Position numbers and translations under genes: made by a program
Shown: piece by piece, positions 1 through 64,000 of the stretch
Layout of the letters: each line of letters begins with the position of its first letter
Numbering within the stretch: position 1 is the first letter of the stretch
The notes under the pieces: model-generated
Databases searched by the model: none
What the model saw: the letters and a program-made list of their open reading frames with translations, nothing else
What the model was told of the DNA's origin: nothing
NCBI RefSeq assembly: GCF_041227145.1
Contig: NZ_JBGFSP010000012.1
Span: 171,181-235,180, forward strand
Source: Bacteroides sp. AN502(2024)
Lineage (GTDB): Bacteria > Bacteroidota > Bacteroidia > Bacteroidales > Bacteroidaceae
Length of the DNA: 64,000 nucleotides
Reading direction: 5' to 3'

Positions 1-907
1 AATCTTCTAAAGTTTGATGACGATAGGGGACGCCGTCTGAATCATTCCCTTCCTGGTAGTATGTCGTTTCATACTTGTTAGGATTGAGCTCTGTTTGTAA
101 TGCCACAAATTCATAAGTGCTGAGCATATCCAGCTTTTGAGGGATCTTCCGATAAGTTGCGGAACCGTTATAAGTAATCACAGGCTTCCCTTCTTTTCCT
201 GATTTGGTGGTGACCAGAATTACACCATTAGCTGCGCGTGCACCGTAGATGGCAGAAGCTGAGGCATCTTTGAGCACTTGCACTGATTCGATGTCCGAAT
301 TGGCAATGTGGTCAATTCCGCCAACTTCAAATCCGTCCACAATATAAAGTGGAGAAGAGTCACCGTTTACTGTGCCGACACCACGAATTTTAATATCGAA
401 ACCAGAGCCGGGAGTACCATCGGATTGTGTGATTTGTACACCGGCAATTTGGCCTCCGAGAGCTTCGACCACAGAACCTGTTTTGAAGCCTTCGATGGAT
501 TTGGCTGCAACGGAAGATACGGAACCTGTCAGGTCGCTTTTCTTCATGCTACCGTAGCCGACTACCACCACTTCATCCAGCATTGCATTATCCGGTTCCA
601 ATTTGATATTCAGGTTTCTTTGATTTTTGATTTTGATCTCCTGATTCTTATAACCGATATAACTGATAATCAATGTTGCATTATGATGGGCTTTGATGGA
701 AAATTTTCCATCAAAGTCTGTCACAACTCCTTTTTGAGTATTCTTCACTTGGACGGTCGCTCCAATTAGTGGAGTCTCTGTCTCATCAATAACTACACCG
801 TTGACTGTAATTTCCTGTCCGAATGTAGTCATTGCAATCAGGAGAACCAAAAGGGTGAGATACCCTTTTTTGCTCCATGTATTCACTATAGATTTATATG
901 TATTCAT
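1..907 (-). CDS. SusC/RagA TonB-dependent outer-membrane receptor, N-terminal part
   Basis: This is the first ~302 codons of a SusC-family receptor that imports oligosaccharides across the outer membrane; the rest lies beyond the left window edge. The translation from the ATG at 907 starts with a signal peptide ending near TTFGQ. A carboxypeptidase-regulatory-like domain follows (about residues 32-105, containing GATVQVKNTQKGVVTDFDGKF), then the TonB-box-like VVVVGYG. The plug domain has PLYIVDG and AIYGARAANGVILVTTK, which are family hallmarks. The start lies 19 bases after the stop of the upstream glycan-binding lipoprotein, so the two are co-transcribed. The expected SusD partner would lie further left, outside the window. 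The substrate is inferred only from the lyase at the operon head. Confidence 0.95.
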   Translation of the reverse strand, partial: MNTYKSIVNTWSKKGYLTLLVLLIAMTTFGQEITVNGVVIDETETPLIGATVQVKNTQKGVVTDFDGKFSIKAHHNATLIISYIGYKNQEIKIKNQRNLNIKLEPDNAMLDEVVVVGYGSMKKSDLTGSVSSVAAKSIEGFKTGSVVEALGGQIAGVQITQSDGTPGSGFDIKIRGVGTVNGDSSPLYIVDGFEVGGIDHIANSDIESVQVLKDASASAIYGARAANGVILVTTKSGKEGKPVITYNGSATYRKIPQKLDMLSTYEFVALQTELNPNKYETTYYQEGNDSDGVPYRHQTLED

Positions 908-926
908 TATAAGATGTTTTTTATGA

Positions 927-3095
927 TTAGAATTTAGTGTCGAACCAGATGGCTATAGGGGATATCTGTTTCCCACCGCTGACATTTTTAGGATTTCCAT
1001 CTTTTACAAATGTTATCTGCCCAATCATGACTCCATTGGCATAGCCTTGTTCATCTTGCCATTTATTGGGGTTAATGGTGATGGCACAATTCTTGGATGC
1101 ATCCACATACCCTAGTTTTTTTGCCATACTGGATGTGTCGTCATAATATGATAACGGCCATTTTTGTCCGTAATTGGGAGTCTTGGGATCATAATATGAA
1201 TTCCATAGTTTGTTCATGAACGATGATGCTTTACTCGGTTGTCCATTAATATGCCCTTCCGGTCCGTTGATATTATAGTAGTTGAACGCTCTTCGATAAT
1301 CAGCTACAAATAAACTGGGTTCTACACCGGAAATTGCAGGGGCTGTTGAAGTGCCGCCCGTACGTGGGTTTACTTGGAATACAAAGGGGGTGTAATTTAC
1401 GGTTACTCCCTCTACGGCACCTGCACAATGAATAAATACCGGAACTTTTATTGTGATTTCACCGGGTGTTCCTTTTCCGGTTGTTGCAGATATTAGTAAC
1501 ATGAAGACTTTTCCGTTAGTCCAACCTCCATTGAATGTAATTTTACCGTTATGATCAATTTCCGCATGGGGGATTCCCGTAGTTGCATCTTTGCCCATGG
1601 TAGATTCTTTGATTGCCCAGTTAACCTCTATGCCTTCCGGTATGTCCGAATCTGCCACGGAAATGGATAATTTAGATAACTCATTCTTTGTTGTTACTCT
1701 GTATTGACTTGCATAATTTCTTGCAGGAGATAAATTCAAATTGTTTCCCCAATGTACGTATGTGAAATAGTATGGATTTTTTTGTATGTTCAATTTAAAA
1801 GAAGTCTGTAGCTCGCTTTTATTGTTTTTAGCTGATACAGTGATTGTATGCTCTCCTATAGGAATGTTATTCCCTTTTTTAGCAGATATGGTTCCCGTGG
1901 TAGGATCGATGCTTAAGTCGCTTAATCGGGAGTCAAGATTAACAAATGAGTATGTAACTTCATCACCTGTTATTTTATTGACGGGATGCTCAAAAGCGGC
2001 AGCCTGAATGATATTTTCCGTATTATTATAAGTAAATTCAGAAATAGGTGCGATATACTTAACTATGTTTATGGTATATGCATTATCAAAATCTTTGCTT
2101 CCATACTGGTTGGAAGCCGTAATCGATACATTGCAAGTTGTTCCGATTTCCAGTTTGTTATCAGCTGCCAATGTGATAATTCCGGTTGTAGGCTCAATAC
2201 TTATCATCGAAGTCTGAGGGGTCGTAGATTTGATAGAATAAACCAATCCATCTGTAGAACCGATAAGTGCGGGGGCAGTTGATACATTTTGGGTGTTTTC
2301 TTCTGCTTTAACGGAGTTGGGAGTATAAGTTAAAGACAATGGCTGGGATGTTACATCTATTTCAATGGCATTCTCAAAAATACCCTCTTCCGATTCCTCA
2401 TCCACAATTGCAGTGGTAAGTTTTAAATCAAGTACATATTTCCCTGGGGTGATATCGGATTTTCCTTTTGTAATGGAGATTGTTCCTTCATTTGAGATTT
2501 TGAAAAAGTCAAATTTCTCTATTAATTCTCCATTCTTGCGTACGTTAGCGATGATATATTTTTTGATTGATATATGATTCCCGTCACTCTTTACCCGTGC
2601 TGTTGGTAGCTCTACCGTGCTTTCATTATTAATAATGTCGGCAAAGTCGACTTTTATTTTATTAGGATCAACATAGATTCCTTCAGGAATGGCTCTCATC
2701 ATATTGATAGATATGATATCTTTGAATTCATAAAAACTCCCATTAGAACGGCAAGAGATGCTTAAAGCATATAAACCGACAGCGAGTTCTTTAGTTTCGG
2801 ATATAGAAACAGCTCCTGTATGGGGCTCTATCTGGAAACAATCAGTATCATATACTTCTCCATTGAGAGTGACACGGGTAATTGCAAAATCCGAGGGAGT
2901 TCCTCCGATATAAGTTGGTCCGGACATCTTAAAATTCATTGAGGGACCTATGTCGGTGACTCCGGCATAGAAGATTGCAAACTTTGTAGAGTCGGTTGTC
3001 TCAGGGTCTGTACACGAAACACCCGATATGCATAACCCTATCGTCATTAAGATTGCAACGAATCTTGAAGTCAGGTTTTGTAAATTTGATTTCAT
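927..3095 (-). CDS. Surface glycan-binding lipoprotein with cadherin-like repeats
   Basis: This is a 722-residue lipoprotein with a signal peptide and a lipobox ending at Cys28 (ISGVSC followed by TDPE), so it is probably displayed on the cell surface. It has about four similar modules with the pattern 'I.P.TG.I ... G.. ..G.Y.I.V.A', seen near TTGIITLAADNK and TTGTISAKKGN, which resemble cadherin/Ig-like repeats. The C-terminal ~250 residues (YRRAFNYYNINGPEGH, NPNKWQDEQGYANGVMIGQI) form a different domain. I think this is the DUF4958-type domain of PUL surface proteins, but that is from memory. It lies between the lyase gene (22 bases away) and susC (19 bases). The likely role is to hold polysaccharide for the lyase and the SusC/D importer. 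No catalytic motif is visible. Confidence 0.8.
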   Translation of the reverse strand: MKSNLQNLTSRFVAILMTIGLCISGVSCTDPETTDSTKFAIFYAGVTDIGPSMNFKMSGPTYIGGTPSDFAITRVTLNGEVYDTDCFQIEPHTGAVSISETKELAVGLYALSISCRSNGSFYEFKDIISINMMRAIPEGIYVDPNKIKVDFADIINNESTVELPTARVKSDGNHISIKKYIIANVRKNGELIEKFDFFKISNEGTISITKGKSDITPGKYVLDLKLTTAIVDEESEEGIFENAIEIDVTSQPLSLTYTPNSVKAEENTQNVSTAPALIGSTDGLVYSIKSTTPQTSMISIEPTTGIITLAADNKLEIGTTCNVSITASNQYGSKDFDNAYTINIVKYIAPISEFTYNNTENIIQAAAFEHPVNKITGDEVTYSFVNLDSRLSDLSIDPTTGTISAKKGNNIPIGEHTITVSAKNNKSELQTSFKLNIQKNPYYFTYVHWGNNLNLSPARNYASQYRVTTKNELSKLSISVADSDIPEGIEVNWAIKESTMGKDATTGIPHAEIDHNGKITFNGGWTNGKVFMLLISATTGKGTPGEITIKVPVFIHCAGAVEGVTVNYTPFVFQVNPRTGGTSTAPAISGVEPSLFVADYRRAFNYYNINGPEGHINGQPSKASSFMNKLWNSYYDPKTPNYGQKWPLSYYDDTSSMAKKLGYVDASKNCAITINPNKWQDEQGYANGVMIGQITFVKDGNPKNVSGGKQISPIAIWFDTKF

Positions 3096-3117
3096 TGTTC
3101 TTAGATCTGTTTATTGA

Positions 3118-5250
3118 TTATAATGTATAGGATAACTCATATTTTTCAGCACCAATGTTCACTTCTACGGAAGCACCGTTTGCATGGAACGTACCGGCGT
3201 TCTCTTCATTGTTGTCTGTGAACCGGGCGTTTATAGGTAGCTTTTCAAGATCGGCTTCTTTCTCAAACGGACAAATAACGGTGATAAAACGTGCGGCTCC
3301 GTTGGCAGGTTTGGTAATGTTTACTTGGTAGAACCTACGCTGATGAGTTTTTTCTCCAAGTTTTTCAGAAATATATGCTGTATTGTTTTCTGCAGTGTAT
3401 CCTTCGGTCGTTTCAACAAACGTTTTGAATATCATATTGTTGCCATCTGTAAATAGGGTATGAGCCCCATATTGATGGTGGGCACTCTCATCGTCGATTA
3501 CAACATTGTTTTTGTTGGGGCACAGTTTGAAGTTGAGGTTGACCGTAGGGGTGGAGCCTGTTCCATATCCTTCGTCTACAAGGACAAATGTTTTTTTGTC
3601 TCTGATGAAGAATACGGCGCGGCGGTGAGTCAGGTCACTGTATGATTGGTTTTCAGTGACGAGGATGTCCATATTGTTTTTACTTTCTTGCAATAGCAAT
3701 CGTCCGTTCATATAGTTTTTAGCTATATCTTTTTTATTTCTTGTCATTGTGTTATGCATGACTGTAGCTGCAAATGCTGTACGGTCGGCGTTGCTTGAGC
3801 TTGTACCACCGTAGGAGTACACACCGGCATCCGGACAGAAATTGCGTCCTTTGTGATACAATCCGAATGTTCCGTTATCCGGTTGGCAGTGCCATTTGTT
3901 ATCTGTATTTTTATTGTTTTTCAGAATCATCATCGTGGCATCTTTTTCCCATCCGCTGCGCAACATATAATAACCTGCCGCATCGTAAACTTGAACCAAT
4001 TCCGTTGGCTTTGTTCCCTGCTTTCCTTCCGTTGCCATCCATCGTATTTCTTCATCTTCGGGGAACATCTCCATATATTTCTTCAGATTTTTCAATATGA
4101 CACTTTTACTATATGAACTGGAACGTGTATCGTTGAAATTGTCAATTGTGTAATTGGGATAAATAATATCCATTACAAATCGAGATGCTTTTTTCAACAA
4201 TTCTATATAATTGGAGGGGAATAAGTGCAGTTTACCGTTGAGCATGGCTAGTTTATAGATATTATAGAACCCGTCAACTACTCCTATATGATAAGAAGGG
4301 TCCAATTCAACTTGCACTCCATCTTCCAGGAACTGTGCTGTTACCTGTTCGCTGATTTTTTGTGAGCCTTCCGTCAACCATTCGGTTGAGTTCTTAAATT
4401 CAGGCATTAGCATACCAGCTGTGGTGACGGCTTGTACTTGGGTTACGTAAATATTGCTACCATCCGTGAAGTAATTTTTGCGGATACATTCCACTTCATC
4501 GGCGAATGCTGTCAGAAAAATAGAAAGCCATTCGGGAGTAAAGTGGGCCGACTGGATGAAATAAGGTAAAATGTTTATTTGTGACAATACTCTTTCGGCC
4601 GGTTGAAGTCCATACCATTGTACGTTGTCTTTATTAACAGTACCATTTTCTGGGCATGGGAATGTGTTCAGCCAGTCGCTGTAAACAGCCATCCACGACT
4701 GAAAGTATTTCTCGTCTTGTTTCACTCTGTATGCTTTTGCTTGTGGAAGCATCCATTGATGACGGTGCTTCTGTGACTTGAACTCTTGATCTGTGATTTC
4801 AGCAGGGATAAAATCCCAGTCTATTTTTCCATCCTTTTTAAAAGAATAATAGATTTCATTTCCGGAGGCATCGGTTGATTCCTTGAAATTACGTACATAG
4901 AAACGAAAATCCAATGCTTGGTTTGCAATATTTTGTTCTGAAGCGGTAATACTCGGGTTCATCAAGTTGATATTCGGATTGTTGATCTCAGATCTGTTTC
5001 GATAGTATTCCAGCAATTCATGTGCTGCATAATAATACTCATTGGCTTCATAATACGATTTTACTTTTTCTAATCCCGGATAGTCTAAATTGATAACCTC
5101 AAAGAGCCTTGCGTTCAGTACATCGTTGGGCTTGTTGTCGGGGAGTAGTTCAATGTTTACACTGTTTCCTGTGGAAAGAATTTCATGATCATCGGTGCAT
5201 CCAATAGTTGTAAATAAGGCACAAATGCAAATAAAGAAGATGTTCTTCAT
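3118..5250 (-). CDS. Heparinase II/III-family polysaccharide lyase, lipoprotein
   Basis: This 710-residue lyase has a lipobox at Cys18 (TTIGC followed by TDDHE). An N-terminal (alpha/alpha) toroid region (about residues 45-390) includes WYGLQPAERV and the DPSYHIGVVDGFYNIYK stretch near residue 318. The C-terminal beta-sandwich has WHCQPDNGTFGLYHKGRNF near residue 452. In PL12-type enzymes an Asn, a Tyr and a His act in beta-elimination of uronic-acid-containing chains. Asn in SNIYVTQ (about 266), Tyr/His in DPSYHIG and His in WHCQPD are my candidates. The order lyase, glycan-binding lipoprotein, SusC matches what I remember of heparin/heparan sulfate loci, so that is the preferred substrate. 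Another uronate polymer is possible. It is the first gene of the leftward operon. Confidence 0.85.
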   Translation of the reverse strand: MKNIFFICICALFTTIGCTDDHEILSTGNSVNIELLPDNKPNDVLNARLFEVINLDYPGLEKVKSYYEANEYYYAAHELLEYYRNRSEINNPNINLMNPSITASEQNIANQALDFRFYVRNFKESTDASGNEIYYSFKKDGKIDWDFIPAEITDQEFKSQKHRHQWMLPQAKAYRVKQDEKYFQSWMAVYSDWLNTFPCPENGTVNKDNVQWYGLQPAERVLSQINILPYFIQSAHFTPEWLSIFLTAFADEVECIRKNYFTDGSNIYVTQVQAVTTAGMLMPEFKNSTEWLTEGSQKISEQVTAQFLEDGVQVELDPSYHIGVVDGFYNIYKLAMLNGKLHLFPSNYIELLKKASRFVMDIIYPNYTIDNFNDTRSSSYSKSVILKNLKKYMEMFPEDEEIRWMATEGKQGTKPTELVQVYDAAGYYMLRSGWEKDATMMILKNNKNTDNKWHCQPDNGTFGLYHKGRNFCPDAGVYSYGGTSSSNADRTAFAATVMHNTMTRNKKDIAKNYMNGRLLLQESKNNMDILVTENQSYSDLTHRRAVFFIRDKKTFVLVDEGYGTGSTPTVNLNFKLCPNKNNVVIDDESAHHQYGAHTLFTDGNNMIFKTFVETTEGYTAENNTAYISEKLGEKTHQRRFYQVNITKPANGAARFITVICPFEKEADLEKLPINARFTDNNEENAGTFHANGASVEVNIGAEKYELSYTL

Positions 5251-5284
5251 ACTTTATCAGGTTTTAATTATTATAAAGTTATTG

Positions 5285-5313
5285 TTTGCAAGTTGTTTGC
5301 AAATTCTTTGCAA
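5285..5313. repeat. Three TTTGCAA direct repeats at exact 11-bp spacing
   Basis: TTTGCAA occurs at 5285-5291, 5296-5302 and 5307-5313, each start 11 bases after the last, about one helical turn. The block lies in the leader of the lyase operon and its last copy touches the -7 box at 5311-5318. Helically phased short repeats next to a promoter suggest a regulator-binding site, but the site and regulator are inferred. Confidence 0.45.
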
Positions 5314-5318
5314 ATGTA
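5311..5318 (-). promoter_or_regulatory. Bacteroidota -7 box of the lyase/SusC operon
   Basis: On the minus strand this reads TACATTTG, matching TAnnTTTG, about 60 bases before the lyase start. No clear -33 TTTG lies about 20 bases upstream, so the promoter may be activator dependent. Confidence 0.45.
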
Positions 5319-5450
5319 GGCTGTTTATTTCTGATTGGTAAGCAGTATTGTTCAGCCTTTGTTCAGAAATGATTTTTTTGATACTAAAATTGTTGAATCA
5401 TATATTACTTCTGTTTAAAAGCCTGTTATTTTTGTATGTCTTCAGATGTT

Positions 5451-5708
5451 CTATCGGATGATTTTTAATCCAAAATAATTTTGGGAAGTATGGGTAATCG
5501 GGGAGATAATAAACTCCGGTTCTTCTCCTTTGGGGGAAATGAACACTTCTTCTCCTTTCTTTAAATCAATCCGGTAAGTATTGTTTTCGAGTGATTGTAC
5601 AGTGAAGTTTCTTCCTCCTTTAAAGACAGGATTAACGATATCAGTCGTTATAATACAAGGTTCCCCTGCCAGACTTTTGATATGGATAAACTCTGTTTTA
5701 TGATTCAT
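5451..5708 (-). CDS. Small hypothetical protein, possible C-terminal remnant of a glycosidase
   Basis: An 85-codon frame starting at ATG 5708. There is no signal peptide and no membrane segment. The sequence is beta-rich and acidic/basic mixed (SLAGEPCIITTD, YRIDLKKGEEVFISPKGEE), the style of the closing beta-sandwich of large Bacteroides glycoside hydrolases such as GH95, where 'SL.G.PC' followed by 'Y.i.L.kGE' is common. It could therefore be the tail of a lost enzyme rather than a functional protein. It lies alone between the PUL operon and degraded DNA. I do not recognise a complete family. Confidence 0.4.
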   Translation of the reverse strand: MNHKTEFIHIKSLAGEPCIITTDIVNPVFKGGRNFTVQSLENNTYRIDLKKGEEVFISPKGEEPEFIISPITHTSQNYFGLKIIR

Positions 5709-5847
5709 CGTATTATTTTGTTTTGAGTGAATTGGGTACTTATTTAATAACGCTGTTTTATGTTTTGGGACCCAAAGATAGGGGAGAAAGCAGTCTTGTT
5801 GTTAATAGTTTTATCGAATAGTATATCAAATTTGTGTAATATTGTTC

Positions 5848-6018
5848 CTATAATAGAAATTCTTCCATATTTTCAGGAGTAATCACAGTGAAAGTTGCTT
5901 CCGGATAATTCTCAGAGAAAGCTCTGGGGAATTTGGCGGAGCGTTTAGGATTCCACTTAAATTCGTAAGTGGTTAGCTTTCCGTTTCCTTCTTCTACGAA
6001 TATAGCCTCGTCTTTGGT
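5848..6018 (-). pseudogene. Remnant of a DUF4143-type AAA ATPase (C-terminus only)
   Basis: The minus strand encodes about 56 residues that end in a normal stop at 5848-5850 and read ...TKDEAIFVEEGNGKLTTYEF, then KWNPKRSAKFPRAFSENYPE and VITPENMEEFLL. This closely matches my memory of the C-terminus of DUF4143 ATPases, where EFKWNP and the closing '.VI..EN..EFL' are typical. A stop codon at 6019-6021 interrupts the frame and the rest of the gene is absent. The break sits some 18 bases from the left inverted repeat of the MITE-like element at 6039. Confidence 0.65.
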
Positions 6019-6038
6019 TTAAGAACATTTTTTCTTCA

Positions 6039-6138
6039 AGAGGGTGTGTCATAATGCCTGAATATAAAGATTTACCCCTGCCACAGATAGCTATAGCAGG
6101 GGTCATTTCTTCAAAAAGGGAATTTTGACACACCCTCT
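6039..6138. mobile_element. MITE-like 100-bp element with terminal inverted repeats
   Basis: A 17-base arm at 6039-6055 (agagggtgtgtcataat) is repeated inverted at 6122-6138 with one mismatch. Inside, acccctgc at 6074-6081 pairs perfectly with gcaggggt at 6096-6103 around a 14-base loop. The element has no coding capacity. Non-autonomous ends like this are usually moved by an IS transposase supplied elsewhere; no matching full element is in the window. The inner stem could also act as a terminator downstream of trpB. Confidence 0.55.
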
Positions 6139-6208
6139 CTATTCCGTAAAAATCATGATATTCTTGGATTTACTTTTCTGGCTGTCTATTCTTAAAACTG
6201 CGGGAATC

Positions 6209-7579
6209 TTATTTTGCCAGATCTCCTATCTCGTCTAAATTCTTCTGAATATCGTCATCGGTCAATGAATAGTTCACCAGGTCACCCGCCAAATACTTAT
6301 CGTAAGAAGCCATATCGATCAGGCCATGTCCGGAGAGATTAAACAGGATCACTTTTTCTTCCCCTGTCTCCTTGCACCGGTTAGCTTCGCGGATAGTCGC
6401 TGCAATGGCGTGGCTGGATTCAGGAGCCGGAATAATCCCTTCAGACTGTGCAAACAGACAACCTGCTTCGAAAGATTCCAATTGCTGTATATCTACCGCT
6501 TCCATCAGATGATCTTTGAGCAATTGTGAAACGATGACACCTGCACCATGATAACGAAGACCGCCGGCATGGATATGAGCTGGAGCAAAATTGTGTCCCA
6601 GGGTAAACATCGGTAGCAACGGAGTATATCCGGCCTCGTCGCCGAAGTCATACTGGAACTTACCACGTGTCAACTTGGGACAAGAAGCAGGTTCGGCAGC
6701 CACAAAACGAGTCTTTTTCCCTTCCTGCATCGTGTGACGCATGAATGGGAAAGAGATACCGCCGAAGTTGGAACCACCTCCGAAACATCCGATAACGATA
6801 TCCGGATATTCACCTGCCATTTCCATCTGTTTTTCAGCTTCCAGTCCGATAATAGTCTGGTGAAGAGTCACATGGCTCAGTACGGAACCGAGTGTATATT
6901 TACAGTTGGGAGTCATCTGTGCCAGTTCGATAGCTTCTGAAATGGCTGTTCCCAATGAACCCTGGTAAGTGGGGTGTTTAGTCAGAATATCCTTACCTGC
7001 ACGCGTAGACATAGAGGGAGAAGGGGTTACCTGTGCTCCGAAAGTTTGCATGATGCTGCGGCGGTATGGCTTTTGCTCATAACTGATCTTTACCTGATAA
7101 ACTGCAGCTTCCAGACCGAAGACTTTGGCTGCGTATGAAAGAGCGGCTCCCCATTGTCCGGCACCGGTTTCAGTGGTGATGTTGGTCACTCCCTCTTTTT
7201 TGCAATAATAAGCCTGTGCCAGTGCGGAATTCAATTTATGTGAACCGATGGGGCTTACACTTTCATTCTTGAAATAGATATGAGCCGGAGTACCGAGTGC
7301 TTTTTCCAATCCGTAGGCACGAACCAGCGGAGTACTGCGATAATATTTGTACATTTCGCGCACTTCTTCCGGTATTTCGATCCATGCATCGGTCTGATTC
7401 AGTTCCTGACGACACAGTTCTTTAGCGAAAATCGGATACAAGTCTTCTGCTTTCAGCGGCTGTTTGGTTCCAGGATGCAATGGAGGCATAGGCTTGTTGA
7501 CCATATCAGCTTGGATGTTGTACCAGTAGTGTGGAATCTCTTCCTCGGGTAAAATATACCTTTTTCTTTTTTCACTCAT
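6209..7579 (-). CDS. trpB: TrpB2-type tryptophan synthase beta subunit (PLP enzyme)
   Basis: A TrpB-like PLP enzyme that would join indole and serine to make tryptophan. The PLP lysine is in GSHKLNSA near residue 112, followed by ETGAGQWGAALSYA with the catalytic Glu, and the phosphate-binding glycine loop is in CFGGGSNFGG. The long N-terminal extension and the NESVSPIGSHK wording are those of the TrpB2 class, which works without a standard TrpA interface. The chosen start is ATG 7579 (MSEKRKRY). An in-frame ATG at 7621 adds 14 lysine/asparagine-rich residues without family resemblance. The gene stands alone with no other trp genes near, as is common for TrpB2, whose role may be indole salvage. 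Confidence 0.92.
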   Translation of the reverse strand: MSEKRKRYILPEEEIPHYWYNIQADMVNKPMPPLHPGTKQPLKAEDLYPIFAKELCRQELNQTDAWIEIPEEVREMYKYYRSTPLVRAYGLEKALGTPAHIYFKNESVSPIGSHKLNSALAQAYYCKKEGVTNITTETGAGQWGAALSYAAKVFGLEAAVYQVKISYEQKPYRRSIMQTFGAQVTPSPSMSTRAGKDILTKHPTYQGSLGTAISEAIELAQMTPNCKYTLGSVLSHVTLHQTIIGLEAEKQMEMAGEYPDIVIGCFGGGSNFGGISFPFMRHTMQEGKKTRFVAAEPASCPKLTRGKFQYDFGDEAGYTPLLPMFTLGHNFAPAHIHAGGLRYHGAGVIVSQLLKDHLMEAVDIQQLESFEAGCLFAQSEGIIPAPESSHAIAATIREANRCKETGEEKVILFNLSGHGLIDMASYDKYLAGDLVNYSLTDDDIQKNLDEIGDLAK

Positions 7580-7608
7580 AATATTGTTGTTCTTTAGTTT
7601 TTTGTTGC

Positions 7609-7616
7609 CAAAAGTA
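7609..7616 (-). promoter_or_regulatory. -7 box upstream of trpB
   Basis: Minus-strand TACTTTTG fits TAnnTTTG and ends about 30 bases before the chosen ATG at 7579. If this is the promoter, the longer start at 7621 would lie upstream of it, supporting the shorter protein. No clear -33 element. Confidence 0.4.
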
Positions 7617-7679
7617 CTCAAATTTTTAATATTCAGAAAATTTTGTCAACAAAGAATCGGATTTAATTGTTATTTTAGT

Positions 7680-7687
7680 TAAGTTTG
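7680..7687 (+). promoter_or_regulatory. -7 box upstream of trkH
   Basis: TAAGTTTG matches TAnnTTTG and lies 24 bases before the ATG at 7712. This argues against a TTG start at 7685 that would fall inside the box. Confidence 0.4.
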
Positions 7688-7711
7688 CACGACCCTGTTA
7701 AAAAAGATGGT

Positions 7712-9541
7712 ATGAAGATTTATCATAAGTTCTTATTGTATCAGAATAAACTGCTAAAACCCTACGTACGTATCCTGTTAGGACTGGTAGAAGCACTCAC
7801 TTATCTGGCATCTCTGTTGCTGATTGTCGGGGTGGTATATGAGCACGGTTTTCCCTTGTCTGTCGTTGAAGTGGCTCACTTGCAGACACTGTATAAAACA
7901 GTCTGGATTGTCTTTCTGATCGATGTTACTTTGCATATTTCACTGGAATACCGGAATACTAAAAAACAATACCGACGATTAGCCTGGATATTAAACGGGT
8001 TATTATATCTTACGTTGGTACCCGTTATTTTTTACCGTCCGGAAGAAGAAGGGGCTATTTTGCAGATTTGGGAATTTCTGCATGGGAAGCTTTATCATCT
8101 CCTGTTACTATTAGTCCTTTCCTTCCTCAACTTGTCCAATGGGTTGGTGCGTCTGTTGGGACGGCGCACCAATCCGTCCTTGATATTGGCAGTCAGTTTC
8201 ATGGCTATTATCCTGATTGGAGCGGGCCTGCTGATGCTTCCGCGCTGCACGGTGAATGGCATTACCTGGATAGACTCTTTATTTACAGCCACCAGTGCCG
8301 TATGTGTTACAGGATTGGTTCCGGTAGATGTATCTACCACATTCACAACTTCCGGATTAGTCGTCATTATTCTATTGATTCAGATAGGTGGATTGGGAGT
8401 GATGACATTAACCAGTTTCTTTGCCATGTTCTTCATGGGGAACACTTCCATTTACAATCAGCTCGTTGTGCGTGATATGGTCAGCTCCAATTCGTTAAGC
8501 TCCTTACTGTCCACCTTATTATATATATTAGGCTTTACTTTAGTGATTGAAGGGATGGGCATGCTCTCGATCTGGCTTAGTATTCACGGTACGTTGGGAA
8601 TGACTTTGAAAGAGGAGTTAGGTTTTGCTGTTTTCCATTCTATATCGGCTTTTTGTAATGCCGGTTTTTCTACGCTTTCCGGTAATTTAGGGAATCCGAT
8701 GGTGATGACCGGTCATAACGGACTGTTTATTTCCGTTTCTTTGCTGGTAATCTTCGGGGGGATCGGTTTCCCCATTCTTGTCAATTTCAAGGATATTGTA
8801 GTATATCACCTACGCCGTTTCTGGAAGTTAGTCCGTACACGCAAGCTGGAACGTCATAAAATGCAGCATCTTTATAACTTGAATACGAAGATCGTGTTAC
8901 TCATGACTTTCCTGCTTTTATTAATCGGTACCTTAGTGATTGCTGCTTTTGAGTGGAATGCTTCTTTTGCGGGTATGCCTTGGACTGACAAATGGACCCA
9001 TGCCTTCTTTAATGCCACTTGTCCGCGGACAGCCGGTTTCAGTAGTGTCGATCTGACCTCGTTGAGCGTTCAGACTTTATTGATTTATCTGTTCCTGATG
9101 TGGATTGGCGGTGGCTCACAGTCTACGGCGGGTGGTGTGAAAGTGAATGCTTTTGCGGTCGTCGTTCTGAATCTTGTAGCCGTATTACGTGGCACTGAAC
9201 GGGTGGAAGTGTTGGGCAGAGAATTGTCGTATGATTCAATCCGGCGTTCCAATGCAACAGTAGTCATGTCATTGGGAGTGTTATTCATTTTTATTTTCAC
9301 ATTGAGCCTACTCGAACCGGGTGTGTCTATTATGGCATTGACTTTCGAATGTGTCTCTGCACTCAGTACTGTGGGATCCAGTCTGAATCTGACCCCTCAT
9401 TTGTGTGATGCCAGTAAGTTGTTGGTATCTTTGTTGATGTTTATCGGACGTGTGGGGCTGATTACATTGATGTTGGGAATTGTCAAACAGAAAAAGAATA
9501 CCAAATACCGTTATCCGAGTGATAACATTATAATAAACTAA
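7712..9541 (+). CDS. trkH: TrkH/KtrB-type potassium uptake channel subunit
   Basis: A 609-residue inner-membrane protein that forms the K+ pore. After an N-terminal set of four or so extra membrane segments, the four pore loops of the Trk/Ktr fold are visible: ATSAVCVTGL (near 205), SISAFCNAGFS, NATCPRTAGFSS and VSALSTVGSSL. These supply the glycine-containing selectivity filters. RNA entry is set by a -7 box just upstream, so ATG 7712 (MKIYHKF) is preferred over an upstream TTG. The gene ends 4 bases before trkA, its cytosolic gating partner, so they form one operon. The extra N-terminal membrane region makes it longer than E. coli TrkH (~480 residues), which is usual in Bacteroides as far as I recall. 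Confidence 0.93.
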   Translation: MKIYHKFLLYQNKLLKPYVRILLGLVEALTYLASLLLIVGVVYEHGFPLSVVEVAHLQTLYKTVWIVFLIDVTLHISLEYRNTKKQYRRLAWILNGLLYLTLVPVIFYRPEEEGAILQIWEFLHGKLYHLLLLLVLSFLNLSNGLVRLLGRRTNPSLILAVSFMAIILIGAGLLMLPRCTVNGITWIDSLFTATSAVCVTGLVPVDVSTTFTTSGLVVIILLIQIGGLGVMTLTSFFAMFFMGNTSIYNQLVVRDMVSSNSLSSLLSTLLYILGFTLVIEGMGMLSIWLSIHGTLGMTLKEELGFAVFHSISAFCNAGFSTLSGNLGNPMVMTGHNGLFISVSLLVIFGGIGFPILVNFKDIVVYHLRRFWKLVRTRKLERHKMQHLYNLNTKIVLLMTFLLLLIGTLVIAAFEWNASFAGMPWTDKWTHAFFNATCPRTAGFSSVDLTSLSVQTLLIYLFLMWIGGGSQSTAGGVKVNAFAVVVLNLVAVLRGTERVEVLGRELSYDSIRRSNATVVMSLGVLFIFIFTLSLLEPGVSIMALTFECVSALSTVGSSLNLTPHLCDASKLLVSLLMFIGRVGLITLMLGIVKQKKNTKYRYPSDNIIIN

Positions 9542-9545
9542 AGAT

Positions 9546-10232
9546 ATGAAGTGCATTATTATCGGTTTAGGAAATTACGGTCATGTGTTGGCGGAGGGAT
9601 TGTCTGCGTTAGGACACGAGATTATTGGTGCGGATATCAGTGAAAGTCGCGTAGATTCAATCAAAGATAAGGTTGCTACGGCTTTCGTCATTGATGCCAC
9701 TGACGAACAATCATTATCGGTGTTGCCATTAAAGAGTGTGGATATAGTCATTGTAGCAATTGGCGAGAACTTTGGCGCATCGATACGTGTCGTTGCTCTG
9801 TTAAAGCAGAAAAAGGTTTCGCGCATCTTTGCCCGTGCTATTGACACCGTACATAAAGCGGTGCTTGAGGCCTTTAATATTGAAAAAATCCTGACACCGG
9901 AAGAAGATGCTGCCCGTAGTCTGGTGCAACTGCTCGATTTCGGTACAAACATGGAAGGGTTCCGCATTGATCAGGATTATTATGTGGTGAAGTTCACGGT
10001 TCCGAAGAAATTTGTAGGATATTTTGTGAATGAGCTAAACCTGGATGAAGAGTTTCATCTGAAAATGATAGGCTTGAAACGGGCGAATAAGATAACCAAT
10101 TGCCTGGGTATCTCTCTGACCGAACTTCATGTGAAGAACGAATTGCCGGAAAATGAGAAAGTGGAAGAAGGAGACGAATTGGTCTGCTACGGCAAGTACC
10201 ATGATTTCCAAAATTTCTGGAAAGCGATTTAG
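9546..10232 (+). CDS. trkA: TrkA-family potassium channel regulatory subunit (RCK domain)
   Basis: A 228-residue cytosolic regulator of the upstream K+ channel. It opens with the Rossmann nucleotide site IIIGLGNYGHVLAEGL (GxGxxG, residues 6-11) and an acidic residue after the second strand (GADIS). A C-terminal TrkA_C ligand domain follows (about 140-228, with ELHVKNELPENEKVEEGDEL). With a single RCK module it resembles KtrA more than the double-length E. coli TrkA. ATP/ADP or NAD(H) binding would control gating. It is spaced 4 bases from trkH, so translation is probably coupled. Confidence 0.93.
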   Translation: MKCIIIGLGNYGHVLAEGLSALGHEIIGADISESRVDSIKDKVATAFVIDATDEQSLSVLPLKSVDIVIVAIGENFGASIRVVALLKQKKVSRIFARAIDTVHKAVLEAFNIEKILTPEEDAARSLVQLLDFGTNMEGFRIDQDYYVVKFTVPKKFVGYFVNELNLDEEFHLKMIGLKRANKITNCLGISLTELHVKNELPENEKVEEGDELVCYGKYHDFQNFWKAI

Positions 10233-10279
10233 AGTCGTTTATCAGTAACGGGCTTTTGGATGCGTATAAGTTCGTCTCC

Positions 10280-12727
10280 CTATTTCGTTTGAATACGAAT
10301 ATTTCCGGCTTTCACTCCGTTTGCTTTGGCTGTAAAGACAATCTCTCCGGCAGTTTCACCGGCTTGCAGGATAGCTGTCAACATACCGCTGAAAGCATGC
10401 ATCTTCGGAAGATGGAATTGCTCCAGGTTTGTCGGGTCACCATTGGCGGCAGCACGATATTTACCCGTTCCCTTTACTGAGAAGGTTATCAGACGATTAT
10501 CGGCAGGGCAGAGATTACCGTCTTTGTCTACGATTCTAACAGTGACATAAGCCAGGTCTTTTCCATCTGCTGTCAGTTCGTTACGGTTGCTCACCAGTTC
10601 GATGTGATGGGGCTTTCCGGCGGTACGGACTACTCTTTCCGCTACTGCTTTTCCGTTTTTGTCGTAGGCTACTACTTTCACTTCGCCCGGTTCGTACTTT
10701 GTGTCCATCCACATCAGACGATAGCGGTTCTTCAGCGAACGGTTGTTCTTGCTTTGTTTACCATAACTTTTGCCATTGATGAACAACTCGGCAGTAGGAT
10801 AGCTGGTATATACAAAAACCGGCGTCACTTGACCTTCACGTCCCGGCCAAGTCCAGTGGGGCAGGATATGTAGTGTTTCCGCTTCCTTATTCCATACGCT
10901 GCGGTAAAGATAATAGCGGTCTTTGGGCAAACCGGCAAGGTCGATGATACCAAACATCGAACTGTGATTAGGCCATGAATCGGTATCATAAGGGGAAGGC
11001 TCACCCAGATAATCAAATCCGGTCCATACGAACTGTCCGATGGTCCAATGATTATCGTCGGCTAATGCAAAATCCTCGTCCGGAATATTCGACCAAGGAC
11101 AAACCTCCACGTCATAAGAAGAGCATTGGTGATCTTCATATTTAGCTCCTTTCTTATCTTCCACCGGGAACTTGTACACGCCGCGTGAGCTGACGGTAGA
11201 AGCTGTTTCACTACCCAGAATCAGATTCTGCGGGAGTTGGTCATACGACTCTTTATAGCGTTGCGTACGGTAGTTAAGTCCCGGAATGTCGATCATAGCA
11301 GCAAATCCGTTAGCAAGTACACAAGTCACCTGATCCATTCCGCAAGTGACAGGACGTGTCGGATCTTCGCGGTGGCAGATGTCCTGTAGGAACTGGGCTA
11401 CTTTATAACCGGCAGGACTGCATTGAGTCGGAACTTCGTTGCCGATACTCCAAATGACCACACAAGGGTTATTTCGATAATTGTGGAGCATATTTACCAG
11501 ATCACGTTCAGCCCATTCATTGAAATAACGGTGATAACCGTTTTCACACTTGGCGATATCCCATTCATCGAACGGTTCAATCATCATCATAAATCCCATT
11601 TCGTCACACAATGCTACGAGCTCGGGAGCCGGCATATTGTGAGAAGTACGGATAGCGTCACATCCCATATCTTTGAGCAATGTAAGTTGATGACGAAGCG
11701 CTGCCACATTAATAGCGGTGCCCAGCGGACCTAAATCATGATGATTACATACCCCTTGGAATTTGCGGTGTTTTCCGTTCAGATAGAAACCTTTGTCGGC
11801 AATATACTCTATGCTGCGGATACCGAAACGGGTCGTGTAAGTATCTACCAGTTTATCGCCTGCATATATGTGGGAGACAGCCTTGTAGAGTGACGGACTT
11901 TCCGGCGACCATAGCTCGGGTTCGTTTACGATAAAATTTTGTTCGAGGGGCTGCCCGTGATTGATGCGGATCGTATTCTCTTTGCTTGCAACCACCTTTC
12001 CGCTCGGAGAAAGAATTTCCGTTTTTATACGGATAGCTGTTTTCTTCCCTACGTTGTCTATTTTTGTGTGGAGCCGTATGGCTGCAAAGTCCTTGCTGAC
12101 ATGAGGAGTAGTGATGTGTGTTCCCCATACAGGTACATGCACTTTGTCCGTCACAATCAAGTGCACATTACGATACAACCCTGCTCCCGGATACCAGCGC
12201 GACGATTGCGGACGGTTTTCCAAACGCACGGCCAGTGTGTTGTTTTTACCGTCTTTATTTAGTAAAGAAGTTACCTTACAGTGAAAAGAATTATAGCCGA
12301 AAGGCCAGAAGCAAGCCTCTTTCCCGTTTACATAGACACGTGCCTCGCTCATGGCGCCATCAAAGAGCAGCGTCACCTCCTTGTCGGCAGGAGCATCAAA
12401 ATGGGTTCGATACCATCCGGTGCCTACATAAGGGAGTCCGCCGGTACGTCCGGTTTTCAAGGAGGCCTTTTTCTCGAAGTTCTGTGTCACAGCCACATTC
12501 TGCAGGTCATTATTCATATCGAATGGACCGAAAATCGCCCAGTCGTGCGGAATAACAACCGACTCCCATTGAGTGTCATTAAACTCCGGCTGACCAGCCT
12601 CTTTAAAGTCTCCTTTACTGAATTTCCAGTTTTTCTCGAGCAGCGTCTCACTGCGTTGTGCTTGCAATGTGCAAGCGATTCCCATCAAAAGTACAGCTAA
12701 TAACTGCTTGGGGTGTCTCATGTTCAT
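10280..12727 (-). CDS. Glycoside hydrolase family 2 enzyme (beta-galactosidase-like)
   Basis: An 815-residue secreted or periplasmic enzyme with a signal peptide (about 1-24, ending CTLQAQ). It has the GH2 layout: an N-terminal sugar-binding beta-sandwich (YVGTGWYRTHFDAP, MSEARVYVNGK), an Ig-like domain, then the TIM barrel with CDAIRTSHNMPAPELV. The acid/base Glu is in VVIWSIGNEVP near 430, and the likely nucleophile Glu is in ILGSETASTVSSRG near 505. GQFVWTGFDYLGEPSPYD follows. C-terminal beta domains resemble DUF4982 and an invasin-like tail (NELTADGKDLAYVTV). It is a single gene, convergent with trkA. The sugar could be a beta-galactoside or another beta-linked residue. Confidence 0.9.
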   Translation of the reverse strand: MNMRHPKQLLAVLLMGIACTLQAQRSETLLEKNWKFSKGDFKEAGQPEFNDTQWESVVIPHDWAIFGPFDMNNDLQNVAVTQNFEKKASLKTGRTGGLPYVGTGWYRTHFDAPADKEVTLLFDGAMSEARVYVNGKEACFWPFGYNSFHCKVTSLLNKDGKNNTLAVRLENRPQSSRWYPGAGLYRNVHLIVTDKVHVPVWGTHITTPHVSKDFAAIRLHTKIDNVGKKTAIRIKTEILSPSGKVVASKENTIRINHGQPLEQNFIVNEPELWSPESPSLYKAVSHIYAGDKLVDTYTTRFGIRSIEYIADKGFYLNGKHRKFQGVCNHHDLGPLGTAINVAALRHQLTLLKDMGCDAIRTSHNMPAPELVALCDEMGFMMMIEPFDEWDIAKCENGYHRYFNEWAERDLVNMLHNYRNNPCVVIWSIGNEVPTQCSPAGYKVAQFLQDICHREDPTRPVTCGMDQVTCVLANGFAAMIDIPGLNYRTQRYKESYDQLPQNLILGSETASTVSSRGVYKFPVEDKKGAKYEDHQCSSYDVEVCPWSNIPDEDFALADDNHWTIGQFVWTGFDYLGEPSPYDTDSWPNHSSMFGIIDLAGLPKDRYYLYRSVWNKEAETLHILPHWTWPGREGQVTPVFVYTSYPTAELFINGKSYGKQSKNNRSLKNRYRLMWMDTKYEPGEVKVVAYDKNGKAVAERVVRTAGKPHHIELVSNRNELTADGKDLAYVTVRIVDKDGNLCPADNRLITFSVKGTGKYRAAANGDPTNLEQFHLPKMHAFSGMLTAILQAGETAGEIVFTAKANGVKAGNIRIQTK

Positions 12728-12749
12728 TTTGGCTTTTCCTTCTTTCCTG

Positions 12750-12757
12750 CAAATATA
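12750..12757 (-). promoter_or_regulatory. -7 box of the GH2 gene
   Basis: Minus-strand TATATTTG, 22 bases before the GH2 ATG. A second box on the plus strand (TACATTTG, 12772-12779) could serve the divergent lipoprotein gene at 12837. Confidence 0.4.
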
Positions 12758-12836
12758 CGGAAAAAGTGGGTTACATTTGTAAATATCCTGCTCTTTTTGT
12801 TCCTTTGCTATCCATTTATAAACAAAAAATTGATAT

Positions 12837-13373
12837 ATGAAAAAACTAATTTATGGGCTTTTACTGCTGATGGCAGTAGCTGTGAGTGCATGTGGCGGTA
12901 AAAAAGGATCTTCAGATAATAAGTCGACACTGGCAACGATGGACAGTGTCGATGCTCAAGGATTGCAGCGTATGCAGACGTCTAAGAGCGAAACTGACTT
13001 TAAGTTTAAGGGAAAAGATTATCATTCCTTCGTCTCGCGTACTCCGGATGAAAATCTGCCCCATGTGACAAACGAGATGGGAGACACCTATGTCGACAAT
13101 AAAATCGTGCTGCACCTGACGTGTGATAACAAAACCGTGTTGAACAAGACCTTTACCAAGAATGATTTTTCATCGGTAGTCGATGCGGACTTCCTGTCAA
13201 AGTCTATATTGGAAGGCATTGTATATGATAAGACTACCCCGCAGGGAATTGTGTATGCAGCAAGTGTCTGTTACCCACAGACAGATTTGTATATGCCGCT
13301 TTCCATAACGATTACTGCTGATGGAAAGAAGATGAGTATACAGAAAGTGGATATGCTTGAAGAAGATATATAA
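12837..13373 (+). CDS. DUF4738-like lipoprotein
   Basis: A 178-residue lipoprotein of unknown function. The signal peptide ends in a clear lipobox, VSAC at Cys19, followed by a glycine/lysine linker (GGKKGSSDNKS). The mature part is a small mixed beta fold with TYVDNKIVLHLTCDNKTVL and CYPQTDLYMPLSITI. From memory it belongs to the DUF4738 group of Bacteroides lipoproteins. It stands 20 bases before the capsule-island recombinase and may mark the chromosomal border of the island. Confidence 0.7.
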   Translation: MKKLIYGLLLLMAVAVSACGGKKGSSDNKSTLATMDSVDAQGLQRMQTSKSETDFKFKGKDYHSFVSRTPDENLPHVTNEMGDTYVDNKIVLHLTCDNKTVLNKTFTKNDFSSVVDADFLSKSILEGIVYDKTTPQGIVYAASVCYPQTDLYMPLSITITADGKKMSIQKVDMLEEDI

Positions 13374-13393
13374 AATCATTAGTGATGTAAATT

Positions 13394-14338
13394 ATGAACA
13401 AAAATGGATTTAGCCGGTGTGCAGAGTTCTACATCGGCCGTTTACAAAAGGAAGGGAGGTATTCTACAGCACATGTCTATAAGAATGCTCTCTTCTCTTT
13501 TAGAAAGTTTTGCGGCACGTCCCATGTGTCGTTCGGACAGGTCACCCGCGGGCGTTTACGACGTTACGGGCAGTATCTTTACGAGTGTGGCTTGACACTC
13601 AACACGATTTCTACGTATATGCGTATGCTTCGTTGTATTTATAATCGGGGAGTGGAAGCAGGTCGTGCACCTTATGTGCCGCGATTGTTTCACGATGTTT
13701 ATACGGGAGTGGATGTTCGTCAAAAGAAAGCCCTGCCCGCTGTCGAATTGCATAAGCTTCTGTATGAAGATCCCAAGTCGGATCGATTGCGTCGAACACA
13801 GGCCATTGCCTGCCTGATGTTCCAGTTCTGTGGAATGTCGTTTGCAGATCTGGCCCATCTGGAGAAATCTGCCTTGGATCAGAATGTATTGCGGTATAAC
13901 CGAATCAAGACCAAGACTCCGATGAGTGTGGAAGTGCTTGATACGGCAAAGGAAATGATCAATCGGCTCCGTAGCAGGGAAGAGGCTCAACCCGATCGTC
14001 CGGATTATCTGTTTGACATTCTTAGTAGTGATAAGAAACGGACGGATGAACGGGCTTATCGGGAATACCAGTCCGCCCTGCGTCAGTTCAATAATTGTTT
14101 GAAAGACTTGGCCAGAGCCTTACATCTGAAGTCTCCCGTCACTTCTTACACCCTCCGCCATTCCTGGGCCACGACCGCCAAGTATCGGGGAGTATCGATC
14201 GAAATGATTAGTGAATCATTGGGACACAAATCTATCAGAACCACACAAATCTATTTGAAAGGCTTCGGTCTTAAAGAACGCACAGAGGTAAATAAGGGGA
14301 ATTTATCTTACGTGAGAAACTGTTGTGTAGACAGATAA
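13394..14338 (+). CDS. Tyrosine recombinase, probable inverter of the adjacent capsule promoter
   Basis: A 314-residue tyrosine recombinase. The N-terminal SAM-like core-binding domain (about 1-100: RYSTAHVYKNALFSFRKF, LTLNTISTYMRMLRCIYNRG) is followed by the catalytic domain. Visible catalytic residues are Arg255 in TLRHSW (with His in the same motif), His278 in SLGHKS and the nucleophile Tyr287 in TQIYLKG. The first catalytic Arg of the family is not at its usual place: the motif reads QFCGMSFADL, with Ser where Arg is expected. Serine there is known in the Bacteroides integrase IntDOT. It stops 41 bases before the left repeat of the invertible segment, so the most economical role is a local promoter inverter. 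Confidence 0.88.
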   Translation: MNKNGFSRCAEFYIGRLQKEGRYSTAHVYKNALFSFRKFCGTSHVSFGQVTRGRLRRYGQYLYECGLTLNTISTYMRMLRCIYNRGVEAGRAPYVPRLFHDVYTGVDVRQKKALPAVELHKLLYEDPKSDRLRRTQAIACLMFQFCGMSFADLAHLEKSALDQNVLRYNRIKTKTPMSVEVLDTAKEMINRLRSREEAQPDRPDYLFDILSSDKKRTDERAYREYQSALRQFNNCLKDLARALHLKSPVTSYTLRHSWATTAKYRGVSIEMISESLGHKSIRTTQIYLKGFGLKERTEVNKGNLSYVRNCCVDR

Positions 14339-14379
14339 TAGATACTTAATTTGTTGATAATCAGAAGTAAAATGTGTCT

Positions 14380-14399
14380 GTTACTTCTTAGGTAACGGA
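14380..14399 (+). repeat. Left inverted repeat (recombination site) of the invertible promoter
   Basis: The 20 bases gttacttcttaggtaacgga are repeated perfectly in inverse orientation at 14651-14670. Each copy is itself a dyad, GTTAC-N7-GTAAC, as expected for two recombinase-binding arms around a 7-base crossover region (TTCTTAG). The asymmetric spacer would give the site a direction. Confidence 0.85.
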
Positions 14400-14650
14400 A
14401 CTTAAATTTGGTGCAAATATAGACAAAAACACGAATAGTTAGCAAATATTCTCCCATTTTTTTTCGTTTTATCTGAAACATAGAGCAAAAAACTATCTGA
14501 ACATGAAATAAGCTTATTTCCATGCTCTCTACTTTTTCATTGCCTAATTCAATCGTTTTCTTATTGAACATTAGGCTTTTCCATATTTCACGCCTTTGTC
14601 ATGTGTGTGATTTCTATTTTCATTGTAGTATGCGTTTCGTGTGTGTATAA
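14400..14650. promoter_or_regulatory. Invertible 251-bp promoter segment (phase switch), OFF orientation
   Basis: This AT-rich stretch lies between perfect inverted repeats, directly between the recombinase gene and upxY, and holds no gene. Its only strong promoter (14414-14446) reads leftwards. Inversion around the two repeats would move the -7 box to about 14629-14636, reading rightwards with upxY starting about 58 bases later. It therefore looks like the phase-variable promoter of the capsule operon, caught in the OFF state in this assembly. Inversion itself is inferred from the layout. Confidence 0.82.
14414..14446 (-). promoter_or_regulatory. Consensus promoter inside the invertible segment, pointing away from the capsule
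   Basis: On the minus strand TTTG (14443-14446) is followed after 21 bases by TATATTTG (14414-14421). This agrees with the Bacteroides -33/-7 consensus. Transcripts would run towards the 3' end of the recombinase gene, antisense to it. Confidence 0.78.
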
Positions 14651-14670
14651 TCCGTTACCTAAGAAGTAAC
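14651..14670 (-). repeat. Right inverted repeat (recombination site) of the invertible promoter
   Basis: tccgttacctaagaagtaac is the exact reverse complement of 14380-14399. It lies 23 bases upstream of the upxY start, so it remains in the leader of the capsule transcript in both orientations. Confidence 0.85.
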
Positions 14671-14693
14671 GGACTAGTATGGGGTAAAAAAGT

Positions 14694-15269
14694 ATGATTC
14701 TAACGCAAGAGACTTTAAGTGCTGGGCCTAGTAATGGGACAGGGGAAGGCGTAGCACACCCTAAACGCTGGTATGTCGCCTTGGTTCGTATGCATCATGA
14801 GAAGAAAGTGGCCGAGCGTTTAGGCAAGATGGGGATTGAAAATTTTGTACCGGTCCAGCAGGAAGTACATCAATGGAGCGACCGCCGCAAGGTGGTCGAA
14901 TGTGTGTTGCTTCCCATGATGGTTTTTGTACATGCGGATGGGAAAGAACGCAAAGAGGTCCTTTCCCTGTCTACGGTGAGCCGGTATATGGTCATGCGCG
15001 GTGAGAGCAGTCCTGCAGTAATTCCCGATGATCAGATGGCCCGTTTCCGTTTTATGCTCGACTATTCGGAAGAGTCGATCAGTATGAACAGTGCTCCCTT
15101 GGCACGTGGTGAGAAGGTCCGTGTCATCAAAGGTCCTTTGACGGGGCTTGTGGGCGAGCTTGTCACGGTTGGCGGCAAGAGTAAGATTGCTGTCCGTCTG
15201 AATATGCTGGGATGCGCCTGCGTCAATATGCCCATCGGTTATGTCGAAGCTGTCTGCGAGAAAAACTAA
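14694..15269 (+). CDS. UpxY-family transcription antiterminator (NusG-like)
   Basis: A 191-residue specialised NusG paralogue. The NGN domain (about 25-125) has RWYVALVRMHHEKKVAERL and the 'IENFVPVQQEVHQWSDRRK' stretch typical of UpxY. The C-terminal KOW motif is in RGEKVRVIKGPLTGLVGELV (about 139-158). UpxY proteins ride with RNA polymerase and prevent early termination in the leader of their own capsule operon. They are the first gene of such operons in Bacteroides. There is no UpxZ-like gene next to it, unlike the paired upxY-upxZ of B. fragilis. The start codon lies just after the right inverted repeat. Confidence 0.93.
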   Translation: MILTQETLSAGPSNGTGEGVAHPKRWYVALVRMHHEKKVAERLGKMGIENFVPVQQEVHQWSDRRKVVECVLLPMMVFVHADGKERKEVLSLSTVSRYMVMRGESSPAVIPDDQMARFRFMLDYSEESISMNSAPLARGEKVRVIKGPLTGLVGELVTVGGKSKIAVRLNMLGCACVNMPIGYVEAVCEKN

Positions 15270-15296
15270 TCCAGTCATCATTTATCCTCCGTTTAC

Positions 15297-16046
15297 ATGA
15301 ATACGAAATTATCCGGTGCTTTTGCACTGATACTCTTTTTCTTCTTTTTTTCGGCTTGCCAGTCTTATAAGAAAGTTCCTTATCTGCAGGATGCGGAGAT
15401 TTTGAAACAGGTGAATACGCAAGTGGTCCCTGTTCAGGACGCAAGGCTGATACCGGGCGATGAGGTTTCCATTCTTGTTTCCACTTCCGATCCGGTTGTT
15501 GCGCAGCCATTCAACGAACAAGGCAGTACGTTTTTACTGGATGATCAGGGAAACATCAATTATCCTGTTTTGGGTAAACTGCCTTTGAATGGTTTGACAA
15601 GTCGTGAAGTTGAAAACCTGATAACGGAGCGATTGAAATCTTACGTGAAAGAACGCCCTACGGTAGTGGTCCGTATGTCCGGTTTTAAAGTTTCTGTATT
15701 GGGCGAAGTGGCTTCCCCCGGTGTTTATCCGGTGGTGAATGAGCAGGTAAATGTGCTCGAGGTCCTTGCCATGGCAGGAGATTTGACTATTTATGGCGCC
15801 CGTGATAATGTAAAACTAATCCGCGAAGATAGGAACGGGCGTAGACAGTTCGTTACACTTAATCTGAACGATGCGGATTTGTTAGTATCTCCTTACTATC
15901 AGTTGCAACAGAATGATATCCTGTATGTCACTCCAAATAAAACCAAAGCGCGGAGTGCAGATATCGGAACAAGTACGACGATGTGGATTTCCGGCTTTTC
16001 CGTTCTGGTATCCATAGCCAGTTTGCTGGTCAATATACTTCGATAA
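15297..16046 (+). CDS. Wza-type polysaccharide export lipoprotein, first copy
   Basis: A 249-residue lipoprotein, lipobox SAC at Cys21, then CQSYKKVPYLQD. It has the Poly_export domain (GDEVSILVSTSDP, QGNINYPVLGKLPLNGLTS) and a SLBB domain (VSVLGEVASPGVYPV, LAMAGDLTIYGARDNVKLI). A C-terminal hydrophobic segment (WISGFSVLVSIASLLVNIL) may cross the outer membrane, as in Wza. It is a paralogue of the copy at 19831 with many identical stretches, including YYQLQQNDI and YVTPNKTKA. It is shorter by about 20 residues in the region between the two domains. No kinase gene follows it directly; the DUF4248/DUF3987 module does. Confidence 0.9.
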   Translation: MNTKLSGAFALILFFFFFSACQSYKKVPYLQDAEILKQVNTQVVPVQDARLIPGDEVSILVSTSDPVVAQPFNEQGSTFLLDDQGNINYPVLGKLPLNGLTSREVENLITERLKSYVKERPTVVVRMSGFKVSVLGEVASPGVYPVVNEQVNVLEVLAMAGDLTIYGARDNVKLIREDRNGRRQFVTLNLNDADLLVSPYYQLQQNDILYVTPNKTKARSADIGTSTTMWISGFSVLVSIASLLVNILR

Positions 16047-16189
16047 TACTTTATAATTTCCTTAAGCAATCTGTTGTAGGTTTTGTTGAATAAATCAATG
16101 GCGTATGCTTCCGTGTAATTGTTGTCAATTAAGTGTAGTAACAGTCTGTTATTCAATGGAAAAAAGTAGGATATGTGAATAAGTTTTGT

Positions 16190-16197
16190 TATTTTTG
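16190..16197 (+). promoter_or_regulatory. -7 box upstream of the DUF4248 gene
   Basis: TATTTTTG matches TAnnTTTG, 27 bases before ATG 16225, suggesting the small gene has its own transcription start. Confidence 0.35.
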
Positions 16198-16224
16198 TAA
16201 CAGTAAATCAGAAACTTATTTATC

Positions 16225-16443
16225 ATGAACGAATTCAAAATCCGCGCCTACGGCCGTATGGAACTGGCGCAACTCTATTCTCCAGAATTAACTGACATTG
16301 CTGCCTATCGAAAGATGCAGAAGTGGATTTCTTTCTGTCCCGGACTGCTGCAACGTCTGTACGACTTAGGGTACGATTCCAATCGCCGCTCATTCACTCC
16401 ATTGGAGGTGAGGGTGATTGTAGACGCCTTGGGAGAACCTTAG
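16225..16443 (+). CDS. DUF4248 family small protein
   Basis: A 72-residue protein with the DUF4248 look: KIRAYGRMELAQLYSPELTD, then AYRKMQKWI and TPLEVRVIVDALGEP at the end. It is a compact, helical, probably DNA-associated protein of unknown role. In Bacteroides it commonly accompanies VirE_N/DUF3987 genes in capsule and mobile regions, as it does here. Two hairpins follow its stop. Confidence 0.8.
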   Translation: MNEFKIRAYGRMELAQLYSPELTDIAAYRKMQKWISFCPGLLQRLYDLGYDSNRRSFTPLEVRVIVDALGEP

Positions 16444-16456
16444 AGAAGAAAAAAAT

Positions 16457-16517
16457 AAAGCATCGCTTTAGCAGTCGTAAAGCGATGCTTTACCACCTCT
16501 AAAGCGCCGCTTTAGAG
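16457..16517. terminator. Two tandem hairpins sharing an AAAGCG/CGCTTT core
   Basis: First hairpin: 14-bp perfect stem, 16457-16470 with 16478-16491, 7-base loop. Second: 10-bp perfect stem, 16497-16506 with 16508-16517 around one base. Both stems use the same core. They lie between the convergent DUF4248 and DUF3987 genes, so bidirectional termination is likely. There is no long T tract. The paired repeats could also be a protein-binding or REP-like site. Confidence 0.5.
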
Positions 16518-16597
16518 TTCATAAAACGCCCTGTTTGATAATGACTGAATTCACTGGGTTATACAAATGCAAAAAATGCACTTTTTCCAGGGGCTTC

Positions 16598-18430
16598 CTA
16601 ACACACGCGCACGTGCGTGCGCGTATATACGCCCTTATCGTCTGCATGGGTAAGCAATCCTTTTTTTATCAGGCGGTTCAGCCAGCTAAGAGCAGTGTTG
16701 GCTTTGATTTTCATCTTTTCCGCCTGCTCCAACAGTTGTGCGCGGGTGAACCGGTTGCCCATCATTTCAAAAAGTGCATCTCTGTCGGCATTGGTTCTAT
16801 GTCTGACTTCTGTGGAAGGAAGAAAAGACAAGATATGTGTGGCGTGACGATAGAGTGGAGTTACCAGTTCCAGAACCGCTTTAAAATCTTTAGCAGTGAT
16901 GGTCACATCCCAACGGGTGATAATGTCGTCTTTGATATTATCGGAGACAACCTCCTTGTCAGGAGTCAGCAGAGGGGCGGAAGCACCCTTGAAGTGATAA
17001 GGTTGGTCGCACTCCAGTGCACGCATCATAGCTATTTCCGCCATGATACGGCATGTATTGACGGCCAGTCGGGCTATGGAGCTGCTCATCTCGTTCCCGT
17101 TGGCAAGTCCCGAACGGAAAAACAGATCGGCAAAGAGGGCATTGAACTCTTGCTTTTGTTCATCCGTGAGTCGGAGGGTATGCAGCCCGTGTGCTTTCAT
17201 CAGGTCCAGTCGTTTTTTCCATTCCAGGCCTATGTTTGTGAAGACAGCTTCCAGATCGGTTTCGCCACTTTCAAACTGATTGATCCACGTCCATATACCG
17301 TGCATATAATAAAACAGCTGACGCGAGAAGAGACCGTTCTCTGTCGAGGGAATAAGTGGTTTTACCTGTGCGGGTGTACCGGAAAGCAGGACGGAAAGGT
17401 AACTTTTCTTTACTTCTCGGTATTCTTGGTCGGTACGTCGGTTGTACGACAGGCGGTCGTGGTCGAACGCTTTACGAAGCGTATCGCTCCAGTGCCCGTA
17501 TTCAGAGCTGATGGCGGAAGAAATGGTATCCGCTTCGGTTTCGCAGATAAGTCCGGTGCCGTTGGCATCCATGATATTTTGCAGAATACCCGTTCCGCTG
17601 TTATTACCCGAGATGAGGAACATTTGATTCTTGGGCATTTGAGGGGCTTCCACTTTGCAGCGTTCCTTTCCCATGACATCATAGGCGGCTTTCTCTTTCT
17701 TGTAGGCCTTGACCTTTTCCGCTACTTGTTGGCGGATCTCGTCATGAATAGGCTCCACAAGCAGACGGATGAACGAAAGAATTCCCTTACCCGAGGCGGC
17801 AGGAGCCACAATAAAACTTTGCAGACAAGGAGACTGAAGTTTGCCGGCGTATGGACATCTTACATATCGCTCCATGCTGGCACCTATGGCAGTCAATGCT
17901 CCGAGCAGCATGATGTCACGCTGTGTAGAGCTAGTGGCATAACTCATGATGAGCAACAGGATTTTCGGCCAGTCCGCTTCGGGGAAAGAAGGCAATGGTT
18001 GGTTCGGGTCACTCCCGTCCTGCAGCTCTTCGGATTCGTCCGGTTCTTCATTGTCCACCTTATTATATACGTGCGCGTGTGTGAGATTTGGGGACAGTGC
18101 ATTTTTTGCATTTTCTGCATTTTTTCGGTGGCTCGTCACTTCCTCTTTGCAGAGAGTCACCCCCGTCCTTTCAGCAAGATGGAAGGCGGTCCCCAGATGG
18201 ATTTCTCCGTGTTTGGTAGTCAGTGCATTGGAGAATATCCGTTCGGCATGTCTCTGTTCGTACTTGGCAGACATCCGGCACAACCGATGGAAAAACTCGC
18301 GTCCAGCTTCTCCGCAATCCGTTGCGATGGCGAACGCCAGTTGTACATATTCGGCATACGTAGGGGCAATATCCGCTCCAGCAGTTTCAACCGCTTCACA
18401 GAGGCGGCATAACGATTCGATTTCGTTCAT
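16598..18430 (-). CDS. DUF3987 protein (VirE-associated helicase/ATPase-like)
   Basis: About 610 residues from ATG 18430 (MNEIESLCRLCEAVETAGAD); a further in-frame start at 18493 would overlap the upstream gene. A P-loop-like motif, APAASGKGILSFI, lies near residue 207, and an acidic CETEADTISS further on could be the Walker B equivalent. These are features of the DUF3987 group. The C-terminus has a winged-helix-like region (FTRAQLLEQAEKMKIKANTA). It pairs with the VirE_N gene just upstream. Such pairs are frequent in Bacteroides capsule loci and genomic islands and look like a two-part primase-helicase, but no cellular role is established as far as I know. Confidence 0.82.
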   Translation of the reverse strand: MNEIESLCRLCEAVETAGADIAPTYAEYVQLAFAIATDCGEAGREFFHRLCRMSAKYEQRHAERIFSNALTTKHGEIHLGTAFHLAERTGVTLCKEEVTSHRKNAENAKNALSPNLTHAHVYNKVDNEEPDESEELQDGSDPNQPLPSFPEADWPKILLLIMSYATSSTQRDIMLLGALTAIGASMERYVRCPYAGKLQSPCLQSFIVAPAASGKGILSFIRLLVEPIHDEIRQQVAEKVKAYKKEKAAYDVMGKERCKVEAPQMPKNQMFLISGNNSGTGILQNIMDANGTGLICETEADTISSAISSEYGHWSDTLRKAFDHDRLSYNRRTDQEYREVKKSYLSVLLSGTPAQVKPLIPSTENGLFSRQLFYYMHGIWTWINQFESGETDLEAVFTNIGLEWKKRLDLMKAHGLHTLRLTDEQKQEFNALFADLFFRSGLANGNEMSSSIARLAVNTCRIMAEIAMMRALECDQPYHFKGASAPLLTPDKEVVSDNIKDDIITRWDVTITAKDFKAVLELVTPLYRHATHILSFLPSTEVRHRTNADRDALFEMMGNRFTRAQLLEQAEKMKIKANTALSWLNRLIKKGLLTHADDKGVYTRTHVRVC

Positions 18431-18452
18431 AAATGTAATGTATGATTTTAAT

Positions 18453-19088
18453 TTATAATGATTGATTGTTTCTAAACAATGCTCCCGGATCATGACTCAG
18501 AAAGCAAGATCTCACAATGTCCTTACCGGAAAAGTCTACGCCCTTGCGTTTTTCTCCAAATGGGGGTGGCGTTTCCGTGCCATAGAGCAACACCGTGAAT
18601 ATCATTGCCAACTTCATATTTTCTATGATACTTTCTGTGTCGTCGGCCATAGGTAAATGAGGGTAGGGCACAAATGCTTTCACACCCCGTCCGCTGGGAC
18701 TGATAAACGTGAGCACAGGGTGCAGAAGGCGGTCGTTAAACAATGCGCTGCGCATCTCCACTGCTTCCTGATAGGAGTCGAGATGGTCGATATCGACTAC
18801 TACCAGATGTGAAGAAGCTACGAAACATTTGCTGTTGCGACGCGAGAATGTACCACAGGGAGTCACATAAGGCAATAGTGATGCTTTTGCTGCCCGCATA
18901 TCTTCGGAATTGCGTACTTGTCCGGTCAGGATTTTGAGCTTCTCGTTGCAGGTTATCATTTGAAAAACTTGCTTGATAGAGACTTCGCAGGCGGGAACAA
19001 GTGTTGCAGGAGTAATAATCCGCCCCTGTTCGTTTTTGATAGGAGCAATGGGAGGTCTGAAATAAGACATTCTGAAATCATTTGTCAT
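18453..19088 (-). CDS. VirE N-terminal-domain protein (primase-like)
   Basis: About 211 residues from ATG 19088 (MTNDFRMSYFRPPI). A longer start at 19175 exists, but its extra 29 residues look unlike the family. The core has SSHLVVVDIDHLDSYQEAVE, with the paired acidic residues, and ISPSGRGVKAFVPY. These are the marks of the VirE_N/BT4734-like domain, which resembles archaeo-eukaryotic primases. It is followed after 22 bases by the DUF3987 partner on the same strand. The unit runs opposite to the capsule genes, so it is expressed independently of the phase switch. Confidence 0.8.
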   Translation of the reverse strand: MTNDFRMSYFRPPIAPIKNEQGRIITPATLVPACEVSIKQVFQMITCNEKLKILTGQVRNSEDMRAAKASLLPYVTPCGTFSRRNSKCFVASSHLVVVDIDHLDSYQEAVEMRSALFNDRLLHPVLTFISPSGRGVKAFVPYPHLPMADDTESIIENMKLAMIFTVLLYGTETPPPFGEKRKGVDFSGKDIVRSCFLSHDPGALFRNNQSL

Positions 19089-19242
19089 AACATTTATAAT
19101 TAGTTGATTATCACCTTGATTTTTCAAGGCGTGGGGGCGAAGGTCGGAAAAACATGAAATAGGGGTTTCAGACATGTCTGAAACTATGTGAATAGATTTA
19201 AATGTATTATGTATTTTTTAGCAACTAACAAAGGATAAAAAC

Positions 19243-19470
19243 ATGGAAGAAAAAAGGATTCATTATGCTCTCGGTCTGTTTATCGCAGAGCAACTTAAGC
19301 GTGCGAAGATAGATGTGAAAAGTATGTGTAAAGAACTTCATATGAGTCTGGATACCTATGAACAGGTAAAGAGGGGACTCGATAAGGCTCTAAGACATTA
19401 TATCCGTATTATGAACTATTACTATGATAATCTCACCAAAGAAGAGTTTTTAGCCAAAATGGCTGAATGA
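19243..19470 (+). CDS. Small helical protein of unknown function
   Basis: A 75-residue, basic, helix-rich protein (HYALGLFIAEQLKRAKIDVK, MCKELHMSLDTYEQVKRGLD). The central part has the spacing of a helix-turn-helix, so DNA binding is plausible. There is no signal or membrane segment. It is divergent from the VirE_N gene and probably belongs to the same inserted module. I do not recognise the family. Confidence 0.5.
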   Translation: MEEKRIHYALGLFIAEQLKRAKIDVKSMCKELHMSLDTYEQVKRGLDKALRHYIRIMNYYYDNLTKEEFLAKMAE

Positions 19471-19541
19471 GGAGAACTTTATATCAAGTATAGAGAGAAA
19501 AATGCTGATAAGGGATGAGAATCTAAACTAAGAGTAAAAGT

Positions 19542-19685
19542 ATGCAGGAAGTCCAACGTTTCAATAAAGTCCTAAAATCTTTTGTCTTTTTAGGGGACAT
19601 CATCTTATTGAACTTGCTGTTATGTATGTTTATCTCTTTTTGGGAAAACCGGTCTCTTTTTGAGTATTCCGTGTCTCTTTTATAG
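19542..19685 (+). pseudogene. N-terminal fragment of an undecaprenyl-phosphate sugar transferase
   Basis: A 47-codon frame reads MQEVQRFNKVLKSFVFLGDI, then a membrane segment ILLNLLLCMFISFW and a stop at 19683-19685. The 'FN.VLK..VFLGDI.LLN' wording is that of the first transmembrane helix of WcaJ/CpsE-type initiating transferases, which normally have four or five such helices and a catalytic domain. The rest is missing; the next 140 bases carry stops in all useful frames. A functional initiating enzyme is encoded at 26430, so this looks like a relic of an earlier version of the locus. Confidence 0.55.
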
Positions 19686-19830
19686 AATATGGACGTTTCT
19701 TTTGGATTTATATATCCTATATAGGACTGTGTATAACCTCATCCGTGGGGATAAAGAGGCTTATTAGGCGGAGAGCCGGAATTTGAATAAAGATGATATC
19801 AATAGTTGTAATTTACATGAGTGGGTGGTT

Positions 19831-20640
19831 ATGAGAAATTTGAAACGATTGACTTGGGGTGCGTTACTTGCTTTTGGGCTGGTATCCTGCCAATCATACA
19901 AGAAAGTTCCTTATTTACAGGATACGGCTTTTGTGAATAAGACAGAACAGCGTGTTCGTCAGACTGGCGTGAAGGTAATGCCCAAGGATTTGTTGACGAT
20001 TGCCGTGTCTTGTTCTACTCCGGAACTGGCTGCACCTTTCAATCTGGTGCATTCGGATAGGGATAGTAGAATAGAGAGAAAGACGACCGGACAAGAAACG
20101 GCGTCATCGGCTCTGCAACAATACCTGGTGGATAATCAGGGGAATATCAATTTCCCGGTGTTGGGTGAAATTCATGTAGGTGGACTGACCAAACCGGAAA
20201 TCGAAAACCTGATTATAGACAAACTGAAGGTTTATCTGAAAGAAGCACCGCTTGTTACCGTACGTATTGTTAATTATCGGATTTCGGTATTGGGAGAGGT
20301 TGCCAAGCCCGGTAGCTTTGTCGTTTCCAACGAGAAGATTAATCTCTTGGAAGCGCTCGCCATGGCAGGTGATTTGACCATTTACGGCATGCGTGATAAT
20401 GTGAAATTGATTCGGACCGGACTGGATCATAAACAGGAAATAATAACTTTTGATTTGAATAAGGCTGAAACGGTATTCTCTCCTTATTATCAGCTACAGC
20501 AGAATGATATTGTTTATGTGACGCCTAATAAGACGAAGGCGAAGAATTCGGATGTGGGGACTAGTACGGGATTGTGGTTCTCCGGTATTTCCATCTTAGC
20601 TTCACTTGCAAACATATTGGTAGTTTTATTAAATTTATAA
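19831..20640 (+). CDS. Wza-type polysaccharide export lipoprotein, second copy
   Basis: A 269-residue export lipoprotein from ATG 19831 (MRNLKRLTWG); an in-frame TTG 48 bases upstream would bury the signal peptide. The lipobox is LVSC at Cys20, and CQSYKKVPYLQD follows as in the first copy. It has a Poly_export domain, an extra linker (DRDSRIERKTTGQETASSAL) missing from copy one, and a SLBB domain (ISVLGEVAKPGSFVVSNEK). A C-terminal hydrophobic helix completes it. It ends 3 bases before the Wzc-type gene, so it is the working Wza partner: together they form the trans-envelope export channel and its polymerisation controller. Confidence 0.92.
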   Translation: MRNLKRLTWGALLAFGLVSCQSYKKVPYLQDTAFVNKTEQRVRQTGVKVMPKDLLTIAVSCSTPELAAPFNLVHSDRDSRIERKTTGQETASSALQQYLVDNQGNINFPVLGEIHVGGLTKPEIENLIIDKLKVYLKEAPLVTVRIVNYRISVLGEVAKPGSFVVSNEKINLLEALAMAGDLTIYGMRDNVKLIRTGLDHKQEIITFDLNKAETVFSPYYQLQQNDIVYVTPNKTKAKNSDVGTSTGLWFSGISILASLANILVVLLNL

Positions 20641-20643
20641 TCA

Positions 20644-23070
20644 ATGATGAAAGAAAACTCATACGACAATCCAATGAATGAACCGGAGGAAGATAAAGTT
20701 AATTATCAAGAACTTCTCTTTAAGTATATCATTCACTGGCCTTGGTTTGTAGCTTCTGTTCTAGCCTGTTTGATAGGTGCTTGGGTGTATTTGCATTTTC
20801 AAACTCCGGTGTATCAGGTTTCCGCCTCTATCATGATTAAGGATGATAAAAAGAATGGTGGTGGAAACGCTGCTGATTTGGAAAGTTTGGGATTTGGCGG
20901 AATGATTACTTCCGCACAGAGCATCGACAATGAGATAGAAGTATTGCGTTCAAAGACAATCTTGAAAGAGGTTGTCAATAATTTGGAACTTTATATTACT
21001 TATTATGATGAGGATGAATTCCCTAAAAAGGAGCTGTATAAAACCTCTCCAGTCATCGTGAGTCTGACGTCGCAAGAGGCGGATAAATTGGCAGGTACAG
21101 CCCTGGTTGATATGAAATTGGCTCCGGAAGGTGTTTTGGATGTGAGTGTAACGATAGGTCCGAATGAATATAAAAAGCATTTTGATAAACTTCCGGCAGT
21201 GTTGCCTACGGATGCAGGTACATTTGGTTTTGTATTGAAAGACTCTTTATTCAATGGGAAGATAGCAGGGCAAAGCGTGGAACGAAATATCAGCGCTGTA
21301 GTTAGCCGGCCATTTGAAACAGCCAAAGGTTATCAGTTGGCATTAAAAATAGAGCCTACCTCCAAAACAACTTCGGTAGCTGTTGTTTCATTGATGAATA
21401 CGAATATACAGCGTGGGGAGGATTTCATTAATAAGTTGATAGAGATGTACAATCGGAATACGAATAATGATAAAAATGAGGTTGCCGAAAAAACGAGAGA
21501 GTTTATCAATGAACGTATTCAGATTATCGATGAGGAACTTGGCACTACGGAGGATAAACTGGAAGCATTTAAAAGAAATGCAGGCTTGACGGATATCAGT
21601 AGTGATGCCCAATTGGCTATATCGGAAAATGCCGAATACGAAAAGAAACGGGTGGAAAACGGAACACAGATCAATTTAGTTCGTGATCTGACTAAATATA
21701 TCAATAATCCGTCGAATGAGTATGAAGTGTTGCCGAGTAATATTGGTTTATCTGATAATGGTTTGACTACTCAAATAGATCGTTATAATGAGTTGATTAT
21801 CGAACGCAAACGTTTACTTCGTACTTCTACGGAGAGTAACCCGATGATTGTAAATCTGGATACAAGTATTCGTGCCATGAAAGCAAATGTAAAAGCTGCC
21901 ATTGATGGGACTTTACAAGGCTTGCTCATCGTGAAGGCTGGTCTGGATCGTGAAGCTGGTCGTTTTTCCCGTCGTATCAGCGATGCTCCGGGACAGGAAC
22001 GTCAGTACGTCAGTATTGCCCGTCAGCAGGAAATCAAGGCGGGGCTTTATCTGATGCTCTTGCAGAAACGTGAAGAGAATGCTATCATGTTGGCTGCTAC
22101 TGCGAATAATGCGAAAATTATTGATGAGCCGGTAGCTGAAGGTGTCCTGGTATCTCCGAAACCTAAAATGATTTACATGATTGCTTTCGTGTTGGGAGTA
22201 GGTTTGCCTGTTGGCATTATTTTCCTGCTTGGGCTTACTAAATTCAAAATAGAGGGGCGTGCGGATGTCGAGAAATTGACAAGTTTGCCTATTGTGGGTG
22301 ATGTGCCGTTGACAGAAGAATCCCATGGTTCTATTGTTGTGTTTGAGAATCAGAATACTTTAATGAGCGAGACTTTCCGTAACATTCGTACCAATCTTCA
22401 GTTTATGCTTAATGGCGGTCAGAAAGTGATTCTGGTGACTTCGACAGTGAGTGGTGAAGGTAAATCTTTTATCTCTTCTAATTTGGCGATCAGTCTTTCT
22501 TTATTGGGAAAAAAGGTGGTCATTGTCGGTCTTGATATTCGTAAGCCCGGTTTGAATAAAGTTTTTAATATTCCGAGAAAAGATCCGGGAATTACTCAAT
22601 ATCTGTCGAATCCGGAAAATAATCTGATGGAATTTGTCCAGCCTTCGGATGTAAGCAAGAGTCTGTACATTCTTCCCGGTGGTACGGTTCCTCCCAATCC
22701 GACGGAATTGTTGGCTCGTGACGGTTTGGATAAAGCGATCGAAACATTGAAAAAGAATTTCGATTATGTCGTTTTGGATACTGCTCCAGTCGGTATGGTG
22801 ACGGATACTTTGCTGATAGGTCGTGTAGCCGATTTGTCTGTTTATGTATGTCGCGCCGATTATACCCACAAAGCAGAGTTTACGTTGATAAACGAACTGG
22901 CATCTGCCCATAAGCTGCCTACTCTTTGTACGGTAATAAACGGTCTTGATCTTCAGAAGAAAAAGTACGGTTACTATTATGGTTACGGTAAATATGGTGA
23001 GTATTATGGATATGGCAAAAGGCATGGCTACGGTTACGGTTATGGAGAGCATAAAGTAAAGGAAGAGTAA
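20644..23070 (+). CDS. Wzc-type polysaccharide co-polymerase with bacterial tyrosine kinase domain
   Basis: An 808-residue inner-membrane protein. The first membrane helix (about 31-50, WPWFVASVLACLIGAWVYL) is followed by a long periplasmic coiled-coil Wzz region. The second helix is near 510-532 (MIYMIAFVLGVGLPVGIIF). The cytosolic BY-kinase has Walker A STVSGEGKSF near 598, Walker A' VVIVGLDIRKPG near 628 and Walker B YVVLDTAPVGM near 707. The C-terminus is a tyrosine-rich tail (about 775-800, KKKYGYYYGYGKYGEYYGYG), the autophosphorylation cluster that sets chain length and export. It is translationally close to wza (3-base gap). A promoterless gap of 167 bases follows before the GHKL gene. 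Confidence 0.95.
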   Translation: MMKENSYDNPMNEPEEDKVNYQELLFKYIIHWPWFVASVLACLIGAWVYLHFQTPVYQVSASIMIKDDKKNGGGNAADLESLGFGGMITSAQSIDNEIEVLRSKTILKEVVNNLELYITYYDEDEFPKKELYKTSPVIVSLTSQEADKLAGTALVDMKLAPEGVLDVSVTIGPNEYKKHFDKLPAVLPTDAGTFGFVLKDSLFNGKIAGQSVERNISAVVSRPFETAKGYQLALKIEPTSKTTSVAVVSLMNTNIQRGEDFINKLIEMYNRNTNNDKNEVAEKTREFINERIQIIDEELGTTEDKLEAFKRNAGLTDISSDAQLAISENAEYEKKRVENGTQINLVRDLTKYINNPSNEYEVLPSNIGLSDNGLTTQIDRYNELIIERKRLLRTSTESNPMIVNLDTSIRAMKANVKAAIDGTLQGLLIVKAGLDREAGRFSRRISDAPGQERQYVSIARQQEIKAGLYLMLLQKREENAIMLAATANNAKIIDEPVAEGVLVSPKPKMIYMIAFVLGVGLPVGIIFLLGLTKFKIEGRADVEKLTSLPIVGDVPLTEESHGSIVVFENQNTLMSETFRNIRTNLQFMLNGGQKVILVTSTVSGEGKSFISSNLAISLSLLGKKVVIVGLDIRKPGLNKVFNIPRKDPGITQYLSNPENNLMEFVQPSDVSKSLYILPGGTVPPNPTELLARDGLDKAIETLKKNFDYVVLDTAPVGMVTDTLLIGRVADLSVYVCRADYTHKAEFTLINELASAHKLPTLCTVINGLDLQKKKYGYYYGYGKYGEYYGYGKRHGYGYGYGEHKVKEE

Positions 23071-23113
23071 ATAGCTGAAAAATATCATTGTTTGAGAAAA
23101 TATACTATTTTTT

Positions 23114-23136
23114 TCAAACTGCGCTTGGACGTTTAC
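23114..23136 (+). repeat. Orphan IS66-type end, direct copy of the end at 26327-26349
   Basis: These 23 bases (tcaaactgcgcttggacg then tttac) match the right end of the damaged IS66 element at 26327-26349 in 21 of 23 positions and in the same orientation. No transposase lies upstream of it. It is either a solo end left by an earlier IS66-type event or the boundary of a composite unit that includes the GHKL/STAS pair. Confidence 0.55.
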
Positions 23137-23200
23137 TGAATGCTTACAAACGGAATGATAATAAATAATGTAATGTAGATAATATAACCAAATAAATGAG

Positions 23201-23208
23201 TATATTTG
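23201..23208 (+). promoter_or_regulatory. -7 box of the GHKL/STAS pair
   Basis: TATATTTG, a consensus -7 box, 29 bases before ATG 23238. It suggests the pair is transcribed independently of the invertible capsule promoter. Confidence 0.45.
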
Positions 23209-23237
23209 CGTAGCGTTATGTAATTTATGTAAATGGT

Positions 23238-24104
23238 ATGATCCTAAGCTATACATTAGATAAAAGTAAAAGAGAATACTGGATAGAACAGATAAATTCT
23301 ATTCATACTCAAATATCAAAATTCTCACTTGCTTGTACTGTAGAATTAAATTTCTATAATATAAAAAAGGAGGAATTTACTCCAGTACATATTGTTTTAT
23401 TAGCGTGTCTATGCGAACATTTGCATCGGTTAAAATTTCATATAAAAGTTAACGCTAGTTCTGAAATCGTAGATTTCTTGAAAGAAGAACTTAAATTTCA
23501 TTTGTATTTTGATAACTCTAGCACTGAACATATTGAGTCAGAAAACAGTTCTATATTAAATTTGTGGAAAGTCGTAAAAAATAAAGCTCAGGGATATAGT
23601 ATAAGTGTTACAACCTTTTTCCGCAGAACATGTTTTGATGGGTATGATTTAACAGGACTTCAGACTTCATTGGATGAGATATATAACAATATTGCGGATC
23701 ATTCAGAGGCCAACGGGAATGCATTCTCTTATATTAGTTATGATAAGGAAAAGCACATGATTCATGTTGCTGCCTGTGACTTTGGGGTAGGTATTCCGTT
23801 TACATTAAAAAAAGCTGGATATAATTATGAAAATGATGCGGAAGCTATAAGACAATCTCTGGAAATAGGTGTTTCTGCAAAATCTCAAACGCATAACAAA
23901 GGTTTTGGATTGGATAATGTCACATCCAATCTTTCTGAGGGTGGTATGTTAAGAATGGTGAGTAATAGTGGTGTTGTATTTTGTACAAATGCCAAGAATA
24001 ATGTAAAACAGTATTTAATAGATTATAATTTTCAAGGGACTTTGGTCTTTTTTGATATATGTATAGATACATTTGAAGAGATGTTGGACGATATAATGAT
24101 TTAA
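23238..24104 (+). CDS. GHKL-fold ATPase (histidine-kinase-like, no kinase core)
   Basis: A 288-residue cytosolic protein. The C-terminal half has all GHKL ATP-site boxes: N box SLDEIYNNIADHSEA (about 150), G1 box ACDFGVGIPF (about 180) and G2 box NKGFGLDNV (about 221). There is no phosphoacceptor His/dimerisation helix and no membrane segment, so it is not a sensor kinase. The N-terminal ~130 residues are alpha/beta and unassigned. It ends one base before a STAS-like (DUF4325) gene. ATPase plus STAS pairs recall the anti-sigma/anti-anti-sigma partner switch (SpoIIAB/SpoIIAA), which is my working hypothesis. Its place between wzc and the sugar transferase is odd and looks inserted. Confidence 0.75.
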   Translation: MILSYTLDKSKREYWIEQINSIHTQISKFSLACTVELNFYNIKKEEFTPVHIVLLACLCEHLHRLKFHIKVNASSEIVDFLKEELKFHLYFDNSSTEHIESENSSILNLWKVVKNKAQGYSISVTTFFRRTCFDGYDLTGLQTSLDEIYNNIADHSEANGNAFSYISYDKEKHMIHVAACDFGVGIPFTLKKAGYNYENDAEAIRQSLEIGVSAKSQTHNKGFGLDNVTSNLSEGGMLRMVSNSGVVFCTNAKNNVKQYLIDYNFQGTLVFFDICIDTFEEMLDDIMI

Positions 24105-24105
24105 T

Positions 24106-24429
24106 ATGGAAAATGTAGTATTATTAAAAGACATTCTGAAGGATAATCAATATCCGGAAGCGGGCGTGTTATTATTTAAAATAGCAAAAGAGGCTATAGA
24201 TAATGGGGAGACCCTTATTTTAAATATGAGCGAGGTCGAATCTGTTCCAACTGTATTTATGAATACATCCTTTGGAGAACTTATTGCATCGTATGGAGCT
24301 GAAAAGATAAAGAAAGTTTTTCTTTTTAAAAGCATAACTAAAGCACAGATTCAAAGGATACGTAAGTATTTTGCAGATTATGAAAATATTGTTATGAAAA
24401 AAGAAAGATGCAGTCACGGTAATACATGA
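24106..24429 (+). CDS. STAS-like DUF4325 protein
   Basis: A 107-residue single-domain protein. The alternation of beta strands and helices (VLLFKIAKEAIDNGETLILN, MSEVESVPTVFMNTSFGELI) is that of DUF4325, a STAS-like family. VPTVFMNTSFGEL is the segment that in many members follows 'D...i.S.F'. In classic STAS antagonists a Ser here is phosphorylated; here T and S are available. It is a pair with the GHKL ATPase (1-base gap). The IS66 target site begins 7 bases after its stop, so the insertion did not cut the gene. Confidence 0.72.
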   Translation: MENVVLLKDILKDNQYPEAGVLLFKIAKEAIDNGETLILNMSEVESVPTVFMNTSFGELIASYGAEKIKKVFLFKSITKAQIQRIRKYFADYENIVMKKERCSHGNT

Positions 24430-24511
24430 GTATCGCTATGTACCGTAAGCAGTCAAAAAAAAGGCTATTGTTTGAAAGTTTTATCTTCGCTGCGACCAAA
24501 AAAATAGCATT

Positions 24512-24874
24512 ATGTATAGCAGTGAAGATCTTGAAAGGTTTTACTTTCAGTACCAGAGTGAGGCTTTGCCTCATGGAGAATCTCTCCAATCTTTTTGTGT
24601 TAAGCACAAAGTTCCTTATAACATTTTTCAAAAATGGTTTAAGGATACCCGTAAAAAAGTGGTTGAAGTCGAAGTTGAAGGTATTCCAGTTACCGATAGT
24701 GCGGAAGTTTCCAAGACTATCAGTCAAGCTCAGAGAGTGTCAAGAAGTAGTAGCGATACTCCTGTTCGTATTTGGATTGATATTCGCATAAGCAATGGTT
24801 TACATTTATCCCAAAAGAATTTAAGCTATCCGGATTTAGTCCGGATAGTAAAAAAATTGGAGGGCTTATGTTGA
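24512..24874 (+). CDS. IS66 accessory protein TnpA
   Basis: A 120-residue protein with an N-terminal helix-turn-helix (SLQSFCVKHKVPYNIFQKWF) and the C-terminal DIRISNGLHLSQKNLSYPDL, as in Bacteroides IS66 first-ORF proteins. The stop overlaps the start of tnpB by a few bases, the usual coupling in this family. It appears intact. Confidence 0.78.
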   Translation: MYSSEDLERFYFQYQSEALPHGESLQSFCVKHKVPYNIFQKWFKDTRKKVVEVEVEGIPVTDSAEVSKTISQAQRVSRSSSDTPVRIWIDIRISNGLHLSQKNLSYPDLVRIVKKLEGLC

Positions 24875-25203
24875 GTGTAACGGGTCTTAATCATTTTTAT
24901 TATGTCCGTGATTTTACCGATATGCGTTGTAAACACAGCCGGATTCTGTCCATCATTCGTGAGCGTCTTCACAGGGAGCCCAATGATGGTGATGTCTTTA
25001 TAGTCATGTCCCGTAACCGAAGAATCGTCCGCATGTTTTCATTCGATAACCGTTCATACAGCCTGTTCGAGAAGAAATTTGTAGCCGGTTATCAATTCAT
25101 GAAAGTAGATCGAAATGGAGTGGAGACTATCTATCGGATTGACTGGAAAGATGTAGTTTTAATTCTTGAAAGTCCTGTAGTTAAAATATTAAAAATCAGA
25201 TAA
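24868..25203 (+). CDS. IS66 accessory protein TnpB (Orf2)
   Basis: A 111-residue protein of the IS66 Orf2 family. LNHFYYVRDFTDMRCKHSRI corresponds to the usual 'v.l..g.tDmR.G..gL', and PNDGDVFIVMSRNRRIVRMF corresponds to 'p..g.lFvF.nr.r...K'. It overlaps tnpA by 7 bases. Length is normal for the family, and it appears intact. Confidence 0.82.
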   Translation: MLSVTGLNHFYYVRDFTDMRCKHSRILSIIRERLHREPNDGDVFIVMSRNRRIVRMFSFDNRSYSLFEKKFVAGYQFMKVDRNGVETIYRIDWKDVVLILESPVVKILKIR

Positions 25204-25275
25204 TTAGATTTATAGTTTGCTTGCAGTTTTGAGATTATTTCATTACCTTTAAAGCTGTAAATCAAAGGTTTAAGA

Positions 25276-26250
25276 ATGATCGAACTGCAAGATATAATTA
25301 CCGTCAAAAGGGAGTTGCTGAGTTGGGAAACCTACTCACGTAACCCAATAAATTATAGTGAAGGTATGTCAGCCGATCAAAAAGACCGTTATATTCAATA
25401 TCTTGCAGATCAGAATCATGATCTCCGTTTGTCAGGAGAGGCAATGAAGCTTGTTCTGGATGATTTTATGGTCAAAATACAGGAACTTGAAGGACAGATG
25501 TCTGCTGTAGTATCTAATCAAGCGTACTTGCAAAAAGAGCTTTCGTCAAAAAATAAATTATGCAAGTCTTTGGAGCGTCAGCTAAAATCGACTCAGGAAA
25601 AATTGTCATACGCTAACCAGCAGCTCTTCGGTGAGAGGCGTCAGAAGTTAAAGTCTAAAACGGCTAAAGGTAAGACTAATAAAGCGGATTCTGACCGGAG
25701 AAATGAAAAAGATGATTATAGTTCCGATGATGGCGAAACCCATCGTGATGCTGGTGGAGAGAAGTCTGCCATGGGTGACTGGGGGTGTCGAGCTTTTGTC
25801 AGAGATCCACTTGCCAGACTTTCCCCGATGAGATAAAGCTCAGGCGAAACAGGGTGGAGACATCTGCAATTATCATAGATCTCCAAAACAAGATAAGTGC
25901 TATGAAATTCGATGGTCATCTGTCGATGGACGGAAGCCTTCAAAAAGCTGTTGATTATCTCGATTCCTTCCGGCCACAGATAATGGCCTATCGGAACAAC
26001 GGGCGATACTCGATTGACAATAATATGGTCGACGGTTCATGAAACCGTCGGTAAACGGGAGGAAAAGCTCCTCCTTCTATGGAGCCGACAAGATGGCAAA
26101 CGTCTCAGCGGTGTATCATATCCTTATCTCACCCTGCAGACTGATGAAGGTGTACGTGTCCGAATACCTCAGCAAAGTGTTCGCCAAAATCGTGTGCGGC
26201 TGCACCGACTACAGCAGCATGCTCTCCATGAATATGGGTTTAAGTGTTAA
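25276..26250 (+). pseudogene. IS66 transposase tnpC with central deletion and frameshift
   Basis: The 5' part (25276 to about 25836) has the N-terminal coiled coil (QAYLQKELSSKNKLCKSLER, LSYANQQLFGERRQKLKS). The reading frame then shifts. The 3' parts hold only the end of the DDE domain (YRNNGRYSIDNNMVDG, then, after another one-base shift near 26037, VNGRKSSSFYGADKMANVSA and YLSKVFAKIV). IS66 transposases usually have about 450-530 residues; some 200 or more, including the zinc-finger region and the first catalytic Asp, are missing. It cannot be active. Confidence 0.78.
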
Positions 26251-26429
26251 TAACAACTAAATATTTAATGATAATAAAATTCTGGTTAGAGGTTAGCAAA
26301 CACTGAACCAGTGATTTACAACTTTATCAAACTGTGCTTGGACGCTTACCTATGAACGTAACTTGTTGATAAACAAGAGTGCGTCGTATGAGTGGGTTAC
26401 ATTTGATGTTAAAAGCTCATTTTTTTTCG

Positions 26430-27437
26430 ATGAACATTCAAATTATAACAATAAATGAGTGTGGCAATGACGGCTCATTTATCAATTTATATCGTAACGA
26501 ACAGATAGGGGCTTGGTGTGCATATGGCTATTCGGCATACGGTTTGCGGTTATTTAGCAAATCCAATGGATATAACAATTTGCGGAGTTTCTCAAAAGAT
26601 ATGCAGATGCCTTGTTCGATTATGGAAGATGCAACTCTTAAACCGTTATTGAAATATGCGGTAGAAGTTGTCGAACAAACAGACCTACATACACAGGTCA
26701 GAATGCCGAATAAAATAAATGAAGAAGCATATGCCAAATGGGTAAATAAATTAAAAACCAAGACTACTGATGATGACATCATTGTTTTTACACCGGTAAG
26801 TCAATATGTGCCCAAAGGTAGTTTTATTCCTGATCATATGTCGGCATTCACTCGGAATATTAAGCGTATAAGTGATTTTTTTCTCTCCTTTATCGCTTTG
26901 ATTGTATTTTCTCCGCTCTTTTTACTTTGCTATATAGCCGTTCGGAGGGAGGATGGAGGTCCGGCAATCTTCAAACAGGAACGTATCGGTCGTTTTGGTC
27001 GTCCGTTCTATATCTATAAATTTCGTTCGATGCGTCTTGATGCAGAGAAATTTGGTCCACAGTTGAGCCACAGTTGCGGTGATGACGATCCGAGACTGAC
27101 AAAGGTTGGACGCTTCATACGAGCACATCATTTGGATGAACTGCCCCAACTGTGGAATGTTTTTCGTGGCGATATGTCATTTATCGGACCGCGTCCAGAA
27201 CGAAAATTCTATATTGACCAAATATTGGAACATGACATTCGCTACAAATATCTCTATCAGATCCGTCCAGGAGTGACATCATACGCCACACTTTATAACG
27301 GTTACACCGATACGATGGAGAAGATGCTTCGCCGCTTGGAGTACGACTTGTATTATCTTGGACATCGTTCCTGGTGGTTTGATTTTAAAATTTTGGTAAA
27401 TACGTTTTGCTCAATTGTGTTCGGGAAGAAATTCTGA
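26430..27437 (+). CDS. Initiating sugar-phosphate transferase (WcaJ/bac_transf type)
   Basis: A 335-residue enzyme that loads the first sugar phosphate on undecaprenyl phosphate. The C-terminal bac_transf domain has one membrane segment (about 135-160, DFFLSFIALIVFSPLFLLCY), then IFKQERIGRFGRPFYIYKFR, TKVGRFIRAHHLDELPQLWN and FIGPRPERKFY. The catalytic Asp-Glu pair is in LDELPQ. The N-terminal ~125 residues (MNIQIITINECGNDGSFINL, GYSAYGLRLFSK) are soluble rather than the four extra helices of WcaJ, so this is a different architecture from the dead fragment at 19542. ATG 26430 is preferred; an upstream start at 26379 gives a poor extension. It lies right after the IS66 element. Confidence 0.9.
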   Translation: MNIQIITINECGNDGSFINLYRNEQIGAWCAYGYSAYGLRLFSKSNGYNNLRSFSKDMQMPCSIMEDATLKPLLKYAVEVVEQTDLHTQVRMPNKINEEAYAKWVNKLKTKTTDDDIIVFTPVSQYVPKGSFIPDHMSAFTRNIKRISDFFLSFIALIVFSPLFLLCYIAVRREDGGPAIFKQERIGRFGRPFYIYKFRSMRLDAEKFGPQLSHSCGDDDPRLTKVGRFIRAHHLDELPQLWNVFRGDMSFIGPRPERKFYIDQILEHDIRYKYLYQIRPGVTSYATLYNGYTDTMEKMLRRLEYDLYYLGHRSWWFDFKILVNTFCSIVFGKKF

Positions 27438-27452
27438 AAAACTGTGTGCTTC

Positions 27453-28574
27453 ATGGATAATACTCAAAAGAATAAGGTCCTTTTTGTCGCGACTGTGGTT
27501 AAAACACATATTATGGAATTCCATATTCCATACCTTAAAATGTTTAAGGATTATGGCTGGGAGACTTATGTTGCTGCAAAAAATGACTATGATAACCCTG
27601 AAGATTGCAATATCCCGTATTGCGATTATTATTATGATACCCCTTTTGAACGTTGCCCTCTAAAAGCCGCGAACATACGTGCTTATAAGACTCTGAAAAA
27701 AGTTATTGATGATAATAATTTTAACATAATTCATTGTCATACTCCAGTTGGAGCAATGATTAGCCGATTTGCAGCCATATCTGCAAGAAAAAGAGGAACG
27801 AAAGTGATATATACAGCTCATGGATTCCATTTTTTTAAAGGCGCACCTTTATTAAATTGGATTATATATTTCCCAGTTGAATGGCTCTGCGCTTTTATGA
27901 CAGATACACTAATTACGATAAATCAGGAAGATTATCAGTTTGCTGCAAAATACATACCCGCTCGTTCTGTTAAGTATATCCCGGGAGTGGGTATTGATTT
28001 GTCAAAATTTGCTCTACAGGCTATAGATATTGTAGCTAAGCGTAAAAGTCTATGTATTCCGAATGATAAAATATGGGTTATATCTGTTGGAGAATTGATT
28101 CCCCGTAAAAATCATGTCCGTTTGATTAAGGCTATTTCTGAAATTCCCGAAATCTATTTGACTATTGCAGGGCGAGGTGTTTTAAAGGGAGAATTAGACA
28201 CATTAATTAATCAACTGGGATTGAGTCATCGGGTAAAACTATTAGGTTATAGGTCTGACATACCAGAGTTGTGTACAGCTGCCGATATCTTTGCGTTTCC
28301 CTCTATGCAAGAGGGGTTACCCGTTGCTTTAATGGAAGCCATGGCCTGTAGTAAAGCGGTTGTATGCAGCCGAATCAGGGGATGTACCGATTTAATAGAT
28401 ACGCAAGGTGGCATATTGTTTAACCCACACCGTATAATTGACATAAAAGAAGCGATATTGACTTTATTGGAAAGCGATCGTACCGAAATGGGGACGTACA
28501 ATCACGCTGCTATTCAACAATATGACATAGCATGCATTATCAACCAAATGCAGGATATTTACAAACTACAATGA
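27453..28574 (+). CDS. Glycosyltransferase family 4, capsule repeat-unit synthesis
   Basis: A 373-residue GT-B enzyme from ATG 27453. The N-terminal domain has KVLFVATVVKTHIMEFHIPY and FNIIHCHTPVGAMISRFAAI. The C-terminal donor domain has ISVGELIPRKNHVRLIKAIS and the GT4 E-x7-E motif region FAFPSMQEGLPVALMEAMAC. It adds a sugar from a nucleotide donor to the lipid-linked unit at the cytosolic face of the inner membrane. It starts 15 bases after the transferase and overlaps the next gene by ATGA. N-terminal similarity is to EpsD/CapM-like enzymes; the sugar cannot be named. Confidence 0.9.
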   Translation: MDNTQKNKVLFVATVVKTHIMEFHIPYLKMFKDYGWETYVAAKNDYDNPEDCNIPYCDYYYDTPFERCPLKAANIRAYKTLKKVIDDNNFNIIHCHTPVGAMISRFAAISARKRGTKVIYTAHGFHFFKGAPLLNWIIYFPVEWLCAFMTDTLITINQEDYQFAAKYIPARSVKYIPGVGIDLSKFALQAIDIVAKRKSLCIPNDKIWVISVGELIPRKNHVRLIKAISEIPEIYLTIAGRGVLKGELDTLINQLGLSHRVKLLGYRSDIPELCTAADIFAFPSMQEGLPVALMEAMACSKAVVCSRIRGCTDLIDTQGGILFNPHRIIDIKEAILTLLESDRTEMGTYNHAAIQQYDIACIINQMQDIYKLQ

Positions 28575-29755
28575 TGGATCAAAGTATGGAAATAAAAATA
28601 GAATCAAGTGGAAATTCATATCTGGCTGTAGCCATGTTGATGCAAAGTGGAGAAGCTGGAGGTGTCCAGCGTATTATGATTAATTTGGCTAAAGGGCTTA
28701 TTATACATGGGGTAAACGTCAGTTTTTTAATTGGTGATGCTCGTGGAGAGATGATGCAAGAAATTCCATCCTGTTGTGAAATCATCAACTTTAATAAAAA
28801 ATTTTATCGAGGAGATGCCAAATTATTAGGGGCTTTATATGGCATATATAATTATATGCATAGTCACCCAAACACAGTTATTTTGGCAGCGCCAGGATTA
28901 GCAGGGACGCTGACCGCTTTTATAAAAGTATTTTGCAGACGGTTCAAAGTTATTTCAATTGTAGACAATCGTTGTACTTTATTAAAAGGCGGTAGTTTGT
29001 ACCACAAGGTGGTCTATTGTCTCAATAAATCATTGTTCGGATATTTGAATGCGATTATCGCTGCCCACTCATTAGCAAAAGAAGAGCAAATAAAATGTTA
29101 CAATATCCCTCCGTCAAGGGTTTATAAAATATACCATCCGTTAATATCTCCCATAGCAATAGAGAATACTGCGCCAGAAACGGAACATCCTTTTATCAAA
29201 GCTCGTAAATATGGGGTAAAATTGATGTTAGCAGTTGGCCGATTAGTCCCTGAAAAAGATTTTGCAACTTTATTAAAAGCATTTAACAAGGTCCGTCAAA
29301 ATAAAGACGCCAGATTGATTATTTTAGGAGACGGTCCACTCAGAAAAGGACTGGAAGAAATACGCCAGTCTAGTAGGTATGCTGACGATATCGATTTGTT
29401 AGGTTATACCAATAATGTCATCGGATTTATGAAAAGTGCTGACTTATTTGTACTTTCTTCAAAAGAGGAAGCATTTGGTAATGTGTTGATAGAAGCCATG
29501 TCCTGTGGACTTCCTTGTGTTGCTACGGATTGTGCGAGTGGAGGGCCAAGGGATATTATGGAAGGAGGTGACAAACGCTATGGCGCTTTGTGTCCCTGTC
29601 AAGATTCTCAGGCCCTTGCGGAAGGAATCCTTTCTACATTGGATAGGAAATATGACTCTTGTGTTATCAAAAAAAGAGCCGAAGTTTTTACAATCGCACA
29701 CTCAGCTGGCCTTTATTTGAAAGTTATAAAAAAATTAGTGAATGATCTATTCTGA
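28571..29755 (+). CDS. Glycosyltransferase family 4, second capsule enzyme
   Basis: A 394-residue GT4 enzyme. ATG 28571 overlaps the stop of the preceding gene (ATGA), favouring it over an upstream start. The glycine-rich acceptor loop is in QSGEAGGVQRIMINLAKGL. The donor domain has LAVGRLVPEKDFATLLKAFN, and FVLSSKEEAFGNVLIEAMSC is the E-x7-E region, followed by GLPCVATDCASGGPRDI. This pattern resembles GalNAc/Gal-type enzymes that use an undecaprenyl-linked acceptor. It ends 14 bases inside the next gene, so the block is tightly coupled. Confidence 0.9.
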   Translation: MMDQSMEIKIESSGNSYLAVAMLMQSGEAGGVQRIMINLAKGLIIHGVNVSFLIGDARGEMMQEIPSCCEIINFNKKFYRGDAKLLGALYGIYNYMHSHPNTVILAAPGLAGTLTAFIKVFCRRFKVISIVDNRCTLLKGGSLYHKVVYCLNKSLFGYLNAIIAAHSLAKEEQIKCYNIPPSRVYKIYHPLISPIAIENTAPETEHPFIKARKYGVKLMLAVGRLVPEKDFATLLKAFNKVRQNKDARLIILGDGPLRKGLEEIRQSSRYADDIDLLGYTNNVIGFMKSADLFVLSSKEEAFGNVLIEAMSCGLPCVATDCASGGPRDIMEGGDKRYGALCPCQDSQALAEGILSTLDRKYDSCVIKKRAEVFTIAHSAGLYLKVIKKLVNDLF

Positions 29756-31043
29756 AAGAGATACAATTGCGCCTAACATCATGGCATTTACGGCAATAGT
29801 GGCAGCTGTAGCATCACTCCTGTCGTTTGTTCTTCTCCAAAATGATGACTTTGGGTATGGTTTCTTTACGATGTTTATATGTACGCTCTTATTAGCTTTT
29901 TGTTCCAGAAAACATTCGATTATCTCACAACCTTTGGCAATTGCATTCATTTTTCGTATTGGATTCTGTTTATTATTATCCGTTAAAGGTGATGGTGATG
30001 CGGATAATTACGGGGTATATGCCGTGCATTTTGCAAATATGCCAATTACTGAGATTTTTTCCAATATTCCAACAGGGGCCTATTTTTACTCATGGCTTAT
30101 TAGCTTTTCATTCCGCCTATTTGGGGAAAATTATATGCCGATACGAGTTATAAATGCGACATTAAGTGTCTGTTGTGTTTGGATTATTGCTGACATTGCG
30201 TCATACTTATATAAAAATCCCAAAACGGTTATAAAAATCGCATGGATAGTAGCGGTATTCCCTAATTTGATCCGTTTCTCGAGTTATTTTGCTAATAGGG
30301 AAGTTATCCTGATGCTTTTTATGCTTCTATATATAAAGTATTCTTATCTATATTATAATCGCACCAACAATGGATATTTGCTTGTTTCGATATTGGCGCT
30401 CATTCCTTCAATGATATTACATACTTCCATGATTGCCATGATTTTACTTACAATATTAATCATATTATCAAAAGAGGGAAAAACGCAAAATAAAGGAACT
30501 AATTTTATTCGGGAAGCTTTTTTGACAATTGCCACAATTGCCGTATTCTTATATATGCTTTCCAGTGGTATTGGAATGGAGAAATTTAATATCGGAGGAG
30601 GTGTAGACCTAAATGTATCTTCTATTAGTAATATCGGCAATATGTCAGCCGTGGGGCGAGCGGCTTATCTTAGCGGAGTTACTTTTTCTAACCCTGTTTT
30701 GACGTTATTGTTCTTACCTGTCCGAGTGTTATATTTTTTATATACCCCATTTCCGTGGATGATACGTTCTGTTATAGATATTGTTGGATTCTTTGACGCG
30801 ATACTATATATATGGGCTTCTATTCCTATCTATAAGAAACTAAAGGAAATACACAGAAAAAGAAAAGGAAAAAGTCCGGATGAACGTTTTCTTCTGCTAT
30901 TATTCATTACTCTTGTCATCATTATAGCTATGTTTGCAGCTGTAACTTCCAATTATGGAACTGCAATCAGACATCGTTGTAAACTCATTCCTATTTTTCT
31001 ACTGATAGCAGCAGACTATATTAGACTACCTTTTAACAGGTAA
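29742..31043 (+). CDS. Probable capsule polymerase (Wzy-like multi-pass membrane protein)
   Basis: A 433-residue integral membrane protein with about 10-11 hydrophobic helices. A periplasmic loop after helix 3 has KGDGDADNYGVYAVHFANMP and GAYFYSWLISFSFRLFGENY. Conserved-looking ANREVILMLFMLLYIKYSY follows, and a large loop holds MEKFNIGGGVDLNVSSISNI. The locus has Wzx, Wza and Wzc and needs a polymerase; this is the only other many-helix protein, so the Wzy role comes from context more than sequence. A lipid-linked glycosyltransferase (GT39-like) is an alternative. Confidence 0.65.
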   Translation: MIYSERDTIAPNIMAFTAIVAAVASLLSFVLLQNDDFGYGFFTMFICTLLLAFCSRKHSIISQPLAIAFIFRIGFCLLLSVKGDGDADNYGVYAVHFANMPITEIFSNIPTGAYFYSWLISFSFRLFGENYMPIRVINATLSVCCVWIIADIASYLYKNPKTVIKIAWIVAVFPNLIRFSSYFANREVILMLFMLLYIKYSYLYYNRTNNGYLLVSILALIPSMILHTSMIAMILLTILIILSKEGKTQNKGTNFIREAFLTIATIAVFLYMLSSGIGMEKFNIGGGVDLNVSSISNIGNMSAVGRAAYLSGVTFSNPVLTLLFLPVRVLYFLYTPFPWMIRSVIDIVGFFDAILYIWASIPIYKKLKEIHRKRKGKSPDERFLLLLFITLVIIIAMFAAVTSNYGTAIRHRCKLIPIFLLIAADYIRLPFNR

Positions 31044-31104
31044 GACAACAGTCCGATTTTTTTTGAACATAGTTTTTATTCATGTTTCAATATTTGTTGT
31101 TTCC

Positions 31105-32064
31105 ATGAAAATTAAAGTGATTTCTCCATATTTCGGGAAATTTCCGCCTTTCTTTGACTTGTTTTTAGAAAGTTGTCGGTATAATCCCGAAATTACTTTC
31201 TTGATTTTTACAGATCAACACAATATTCCATTGTGTCCACCTAACGTTGAAATCTTCCAATGGCAGTTTTTTGATTTAAAAAAAATGATACAAGGAAAAT
31301 TGTCATTAAATATCAAAGCTATGTATGCTCTTTCTCCATATAAATTATGTGATTACAAACCTGCATATGGAAAACTATTTGAAGATTATTTGGAAGGTGC
31401 CGACTTTTGGGGATTCTGTGATATGGACTTGATATTCGGCAAGATATTCAATATCCTCTCGTTAGATAAATTGTCCCAAAGTGAACGTATATTAACGCAA
31501 GGGCATCTTACTTTTTATAAGAATAGCCATAAAATGAACATGATGTTCACAAGGGAACTCGAAAATGGTATTTCTTTCGCCCAAGCAATCTCTTTTAGTG
31601 AACCGGCTTTTTTTGATGAGATATTTATGCCGGAAATTTGTAAAGAGAATGATGTAATACAATATGGGGAGAATGTATTTGCTGATATATTACCACAATA
31701 TGCAACTTTTGTTGTGGCTCCTACATGTACCATAACCAATCGTGCCAAACAACGATTCTGTTGGAAAAATGGAAGATTATTTCAGATGTATCGGTCTGTT
31801 GATAGCGAGGAAACTTTATCTGAGATTATGTACATACATTTTCAGAAAAGGCCGTTAACACCATTTTATTCCCAATCAGATTTGAATGGAAAAGCACGTA
31901 TTTATTTCACACCTCAGGGTATTTTCCCAGACAGATTATATACGAATAATGTAGAAGAAAGCAATAAACTGCATGTAATAAATTACCACCGGAAAAGATG
32001 GCAATCTTTGACTTGGAGAAAAATATGGGTAAAATATAGGATCAATAAACTTTTAAGAAAATAG
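31105..32064 (+). CDS. DUF6625 protein, probable glycosyltransferase
   Basis: A 319-residue protein from ATG 31105 (MKIKVISPYFGKFP); the upstream TTG start adds a hydrophobic stub without family support. The motif FWGFCDMDLIFGKI (about 105-120) carries a DxD pair typical of GT-A metal-binding sites, and KAMYALSPYKLCDYKPAYGK precedes it. I recognise this as the DUF6625 family common in Bacteroides polysaccharide loci and presumed to be glycosyltransferases. A late His in MYIHFQKRPL is also typical. It lies between the polymerase and the pyruvyl transferase genes. Confidence 0.72.
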   Translation: MKIKVISPYFGKFPPFFDLFLESCRYNPEITFLIFTDQHNIPLCPPNVEIFQWQFFDLKKMIQGKLSLNIKAMYALSPYKLCDYKPAYGKLFEDYLEGADFWGFCDMDLIFGKIFNILSLDKLSQSERILTQGHLTFYKNSHKMNMMFTRELENGISFAQAISFSEPAFFDEIFMPEICKENDVIQYGENVFADILPQYATFVVAPTCTITNRAKQRFCWKNGRLFQMYRSVDSEETLSEIMYIHFQKRPLTPFYSQSDLNGKARIYFTPQGIFPDRLYTNNVEESNKLHVINYHRKRWQSLTWRKIWVKYRINKLLRK

Positions 32065-32069
32065 ACAAT

Positions 32070-33152
32070 ATGCAAGTCGGTATTTTGACATTTCATAAAA
32101 CGACCAATTATGGAGCAATCCTACAAGCATACGCATTGCAGAAGACATTGGAAAATGAGGGATTCAAGGTTTCTATCATTGATTATCATAATAACCGTAT
32201 ATACGGTTATTATGATTACAGAATAAGATCCTGTAATCATTATAAAACGATGATAGGAAAAATTATTCGCTATCATTACAATAAAGCAATATGGCTTCGT
32301 TTTGAGGCGTTTCGCCATAAACACATAAAATTATCGCCTTCTTGTCAAACTTTGAATGAATTACAGAATGTAGAATCAGTATATAATGCTGTGATTAGTG
32401 GTAGCGATCAGGTATGGAACCCAAATGCTATCTTTCAAGATTTTGACGCATACCTTCTTGGAACTGTTTCCTGTAAAAAAATAGCTTATGCAGCTTCAGC
32501 TGGAAATGTGATGTTATGGGAAAAATATTTAAAAACATATTGGAATTTACTTCATCGTTTCGATGCTATTTCTGTAAGAGAAGCAGATATGGTACATCCG
32601 GTCCGTGAATTATCTCAACAAGAAGTAACATTGGTATGTGATCCAACGCTTCTGCTTGAACAGTCTGATTGGGTCTCTATTGAGCAAAACGAGTTAAATA
32701 AGTCACTTCCGAACGGCTATATTCTTGTATATTTTTTAGGTAGAAATATATCCGTTCCGACTACAGCATTAGCCTTACAAAAAAAAACAGGATTGCCCAT
32801 TGTCTCTATCGGACGAAAGATTAAAGGAGCTTATCGGCCTAAAGTAGGACCGGCTGGCTTTCTCTCATTATTCCATCATGCAACCTACATTTTGACAAGT
32901 TCATTTCATGGAACAGTTTTTTCCATTCAATATCAGAAGCCGTTTTTAGTATTTGGTAATGGCGCATATAATTCACGTATGCACACATTACTTAATCATC
33001 TTAATCTTCAAGAACGGTTGATAACGAATAATTGTTCGATCGGTTCTATCTTATCAGATATTGATCAACCGATCGATTGGGAAAAGGTTGCTGTGTGTAG
33101 ATTTGAATTGAAAGGTCATTCAATTGGTTTTATAAAAAAATCGTTATCTTGA
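32070..33152 (+). CDS. Polysaccharide pyruvyl transferase family protein
   Basis: A 360-residue CsaB/WcaK-type enzyme that puts a pyruvate ketal from phosphoenolpyruvate on a capsule sugar. Marks: VGILTFHKTTNYGAILQAYA at the start, AVISGSDQVWNPNAIFQDFD near 110, YAASAGNVMLWEK, VREADMVHPV, CDPTLLLEQSDW and a C-terminal TSSFHGTVFSIQYQKPFLV with the conserved His. It ends one base before the Fe-S protein gene. Such pairs recur in Bacteroides and Firmicutes surface polysaccharide loci. If active, the capsule would carry an acidic pyruvate. Confidence 0.88.
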   Translation: MQVGILTFHKTTNYGAILQAYALQKTLENEGFKVSIIDYHNNRIYGYYDYRIRSCNHYKTMIGKIIRYHYNKAIWLRFEAFRHKHIKLSPSCQTLNELQNVESVYNAVISGSDQVWNPNAIFQDFDAYLLGTVSCKKIAYAASAGNVMLWEKYLKTYWNLLHRFDAISVREADMVHPVRELSQQEVTLVCDPTLLLEQSDWVSIEQNELNKSLPNGYILVYFLGRNISVPTTALALQKKTGLPIVSIGRKIKGAYRPKVGPAGFLSLFHHATYILTSSFHGTVFSIQYQKPFLVFGNGAYNSRMHTLLNHLNLQERLITNNCSIGSILSDIDQPIDWEKVAVCRFELKGHSIGFIKKSLS

Positions 33153-33153
33153 T

Positions 33154-34320
33154 ATGCAGTCTTCAAAAAAAAGAATTGTATTGCCTCTTGAATCGTGTGT
33201 CGGGTGTTCTGCTTGTATGGCAATCTGCCCCAAACAGTGCATTTCAATGCAACCGGACAACAAAGGTTTTTTAAGGCCTGTAATTGATTCAGGTATTTGT
33301 ATTTCATGCAAATCGTGCCTACGGATTTGCCAAGCGGAAGGGAAGCACACAAAAACACTCCCATCAACTGTACTTGCTGCAAGAATAATCGATAACGGTG
33401 TGTTATCAAATAGTTCTTCTGGAGGAATTGCATGGATACTCTCAAAGCACATCCTACAACAAGGAGGAGCCGTTTACGGAGCTGCGTTTGATGAAAATAT
33501 GACAGTAAAACATATCCGTGTAGAAAATGAGTCTGAATTATATCGGTTACAAGGTAGTAAATATGTACAAAGTGATATAACAAATATATATGCTCTTATC
33601 AAACAGGATTTGTCTAATGGTATACAGGTTCTCTTTATAGGAACACCATGCCAAGTAGCAGCGATCAAGAAAGTGTTTCTTAATACCGGCAAGCAATTGT
33701 TGACATGCGATTTGATCTGCCATGGCGTCCCGAGTCCTCGTTTATTTGCAGATCATATAAGAGCGATAGAAACTTCTTTTTCAAAAAAGGTTGCAGATTA
33801 TCGATTTAGGGATAAAGTTTTTGGTTGGAATTATAATATTAACCGTATAATTTTTAAAGATGGAGGTTCGTCAATACATTCATATTGGACTCAGTGCTAT
33901 AAACGCCTGTTCTTTAGCAATTATGGGCTTAGAGATAGTTGCTATATATGCAAATACAGCAGTCTATCACGACAGGGTGATATTACATTAGGGGACTATT
34001 GGGGCATTAATCAAGTTTCGGATATCTTTAAAGATAATAAAGGCGTGAGCGTTGTATTTGCCAACACATCAGAAGCAAAAAAATTAATGGATATAATAAA
34101 AGGACATTGTACTTATATTGAAACATCTTTGTCAAAGGCATTACAAATGCAGTTGATTATGCCAGTGCAACGTCCTAAGCGAATTGATGCATTTTGGAAT
34201 ACGTATTATAAGACTTCGTATAAGGAGACCTGCTATAAATTTGCCGGGAAACGTATCTTTCTTACCATCAGAAATCTCATTAAAGACCTCATTGTAAAAT
34301 ATAAACTAATACATATTTAA
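33154..34320 (+). CDS. Iron-sulfur / coenzyme F420 hydrogenase beta-subunit-like protein
   Basis: A 388-residue protein. Two 4Fe-4S cluster motifs sit at the N-terminus: CVGCSACMAICP (about 11-22) and CISCKSCLRICQ (about 48-60). A FrhB-like FAD domain follows (SSSGGIAWILSKHIL, FIGTPCQVAAIKK, ICHGVPSPRLF), with a further Cys pair (DSCYICKYSSLSRQGDITLG). Bacteroides lack F420, so the name describes homology only. In polysaccharide loci these proteins travel with pyruvyl transferases, probably as redox modifiers of a sugar, but the reaction is unknown to me. Confidence 0.85.
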   Translation: MQSSKKRIVLPLESCVGCSACMAICPKQCISMQPDNKGFLRPVIDSGICISCKSCLRICQAEGKHTKTLPSTVLAARIIDNGVLSNSSSGGIAWILSKHILQQGGAVYGAAFDENMTVKHIRVENESELYRLQGSKYVQSDITNIYALIKQDLSNGIQVLFIGTPCQVAAIKKVFLNTGKQLLTCDLICHGVPSPRLFADHIRAIETSFSKKVADYRFRDKVFGWNYNINRIIFKDGGSSIHSYWTQCYKRLFFSNYGLRDSCYICKYSSLSRQGDITLGDYWGINQVSDIFKDNKGVSVVFANTSEAKKLMDIIKGHCTYIETSLSKALQMQLIMPVQRPKRIDAFWNTYYKTSYKETCYKFAGKRIFLTIRNLIKDLIVKYKLIHI

Positions 34321-34327
34321 GATCATA

Positions 34328-35767
34328 ATGGGGCGTAACTCCTTACTACTAAAGAATACATTCATTATATCAATTGGTAAAGTATGTACACAACTGATTA
34401 CATACTTATTGTTACCTATATATACGACTATTCTCACTCCGTCGGATTATGGTACAATAGATCTGTTGTTAACATATATTTTGTTGATTTCTCCGGTTAT
34501 AACGATACAGATGGAGATGTCAATTTTCCGTTTCCTTATTGATACCCGGGGAAACAAACAAGAAACAGCACGTGTGCTGTCAAATTGCTTAGCTTGTGCA
34601 ATGGGACCATCATTATTATTTATAATATTATATTTTCCTATTGCTCTATCGCTTGATTTTGAATACCTTGGACCATTTTTAAGTGGAATTATCACCAATT
34701 CGATTTTGTGTATTGCTCTTCAGATTGCAAGAGGTCTTGGTGATAATATGTCATATGCTGTAGGAAGTGCCATCTCTGGTATTATGACTGTTTTATTGAA
34801 TATAATATTTGTCATCATTTTCCCGTATGGCGTTGCGGGTATGCTATATTCCACAGCTATTGCTCAATTCATTGCTTTTTGCTACATAATAATAAGAGAC
34901 GAAGTCTGTGAATATATTGATTTCTCTTTACTTTGCAGAAATTTAATGAAGAAAATGGCACGCTATTCTGTCCCGCTAATTTTGAATGGTTTATCATGGT
35001 GGATAATTAGTGCTTCAGATCGCACTCTCGCTTCTGTTGTGTTAGGAACACATGCAAACGGAATATTAGCTGTCGTTATTAAATTTTCTGCAATTGTTAC
35101 CAATGTGTTTGCCATCTTCAATCTCTCTTGGACTGAATCTGTTGCAGTACACATCAATGACAAAGATCGTGATATTTATATATCTGATATTACCCAAAAA
35201 TGTTTTAACCTATTCAGCACAGGGGGGATCGTACTTATTATGATCTGTGCTGTTTTCTTCAAATATTTAGTTAATGAAAAATTTTATGAAGCTTATCCAT
35301 TAATTCCGCTATTCGTAATTGGCAATATTATCAATATCATTCAAACATTATATGGCATTATTTACATAGGTAAAAAAGACACTAAGCAAGTATCGCGTAC
35401 TGCATTTATTGCGGCAATTGTCAATTTCATAACGAATGTCATATTTATAAAATATATAGGGCTATATGCCGCAGCAATTTCAACAATCAGCGCAATGCTT
35501 TTCCTTGCGATATACCGGCATAAAGATATTAATCGTAATATGAATATCACTTTGGATGCAAAAGATATTTGGATAATGTGTGGAATTTACGCCATATTTG
35601 TATTTATATATTTAATCCGAAATCCAATATGTAATATTATCGGTCTGGTTACATCGATATGCTTTGCTATGTTATGGAATAAGGCAATTATAACAAGTGT
35701 GTTATTCTACATTAAAGATAAATTCCCAGCACGGATTCGTAAGCGTCCCAGCACAGATAGCCAATAA
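34328..35767 (+). CDS. Wzx-type lipid-linked oligosaccharide flippase
   Basis: A 479-residue inner-membrane protein with about 12-14 helices (MOP/PST superfamily). The start LLKNTFIISIGKVCTQLITY, then LLPIYTTILTPSDYGTIDLL, is the classic Wzx N-terminus. YSVPLILNGLSWWIISASDR in the middle is also typical. It moves the undecaprenyl-linked repeat unit to the periplasm for polymerisation. It is the last intact capsule gene; a decayed glycosyltransferase follows at once. Confidence 0.92.
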   Translation: MGRNSLLLKNTFIISIGKVCTQLITYLLLPIYTTILTPSDYGTIDLLLTYILLISPVITIQMEMSIFRFLIDTRGNKQETARVLSNCLACAMGPSLLFIILYFPIALSLDFEYLGPFLSGIITNSILCIALQIARGLGDNMSYAVGSAISGIMTVLLNIIFVIIFPYGVAGMLYSTAIAQFIAFCYIIIRDEVCEYIDFSLLCRNLMKKMARYSVPLILNGLSWWIISASDRTLASVVLGTHANGILAVVIKFSAIVTNVFAIFNLSWTESVAVHINDKDRDIYISDITQKCFNLFSTGGIVLIMICAVFFKYLVNEKFYEAYPLIPLFVIGNIINIIQTLYGIIYIGKKDTKQVSRTAFIAAIVNFITNVIFIKYIGLYAAAISTISAMLFLAIYRHKDINRNMNITLDAKDIWIMCGIYAIFVFIYLIRNPICNIIGLVTSICFAMLWNKAIITSVLFYIKDKFPARIRKRPSTDSQ

Positions 35768-36079
35768 TGAGTACCTTAGAAGATCTCAATTCAGGAATAT
35801 TGCATTCGCAACAAGGTTTCCTGGAAGCTGTTCAACAAGGTGCGTCATGGTTGGCTTCCGCTCCATCCTACTTGTTGCATCCGGCGTGAGGTAATGATGA
35901 GACTGGGCTTTTATAACGAAAGCTATAAGATTTCTGCGGATAGTGACTTATTGGTTCGCTATCTGATGACGGGCGGACTTTCTACTGATAGAGCTAAGCG
36001 TAGGAAAATGTGGGAAGATGACATGGAAAGTGCCACAGTTTATATTGGCATTATTGAAAGGAGCATAGCAATTAAATGA
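35767..36079 (+). pseudogene. Decayed family 2 glycosyltransferase
   Basis: Pieces of one GT2 gene are readable in shifted frames. NEYLRRSQFRNIAFATRF comes first. After a frame change FNKVRHGWLPLHPTCCIRRE follows, with FYNESYKISADSDLLVRYLM, then (after an apparent internal deletion) GGLSTDRAKRRKMWEDDM. These match the C-terminal half of WcaA-type GT2 enzymes in Bacteroides capsule loci. The catalytic N-terminal half is gone. It suggests the repeat unit lost a sugar, or that the island has been trimmed at its 3' end. Confidence 0.65.
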
Positions 36080-36361
36080 AATTGATAGCTGGTTGGTGTA
36101 GATTGACTATTTACTTTTTTAATTAAATTCTGAAGATTATTAGCTTGTAGTATAACAAAATATGTAGGTCCCTAACTTCATGCTACACACATGAAGATCC
36201 CTACATTTTGCAGGTCAGGAAATATACAGCGGTGTATTCTTGATCTGGCCCTTATATATCCGCAATATGCTGATATGTATTCTAAATATATCAACTGTCT
36301 GTGAAGATCGTTGATATATTTTTTATAGTATGCTGATTGATTAAAGGCAATATCTTCTCGC
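36080..36361. other. Intergenic, no supported gene
   Basis: AT-rich DNA between two dead genes. A 61-codon frame on the minus strand (36178-36363) has no recognisable motif. A short palindromic stretch near 36178-36195 (atgctacacacatgaa) is weak. I see nothing else. Confidence 0.5.
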
Positions 36362-36475
36362 ATGGGGATATTTGGCTCTGTCGCTCGTGGTGAACAACAG
36401 GAGGGTAATGATGTCGATGTTTGTGTTGAAATTGAAAGACTAGAGAGTGCTTGTGTGTTATTAATAGCTATATTT
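36362..36475 (+). pseudogene. MntA-type nucleotidyltransferase fragment
   Basis: The frame opens with MGIFGSVARGEQQEGNDVDV, the GSxxRG...DxD active-site signature of MNT/MntA nucleotidyltransferases (antitoxin of HepT-MntA modules). There is no N-terminal helix before it, and family resemblance stops about 15 residues later. It runs towards the convergent gene at 36477. A separate fragment at 38253 looks like the missing N-terminus. No intact HepT toxin partner is seen. Confidence 0.55.
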
Positions 36476-36476
36476 C

Positions 36477-37016
36477 TTATTGACCGACAAATATTTCTTT
36501 CAGATGTGCACTGTCAGGTGTGTATCTATTTTCACATAAATACTTTAATGCCATTTTAAGAGAATGAATTTCACTATTATCTTTAATCGCAGCAAACAAA
36601 GACTTAAAACGCGGATCTGAGTTGGAAGATACCTTTTTTGATTCGTCCGTAAACTTCTTAAATTCTGTCGGCAAACCAAAACTATTAGGATCAATCATTT
36701 GTTCTTCGGCACAATCTAAAATAAATTTATCTACTGCTGGAGCAATTGTTATAAGATACTGATGGCGTTCACGATGTTTCATCAATGTCAAATGTTCGGT
36801 TTGGGCTATGATATCACATTCTCGGATATAGCCAAGTTGAACTTTATCCTTATCAATAATTCCAATAGCGAACTTGTCTGCAAAAGTAGAATTCAATTGT
36901 CCTACAACCTTAGAGCAACAATGTTGATGATTAACACCTGCATTCAATAGATATTCTATAAGGTTAGTATCAACGAAACACTCAGGCATTATATGTAGTA
37001 GTTTGTTCTGTTTCAT
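36477..37016 (-). CDS. Small protein with TOPRIM-like acidic motifs, partner of the AAA ATPase
   Basis: A 179-residue protein whose ATG overlaps the ATPase stop by 4 bases (ATGA), so the two are translationally coupled. Near the start HIMPECFVDTNLIEYLL places a Glu at residue 12. AIGIIDKDKVQLG then gives Asp55-x-Asp57. This is the spacing and strand context of a TOPRIM fold (Glu in strand 1, DxD in a later strand), as in OLD-type and Gabija nucleases. There is no signal or membrane segment. The family is not recognised; the TOPRIM reading is inference. The best guess is the effector nuclease of a two-gene defence system, with a replication or repair role as an alternative. Confidence 0.6.
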   Translation of the reverse strand: MKQNKLLHIMPECFVDTNLIEYLLNAGVNHQHCCSKVVGQLNSTFADKFAIGIIDKDKVQLGYIRECDIIAQTEHLTLMKHRERHQYLITIAPAVDKFILDCAEEQMIDPNSFGLPTEFKKFTDESKKVSSNSDPRFKSLFAAIKDNSEIHSLKMALKYLCENRYTPDSAHLKEIFVGQ

Positions 37017-38167
37017 ATATATAACTCGAAATTAAAGAACATATCCACTCCATTATCATATATTTCATGAGTTTCCTCTTCGTTTAATTGTCTTACGCAA
37101 TATGTCCTTTCTGTATCATTAGAAGGATATGTAAACAGTACATTCATGCCTTCGGGAGCAACCTTTATAAGTTGGTTAAGAACGTATGGACTATGGGTTG
37201 CTATAAACAACATATCATTATGTCCTTTAATAGCATCTAATAACCAATTCACAAACTTACATTGTGTAGGAGGGAATAGATTATTCTCAGGTTCCTCAAG
37301 GAATATTTCACTATGATCCACATTGATATATTTATTATACATAACTTTAAAACGATCTGCTTCTTCATGGCCTCCGAAGTTATAATCATATCCTTCTATT
37401 GTTACGATTTCTGAATTAACAATTTTCCCCTTACTCCTGATTTTATTATAAATTGTAGAAAGTAAGTTTCTACGCTCCCCTTTTTGATCGTATGAAATCT
37501 TACCGGTACGATCTTGGTATTGACCATTTACAAGATAATCCAAATGAACATACATTGGAAGAAGTGATTGAACACCGCTTGAGCTCTCTCTAAGCATCAA
37601 AGGTTTTCCATTTTTCAATTGAATTTTATCAGAATTAGACATACTATCGTATGAATATGACATTCCTAGATCAAGAAAATTTTCTTCTTTCTTGATAAAT
37701 CTACGGGCCTTATCCCAGTCAGACATAAATTCAATCATATTCCCATCCATTGATAATGAACTCCATCCGGGAATTGCAGCTACCAAATTTCGATCAGCAG
37801 GTATATAACTCACTTTGGGGTGTTTATATTCCCAACGCTTAGATTTCCATGTCATCTTAAATGTTTTAGATGAATGGTCGTAGCTGAATTTCAAATAGCG
37901 AGTTTCATATTCGATATATGTGTAATCTTGAATATAGCCAGTCATTTTATAGTAGTCTGCCATAATGTCAATAAAGGCACTGCCCTTACCAAAGCCATTG
38001 ACCTTTTGAGTGAGTTCCAAGCGTTTCTCTACCCATGAACAATAACATGCGGTTTTAAGTACACAACTCTTACCAGAGCTCTGCATACCAGTGATTATAT
38101 TGACTTGCCTTAATGTAAGATTAGCCTCCTTAATAGGACCGAAATTCTTTATGAGCAGACGTTTCAT
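37013..38167 (-). CDS. AAA/OLD-like ATPase of a two-gene operon
   Basis: A 384-residue ATPase of the ABC/SMC-like AAA_15/AAA_21 class. It opens with MKRLLIKNFGPIKEANLTLR, Walker A GMQSSGKS at 27-34, an ABC-signature-like LRESSSGVQSLLPMYVHLDY, Walker B EIFLEEPENNLF near 292 and the H-loop FIATHSPYVLNQL near 325. Unlike full OLD proteins it has no C-terminal TOPRIM; the chain ends after the ATPase. The missing nuclease may be supplied by the coupled 179-residue partner. That is the split plan seen in Gabija- or PARIS-like systems, but with a much smaller partner. It lies in a patch of gene remnants at the edge of the capsule island. Confidence 0.82.
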   Translation of the reverse strand: MKRLLIKNFGPIKEANLTLRQVNIITGMQSSGKSCVLKTACYCSWVEKRLELTQKVNGFGKGSAFIDIMADYYKMTGYIQDYTYIEYETRYLKFSYDHSSKTFKMTWKSKRWEYKHPKVSYIPADRNLVAAIPGWSSLSMDGNMIEFMSDWDKARRFIKKEENFLDLGMSYSYDSMSNSDKIQLKNGKPLMLRESSSGVQSLLPMYVHLDYLVNGQYQDRTGKISYDQKGERRNLLSTIYNKIRSKGKIVNSEIVTIEGYDYNFGGHEEADRFKVMYNKYINVDHSEIFLEEPENNLFPPTQCKFVNWLLDAIKGHNDMLFIATHSPYVLNQLIKVAPEGMNVLFTYPSNDTERTYCVRQLNEEETHEIYDNGVDMFFNFELYI

Positions 38168-38193
38168 AATATTGAAATTTCTTATTTAACAGA

Positions 38194-38201
38194 CAAAGAT
38201 A
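38194..38201 (-). promoter_or_regulatory. -7 box of the ATPase/TOPRIM-like operon
   Basis: Minus-strand TATCTTTG fits TAnnTTTG and ends 26 bases before the ATPase ATG at 38167. No good -33 element is visible. Confidence 0.45.
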
Positions 38202-38252
38202 ATGTTTTTTCTCGAATAAGGGTTAACTATAATAGATAAAAAGCAATTTATT

Positions 38253-38318
38253 ATGTTGACTACTGTAGAATGTTTATCCTTGCTTCGTGAGTATATGCGA
38301 AAGAATATGGATGAATGA
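38253..38318 (+). pseudogene. Possible N-terminal fragment of a nucleotidyltransferase
   Basis: A 21-codon frame MLTTVECLSLLREYMRKNMD then E and a stop. The wording resembles the helix that precedes the GIFGSVARGE motif in MntA-like proteins, for which a separate fragment lies at 36362. The match is short, so it is only suggestive. Confidence 0.3.
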
Positions 38319-38377
38319 TTGATAGAAAGAAAACCGTATCTTTATATAACCCCTATAATAGCAAGGTTGTAGCATGT

Positions 38378-38913
38378 ATGAGCAATAAAATATATCCTAA
38401 TGGTATCCAGAACTTCGAGAAAATCCGTCAAGACGGTTATTTCTATGTTGATAAAACGGCCTTGATGTATCAAATGGTAAAGACCGGTTGTTATTACTTT
38501 TTGAGTCGTCCGCGACGTTTGGGGAAGAGTCTGCTGATCTCTACCTTGGAGGCGTATTTTCAAGAGATGAACAGGTGCTGAATAGTATCGACTCGGAATC
38601 CAACAACCCTATTCCGGTGATTTACCAGAGCGGATATCTCACCATTAAGGGGTATGACGAACGTTTTGGTATGTATCGTTTAGGTTTCCCGAATCGTGAA
38701 GTGGAAGCCGGTGACTATGACTCTTTCTTCCGTCGTCTACAAAGTTTCTTTGCGGACACTGGTTATGACGTGATTCGCGAGCAGGAATTGTATTATGAAA
38801 ATGTGCTTTTTATCGTTTTTAAACTCGTGGGCTTTTATACCAAAGTGGAATATCATACCAGTGAGGGGCGCATCGACCTTGTGTTGCAGACGCATAAGTT
38901 CATATTATCTTAA
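38378..38913 (+). pseudogene. Decayed AAA-ATPase-like / PD-(D/E)XK nuclease gene
   Basis: The 5' part reads IYPNGIQNFEKIRQDGYFYV and YYFLSRPRRLGKSLLISTLE. This is the P-loop start of the PF09820 'AAA-ATPase-like' proteins abundant in Bacteroidales. A shift and deletion near 38555 remove about 200 residues. The 3' part resumes with PIPVIYQSGYLTIKGYDERF, LGFPNREVEAGDYDSFFRRL and VEYHTSEGRIDLVLQTHKFI, which is the C-terminal nuclease domain. The frame then stops before the 'EFK' catalytic strand. A normal member has about 520 residues. At least two deletions make it non-functional. Confidence 0.75.
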
Positions 38914-39162
38914 ATTCCTGAAATACGCCCGTACCTTCCGCATCATCTTGATTCCCATCATTACGCCATCGAATACAGCCATACCGGTATTGAACGAACG
39001 CATGAGTGCATCTGCCTTGTTGGTTGCCGGAGCAAGTGGGGCAAATATTTCGCGTGTAGTAGCTGTCATGGCTTTTTTTTGAGCGCGGATCTCATTTAAA
39101 AGCTTCTTTTTACGTTCGGCAATCTCTTCTAATGTGAATTTCTGCGGGGTCTGCACATTCAT
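38905..39162 (-). CDS. Small conserved hypothetical protein, last gene of YtxH operon
   Basis: An 85-residue basic protein (LEEIAERKKKLLNEIRAQKK, then MTATTREIFAPLAP and FDGVMMGIKMMRKVRAYFRN). The first half is predicted helical, the second half amphipathic with Met-rich turns, perhaps membrane associated. It is translated from the same strand 3 bases after the holin-like gene. From memory the trio YtxH, membrane protein and this protein is common in Bacteroides and linked to stress or envelope, but no function is known to me. Confidence 0.65.
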   Translation of the reverse strand: MNVQTPQKFTLEEIAERKKKLLNEIRAQKKAMTATTREIFAPLAPATNKADALMRSFNTGMAVFDGVMMGIKMMRKVRAYFRNLR

Positions 39163-39165
39163 AAT

Positions 39166-39528
39166 TTATTTATTTGAATCAGTTAAAAATAAATTAGCGA
39201 GGAAGTTCACCATCGGAGAAATGATGAGCTGCTTGCGGAAAATAATAACCAGGACAATGAGAACAACATTGATGCCTGCTATGATGGCGAAACTCGACAT
39301 CAGACCGCCCACAAAAGGCTCCAATATATAAGCAAGAGCAAAAAGAAGATAAAACAGGGCAACCATGCCCAAGATAATAAGTACTAATACCATGATTAAC
39401 GTGGAAAAAAGTATGGTTAACTTCTCCGTCAGTTCTAATTTGGTATATTCTTTTTGAAGTTCCAGATATTTCTTGAACTCGCAAAATAACTGCTGAAAAT
39501 TCTCAATACTTTTATCGTCTGCAAACAT
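39166..39528 (-). CDS. Phage-holin-family-like two-helix membrane protein
   Basis: About 120 residues from ATG 39528 (MFADDKSIEN); a longer start at 39564 is possible. A cytosolic amphipathic helix (FCEFKKYLELQKEYTKLELT) precedes two hydrophobic segments, TILFSTLIMVLVLIILGMVA and SSFAIIAGINVVLIVLVIIF. This is the layout of the 'putative holin superfamily X' (PF07332) proteins. These are not phage genes here; they sit in a stable three-gene operon with YtxH. The role is unknown, probably envelope related. Confidence 0.7.
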   Translation of the reverse strand: MFADDKSIENFQQLFCEFKKYLELQKEYTKLELTEKLTILFSTLIMVLVLIILGMVALFYLLFALAYILEPFVGGLMSSFAIIAGINVVLIVLVIIFRKQLIISPMVNFLANLFLTDSNK

Positions 39529-39564
39529 AGTCGCTCTGTTTTTACTCTTTCTTTGGTTACTCAC

Positions 39565-39774
39565 TTATTCTGCTATTTCTCCCTTTATTTCGGAAGCGAT
39601 CTCGTCAACGAGAGTTTCCATTTCACTGCGATTAAGCTTGATTCCTTTTTTACGAAGAATCTCTGAGATTTTATGACGGGTATCTTCTCCCTTTTCAGGA
39701 GCAAATAAAATACCAAGGGCTGCACCTACGGCTGCACCACCCAAAAAAGCTGCTAAAACATTCAATCCTTTCAT
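39565..39774 (-). CDS. YtxH-domain protein
   Basis: A 69-residue protein: one membrane helix with the glycine/alanine pattern FLGGAAVGAALGILFAPEKG, then a short charged tail (EDTRHKISEILRKKGIKLNR). The 'G..iG...G.L.AP.sG...R' wording defines YtxH. It is the first gene of the small operon. In other bacteria YtxH proteins are induced by general stress. Confidence 0.8.
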   Translation of the reverse strand: MKGLNVLAAFLGGAAVGAALGILFAPEKGEDTRHKISEILRKKGIKLNRSEMETLVDEIASEIKGEIAE

Positions 39775-39806
39775 AATGTATAATGTTTAAAATGATTATA
39801 ATACAA

Positions 39807-39814
39807 CAAATATA
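39807..39814 (-). promoter_or_regulatory. -7 box of the YtxH operon
   Basis: Minus-strand TATATTTG, consensus match, 33 bases before the ytxH ATG. Confidence 0.45.
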
Positions 39815-39976
39815 ACATTTTTATTGAAAGGTTGTTCGTGAAAACTGAAAAAAAGTGGTTCGTTTTATCATTCTTTTTTTCTTTTATGGTTTAATCTTAT
39901 TTAACGGGCTCTTGTAGCTGACCTTTGAAGGTTAAGGCGTACCTTTGTTTTCAAATACGGAAGTGGTTTTGTTACC

Positions 39977-39996
39977 TACTTGTCAGGCGACAAGTA
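39977..39996. other. Perfect 8-bp hairpin in the intergenic region
   Basis: tacttgtc at 39977-39984 pairs with gacaagta at 39989-39996 around aggc. No T tract follows. It lies in the 368-base gap between the YtxH operon and the SPOR gene, upstream of the promoter at 40048, so an operator site is possible. The rest of the gap shows nothing else. Confidence 0.35.
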
Positions 39997-40047
39997 CTGT
40001 TTCGTATAAGAAGAAGCCGGGATAGAAGTTTTTTTTGGACGGATTTC

Positions 40048-40078
40048 TTTGTCGGGTGATAAAATTTCCATTATTTTG
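40048..40078 (+). promoter_or_regulatory. Promoter of the SPOR lipoprotein gene
   Basis: TTTG (40048-40051), 20 bases, then TATTTTG (40072-40078), a near-consensus Bacteroides promoter, 64 bases before ATG 40143. Confidence 0.55.
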
Positions 40079-40142
40079 TTGCCCGAAACTAAATATAATA
40101 GACGAGAATATTGAATTATTAATTAAAACAGAGTATAGGAAT

Positions 40143-40637
40143 ATGAAAAGATTAGTCGTATTAGGAATGGGAGTATGCTTGGTGCTGGCATTTACATCTT
40201 GTAAATCCAGTGAAAGTGCCTATAAGAAAGCTTACGAGAAAGCAAAACAACAAGAATTGGCAGAACCGCAGGTGGAAGCTCCGGTAGAGGTTACTCCAGT
40301 GGTTGCAGCTCCTGTAACAACTACCAAAGTGGCAGATACATCCGGTGTTCGTCAGGAAAAGGTTACAGTGGTTTCCGGTAACGAAGGACTGAAGGATTAT
40401 AGCGTTGTGGTAGGTAGCTTTGGAGTGAAAGCGAATGCGGAAGGCCTGAAAGATTGGTTGGACGGGCAGGGATATCACTCTACGATTGCATTTAATGCTG
40501 ATAAGGCAATGTATCGTGTGATTGTGAGCTCATTTGCTGACAAGTCTGCTGCTGCTGAAGCTCGCGATGCATTCAAGGCTAAATATCCGAACCGTTCGGA
40601 TTTTCAGGGAGCTTGGCTGCTGTATCGTGTATATTGA
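40143..40637 (+). CDS. SPOR-domain lipoprotein
   Basis: A 164-residue lipoprotein from ATG 40143; lipobox FTSC at Cys20. A low-complexity Pro/Val/Glu linker (VEAPVEVTPVVAAPVTTTKV) tethers a C-terminal SPOR domain (about 92-164: YSVVVGSFGVKANAEGLKDW, YRVIVSSFADKSAAAEARDA). SPOR domains bind denuded peptidoglycan at division sites, so it is probably an outer-membrane lipoprotein reaching the cell wall. An in-frame start 108 bases upstream lies at or before the promoter and is rejected. Confidence 0.85.
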   Translation: MKRLVVLGMGVCLVLAFTSCKSSESAYKKAYEKAKQQELAEPQVEAPVEVTPVVAAPVTTTKVADTSGVRQEKVTVVSGNEGLKDYSVVVGSFGVKANAEGLKDWLDGQGYHSTIAFNADKAMYRVIVSSFADKSAAAEARDAFKAKYPNRSDFQGAWLLYRVY

Positions 40638-40691
40638 TTTCTTTTTGGTAATATATATTGGAAAGAACCCATGTTTTTTCCGGATAGGAAG

Positions 40692-40719
40692 GCGGTAACT
40701 GGGAAGTTACTGCTTTTTT
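40692..40719 (+). terminator. Intrinsic terminator after the SPOR gene
   Basis: A 9-bp stem gcggtaact / agttactgc with one G-T pair, loop ggga, then six T (40714-40719). Confidence 0.7.
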
Positions 40720-40816
40720 ATTGAGAAGGAGTGGCTCTTCGTTTAGATATTTTTATCATTCTACTAAAAGAAGTTATAAATGATAGTGGGGAAACTTTTA
40801 TAGTAAAGAAAGTTTT

Positions 40817-40824
40817 TACATTTG
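40817..40824 (+). promoter_or_regulatory. -7 box of the cys/sulfotransferase operon
   Basis: TACATTTG, consensus match, 62 bases before cysQ. All genes to 48421 follow on the same strand with short gaps, so this may drive the whole cluster. Confidence 0.45.
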
Positions 40825-40886
40825 TCTACTCTTAATTGGGAGGATGTATTGCCTGAATGTGAATAGGGCTTTAATTTAGAGATTGA

Positions 40887-41711
40887 ATGGAACAAAAATA
40901 TGTAATGGCTGCTATCGACGCGGCTCTAAAAGCAGGTGGAGAGATTCTTTCTATTTATAATGATCCGGCGTCGGACTTTGAAATAGAGAGGAAGGCTGAC
41001 AACTCTCCGCTGACTATTGCAGACAGAAAAGCGCACGAAGCAATTGTGGCCGTTCTGAATGATACTCCTTTTCCTGTTCTTAGTGAAGAAGGGAAGCATT
41101 TAGGGTATGAGACCCGATGTGAGTGGGATACTTTATGGGTGGTAGATCCACTGGATGGAACGAAGGAGTTTATTAAGCGTAATGGAGAATTTACGGTAAA
41201 TATTGCTTGGGTGCAGAACGCTGTACCTGTGTTCGGCGTTATTTATGTGCCCGTGAAAAAAGAACTTTATTTCGGGATCGAAGGTACAGGGGCTTATAAA
41301 TGTTCCGGTATTGTGAGTCTGGATGAGGACAGCGTTTCATTGGAGAAGTTGATTGGGAAATCGGAACAGATGCCTTTGAAGGAGGTGCACGATCATCTGA
41401 TAGTGGTTGCTTCCCGTTCGCATCTGTCACCTGAGACTGAATTATATATTGCAGATTTGAGGAAGAAATACGGCAGTGTGGAACTGATTTCGAGCGGAAG
41501 CTCTATTAAAATCTGTCTGGTGGCTGAAGGTAAGGCTGATGTATATCCACGTTTCGCTCCCACGATGGAGTGGGATACGGCTGCCGGACATGCGATAGCC
41601 CGTGCCGCAGGAATGGAAGTGTATCAGGCCGGAAAGGAAGAACCTCTACGATATAATAAGGAGGATTTATTGAATCCGTGGTTTATCGTTGAGCCCAAAA
41701 GAGAACATTAA
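40887..41711 (+). CDS. cysQ: 3'(2'),5'-bisphosphate nucleotidase CysQ
   Basis: A 274-residue member of the inositol monophosphatase fold. The Mg2+ and Li+ site motif is DPLDGTKEF (about 88-96), with upstream acidic EEGKHLGY and downstream EWDTAAGHAIARAAG. It converts 3'-phosphoadenosine 5'-phosphate (PAP) to AMP, removing the inhibitory by-product of every sulfotransferase turnover. Its position at the head of a PAPS-making cluster fits that job. Length is normal for CysQ (about 250-275). Confidence 0.92.
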   Translation: MEQKYVMAAIDAALKAGGEILSIYNDPASDFEIERKADNSPLTIADRKAHEAIVAVLNDTPFPVLSEEGKHLGYETRCEWDTLWVVDPLDGTKEFIKRNGEFTVNIAWVQNAVPVFGVIYVPVKKELYFGIEGTGAYKCSGIVSLDEDSVSLEKLIGKSEQMPLKEVHDHLIVVASRSHLSPETELYIADLRKKYGSVELISSGSSIKICLVAEGKADVYPRFAPTMEWDTAAGHAIARAAGMEVYQAGKEEPLRYNKEDLLNPWFIVEPKREH

Positions 41712-41722
41712 ATAATGTTTAT

Positions 41723-43276
41723 ATGACATTTGAAATTGTATTTGTACTATTATGCCTATTAGGAATGGTAGCGGCTTTGGTGGCGGATAAGATGCGACCG
41801 GGCATGATACTTTTTTCGGTAGTGGTTTTGTTTCTGTGTGCCGGCATTCTGACTCCTAAGGAGATGTTGGAAGGGTTTAGCAACAAAGGGATGATTACCG
41901 TTGCTCTGTTGTTTCTGGTGAGTGAGGGGATCCGCCAGTCGGGCACATTAGGACAAGTGATTAAGAAATTGCTTCCGCAAGGAAAGACGACTGTATTTAA
42001 GGCACAGTTGCGTATCTTACCTTCGGTGGCATTTATTTCCGCTTTTCTGAATAATACGCCTGTTGTGGTTATTTTTGCTCCGATTATCAAGCATTGGGCT
42101 AAGTCGGTGAGTCTCCCGGCTACGAAGTTTCTGATTCCTCTTTCTTATGTGACTATTTTGGGAGGTATCTGTACATTGATCGGTACTTCTACCAATCTGG
42201 TGGTGCACGGTATGATATTGGAAGCAGGATTCGAAGGCTTTTCTATGTTCGAACTCGGAAAGGTGGGTATTTTTATCGCTATTGCCGGAATCATTTATAT
42301 ATTTCTTTTTTCCAAACGTCTTTTGCCGGATGCACGTCCGGATACGGCTGTGCCGGATGAGGAAGTAGAGGAAGGGGGGAGGTTGCATCGGGTAGAGGCT
42401 GTGTTGGGTGCCCGTTTTCCCGGTATCAATAAAAAACTGAAGGATTTTAATTTCCAACGCCATTACGGTGCGGAGGTAAAAGAGATTAAAACACGCAGCG
42501 GACAACGTTTTGTGTCGAATCTGGAGGATGTGGTGCTCCACGAAGGGGATACGTTGGTTGTGATGGCTGATGATACGTTTATACCGACATGGGGGGAATC
42601 TTCTGTGTTTGTCTTGTTGACGAATGGGAATGAGCCGGATATTACAGGGAAAAAGAAGCGTTGGCTTGCTTTGTTGTTGCTGGTTTTGATGATTGTCGGC
42701 GCAACGGTGGGGGAGCTTCCGGTAACTAAGGAGATGTTTCCGGATATCAAGCTGGATATGTTTTTCTTTGTGTCTATTACGACTATTATTATGGCATGGA
42801 CGAATCTGTTCCCTGCCCGTAAATATACTAAATATATTTCGTGGGATATTCTGATTACTATTGCTTGTGCTTTTGCCATCAGTAAGGCGATGGTAAACTC
42901 CGGGGTGGCGGATAGCGTTGCAAGGTTTATTATCGGGTTGAGTGATGATTACGGCCCGCATGTGTTGCTCGCAATGTTGTTTATCATTACGAATTTGTTT
43001 ACGGAACTGATAACGAATAATGCAGCTGCTGCCTTGGCTTTCCCGCTGGCATTGTCGATTGCTTCCCAATTGGGAGTCAGTCCTACCCCTTTCTTTGTGG
43101 TGATCTGTATGGCTGCATCTGCCAGCTTCTCGACACCGATCGGTTATCAGACTAATTTGATTGTGCAAGGTATCGGTAACTATAAGTTTACGGATTTTGT
43201 ACGTATCGGGTTACCGCTTAATATCATCACTTTCTTAATTTCTATTATTCTGATCCCGTTGATCTGGAACTTTTAA
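41723..43276 (+). CDS. SLC13-family permease with RCK_C domain, probable sulfate importer
   Basis: A 517-residue membrane protein of the DASS/ArsB-NhaD superfamily. Two hydrophobic halves contain SNKGMITVALLFLVSEGIRQ, AFLNNTPVVVIFAP, GTSTNLVVHGMILEAG and, in the second half, ITNNAAAALAFPLALSIASQ. ASASFSTPIGYQTNLIVQG is the paired SNT-like motif. Between them is a TrkA_C (RCK_C) domain (about 215-300, GAEVKEIKTRSGQRFVSNLE), less the second copy many relatives have. Sulfate specificity is inferred from neighbouring cys genes 11 and 15 bases away. Confidence 0.88.
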   Translation: MTFEIVFVLLCLLGMVAALVADKMRPGMILFSVVVLFLCAGILTPKEMLEGFSNKGMITVALLFLVSEGIRQSGTLGQVIKKLLPQGKTTVFKAQLRILPSVAFISAFLNNTPVVVIFAPIIKHWAKSVSLPATKFLIPLSYVTILGGICTLIGTSTNLVVHGMILEAGFEGFSMFELGKVGIFIAIAGIIYIFLFSKRLLPDARPDTAVPDEEVEEGGRLHRVEAVLGARFPGINKKLKDFNFQRHYGAEVKEIKTRSGQRFVSNLEDVVLHEGDTLVVMADDTFIPTWGESSVFVLLTNGNEPDITGKKKRWLALLLLVLMIVGATVGELPVTKEMFPDIKLDMFFFVSITTIIMAWTNLFPARKYTKYISWDILITIACAFAISKAMVNSGVADSVARFIIGLSDDYGPHVLLAMLFIITNLFTELITNNAAAALAFPLALSIASQLGVSPTPFFVVICMAASASFSTPIGYQTNLIVQGIGNYKFTDFVRIGLPLNIITFLISIILIPLIWNF

Positions 43277-43291
43277 TAATTGAATCTGTAA

Positions 43292-43900
43292 ATGGAAGAA
43301 AAGAATCATATATATCCGATATTTGACCGCATGATGACGCGGCAGGATAAAGAAGAACTGTTGGGGCAACACAGCGTGATGATCTGGTTTACCGGATTGA
43401 GCGGTTCAGGAAAGAGTACGATTGCCATTGCATTGGAACGTGAACTTCATAAGCGCGGATTACTTTGCCGTATCTTGGATGGGGATAATATCCGTAGTGG
43501 AATTAATAATAACCTGGGATTCTCCGAAACGGACCGGGTGGAAAATATCCGTCGCATAGCGGAAGTGTCGAAGTTGTTTCTGGATAGTGGTATCATTACG
43601 ATTGCTGCATTTATCAGCCCTAATAATGATATTCGCGAAATGGCTGCAAACATTATTGGTAAGGATGATTTTCTGGAGGTTTTTGTTAGTACTCCGCTGG
43701 AGGTATGTGAGAAACGTGATGTGAAAGGGTTGTATGCGAAGGCACGGAAAGGGGAAATTCAGAATTTTACAGGGATCTCTGCACCTTTCGAGGTTCCCGA
43801 ACAGCCGGCTTTGTCACTGGATACTTCCCAATTGACGTTGGAGGAGTCGGTGAACCGTCTGTTGGAGCTTGTTTTGCCCAAAGTGAAGTGTATAAAATGA
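43292..43900 (+). CDS. cysC: Adenylylsulfate kinase CysC
   Basis: A 202-residue P-loop kinase that phosphorylates APS to PAPS. Walker A is in [20 protein letters not shown] (about 31-50), with [20 protein letters not shown] as the APS-binding stretch. [14 protein letters not shown] and [20 protein letters not shown] form the lid and substrate loop. The serine that becomes phosphorylated in some CysC proteins is the FISP serine. All expected motifs are present. Confidence 0.95.
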
Positions 43901-43907
43901 AATAAAT

Positions 43908-44816
43908 ATGGAAGAATATAAATTAAGCCACTTGAAAGAACTCGAAGCCGAGTCTATTCATATCATTCGCGAGGTGGCGGCGGAATTTGAGAATCCGGTG
44001 ATGCTTTACAGTATCGGAAAGGATTCCTCAGTGATGGTACGCTTGGCTGAAAAAGCGTTTTATCCAGGGAAAGTGCCATTCCCATTGATGCATATCGATT
44101 CGAAATGGAAGTTCAAGGAGATGATTCAGTTTCGTGATGAATATGCGAAAAAGTACGGATGGAATCTGATCGTTGAAAGTAATATGGAGGCTTTTCATGC
44201 AGGGGTGGGACCTTTTACGCATGGAAGTAAAGTGCATACGGATTTGATGAAGACGCAGGCTTTGCTTCATGCATTGGATAAGTATAAGTTTGATGCTGCA
44301 TTTGGCGGTGCTCGTCGTGATGAGGAGAAGTCACGCGCGAAGGAACGTATTTTCTCTTTCCGGGATAGGTTTCACCAATGGGACCCGAAAAATCAGCGTC
44401 CTGAATTGTGGGATATTTATAATGCCCGCGTACATAAGGGGGAAAGTATCCGTGTATTCCCGATTAGCAACTGGACTGAACTGGATATTTGGCAGTATAT
44501 CCGTTTGGAGAATATTCCGATCGTTCCGCTGTATTATGCTAAAGAGCGTCCGGTGATTAATCTGGATGGTAATCTCATTATGGCGGATGATGACCGTTTG
44601 CCTGAAAAGTACCGTGACCAGATTGAAATGAAGATGGTTCGTTTTCGTACGTTGGGCTGCTGGCCTTTGACAGGGGCGGTGGAAAGTGGAGCTGCTACGA
44701 TTGAAGAGATTGTGGAAGAAATGATGACTACGACGAAGAGTGAACGCACTACCCGTGTGATTGACTTTGATCAGGAGGGTAGCATGGAACAAAAGAAACG
44801 TGAAGGATACTTTTAA
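43908..44816 (+). CDS. cysD: Sulfate adenylyltransferase subunit 2 CysD
   Basis: A 302-residue ATP-pyrophosphatase-fold subunit that makes APS from ATP and sulfate. The PP-loop is [20 protein letters not shown], with [20 protein letters not shown] and EPROPER-length C-terminus containing [20 protein letters not shown]. It works only as a complex with CysN, encoded 12 bases downstream, whose GTP hydrolysis drives the reaction. It is full length compared with E. coli CysD (302). Confidence 0.96.
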
Positions 44817-44828
44817 TTTAAAAAAGTA

Positions 44829-46289
44829 ATGGCAGATAATAAATTAGATATAAAAGCTTTTCTGGACAAGGATGAACAGAAAGACTTGTTGAGACTGTTG
44901 ACTGCGGGTTCGGTAGATGATGGAAAATCAACGTTGATCGGACGCTTGTTGTTTGATAGTAAGAAACTGTATGAGGATCAGTTGGATGCACTGGAACGTG
45001 ATAGTAAGCGTGTCGGAAACGCAGGCGAGCATATTGACTATGCGTTATTGCTTGATGGCTTGAAGGCTGAACGTGAACAGGGAATTACGATTGACGTGGC
45101 TTATCGCTATTTCTCAACGAATGGCCGTAAGTTTATTATCGCGGACACTCCGGGGCACGAACAGTATACCCGTAATATGATTACTGGAGGGTCTACGGCT
45201 AACCTGGCTATTATCCTGGTGGATGCCCGTACCGGAGTGATTACCCAGACCCGTCGCCACTCTTTCCTAGTGTCTTTGCTGGGAATCAAGCATGTGGTAT
45301 TGGCTGTTAACAAGATGGATTTGGTGGATTTCTCGGAAAAACGTTTTAATGAGATTGTGGCTGACTATAAGGAGTTTGTTGCTCCATTAGGTATTCCTGA
45401 TGTCAATTGCATTCCGCTTTCTGCATTGGATGGAGATAATGTGGTGGATAAATCGGAACGTACTCCGTGGTATAAAGGGGTTTCTCTGCTCGATTTCCTT
45501 GAAACGGTTCATATTGATAATGACCATAATTTTACGGATTTCCGTTTTCCGGTTCAGTATGTGCTTCGTCCGAATTTGGATTTCAGAGGATTCTGCGGTA
45601 AGGTTGCATCCGGTATCGTCCGTAAGGGGGATACGGTGATGGCTCTTCCTTCCGGAAAAATGTCTAAGGTGAAAAGCATTGTGACTTATGACGGGGAATT
45701 GGATTACGCTTTCCCGCCGCAGTCTGTGACCTTGACACTGGAGGATGAGATTGACGTGTCGCGCGGTGAAATGTTGGTGCATCCTGACAATTTGCCGACG
45801 GTGGATCGTAACTTCGAAGCTATGATGGTTTGGATGGATGAGGAACCGATGGATGTAAATAAGTCATTCTTTATTAAGCAGACTACCAATTTGAGCCGTA
45901 CACGAATTGATACGATAAAGTATAAGGTGGATGTGAATACCATGGAGCATCTGTCTCTGGAAAATGGTCAGCTGACTAAAGAAACGTTGCCGTTGCAGTT
46001 GAATCAGATTGCCCGGGTGGTGCTGACCACGGCTAAGGAATTGTTCTTTGATCCTTATAAGAAGAATAAATCTTGTGGCTCATTTATCCTGATTGACCCG
46101 ATCACCAATAATACTTCGGCAGTAGGTATGATTATCGACCGAGTGGAAATGAAAGATATGAGTGACACGGAGGATATTCCGGTATTGGATATGGCAAAAT
46201 TGGGAATTGCTCCGGAACATTACGAAGCGGTAGAAAAAGCTGTGAAGGAACTGGAACGCCAAGGGCTTGCAGTGCGACTCATAAAATAG
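44829..46289 (+). CDS. cysN: Sulfate adenylyltransferase subunit 1 (GTPase) CysN
   Basis: A 486-residue EF-Tu-like GTPase. G1 is [21 protein letters not shown]3 is [21 protein letters not shown]4 is [17 protein letters not shown]. Two beta-barrel domains follow ([38 protein letters not shown]). It is CysN alone, not fused to CysC as in some bacteria; cysC is separate in the same operon. It couples GTP hydrolysis to APS formation by CysD. Confidence 0.96.
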
Positions 46290-46320
46290 ATTTTTTAATT
46301 TTTAATTTTTAATTCATAAA

Positions 46321-47427
46321 GTGGGATTACTCGAATTTAACAAACTTCCGATTAATACATTGGTAGGGGCAGACTGGAAAACATTCAAGGCTATCACCGC
46401 CAGTCGTGAAATTGATGCAGCCTACAAAGGTAAATACCGATTGACGAAGGCTGTGTGCCGATTGCTTTCTCCACTGGCGTCATTACAAGACAGGCGTTAT
46501 GAGAAGTTGTTGGCTAATCAGCCATTGGAGCATGACCCGGTGTTCATTCTGGGACACTGGCGGAGTGGAACTACATTTGTACATAATGTGTTCTCTTGTG
46601 ACAAGCATTTTGGGTATAACACTACTTATCAGACTGTATTCCCTCATCTGATCATGTGGGGACAGCCTTTCTTCAAAAAGAATATGAGTTGGCTGATGCC
46701 GGATAAGCGTCCGACGGATAATATGGAGCTGGCAGTGGATCTTCCCCAGGAAGAGGAGTTTGCTTTGTCGAACATGATGCCTTATACATATTATAATTTC
46801 TGGTTCCTGCCGAGATATCAACAGGAATATGCTGATAAATATCTTTTGTTTGATGATATAACGGATGCCGAATTGAAGGTGTTTGAAGAGGTGTTCACTA
46901 AGTTGATTAAGATTTCTTTGTGGAATACTCATGGTACTCAGTTCCTTAGCAAGAATCCTCCGCATACCGGAAGGGTGAAGGAATTGGTGAAAATGTTCCC
47001 GAATGCTAAGTTTATTTACTTGATGCGTAATCCGTATACTGTATTCGAATCTACACGCAGTTTCTTTACTAATACGATTCAGCCGCTGAAATTGCAGGAT
47101 ATTAGCAATGAACAGTTAGAGGAAAATATCCTTTCTATTTATGCCAAGCTTTATCATAAGTATGAATCGGATAAGAAATTTATTCCGGAGGGTAACTTGA
47201 TGGAAGTGAGGTTTGAAGATTTCGAAGCGGATGCGATGGGTATGACGGAAACTGTTTATCAGTCTCTTTCTATTCCAGGATTTGCCGAAGCACGTAGTAA
47301 TATAGAGAAATATGTGGGCGGAAAGAAGGGATATAAGAAGAATAAATATAAATACGATGACCGTACGATCCGTTTGGTAGAGGAGAACTGGGGTTTTGCT
47401 TTGAAGCAATGGAATTATAATTTATAA
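46321..47427 (+). CDS. PAPS-dependent sulfotransferase
   Basis: A 368-residue enzyme that moves sulfate from PAPS to an acceptor hydroxyl. The 5'-phosphosulfate loop is ILGHWRSGTTFVHNVFSCDK near 75, and the 3'-phosphate site is YLMRNPYTVFESTRSFF near 234. Candidate catalytic His occur in GYNTTYQTVFPHL and NPPHTG. It starts at GTG 46321; no nearer ATG fits the family. It follows cysN by 31 bases. From memory, B. thetaiotaomicron encodes a similar sulfotransferase next to the same cys genes that sulfates cholesterol and other steroids, which makes a sterol the first acceptor to test here. A lipid or glycan acceptor is the alternative. Confidence 0.9.
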   Translation: MGLLEFNKLPINTLVGADWKTFKAITASREIDAAYKGKYRLTKAVCRLLSPLASLQDRRYEKLLANQPLEHDPVFILGHWRSGTTFVHNVFSCDKHFGYNTTYQTVFPHLIMWGQPFFKKNMSWLMPDKRPTDNMELAVDLPQEEEFALSNMMPYTYYNFWFLPRYQQEYADKYLLFDDITDAELKVFEEVFTKLIKISLWNTHGTQFLSKNPPHTGRVKELVKMFPNAKFIYLMRNPYTVFESTRSFFTNTIQPLKLQDISNEQLEENILSIYAKLYHKYESDKKFIPEGNLMEVRFEDFEADAMGMTETVYQSLSIPGFAEARSNIEKYVGGKKGYKKNKYKYDDRTIRLVEENWGFALKQWNYNL

Positions 47428-47452
47428 GAAGAAAAAGAAAGGAATAGTATTG

Positions 47453-48421
47453 ATGATTCAGAAAAACGTTCATCGACTGTTGATGACAGCTTGCGTTGCA
47501 TTTATTTCTTCTTTGTCTTTGATGGCGCAGCATAAAGTTGAAATGCTCCCTTTTGGGGATATGGACCAATGGGTGGACCGTCAGATAAAGGAGTCGAGCA
47601 TTATTGGTGGGAATACGAAGAATGTATATGCGATAGGACCAACGATGGTGATCAAGGGAGATCAGGCTTATAAAAATATGGGCGGATCGCCTTGGGGTAC
47701 TTCGAATGTAATGGCGAAGGTTGCCGGTATAACGAAAACTAATACTTCGGTCTTTCCGGAGAAACGGGGAGATGGATATTGCGCCCGTTTGGATACACGC
47801 ATGGAGAGTGTAAAGGTATTAGGAATTGTTAATATTACGGTATTGGCAGCAGGTTCTATTTTCACCGGTTCGATGCATGAGCCGATTAAGGGTACTAAAA
47901 ATCCACAGAAAATGTTGCAGACCGGTATTCCGTTTACAAAGAAGCCGGTTGCTCTTCAGTTTGATTACAAAGTGAAGATGTCTGACCGGGAGAATCGTAT
48001 CCGTGCTACCGGTTTCAGCAAGATTACAGATGTTCCCGGAAAAGATTATCCGGCAGCTATCCTGTTTTTGCAGAAACGCTGGGAGGATGCCAATGGTAAT
48101 GTGTATGCGAAACGGATAGGGACAATGGTGACTTATTACTATCATTCTACGGACTGGAAAAATAATGCAACTTATGAGATTATGTATGGTGACATAACGA
48201 ATCGTCCGGAATATAAGTCTCATATGATGCGTCTGCAAGTGACCGAAAACTATACGGTGAACAGCAAAGGTGAAAGTGTGCCTATCCATGAGGTGGCTTG
48301 GGGGAATGAAAAAGATGTTCCGACTCACATGTGTCTTCAGTTTACTTCCAGTCATGGAGGGGCTTATATTGGCTCTCCGGGAAATACGCTATGGATTGAC
48401 AATGTAAAACTGATATATTAA
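47453..48421 (+). CDS. Secreted PCMD-domain protein of the sulfotransferase cluster
   Basis: A 322-residue exported protein from ATG 47453 with a signal peptide ending LSLMAQ (about 1-25). There is no lipobox Cys. The mature protein has EMLPFGDMDQWVDRQIKESS and WGTSNVMAKVAGITKTNTSV. GDGYCARLDTRMES and the closing SSHGGAYIGSPGNTLWIDNV are marks of the PCMD (putative carbohydrate metabolism) beta-sandwich fold. It follows the sulfotransferase by 25 bases, so it probably belongs to the same unit, perhaps binding the sulfated product or its acceptor at the cell surface. That link is inference from position. Confidence 0.7.
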   Translation: MIQKNVHRLLMTACVAFISSLSLMAQHKVEMLPFGDMDQWVDRQIKESSIIGGNTKNVYAIGPTMVIKGDQAYKNMGGSPWGTSNVMAKVAGITKTNTSVFPEKRGDGYCARLDTRMESVKVLGIVNITVLAAGSIFTGSMHEPIKGTKNPQKMLQTGIPFTKKPVALQFDYKVKMSDRENRIRATGFSKITDVPGKDYPAAILFLQKRWEDANGNVYAKRIGTMVTYYYHSTDWKNNATYEIMYGDITNRPEYKSHMMRLQVTENYTVNSKGESVPIHEVAWGNEKDVPTHMCLQFTSSHGGAYIGSPGNTLWIDNVKLIY

Positions 48422-48475
48422 TAAAGTATAGTTGTTCTATGAGAATCTGTTGATGAATGAAAAATTACGTGTTTT

Positions 48476-48507
48476 TTTGTTTGTATTATATTAAATATCT
48501 ATATTTG
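48476..48507 (+). promoter_or_regulatory. Consensus promoter of the OmpA-family gene
   Basis: TTTG (48476-48479), 20 bases, then TATATTTG (48500-48507), the Bacteroides consensus. It leaves a leader of roughly 105 bases before ATG 48623, long enough for regulation of an abundant outer-membrane protein. Confidence 0.7.
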
Positions 48508-48622
48508 CACTAAATTTTAAAAGAAGGGGATGTTTATTGTCTCTTTGTCAGGTATAGGGCATTTGATGTGCATCTATCCTGTAAGACAATTTTGAATATA
48601 TTATTTACTAAAATAACTAGAG

Positions 48623-49762
48623 ATGAAAAAGGGTTTATTGTTTATTTTATTGGCAGCAGCCTCTGTATGTCTGCCTGCACAAGAAAAAGAAAATGCAGCA
48701 AAGAGTTATAGTGTGGAAACGAATCGCTTTGGTGCTAACTGGTTTATCAGCGGTGGAGTTGGTGCACAAATGTACTTTGGTGACAACGACAGTAAGGCTA
48801 GTTTTGGAAAACGTATTGCTCCGGCGCTTGATATTGCCGTAGGTAAGTGGTTTACTCCGGGATTGGGATTGCGTGTTGCATATAATGGCCTTCAGGCTAA
48901 AGGGGCATCTCCGGAAGCAGATGATCTTTATGTAAAAGGTGGCACTTATTCGAATGGGTATTACAAACAAAAATGGAATGTTGCTAATTTCCATGGTGAT
49001 GTGATGTTCAACCTTTCTAATATGTTCTGCGGATATAATGAAGAGCGTGTTTATTCATTTATTCCTTATGTAGGTGTTGGTCTAGTACATTCATGGACAA
49101 AACCGGTCGAGAATAATCTTGGTCTAAATGCAGGTTTGATTAACCGTTTCCGTTTGTCTTCAGCATGGGATCTGAATGTGGAATTGCGTGGATTGTTAAT
49201 GAAAAATGCTTTTGGTGGCGCAAGCAAAGAAGGTATGGCCGGTGTGACTGTTGGGCTTACTTACAAATTTAAGAAACGTGGTTGGAATGCTGTTCCTACT
49301 GTACCGATGGTTCCGGAAAGCCAGTTGAACGATATGAGAGACAGAGTTAACGCTCTGAAGAGTGAAAACGAATCTTTGAAACGTGACTTGGTGGAAGCTC
49401 GTAACAAGAAACCGGAAGTGATCGTTAAGAAAGAAGCCGGATTCGTTCCACGTCTGGTTGTTGTATTCAATATCGGAAAGAGCAACATCAGCAAGAGAGA
49501 ATACATGAATATCGAAGCGATGGCTAAGGGTATCAAAGCAACTGATAAAGTATTTACTGTAACCGGATATGCTGATAAGGGTACTGGTTCTGCTGAATAC
49601 AACATGAAGTTGAGTAAGAAGAGAGCTGAAGCAGTTCGTGACCTGATGGTTAATGAATTTGGTGTTTCTGCTTCTCAATTGAAGGTTGATTACAAGGGTG
49701 GTGTAGACAACATGTTCTATGATGACGCTAAGTTGAGCCGTGTAGCTATTGTTGAAGAATAA
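48623..49762 (+). CDS. OmpA-family outer-membrane porin
   Basis: A 379-residue protein: signal peptide (about 1-19, ending CLPAQ), and an N-terminal eight-strand barrel (about 35-215: GANWFISGGVGAQMYFGDND, LNVELRGLLMKNAFGGASKE). A coiled-coil linker follows (about 235-265, LNDMRDRVNALKSENESLKR), then a C-terminal OmpA peptidoglycan-binding domain (FNIGKSNISKREYMNIEAMA, KLSKKRAEAVRDLMVNEFGV). It anchors the outer membrane to the cell wall. It has its own consensus promoter and a strong terminator, as expected for an abundant protein. Confidence 0.92.
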   Translation: MKKGLLFILLAAASVCLPAQEKENAAKSYSVETNRFGANWFISGGVGAQMYFGDNDSKASFGKRIAPALDIAVGKWFTPGLGLRVAYNGLQAKGASPEADDLYVKGGTYSNGYYKQKWNVANFHGDVMFNLSNMFCGYNEERVYSFIPYVGVGLVHSWTKPVENNLGLNAGLINRFRLSSAWDLNVELRGLLMKNAFGGASKEGMAGVTVGLTYKFKKRGWNAVPTVPMVPESQLNDMRDRVNALKSENESLKRDLVEARNKKPEVIVKKEAGFVPRLVVVFNIGKSNISKREYMNIEAMAKGIKATDKVFTVTGYADKGTGSAEYNMKLSKKRAEAVRDLMVNEFGVSASQLKVDYKGGVDNMFYDDAKLSRVAIVEE

Positions 49763-49784
49763 TATACTTTTGAAATAATAGAAT

Positions 49785-49821
49785 AAAAAAGGCGTTTCCT
49801 TTCACGGGAAGCGTCTTTTTT
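49785..49821 (+). terminator. Intrinsic terminator after the OmpA-family gene
   Basis: A 10-bp stem aggcgtttcc / ggaagcgtct (two G-T pairs) with a 7-base loop, preceded by A6 and followed by T6. It can act in both directions. Confidence 0.8.
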
Positions 49822-49836
49822 GTATTTTTGTACCCC

Positions 49837-50256
49837 ATGAGCAGAATAGTAGCAATAGATTATGGAAGAAAGCGTACCGGAATAGCTGTGAGCGATACAA
49901 TGCAGTTGATCGCAAACGGATTGACGACTGTGCCTACACATCAGCTTCTGGGCTTTATCGGTGCATATATAGCAAAAGAACCGGTGGAGCGGATTATTAT
50001 TGGACTGCCTAAGCAAATGAATAATGAGGTTTCGGAGAATATGAAGAATATAGAGCCTTTTGTTCGGTCGCTGAAAAAGCGCTACCCGGATCTTCCGGTC
50101 GAATATGTGGACGAACGCTTCACTTCTGTTCTTGCACACCGTACCATGCTGGAGGCTGGTTTGAAGAAAAAAGACCGACAAAATAAAGCATTGGTGGACG
50201 AGATAAGTGCTACTATTATTTTGCAAACATATTTGGAGAGTAAACGTAGTATATAG
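49837..50256 (+). CDS. ruvX: YqgF/RuvX family Holliday-junction resolvase-like protein
   Basis: A 139-residue RNase H-fold protein from ATG 49837 (MSRIVAIDYGRKRTGIAVSD). The first Asp of the active site is in AIDYG, and the DERFTSVLAHRTML stretch carries the Glu. The final Asp is in NKALVDEISATIILQTYL. It acts in 16S rRNA 5' processing and/or junction resolution. A -7-like TATTTTTG at 49823-49830 ends only 6 bases before the ATG, so the mRNA could be nearly leaderless. The start just after the OmpA terminator leaves no room for a longer protein. Confidence 0.9.
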   Translation: MSRIVAIDYGRKRTGIAVSDTMQLIANGLTTVPTHQLLGFIGAYIAKEPVERIIIGLPKQMNNEVSENMKNIEPFVRSLKKRYPDLPVEYVDERFTSVLAHRTMLEAGLKKKDRQNKALVDEISATIILQTYLESKRSI

Positions 50257-50295
50257 GACATAAGAATAATTTAATTTTTTAGTAGAGTATAAAAT

Positions 50296-50849
50296 ATGAT
50301 TTTACCTATTTATGTATATGGTCAACCTGTATTGAGAAAGGTTGCAGAGGATATAACACCGGATTATCCGAATCTGAAAGAGTTGATCGAGAACATGTTT
50401 GAAACAATGGTACATGCGGACGGTGTAGGATTGGCCGCTCCACAGATCGGCTTGCCTATTCGCGTAGTCACAATTACATTGGATCCTCTTTCGGAAGAAT
50501 ATCCTGAATTTAAAGACTTTAATAAGGCTTATATCAATCCCCATATTCTGGAAGTAGGGGGGAGAAAGTGAATATGGAGGAGGGATGTCTAAGTCTTCCC
50601 GGTATTCATGAAACAGTGAAAAGAGGTAATAAGATTCGCGTGAAATATATGGACGAAAATTTTGTGGAGCATGAGGAAGAGGTGGAAGGTTATCTGGCTC
50701 GGGTGATGCAACATGAATTTGATCATTTGGATGGTAAAATGTTTATCGATCATATCTCGGCACTCCGTAAGCAGATGATTAAAGGAAAACTGAATACGAT
50801 GTTGAAAGGCAAAGCGCGTAGTTCTTATAAGATGAAACAGGTAAAATAA
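50296..50849 (+). pseudogene. def: Peptide deformylase gene with a one-base frameshift in a G run
   Basis: Read straight, the gene stops after 91 codons; the second half opens in the next frame. Together they give the full deformylase of about 184 residues. Motif I GVGLAAPQ (about 44), motif II EGCLS with the metal Cys (about 97) and motif [12 protein letters not shown] with the two metal His are all present and undamaged. The break is in gtaggggggagaaa at 50554-50566. Seven G instead of six would restore [17 protein letters not shown]. Deformylase is normally essential, so a sequencing or assembly error is more likely than true loss. The halves also overlap as gtga, so split translation cannot be excluded. 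Confidence 0.85.
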
Positions 50850-50892
50850 AGATAAAAAACGTTTATATCCCTGTTAAGTAAGCGAAAAGCAT

Positions 50893-50900
50893 TATTTTTG
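50893..50900 (+). promoter_or_regulatory. -7 box of the TPR protein gene
   Basis: TATTTTTG, consensus match, 25 bases before ATG 50926. No obvious -33 element. Confidence 0.4.
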
Positions 50901-50925
50901 CTTCGTTTACAAGTATAAAATATCA

Positions 50926-52962
50926 ATGATAAAAAGAATCTTAACCGTTTTATTACTGTTCCCAACGCTGGTGTGTGCGCAGATAAATACGGATCGGGTG
51001 ATGACTATTGCTCGAAACGCTCTTTATTTTGAGGATTATGTTCTTTCTATTCAGTACTTTAACCAGGTTATTAACGCTAAGCCTTATTTGTATGAACCTT
51101 ATTTCTTCAGGGCATTGGCAAAACTGAATCTGGAGGATTTTCAAGGTGCTGAGGCGGACTGTGATGCAGCTATCCAACGCAATCCGTTTGTGGTGGGTGC
51201 TTATCAAATTCGTGGTTTGGCAAGGATTCGTCAGAGTAAATTCGATGGGGCGATTGAGGATTATAAGAAAGCATTGCATTATGATCCGGAGAATATCACC
51301 TTGTGGCATAATCTGACCTTATCTCACATCCAAAAGAAAGATTATAATTCTGCGAAAGATGATTTGGAAAGTTTACTGAAAGTATCCCCGCGTTATACCC
51401 GCGCTTATCTGATGAGGGGGGAAGTGGCTTTGCAACAGAAGGATACGATTGCTGCCTTGAATGACTTCAATAAAGCGCTAGATTTGGATAAATATGATCC
51501 GGACGCGTGGGTTGCAAGAGCGATTGTGAAATTGCAGCAGGCCCGGTATGCAGAAGCGGAGGCGGATCTCAACCGTGCTATTCCGTTGAGTGCTAAGAAT
51601 GCGGGAATTTATATTAACCGTGCATTGGCCCGGTTTCACCAAAATAATTTGAGAGGTGCCATGAGCGATTACGATCTGGCATTGGATATTGATCCGAATA
51701 ATTTTATCGGTCACTATAATCGTGGTCTGTTACGTGCTCGGGTAGGGGATGATAACCGAGCTATTGAAGACTTTGATTTTGTCATCAAGATGGAGCCGGA
51801 TAATATGATGGCTGTCTTTAACCGTGGATTGCTGCGTGCACAAACAGGTGATTATCGCGGAGCTATACAAGACTATACCACTGTTATCAATCAGTATCCA
51901 AATTTCCTCACCGGATATTATCAGCGTTCGGAAGCCCGCAGGAAGATTGGAGATAAGAAAGGGGCCGAGCAGGATGAATTTAGAGTTATGAAAGCACAGA
52001 TAGACAAGCAAAACGGTGTGACGAATAAGGATGTAGCACAGAATGCGGACAAAGATAAGGAGAACGATGGTGAAGAGGGAGAGAAAACCCGTAAGAAGTC
52101 TGATAAGAATATGAATAACTATCGTAAGATAGTGATTGCGGATGACTCGGAAGTGGAACAACGTTATACAAGTGATTATCGTGGACGAGTGCAGGATAAG
52201 AACGTGAATATAACGCTGGAAGCGATGTTCGCTTTGACTTATTATGAGAAGATGAGTGACGTGAAGCGTTCGGTGAACTTCCATAAATATATTGAAGACA
52301 TGAACCGTACGGGTATACTTCCGAAACGTCTTCGTATCACAAATATGGAAGCTCCGTTGACGGAAGAACAGGTGAAAGTTCATTTTGCCTTGATTGATAC
52401 GCATACATCGGCGATTGTGGAAGATGACAAGAATGCTTCGAAACGTTTTGCCCGCGCGATTGATTTTTATCTGGTGCAGGACTTCTCGAGTGCGGTATCA
52501 GATTTGACCCAGGCCATCATGTTGGATGGCGATTTCTTCCCGGCATATTTTATGCGTGCGTTGATCCGTTGTAAACAGTTGGAATATCAAAAGGCTGAAC
52601 AAGCTGTCGAAACAGATGTTGTTCCGGGTGATAATAAGCGCAAAGAGATTACTGCGGTAGATTATGAAGTGGTCAGAAAAGATTTGGATAAGGTGATTAA
52701 TCTGGCTCCGGACTTTGTATATGCGTATTATAATCGTGCTAATGTTTCGGCTATGCTGAAAGATTACCGGGCCGCGATTACCGATTATGATAAGGCTATC
52801 GAACTGAATCCGGATTTTGCAGATGCTTATTTCAACCGTGGGCTTACTCATATTTTCTTAGGTAATAATAAACTTGGAATTTCTGATCTGAGTAAAGCCG
52901 GTGAGTTGGGGATTGTGTCCGCTTATAATGTTATCAAACGTTTTACGGATCAGTCGGAATAA
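50926..52962 (+). CDS. Exported tetratricopeptide-repeat protein
   Basis: A 678-residue protein with a signal peptide (about 1-18, ending LVCAQ). It holds at least ten TPR units in two blocks (about 20-360 and 510-670), for example FQGAEADCDAAIQRNPFVVG, YRAAITDYDKAIELNPDFAD and AYFNRGLTHIFLGNNKLGIS. A charged, low-complexity linker (about 365-395, KDKENDGEEGEKTRKKSDKN) and a non-TPR region separate them. It is presumably a periplasmic or outer-membrane scaffold; partners are unknown. No peptidase or glycosyltransferase domain is present. Confidence 0.88.
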   Translation: MIKRILTVLLLFPTLVCAQINTDRVMTIARNALYFEDYVLSIQYFNQVINAKPYLYEPYFFRALAKLNLEDFQGAEADCDAAIQRNPFVVGAYQIRGLARIRQSKFDGAIEDYKKALHYDPENITLWHNLTLSHIQKKDYNSAKDDLESLLKVSPRYTRAYLMRGEVALQQKDTIAALNDFNKALDLDKYDPDAWVARAIVKLQQARYAEAEADLNRAIPLSAKNAGIYINRALARFHQNNLRGAMSDYDLALDIDPNNFIGHYNRGLLRARVGDDNRAIEDFDFVIKMEPDNMMAVFNRGLLRAQTGDYRGAIQDYTTVINQYPNFLTGYYQRSEARRKIGDKKGAEQDEFRVMKAQIDKQNGVTNKDVAQNADKDKENDGEEGEKTRKKSDKNMNNYRKIVIADDSEVEQRYTSDYRGRVQDKNVNITLEAMFALTYYEKMSDVKRSVNFHKYIEDMNRTGILPKRLRITNMEAPLTEEQVKVHFALIDTHTSAIVEDDKNASKRFARAIDFYLVQDFSSAVSDLTQAIMLDGDFFPAYFMRALIRCKQLEYQKAEQAVETDVVPGDNKRKEITAVDYEVVRKDLDKVINLAPDFVYAYYNRANVSAMLKDYRAAITDYDKAIELNPDFADAYFNRGLTHIFLGNNKLGISDLSKAGELGIVSAYNVIKRFTDQSE

Positions 52963-53002
52963 CATTTTTTTGATAAAAAACAGAAAACTCAAAAGATTTA
53001 GT

Positions 53003-53010
53003 TACTTTTG
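53003..53010 (+). promoter_or_regulatory. -7 box of thrS
   Basis: TACTTTTG fits TAnnTTTG, 35 bases before the thrS ATG. Confidence 0.45.
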
Positions 53011-53045
53011 CGTTCAAATTATGGAAAATATAACATCATCATATT

Positions 53046-54986
53046 ATGATAAAGATAACATTTCCCGATGGCTCTGTTCGTGAGTATAACGAAGGGGTGA
53101 ACGGTTTGCAGATTGCTGAAAGTATCAGTCCGCGTCTGGCACAGGAGGTGCTGGCATGTGGGGTGAATGGCGAGACTTATGATTTAGGACGTCCTATTGA
53201 TGAAGATGCTAATTTTATTCTTTATAAATGGGAGGATGAAGAAGGTAAGCATGCGTTCTGGCATACAAGTGCACACTTGTTGGCGGAGGCTTTGCAGGAG
53301 CTTTATCCGGGTATTCAGTTTGGTATCGGACCGGCTATTGAAAACGGATTCTATTATGATGTGGATCCGGGTGAAGCCGTGATTAAAGAAAGTGACCTTC
53401 CTGCCATTGAAGCAAAAATGTTGGAACTGGCTGCAAAGAAAGAAGACGTGGTCAGAAAAAGCATTGCAAAGACAGATGCTTTGAAAATGTTTGGTGACCG
53501 TGGAGAAACATATAAATGTGAATTGATTTCCGAACTGGAAGATGGACACATTACGACTTATACCCAGGGGGCGTTTACTGATCTTTGCCGTGGTCCTCAC
53601 TTGATGACGACTGCTCCGATCAAAGCTATTAAATTAACTTCTGTGGCGGGTGCTTACTGGCGTGGTCATGAAGATCGTAAGATGTTGACCCGTATTTATG
53701 GCATCACGTTCCCGAAGAAGAAAATGCTGGATGAATATCTGGTATTGCTGGAGGAAGCGAAGAAACGAGATCATCGCAAGATCGGTAAGGAGATGCAGTT
53801 GTTTATGTTCTCCGAGACGGTAGGTAAGGGACTTCCTATGTGGTTGCCGAAGGGTACTGCATTACGTCTGCGTCTGCAGGAGTTCTTGCGTCGTATACAG
53901 ACACGTTACGATTATCAGGAGGTGATTACTCCGCCAATCGGTAATAAGCTGCTGTATGTGACTTCGGGGCACTATGCAAAATATGGCAAGGATGCTTTCC
54001 AACCTATCCATACTCCGGAAGAGGGGGAAGAGTATTTCTTGAAACCCATGAACTGTCCTCACCACTGTGAGATTTACAAGAACTTCCCGCGTTCTTATAA
54101 AGACCTTCCGTTGCGTATAGCTGAATTTGGTACGGTTTGTCGCTATGAACAAAGTGGTGAGTTGCATGGATTAACCCGTGTGCGTAGCTTTACACAGGAT
54201 GATGCGCATATCTTCTGTCGTCCGGAACAGGTGAAAGATGAATTCCTTCGTGTGATGGATATTATATCTATTGTGTTCCGTTCTATGGATTTCCAGAATT
54301 TTGAGGCGCAGATATCTTTGCGTGATAAAGTGAATCGTGAAAAGTATATCGGTAGCGACGAAAATTGGGAAAAAGCTGAACAGGCTATTATCGAGGCTTG
54401 TGCGGAAAAAGGCTTGCCTGCCAAAATTGAGTATGGAGAGGCTGCTTTTTATGGTCCTAAACTTGATTTTATGGTGAAAGACGCTATCGGGCGTCGTTGG
54501 CAGCTAGGTACGATTCAGGTTGACTATAACTTGCCGGAGCGTTTTGAGCTTGAATATATGGGCTCTGATAATCAGAAACATCGTCCGGTAATGATTCACC
54601 GTGCTCCGTTCGGGTCAATGGAACGTTTTGTCGCCGTATTGATTGAACATACTGCCGGTAAGTTCCCATTGTGGCTGACACCGGAACAGGTAGTTATTTT
54701 GCCAATCAGTGAGAAGTTCAATGAATACGCAGAACAGGTAAAGACGTATCTGAAAGTGCATGAAATCCGTGCGATTGTGGATGATCGTAACGAGAAGATC
54801 GGTCGTAAGATTCGTGATAATGAAATGAAACGTATTCCTTACATGTTGATTGTCGGTGAGAAGGAAGCGGAAAATGGAGAAGTTTCTGTTCGTAGACAAG
54901 GCGAAGGTGATAAAGGAACTATGAAATTTGAAGAATTTGCTAAAATTTTGAATGAAGAAGTTCAGAATATGATAAATAAATGGTAA
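53046..54986 (+). CDS. thrS: Threonyl-tRNA synthetase
   Basis: A 646-residue class II synthetase. Order: TGS domain (1 to about 62, [20 protein letters not shown]), editing domain with [11 protein letters not shown] (HxxxH, about 75-85) and the [10 protein letters not shown] site, then the catalytic core. Motif 2 is in [10 protein letters not shown] (zinc Cys near 336) and [20 protein letters not shown]; motif 3 is in [11 protein letters not shown]. The anticodon-binding domain closes the protein ([20 protein letters not shown]). Length and motifs are complete. It heads the thrS-infC-rpmI-rplT cluster. Confidence 0.97.
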
Positions 54987-54991
54987 CTTTG
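54984..54991 (+). promoter_or_regulatory. Possible internal -7 box for infC
   Basis: TAACTTTG, overlapping the thrS stop codon, 67 bases before the infC ATG. It fits TAnnTTTG, but the -33 element is not clear. Confidence 0.3.
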
Positions 54992-55058
54992 CAGCCGTTT
55001 CAGAATAAAATATTTAGTATAACAATAAAAAGAACAAATCAGGAAGTAAACGTTTTTA

Positions 55059-55670
55059 ATGAAGAATGACACTCTAAAAGGGCAATACAGAATCAATGAA
55101 CAGATTCGTGCCAAGGAAGTTCGCATAGTAAGCGATGATATTGAACCGAAAGTATATCCAATCTTTCAGGCTCTGAAAATGGCTGAAGAAAAAGAATTGG
55201 ATTTAGTGGAAATTTCTCCTAATGCTCAACCCCCTGTTTGTCGTATTATTGATTATTCTAAATTTCTTTATCAATTAAAGAAACGTCAGAAGGAACAGAA
55301 AGCAAAGCAGGTGAAGATTAATGTGAAGGAGATTCGTTTTGGTCCCCAGACAGATGACCATGATTACAACTTTAAGTTGAAACATGCCAAAGGGTTTTTG
55401 GAAGATGGCGATAAAGTGAAGGCTTATGTATTCTTCAAAGGTCGTTCTATCCTTTTCAAGGAACAGGGTGAAGTACTTTTGCTTCGTTTTGCAAATGATT
55501 TGGAAGATTATGCAAAGGTGGATCAAATGCCGATATTGGAAGGAAAACGTATGACTATTCAGCTTTCTCCAAAGAAGAAAGAAGCTTCTAAAAAGCCTGC
55601 AACGGGCGGAGCACCCAAACATGCTGCTCCTGCACAAAAAGCAGAGAAGCCGGAAATGAGTGCAGAATAA
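55059..55670 (+). CDS. infC: Translation initiation factor IF-3
   Basis: A 203-residue factor with both IF-3 domains: the N-domain (about 8-80: [40 protein letters not shown]) and the C-domain (about 85-175: [40 protein letters not shown]). A Lys/Ala/Pro-rich C-tail extends beyond E. coli IF-3 (180 residues). The start is ATG, unlike the rare AUU that autoregulates E. coli infC. A 7-bp hairpin at about 55681-55706 lies before rpmI. Confidence 0.96.
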
Positions 55671-55736
55671 GAGGATGCGTAACGCGCAGGTATAGTGCGT
55701 TGCCATTATATATTTAATAATTTAAAAACAAGTAAG

Positions 55737-55934
55737 ATGCCAAAGATGAAGACTAACTCCGGTTCTAAAAAAAGGTTTACCCTTACCGGAACAGGTAAAA
55801 TCAAAAGAAAGCACGCTTTTCATAGTCATATTTTGACTAAGAAAACTAAGAAGAGAAAAAGAAATCTGTGCTACTCCACAACTGTTGATACAACAAATGT
55901 AAGCCAGGTTAAGGAACTCTTAGCGATGAAGTAA
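55737..55934 (+). CDS. rpmI: Ribosomal protein L35
   Basis: A 65-residue basic protein from ATG 55737: [20 protein letters not shown], then [20 protein letters not shown]. This is a canonical L35. An in-frame start 42 bases upstream lies in the infC-rpmI spacer and does not fit the family. It sits between infC and rplT, the universal gene order. Confidence 0.96.
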
Positions 55935-56032
55935 TCAAAAGCGTAAAAGTATTATTAAAGTATTAACCGAATGCATTAGCCTGAAGTTCGCTGCGTGAAG
56001 TAGCGGCGCTAACATTCAAAAAAAGTAAAACT

Positions 56033-56383
56033 ATGCCAAGATCAGTAAATCATGTTGCTTCAAAAGCAAGAAGAAAGAAAATTTTGAAATTGACCAGAGG
56101 TTACTTTGGTGCGAGAAAGAATGTATGGACCGTAGCTAAAAACACTTGGGAAAAGGGGTTGACTTACGCGTTCCGTGACCGTAGAAATAAGAAAAGAAAC
56201 TTCCGTGCTCTTTGGATACAACGTATCAACGCTGCCGCACGTCTTGAAGGAATGTCTTATTCTAAACTGATGGGTGGTCTGCACAAAGCCGGCATTGAAA
56301 TAAACCGTAAGGTTTTGGCCGATTTAGCTATGAATCACCCGGAAGCTTTCAAAGCTGTAGTTGCTAAGGCAAAAGATGCTTAA
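56033..56383 (+). CDS. rplT: Ribosomal protein L20
   Basis: A 116-residue L20: [60 protein letters not shown] and the C-terminal domain [20 protein letters not shown]. It is an early 50S assembly protein. In E. coli L20 represses this operon by binding mRNA. Here a small stem (cgctgc / gtagcg) about 30-45 bases before the ATG is a possible site, unproven. A terminator follows. Confidence 0.97.
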
Positions 56384-56405
56384 GTTTCAACAGATATGAG
56401 TTACA

Positions 56406-56445
56406 AAGTGTCAGTTACTAAGCTAGTAACCGGCACTTTTTTTTT
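56406..56445 (+). terminator. Intrinsic terminator after rplT
   Basis: A long stem: aagtg/cactt outside and gttacta/tagtaac inside with loop agc, then a run of at least eight T. It is on the plus strand at the end of the ribosomal operon. Confidence 0.85.
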
Positions 56446-56505
56446 GTTAGGCAGATAAAAGGGAATGAAAAAAATATGAGTCGGTAAACAAATTCCTTTT
56501 TTTTC

Positions 56506-56536
56506 TTGTTAATCTCATAGATTCTGATTACATTTG
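56506..56536 (+). promoter_or_regulatory. Consensus promoter of the 6S-like RNA
   Basis: TTG (56506-56508), exactly 20 bases, then TACATTTG (56529-56536). It is one of the best promoter matches in the window and precedes a non-coding transcript. Confidence 0.72.
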
Positions 56537-56542
56537 TGATAC

Positions 56543-56730
56543 AAAAATATTAGCCGCGTCGACTGGATCGGGAAACTCATCAAATTAATCTGATGCACCG
56601 AGAAAGCTTCGTTCTTCAATGGCGGGCCACATCCTTCGGGACAGCTTTAAGCCGGTGGATTACAAAGAAGGCGAGCGCTCAAATCTTGTTCTATCAGAGT
56701 TTCATCACATCGTCGATGCGGCTTTTTTTA
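56543..56730 (+). ncRNA. Bacteroidales-1 / 6S-like small RNA downstream of rplT
   Basis: Between rplT and the next gene a consensus promoter is followed by ~185 non-coding bases bounded by a strong closing stem. gccgcgtcga at 56553-56562 pairs with tcgatgcggc at 56713-56722 (one G-T pair), directly followed by seven T. One long hairpin closed by its own terminator is the plan of 6S RNA. Its place after L20 matches my memory of the Bacteroidales-1 motif, later treated as the Bacteroides 6S. 6S RNA binds housekeeping RNA polymerase. Ends are approximate. Confidence 0.7.
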
Positions 56731-56741
56731 TATACTTTTCT

Positions 56742-57503
56742 ATGATATTTTATTTCTCTGGTACAGGTAACTCTAAGTGGATTGCAAATCAGCTTTCCAA
56801 AGGACAAAAAGAAGAGTTGGTTTTTATCTCTGATGCATTAAAGGATGGAGTATTGGAGTTTTGTTTGCGGGCGGATGAAAAGGTCGGTTTTGTATTTCCT
56901 GTCTATTCGTGGGGACCTCCCGGAATTGTATTGAACTTTATTAGACAACTCGTTTTAAAGGAGTATAAAGGACAATATTTGTTTTTTGTTTGTTCCTGTG
57001 GTGATGATACCGGGCTTACCCGGCAAGTGTTGGCGAAGGCATTAAAGAATAAAGGCTGGGAATGTCATGCCGGTTTTTCGGTAACCATGCCTAATAATTA
57101 TGTATTACTTCCCGGTTTTGACGTAGATGATAAAGAGTTGGAAGAGAAAAAACTGGCGGATGCTGTTCTGACTGTCAGTAAAATAAATGCATTGATAAGT
57201 AAGAGAGAAGCTGTGTTTCTCTGTCATGAAGGGAGTATGCCTTTTATCAAGACGAGGATTATAAATCCGCTGTTTAACCGTTTTCAGATGTCTCCCAAGC
57301 ACTTTTATGCTACGGATGCTTGTATTGGGTGTAAGTGCTGTGAGAAGAGCTGTCCGGTAGGGAATGTTACAGTTGTGGACGGAAGACCTGTCTGGGGAAT
57401 GGATTGCACCTCATGTCTGGCATGTTATCATGTTTGTCCGCAGCATGCAGTGCAATATGGAAAGAGAACGAAAGATAAGGGACAGTATTTCAACCCCAAT
57501 TAA
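56742..57503 (+). CDS. EFR1-family ferredoxin/flavodoxin-like protein
   Basis: A 253-residue protein from ATG 56742 (MIFYFSGTGNSKWIANQLSK); an in-frame ATG at 56619 lies inside the small RNA and is rejected. The N-terminal two-thirds is flavodoxin-like (FMN loop FSGTGNSKW, VGFVFPVYSWGPPGIVLNFI). The C-terminus holds two 4Fe-4S motifs, CIGCKCCEKSCPVG and CTSCLACYHVCPQ. Such proteins shuttle electrons between iron-sulfur and flavin centres; the partner enzyme is unknown. The gap of 224 bases after it shows no gene. Confidence 0.88.
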   Translation: MIFYFSGTGNSKWIANQLSKGQKEELVFISDALKDGVLEFCLRADEKVGFVFPVYSWGPPGIVLNFIRQLVLKEYKGQYLFFVCSCGDDTGLTRQVLAKALKNKGWECHAGFSVTMPNNYVLLPGFDVDDKELEEKKLADAVLTVSKINALISKREAVFLCHEGSMPFIKTRIINPLFNRFQMSPKHFYATDACIGCKCCEKSCPVGNVTVVDGRPVWGMDCTSCLACYHVCPQHAVQYGKRTKDKGQYFNPN

Positions 57504-57704
57504 TCTACTGGCTATTGCTAAACATAGGTAAGGCAAATATACAAATAGTGATTTTTAATTTTCAATGGTAGCTTTTTATACTTCAATAGATCATCTGAAA
57601 AAACAATCGAATACTCAAAAAGAGGATTGTCATATAAAATAAAAATAAGATCTGATGCAGTATTTTTTAAGTCCTTGCATTTATTAATTATGAATTAGAA
57701 TTTA

Positions 57705-57712
57705 TATCTTTG
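57705..57712 (+). promoter_or_regulatory. -7 box of the NigD-like lipoprotein gene
   Basis: TATCTTTG, consensus match, 15 bases before ATG 57728; the leader would be short. Confidence 0.4.
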
Positions 57713-57727
57713 CAAAATCTAAAAAAT

Positions 57728-58534
57728 ATGTTTATGAAACAGATGAAATTTTTCTTGGTGGCTTTGATGGTATTAACGAGTGTGTCTTTTACTTCTTGTA
57801 TGAAAGGAGAAGATAATACCGTTGTTTCTGTGTTTGGTATAATCACTCTAAAGAGTAATTTTCCACAATGTGAATTTCAGGTAGCAGGGGGAGGAGTAAC
57901 TTTTATATCAAATAAAACAGTAGAAAGTTTGATGAATGCCACTCCTGGTGATATTGTATTTTTGAGTGCTCAATATGATACAGAAACGCAGCCTGTTGAC
58001 CAAAATACATCTAAAATTTATGTTGATGTAAATTTTGCTATAAAAATAAATGGTAATGTGTCAGCAGGCTCATATCCTATGGAAGTTAGTAAATCTTTAG
58101 CTAATCGTACAATTATGCCTTTAAGCAATTATCAAGGTGCTCTACCTTCGATGTATGGTTCAGATTGGGTTGTTATTCCTATTCCTTATTATACAGAAAA
58201 ATATGAAAATATTTCTCAGCATTCGTTTACGCTGGCCTATTTTAAAGATGAGGAGGTTAAAAATTCAATATTGAAATTGCATTTGTATCATAAATCATCG
58301 GAAGCTATTGATAAAGAAAAGACGGTAAATATTGCTTATAATCCGTATGAAGCTTATAAAGCATTTAATATAAGTCCTTTAATTTCTTCTTTTAAAAATG
58401 ATAATGATGGACAAACTCCTCAAAAGATTGTTGTTGTAACTCAAGAAAGTAGTTCTTCTATTGAAATCACAGGAGAAAATACTGATAAGTACACAGAAAA
58501 AGAATATAATGTTGAAGGTTATACTGCAAAATAG
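57728..58534 (+). CDS. NigD-like lipoprotein
   Basis: A 268-residue lipoprotein from ATG 57728 (or 57734), with lipobox FTSC at Cys24. The mature protein is beta-rich, with VVSVFGIITLKSNFPQCEFQ and a mid-part KIYVDVNFAIKINGNVSAGS. NigD-like proteins of Bacteroides start with this 'd...v.....f..' plan, and I place it there with caution. The C-terminal tail is Glu/Ser/Thr rich and probably unstructured. It is AT-richer than its neighbours. It ends 2 bases before the Yip1-like gene. Confidence 0.55.
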   Translation: MFMKQMKFFLVALMVLTSVSFTSCMKGEDNTVVSVFGIITLKSNFPQCEFQVAGGGVTFISNKTVESLMNATPGDIVFLSAQYDTETQPVDQNTSKIYVDVNFAIKINGNVSAGSYPMEVSKSLANRTIMPLSNYQGALPSMYGSDWVVIPIPYYTEKYENISQHSFTLAYFKDEEVKNSILKLHLYHKSSEAIDKEKTVNIAYNPYEAYKAFNISPLISSFKNDNDGQTPQKIVVVTQESSSSIEITGENTDKYTEKEYNVEGYTAK

Positions 58535-58536
58535 CA

Positions 58537-59112
58537 TTGAACTACAAAGAACTATTTAACATAGCAATGAAATTGATTTCCTCTCCGGCCAAGGCTTGGG
58601 AGGAAATTTCTATGGAGGAGGATAGACGAAAAGTATATATGGCTTTTGTCTATCCTATGATTGGTTTATGCGGCTTGTCCGTATTCATCGGTTCATTACT
58701 GACGAATGGATGGGGTGGCCCGCAAAGTTTCCAGATAGCTATGACTAACTGTTGTGCCGTAGCTGTAGCCCTGTTCGGTGGCTACTTTCTGGCAGCTTAT
58801 GCCATAAATGAAATGGGAGCAAGAATGTTTGGTATGCATAGCAATATGCCGTTGACGCAACAATTTGCAGGATATGCGCTTGTTGTGCCTTTCTTACTCC
58901 AGATTGTAACTGGACTATTACCCGATTTTAGAATTATTGCCTGGTTGCTGCAGTTCTACATCGTCTATGTGGTATGGGAGGGAGTTCCTGTACTGATGGG
59001 AGTGGAAGAAAAACAACGATTAAAATATACCCTTTTGTCGTCTGTATTGTTAATACTATGTCCGGCGGTGATACAAATTGTGTTTAACAAACTGACGGCC
59101 ATACTTAATTAA
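58537..59112 (+). CDS. Yip1-family membrane protein
   Basis: A 191-residue protein with five hydrophobic segments, starting with an amphipathic [20 protein letters not shown], then WEEISMEED, as usual for Bacteroidota Yip1-domain proteins. TTG 58537 is taken as the start because the conserved 'YK.LF..A..l...P.kaWe.I' begins there; the first ATG (58567) would cut it. Its function is unknown; it is probably an inner-membrane protein. It ends 10 bases before smpB. Confidence 0.75.
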
Positions 59113-59122
59113 TTGTGTGAAG

Positions 59123-59575
59123 ATGAAACAACCCTCTGTAAATATAAAGAATAAACGGGCTACGTTTGATTATGAGCTGATAGATACCTATACAGCAGGT
59201 ATTGTGCTGACCGGTACGGAAATCAAATCCATTCGTTTGGGAAAAGCAAGCCTGGTAGATACGTTTTGTTATTTTGCGAAAGGCGAATTGTGGGTGAAGA
59301 ACATGCACATCGCCGAATATTTCTATGGATCGTACAATAACCACACGGCACGTAGAGAGAGGAAGTTGTTACTTAGTAAAAAAGAATTGGAAAAACTCCA
59401 GCGGGAGATGAAAAATCCTGGTTTTACGATTGTTCCTGTACGCTTGTTTATCAATGAAAAAGGTTTGGCGAAACTAGTAGTCGCTTTGGCGAAAGGTAAG
59501 AAAGAGTATGATAAACGAGAATCTATAAAGGAAAAAGACGACCGTAGAGATATAGCAAGAATGTTCAAGCGGTAA
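59123..59575 (+). CDS. smpB: SsrA-binding protein SmpB
   Basis: A 150-residue trans-translation factor from ATG 59123. [40 protein letters not shown] and [20 protein letters not shown] are canonical, and the basic C-terminal tail ([20 protein letters not shown]) inserts into the ribosome. It brings tmRNA to stalled ribosomes. The tmRNA gene itself is not in this window. Confidence 0.95.
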
Positions 59576-59662
59576 GTCACCGCTAATAAGATAGACGCTG
59601 GACTGAGAAGAGCCTGGCTGATGATGGCAGAGTAGGTTATTAGGTATTAATGTGATAGGGTA

Positions 59663-62410
59663 ATGAAAAAGACAATTTCTCAAGTTGTATCCGAGCGCAT
59701 CCTTATTCTGGATGGGGCAATGGGTACAATGATTCAACAATATAATCTTAAAGAAGAAGATTTTCGTGGTGAACGCTTTGCGCATATTCCCGGACAGCTG
59801 AAAGGGAATAATGATCTATTATGTTTGACACGACCCGATGTGATTCAGGATATTCATCGTAAATATCTGGAAGCGGGTGCGGATATCATCGAGACCAATA
59901 CGTTTAGTTCGACCACTGTTTCCATGGTTGATTATCATGTGGAAGAATACGTACGTGAGATGAATCTGGCAGCCGTAAAACTAGCCCGTGATCTTGCTGA
60001 CGAGTACACTGCAAAGAATCCCGATAAACCTCGTTTTGTAGCCGGTTCTGTAGGACCGACCAATAAGACTTGTTCTATGAGTCCCGATGTGAATAACCCG
60101 GCTTATCGTGCTTTGAGTTATGACGAATTGGCTACATCCTATCAGCAACAGATGGAAGCAATGCTTGAAGGTGGGGTAGACGCCATTCTGATTGAGACAA
60201 TCTTTGATACTCTAAATGCCAAAGCTGCAATTTTTGCTGCTGAACAAGCTATGAAAACGACAGGCGTGGAAGTACCTGTCATGTTATCTGTAACGGTGTC
60301 CGATATTGGCGGACGAACATTGTCCGGTCAGACATTGGATGCATTTCTTGCTTCTGTACAACATGCCAATATCTTTTCTGTCGGCTTGAACTGCTCATTC
60401 GGTGCCCGTCAGTTGAAACCATTTCTGGAACAGTTGGCAGCTCATGCACCTTATTATATTAGTGCCTATCCGAATGCCGGATTACCGAACAGTCTGGGTA
60501 AGTATGACCAGACACCTGCGGATATGGCTCATGAAGTGAGAGAATATATTGAAGAAGGATTAGTCAATATTATTGGTGGTTGTTGTGGTACGACAGATGA
60601 ATATATTGCTGAATATCAGTTGCTTGTAGAAGATGCTAGACCACATGTTCCTGCTTCTGCACCAGATTGCATGTGGCTTTCCGGACTTGAATTATTGGAA
60701 GTTAAACCAGAAATTAACTTTGTAAATGTCGGTGAACGTTGCAACGTAGCCGGTTCACGTAAGTTTCTCCGTCTGGTAAACGAAAAGAAATATGATGAAG
60801 CTCTCTCCATCGCCCGTCAACAAGTGGAAGACGGTGCCTTGGTGATTGACGTCAATATGGACGACGGACTGTTGGACGCAAAAACAGAGATGGTTACTTT
60901 CCTGAATCTTATCATGTCCGAACCGGAAATAGCCCGTGTTCCGGTAATGATTGACTCTTCCAAATGGGAAGTGATTGAAGCCGGCTTGAAATGTCTGCAA
61001 GGAAAGTCAATCGTTAACTCTATTTCCCTGAAAGAAGGCGAGGAGGTTTTCCTTGAACATGCCCGTATCATTCGCCAATATGGAGCGGCAACCGTTGTAA
61101 TGGCTTTCGATGAGAAAGGACAGGCAGATACAGCCGCCCGTAAAATAGAAGTTTGCGAACGGGCTTATCGTCTTTTGGTAGATAAAGTAGGTTTTAATCC
61201 TCATGATATTATTTTTGACCCCAATGTGCTTGCTGTAGCCACAGGGATTGAAGAGCATAATAACTATGCTGTGGATTTTATTGAAGCTACTTCATGGATC
61301 AAAAAGAACCTTCCGGGTGCTCATGTTAGCGGAGGAGTCAGTAACCTTTCTTTCTCTTTCCGTGGCAATAATTATATCCGTGAGGCGATGCACGCTGTAT
61401 TCCTTTATCATGCCATTCAGCAAGGAATGGACATGGGGATTGTGAATCCGGGAACTTCTGTGTTATATAGTGATATTCCGACCGATGTATTGGAGAAGAT
61501 AGAAGATGTTGTCTTGAATCGTCGTCCGGATGCAGCGGAACGTCTGATAGAATTGGCGGAATCTCTGAAAGCAACTATGAACGGAACTGCCGGACAACCG
61601 GCCGCCAAACAAGATGTGTGGAGAGAAGAATCCGTTCAGGAACGCTTGAAATATGCTTTGATGAAAGGAGTTGGAGATTTCCTTGAAAAGGATTTGGCGG
61701 AAGCATTGCCGCTTTATGATAAAGCGGTTGATGTGATTGAAGGGCCGTTGATGGATGGAATGAATTATGTAGGCGAGTTGTTTGGTGCCGGTAAGATGTT
61801 TCTTCCTCAGGTTGTGAAAACTGCCCGTACGATGAAGAAAGCTGTAGCTATCCTGCAACCGATTATTGAATCGGAAAAAGTGGAAGGAAGTGTTTCGGCA
61901 GGAAAAGTGTTGTTGGCAACAGTGAAGGGTGATGTGCACGATATTGGAAAAAATATTGTAGCGGTAGTGATGGCTTGCAATGGTTATGATATTGTAGACC
62001 TGGGAGTGATGGTGCCTGCAGAAACTATTGTACAGCGTGCTATTGAAGAAAAAGTGGATATGATTGGGTTGAGCGGTTTGATTACTCCCTCTTTGGAAGA
62101 AATGGTACATGTAGCTATGGAACTCGAAAAAGCAGGACTGGATATTCCTCTTTTGATTGGTGGAGCTGCTACATCGAAAATGCATACGGCATTGAAGATT
62201 GCTCCTGTCTATCATGCACCGGTGGTACATCTGAAAGACGCTTCTCTGAATGCAAGTGTGGCTTCCAAATTGTTAAATCCGCAGTTGAAAGCCGAACTGG
62301 TGAAAGAACTGAAGACAGAATACGAGGTACTCCGCGAAAAAAGCGGTTTACTGAAACGTGAAACTGTTTCGTTGGAAGAAGCTCAGAAAAATAAGTTGAA
62401 TCTGTTTTAG
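59663..62410 (+). CDS. metH: Cobalamin-dependent methionine synthase MetH, short form
   Basis: A 915-residue enzyme making methionine from homocysteine. Order: homocysteine domain (1 to about 330, [14 protein letters not shown]; zinc Cys in GLNCSFGA and the [11 protein letters not shown] pair), folate/pterin domain (about 350-620, [20 protein letters not shown]), cap domain (about 650-740), and cobalamin domain with [10 protein letters not shown] near 756 (His ligand). It ends soon after the cobalamin domain, so the C-terminal AdoMet reactivation domain of E. coli MetH (1227 residues) is missing. In Bacteroides that domain is, as I recall, encoded elsewhere. No B12 riboswitch is visible in the 87 bases upstream. 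Confidence 0.94.
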
Positions 62411-62508
62411 ATAGTATCACAATGAAAACAATCGGTTTCTTATGTCGATAATATCTTCTCATGTAGAAGTGTGTGTGGAATATTCAGTAAATGTTCCCCC
62501 CAAATACC

Positions 62509-62551
62509 ATGGCATATGAAGATGATAGAGTATAATCACTTCATATGCCAT
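62509..62551. terminator. Bidirectional hairpin between metH and the transposase
   Basis: A perfect 13-bp stem: atggcatatgaag (62509-62521) and cttcatatgccat (62539-62551) with a 17-base loop. It lies between convergent genes; a T-rich stretch follows. Confidence 0.6.
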
Positions 62552-62656
62552 TATTATTGTCATTTTTCTGTATATTCTCATATACTCTTATCTGACAATA
62601 CATGAAGTTCCGGAAGAAGTCTTCTGACCTCTTCTGATTCTTTCAGTAAACTCATA

Positions 62657-63976
62657 TCATGCAGCTTTCCCCGTTCTGTTCCTGATCTTGTCAATCACCA
62701 GTATGGCATTTGCTGTATGTATTCCGAAGAAAATCCACAGGATTTCCGTCTTCTTGTTCCTTGCCTTTATCCTTGCGAGCGAGTAATGTTGCTTTTGAGT
62801 GCCGAAGCTTCCTTCAAGCCGTGTGGCCCTTTCTTTTGAGAGTTCGCTTCTAAGCAGCTTCCTCAAAGGCTCATCTTTGCCCTCCCTTCCCTTGCGCACA
62901 AAGGATGTGGATATCCCATATTTAGTACAGAACTTTCTGTTGGCATTATTGGCATATATGGAATCGGCAGCCACACATCTTACCCTTACATTCATCAGCT
63001 TCTGCTGCATACGGATACAGTCCTTCAAGCGTATCCCCTCATTGAAAGCCTTGAACGAGAGGTGTTCGATGAACGATATGCCGTCTATCTGTATATTATT
63101 GACCTTTGCACCGAACTCGACGGACTTGGTTTCCTTGCCTCTGACGATGGGACGTACATAATGACGGTCGATGCTTATGATGCGGTCACTGACTTTTCGC
63201 CCTTCAAACATTTCCTTTTCCTGTACAAGCACCTTTCTGATGATGGAAAGACGCTTATGGTAATCCTGCGTATATCGGAGTAAAGCACCGTACTCGCTAT
63301 GGAGCCCATCCCTTTGACTGAGGAGCTTTTCAAGAAGCTTGATCATACGGCGCTTAAGCATTCTTGTCCTTGAAGCTCTCCTCTTTCTTTTCTTGCAGTA
63401 GGACAGATAGGATTCCGCCACATTCCTGTATTTGTTGCGCGGACGCCTTATGCCCAGATCCCTGCAATGCCGGCATATATGCCTGTAGAGCCATTCGATG
63501 CTTTCCCAAAGGAGTTTCATGTCCGTAGGAAAACGCATGTGGCTCTCATAGCATGTGGCATCGGTCATGCAGACGTGAAGGTTATCAAGATAAGGTTTCC
63601 AGTGTGAAGCCAGGATCTCCTGGAAGGAATCAATGTCAAGGCGGGATGCTATCTCATTACGGATGGCACTGACTATCTTGAAGTTGGTTATGGGAAGGGA
63701 CGGGGGGATCATGATTCCACAGAACATCTGGTAGTGTATGTTCCCGTTCAGATGTTCCACCAGTTTCCTGTCGGAGAATCCGGTGTATGCCTTCAGGACC
63801 ATAAGGGCGATCTTTGCGGAAGGACTGAATATGTTCCTGCGGCCCCAACGTTGTTCAGACAGGCCTGCGGCTTTTGCCATACGATCAAATGGAAAGACCG
63901 AATGAAGCCTGCCAAGCTCACTCTCATGAAAACTCTTGCGGCATTTTTCCAGAATATCAAATTCTGTAAAGCCCAA
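62657..63976 (-). CDS. DDE transposase of an IS1182/IS5-like insertion sequence
   Basis: A 439-residue transposase with an N-terminal DUF772-like domain (RWGRRNIFSPSAKIALMVLK, YTGFSDRKLVEHLNGNIHYQ). The catalytic DDE core has first Asp in VCMTDATCYESHMRFPTD (about 137), second Asp in CVAADSIYAN (about 335) and Glu in TRLEGSFGTQKQHYSLARIK (about 388). A long coiled-coil insertion (about 195-265) lies between. The gene appears intact. The element's right end lies at or beyond the window edge, so I could not confirm terminal repeats. Confidence 0.82.
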   Translation of the reverse strand: MGFTEFDILEKCRKSFHESELGRLHSVFPFDRMAKAAGLSEQRWGRRNIFSPSAKIALMVLKAYTGFSDRKLVEHLNGNIHYQMFCGIMIPPSLPITNFKIVSAIRNEIASRLDIDSFQEILASHWKPYLDNLHVCMTDATCYESHMRFPTDMKLLWESIEWLYRHICRHCRDLGIRRPRNKYRNVAESYLSYCKKRKRRASRTRMLKRRMIKLLEKLLSQRDGLHSEYGALLRYTQDYHKRLSIIRKVLVQEKEMFEGRKVSDRIISIDRHYVRPIVRGKETKSVEFGAKVNNIQIDGISFIEHLSFKAFNEGIRLKDCIRMQQKLMNVRVRCVAADSIYANNANRKFCTKYGISTSFVRKGREGKDEPLRKLLRSELSKERATRLEGSFGTQKQHYSLARIKARNKKTEILWIFFGIHTANAILVIDKIRNRTGKAA

Positions 63977-64000
63977 AGTTGGGTGGATTTCTGAAATTTT

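Follow-up and report, generated by a model that had tools for sequence, protein, structure and literature searches.

At the CPS1 locus of Bacteroides xylanisolvens, the accessible part of PMC12118408 describes a 20-bp repeat, GTTACTTCTTAGGTAACGGA, and a 290-bp region with an integrase gene upstream and a capsule operon downstream, for which inversion was seen in long reads. According to the same portion of that report, the repeat recurs at other loci and capsule operons of B. thetaiotaomicron have near-identical repeats; it also describes GTTAC...GTAAC repeats near integrases at the S-layer/OmpA switches of the latter species. For the invertible capsule promoters of B. fragilis (Mpi) and B. 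intestinalis, the available text of PMC8375218 gives the repeats ARACGTTCGTN and GTTCGTTTAA. Here we describe a candidate switch at positions 14380–14670 of the window, the whole stretch of 64,000 nucleotides analyzed from Bacteroides sp. AN502(2024). Judging from its sequence, it is very probably a phase-variable capsule switch, in which a promoter segment lying before upxY would be flipped by the adjacent recombinase, perhaps together with three paralogues.

Anatomy of the candidate switch

Recomputation returned the repeats as an earlier note on this DNA had given them: perfect over 20 bp (GTTACTTCTTAGGTAACGGA; 14380–14399 and 14651–14670), with 251 bases between the arms, and each containing GTTAC-N7-GTAAC. 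The spacer, read inward, is TTCTTAG in both arms, which extend to 24 nt at 96% complementarity (one mismatch; 14376–14399 and 14651–14674). From outer edge to outer edge the paired 17-bp sites measure 291 bp, in keeping with the ~290 bp of capsule switches, and the left site lies 41 nt past the stop codon of the recombinase gene (14338). Two other marks of a capsule switch, an adjacent tyrosine recombinase gene and a downstream capsule operon headed by upxY, are also present; Pfam matches on both flanking genes agree with the placement of the repeats in the earlier note (Table 1). Eight plasmid records matched, the best being a B. finegoldii record (76.6% over 99% of the recombinase-to-upxY region).

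Table 1. Features of the candidate capsule switch and its surroundings (positions in the window)
Feature	Position	Strand	Basis
Tyrosine recombinase, 314 aa; likely invertase of the segment	13394..14338	+	Pfam Phage_int_SAM_5 and Phage_integrase
Left recombination site, 24 nt	14376..14399	+	Perfect 20 bp at 14380–14399
Left-site 7-base spacer TTCTTAG; probable strand-exchange region	14385..14391	+	Spacer agreement in 102/102 pairs
Segment between the 17-bp sites, 257 bp	14397..14653	.	Promoter end left = OFF; flipped relatives
-7 element TATATTTG	14414..14421	-	Reads towards recombinase; matches consensus TAnnTTTG
-33 element TTTG	14443..14446	-	21 bases from -7 element; matches consensus
Conserved dyad GAACATGAAATAAGCTTATTTCCATGCTC; may be an operator or an accessory site in recombination	14499..14527	.	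60/61 class segments, fixed position
Right recombination site, 24 nt	14651..14674	-	Perfect 20 bp at 14651–14670; spacer 14659–14665
upxY, NusG-like; first gene of the switched operon	14694..15269	+	Pfam NusG
Polysaccharide export protein	15297..16046	+	Pfam Poly_export
Capsule genes	19783..35767	+	Pfam on some genes

Bacteroides promoters consist of a -33 element, TTTG, and a -7 element, TAnnTTTG. A predicted promoter of this form lies inside the segment on the minus strand (14446–14414), as in capsule switches. The earlier note had reported a full -33/-7 promoter without its direction; since it faces the recombinase gene rather than upxY, the sequenced state is taken to be OFF for upxY. A second -7-like match, TAAATTTG, was found on the plus strand (14403–14410), with no TTTG 19–21 bases upstream of it. 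The geometry, in which the promoter converges on the recombinase gene, is compatible with antisense silencing of that gene from the OFF promoter; this is kept as an idea only.

The recombinase departs from the textbook tyrosine-recombinase catalytic set, which weighs against the proposed reading; such departures are usual in tyrosine recombinases of the Bacteroidota. According to Pfam, the products of the main capsule region include a second export protein, Wzz/AAA, sugar transferases, a pyruvyl transferase and a flippase-type polysaccharide synthesis protein; a Pfam scan of the proteins at 23238 and 25276 in this region gave no match. Antisense DUF3987/PriCT_2 and BT4734-like_N genes (16598–19175, minus strand) split the first export gene from the remaining capsule genes, which start with the second export gene at 19783. 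Past the capsule genes lies an AAA ATPase gene (AAA_15/AAA_21; 37013–38167, minus strand).

Matching site pairs in the genome and the genus

GTTAC-N7-GTAAC occurs 24 times in the genome, against 11 for the reversed control. Run as the earlier note had suggested, a genome-wide search for pairs showed that 18 of the 24 sites make nine inverted pairs with 255–268 bases inside. Four of these share an identical 17-bp site with the spacer TTCTTAG, and each has its own adjacent recombinase and upxY downstream; the 14380–14670 switch, L005 and L011 are OFF, and L010 is ON. The recombinases at the three other loci are 92.9%, 93.8% and 66.6% identical to the 13394–14338 product. The five remaining pairs, all OFF, have the spacers TCTGTAG, TTCGTAG, TTTGTAG (twice) and TTAGTAG and recombinases 37–40% identical to the same product. 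Behind them lie large lipoprotein-like proteins or, at L008, a DUF3575 gene. The one large protein scanned, that of L009, had no Pfam match, and its neighbor belongs to the OmpA family; the S-layer label used below rests on the accessible part of PMC12118408 and on general background.

A two-site pattern with 240–270 bases inside was then sought in 149 genomes of the genus, the present one included. It was found in 27, with nine pairs in the present genome and 110 summed over 26 relatives, compared with none in any of the 149 genomes for the reversed pattern, so that the pattern is more than chance. Of the relatives' 110 pairs, 75 were listed and analyzed; the 119 pairs comprise the nine, these 75, and 35 from 38 further loci (none in L036, L053 and L055). 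Paired 17-mers were allowed up to 3 mismatches, and all 75 listed loci passed. Removal of 13 pairs with identical segments left 106 distinct pairs. Class membership was decided by which of three recombinases from this genome gave the best match. In 103 of the 106 a recombinase is found no more than 150 bp away (61 pairs of the capsule class, 37 of the S-layer class and 5 of the fimbria class), and in 102 pairs its matched end is 7–82 nt from the site. L022–L026 combine a capsule-class recombinase and a TTCTTAG switch ahead of similar genes; those behind L026 are YjbH-like, with no upxY match.

If strand exchange required homology, the two spacer copies of a pair should agree. They do so in all 102 distinct pairs that have both full flanks and a recombinase next to them (L027 is omitted, as its flank is cut by a contig end), and the first base outside the arms differs between copies in 59 of the 102. 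By class, agreement is 37/37 for S-layer pairs (shuffled mean 8.4, maximum 19, in 10,000 shuffles). It is 60/60 for capsule pairs (shuffled mean 52.4, maximum 58), a test that is weak alone because most members have one common spacer, TTCTTAG being found in 56 of the 60 pairs with full flanks, and 5/5 for fimbria pairs, where shuffles also reach 5 and the count is no evidence alone. Three site pairs, L117, L171 and L186, have no recombinase match next to them; the last two have equal spacers, and L117, which may be locked, has the sole unequal pair (TTCATAG/TTCGTAG). Since spacers agree within pairs yet vary between loci, crossover at the spacer is supported. The agreement is what homology-requiring exchange within GTTAC-N7-GTAAC would predict and supports such exchange, in a comparison that does not separate it from shared descent of the copies. 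The proposal in the earlier note that TTCTTAG is the crossover site is thus strengthened by the 102 agreeing pairs, with its exact placement prevented by the invariant arms.

Which enzyme acts on the segment is less firmly indicated. Four loci of the genome carry the identical site next to a recombinase of their own, so that the neighbor is a likely enzyme, but neither a one-to-one assignment nor the self-contained status given in the earlier note follows, the same site recurring at three more loci with related recombinases. Alternatively, the four identical capsule sites could all be served in trans by one recombinase or by several, with the neighboring gene not the dedicated enzyme of this segment, a possibility that we take seriously but hold to be short of probable. 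The occurrence of one 17-bp site, within a single genome, beside recombinases 66.6–93.8% identical to the 13394–14338 product, and the prevalence of TTCTTAG throughout the capsule class, are what trans action would lead one to expect. Against it, a recombinase adjoins nearly every distinct pair (103/106), suggesting that local action has been kept, and the only pair with unequal spacers is among the three that lack one.

A conserved dyad within capsule-class segments

Alignment of the 61 capsule-class segments in the OFF orientation revealed a conserved mid-segment block. At a threshold of at least 14 of 18 positions, with motif and threshold chosen after viewing these same segments, GRRCATGAA-N9-12-TTCATGYYC is present in 60 of 61 (shuffled mean 2.65, maximum 5, in 20 base-shuffle rounds); a stricter first form, with two exact CATG at a set spacing, was present in 49. 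Measured from the site on the promoter side, the dyad starts at 99–103 bases in 53 segments and at 90–92 bases in seven. Its center is 97.5–101 or 88.5–90.5 bases from the -7 element, which places it ~103 bp upstream of the inferred start in the 53 and ~93 bp upstream in the seven. Because six of the seven shorter spacings come from one 203-bp segment type, the one-turn difference is suggestive only.

With at most one mismatch, 34 of 37 dyad places in 15 relatives lie inside a site pair, and matches to the reversed control there numbered 4 forward and 1 reverse, about equal to the 3 places outside pairs. Perfect dyads number 30 over the 158 genomes obtained for the genus, in which the reversed control found none; 29 are inside a site pair, and the remaining one falls within an open frame at a distance of 2 kb from a site. 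G092 and G106, which account for two of the 29, are genomes that contributed no segment to the 61. In the present genome, the dyad occurs with at most one mismatch only in the 14380–14670 switch and L010; the form in L005 and L011 is more diverged.

The dyad is found in 44/45 segments with upxY downstream and in 15/15 with no upxY match downstream (L027 is cut by the contig end). Scanned targets without upxY are YjbH-like (L026), DUF3575/DUF3868 (L048) and export-protein-first (L037). It is absent from all 37 S-layer-class and all 5 fimbria-class segments, including L008, which has a DUF3575 target as does the dyad-bearing L048. The dyad thus goes with the class of recombinase and not with the kind of target, the fimbria comparison being small. 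As the promoter also follows class, roles in transcription and in recombination are not separated by this pattern.

L154 is a capsule-class switch without the dyad. Its promoter half is 82–86% like the S-layer class over 50–61 bases and 78–80% like the capsule class, possibly through exchange between classes. S-layer-class segments have a GC-rich imperfect dyad of their own, CCTCTGC..GCAGGGG. It lies ~166 bases from the site on the promoter side, as in L115, and a loose pattern finds it in 33/37 S-layer-class and 0/61 capsule-class segments.

Lying within a flipping segment, the conserved dyad may be a control site. A more speculative reading, less likely than not, is that each class has its own accessory site in the flipping segment and that the capsule-class dyad, ~93 or ~103 bp upstream of the start, is bound by a dedicated protein through which a cell signal would govern inversion or the activity of the promoter. 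The dyad, kept at two positions one helical turn apart, would then be a class-wide control point resembling a recombination enhancer or a class I activator site. No mention of the dyad was found in the searchable texts, a scope that most subscription papers fall outside, and the accessible parts of PMC8042965, PMC10994844, PMC7366714 and PMC12596196 contained nothing on it.

It is unlikely that the dyad is instead an RNA hairpin or terminator. Position 2 shows covariation of the dyad halves (53 equal, 38.3 expected, n = 60), and position 3 shows none that is clear (31 equal, 26.7 expected); at the latter, A on the left with G on the right, a combination that would break the pair, is common. 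T-followed hairpins on the recombinase-facing (OFF) strand exceed shuffles (16/61 versus 7.8 at -6 kcal; 11 versus 3.7 at -8), and several are the dyad itself; however, the dyad lies upstream of the promoter and hence outside that promoter's transcript, and it is not the best-scoring hairpin in the 14380–14670 switch. A separate candidate, an in-segment terminator insulating upxY in the OFF state (a suggestive hairpin at ~14545–14580), was dropped as a class feature: target-facing hairpins of this kind number 10/61 in capsule-class segments at -6 kcal (shuffles 7.8) and 7 at -8 (shuffles 3.7).

Orientation and proposed inversion

Scored by promoter motif, with two ambiguous cases settled by dyad position, 98 of the 103 pairs with an adjacent recombinase are OFF and five, all of the capsule class, are ON. 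Several segments match only when one is flipped. L027 and L028 agree at 247/255 positions after inversion versus 143/272 without (recombinase regions 914/979), L136 and L164 match at 96.9% when inverted, and the 14380–14670 switch matches L010 of the same genome at 210/259 inverted and 156/291 not. Both orientations are thus seen between relatives, and the assembly of this strain is OFF. These flipped matches, the anatomy of the locus and the inversion published for the identical repeat in another species, as given in the accessible part of PMC12118408, support the view of the earlier note that this is an invertible capsule promoter.

We infer that the 14380–14670 segment inverts in this strain, with the neighboring recombinase, perhaps joined by its three paralogues, as the agent. 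The recombinase would bind the GTTAC arms of the two inverted sites, and strand exchange within the 7-base TTCTTAG spacer would flip the 257-bp segment. With the segment as sequenced, the promoter faces the recombinase gene and upxY is OFF; flipping would turn that promoter towards upxY, which it would then drive together with the capsule genes. A relic frozen OFF in this strain is very improbable even with 98 of 103 pairs OFF in assemblies, as the 314-aa frame is intact with both Pfam domains, the sites are perfect, L010 is ON in the same genome, and mostly OFF assemblies would be expected if each cell expresses few capsules, as in the account given in the available portions of the papers.

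Relation to known switches

The Mpi type can be set aside: Mpi of B. fragilis is a serine recombinase, whereas this switch adjoins a tyrosine recombinase, and its repeat is GTTAC-N7-GTAAC rather than of the ARACGTTCGTN type (PMC8375218, as far as accessible). By description, it resembles Tsr19 of B. fragilis, a tyrosine recombinase that inverts a large-capsule promoter found OFF in three sequenced genomes (PMC3090145, in part). The S-layer/OmpA switches have their counterpart in the five S-layer- or fimbria-like pairs of this genome, which differ in their recombinases (37–40% identical), in their spacers and in lacking the GRRCATGAA dyad. Also alike by description are the CPS1, CPS3, CPS5 and CPS6 promoters of B. 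thetaiotaomicron, with the repeat CCGTTACCTAAGAAGTAAC and an adjoining tyrosine-type invertase (PMC12118408, accessible part).

Switches of the published group determine the capsule worn by a gut Bacteroides, and hence its encounters with phages and the host. The dyad, if functional, would offer one handle on the whole switch class, and the common TTCTTAG site predicts cross-talk between capsule loci within one genome. The accessible part of PMC12118408 mentions neither an internal dyad nor a spacer comparison. The closest likeness is to the B. xylanisolvens CPS1 promoter described there, which has the identical 20-bp repeat in another species and at another capsule locus; on that account this type of switch is known from print, with the 14380–14670 locus as a further member.
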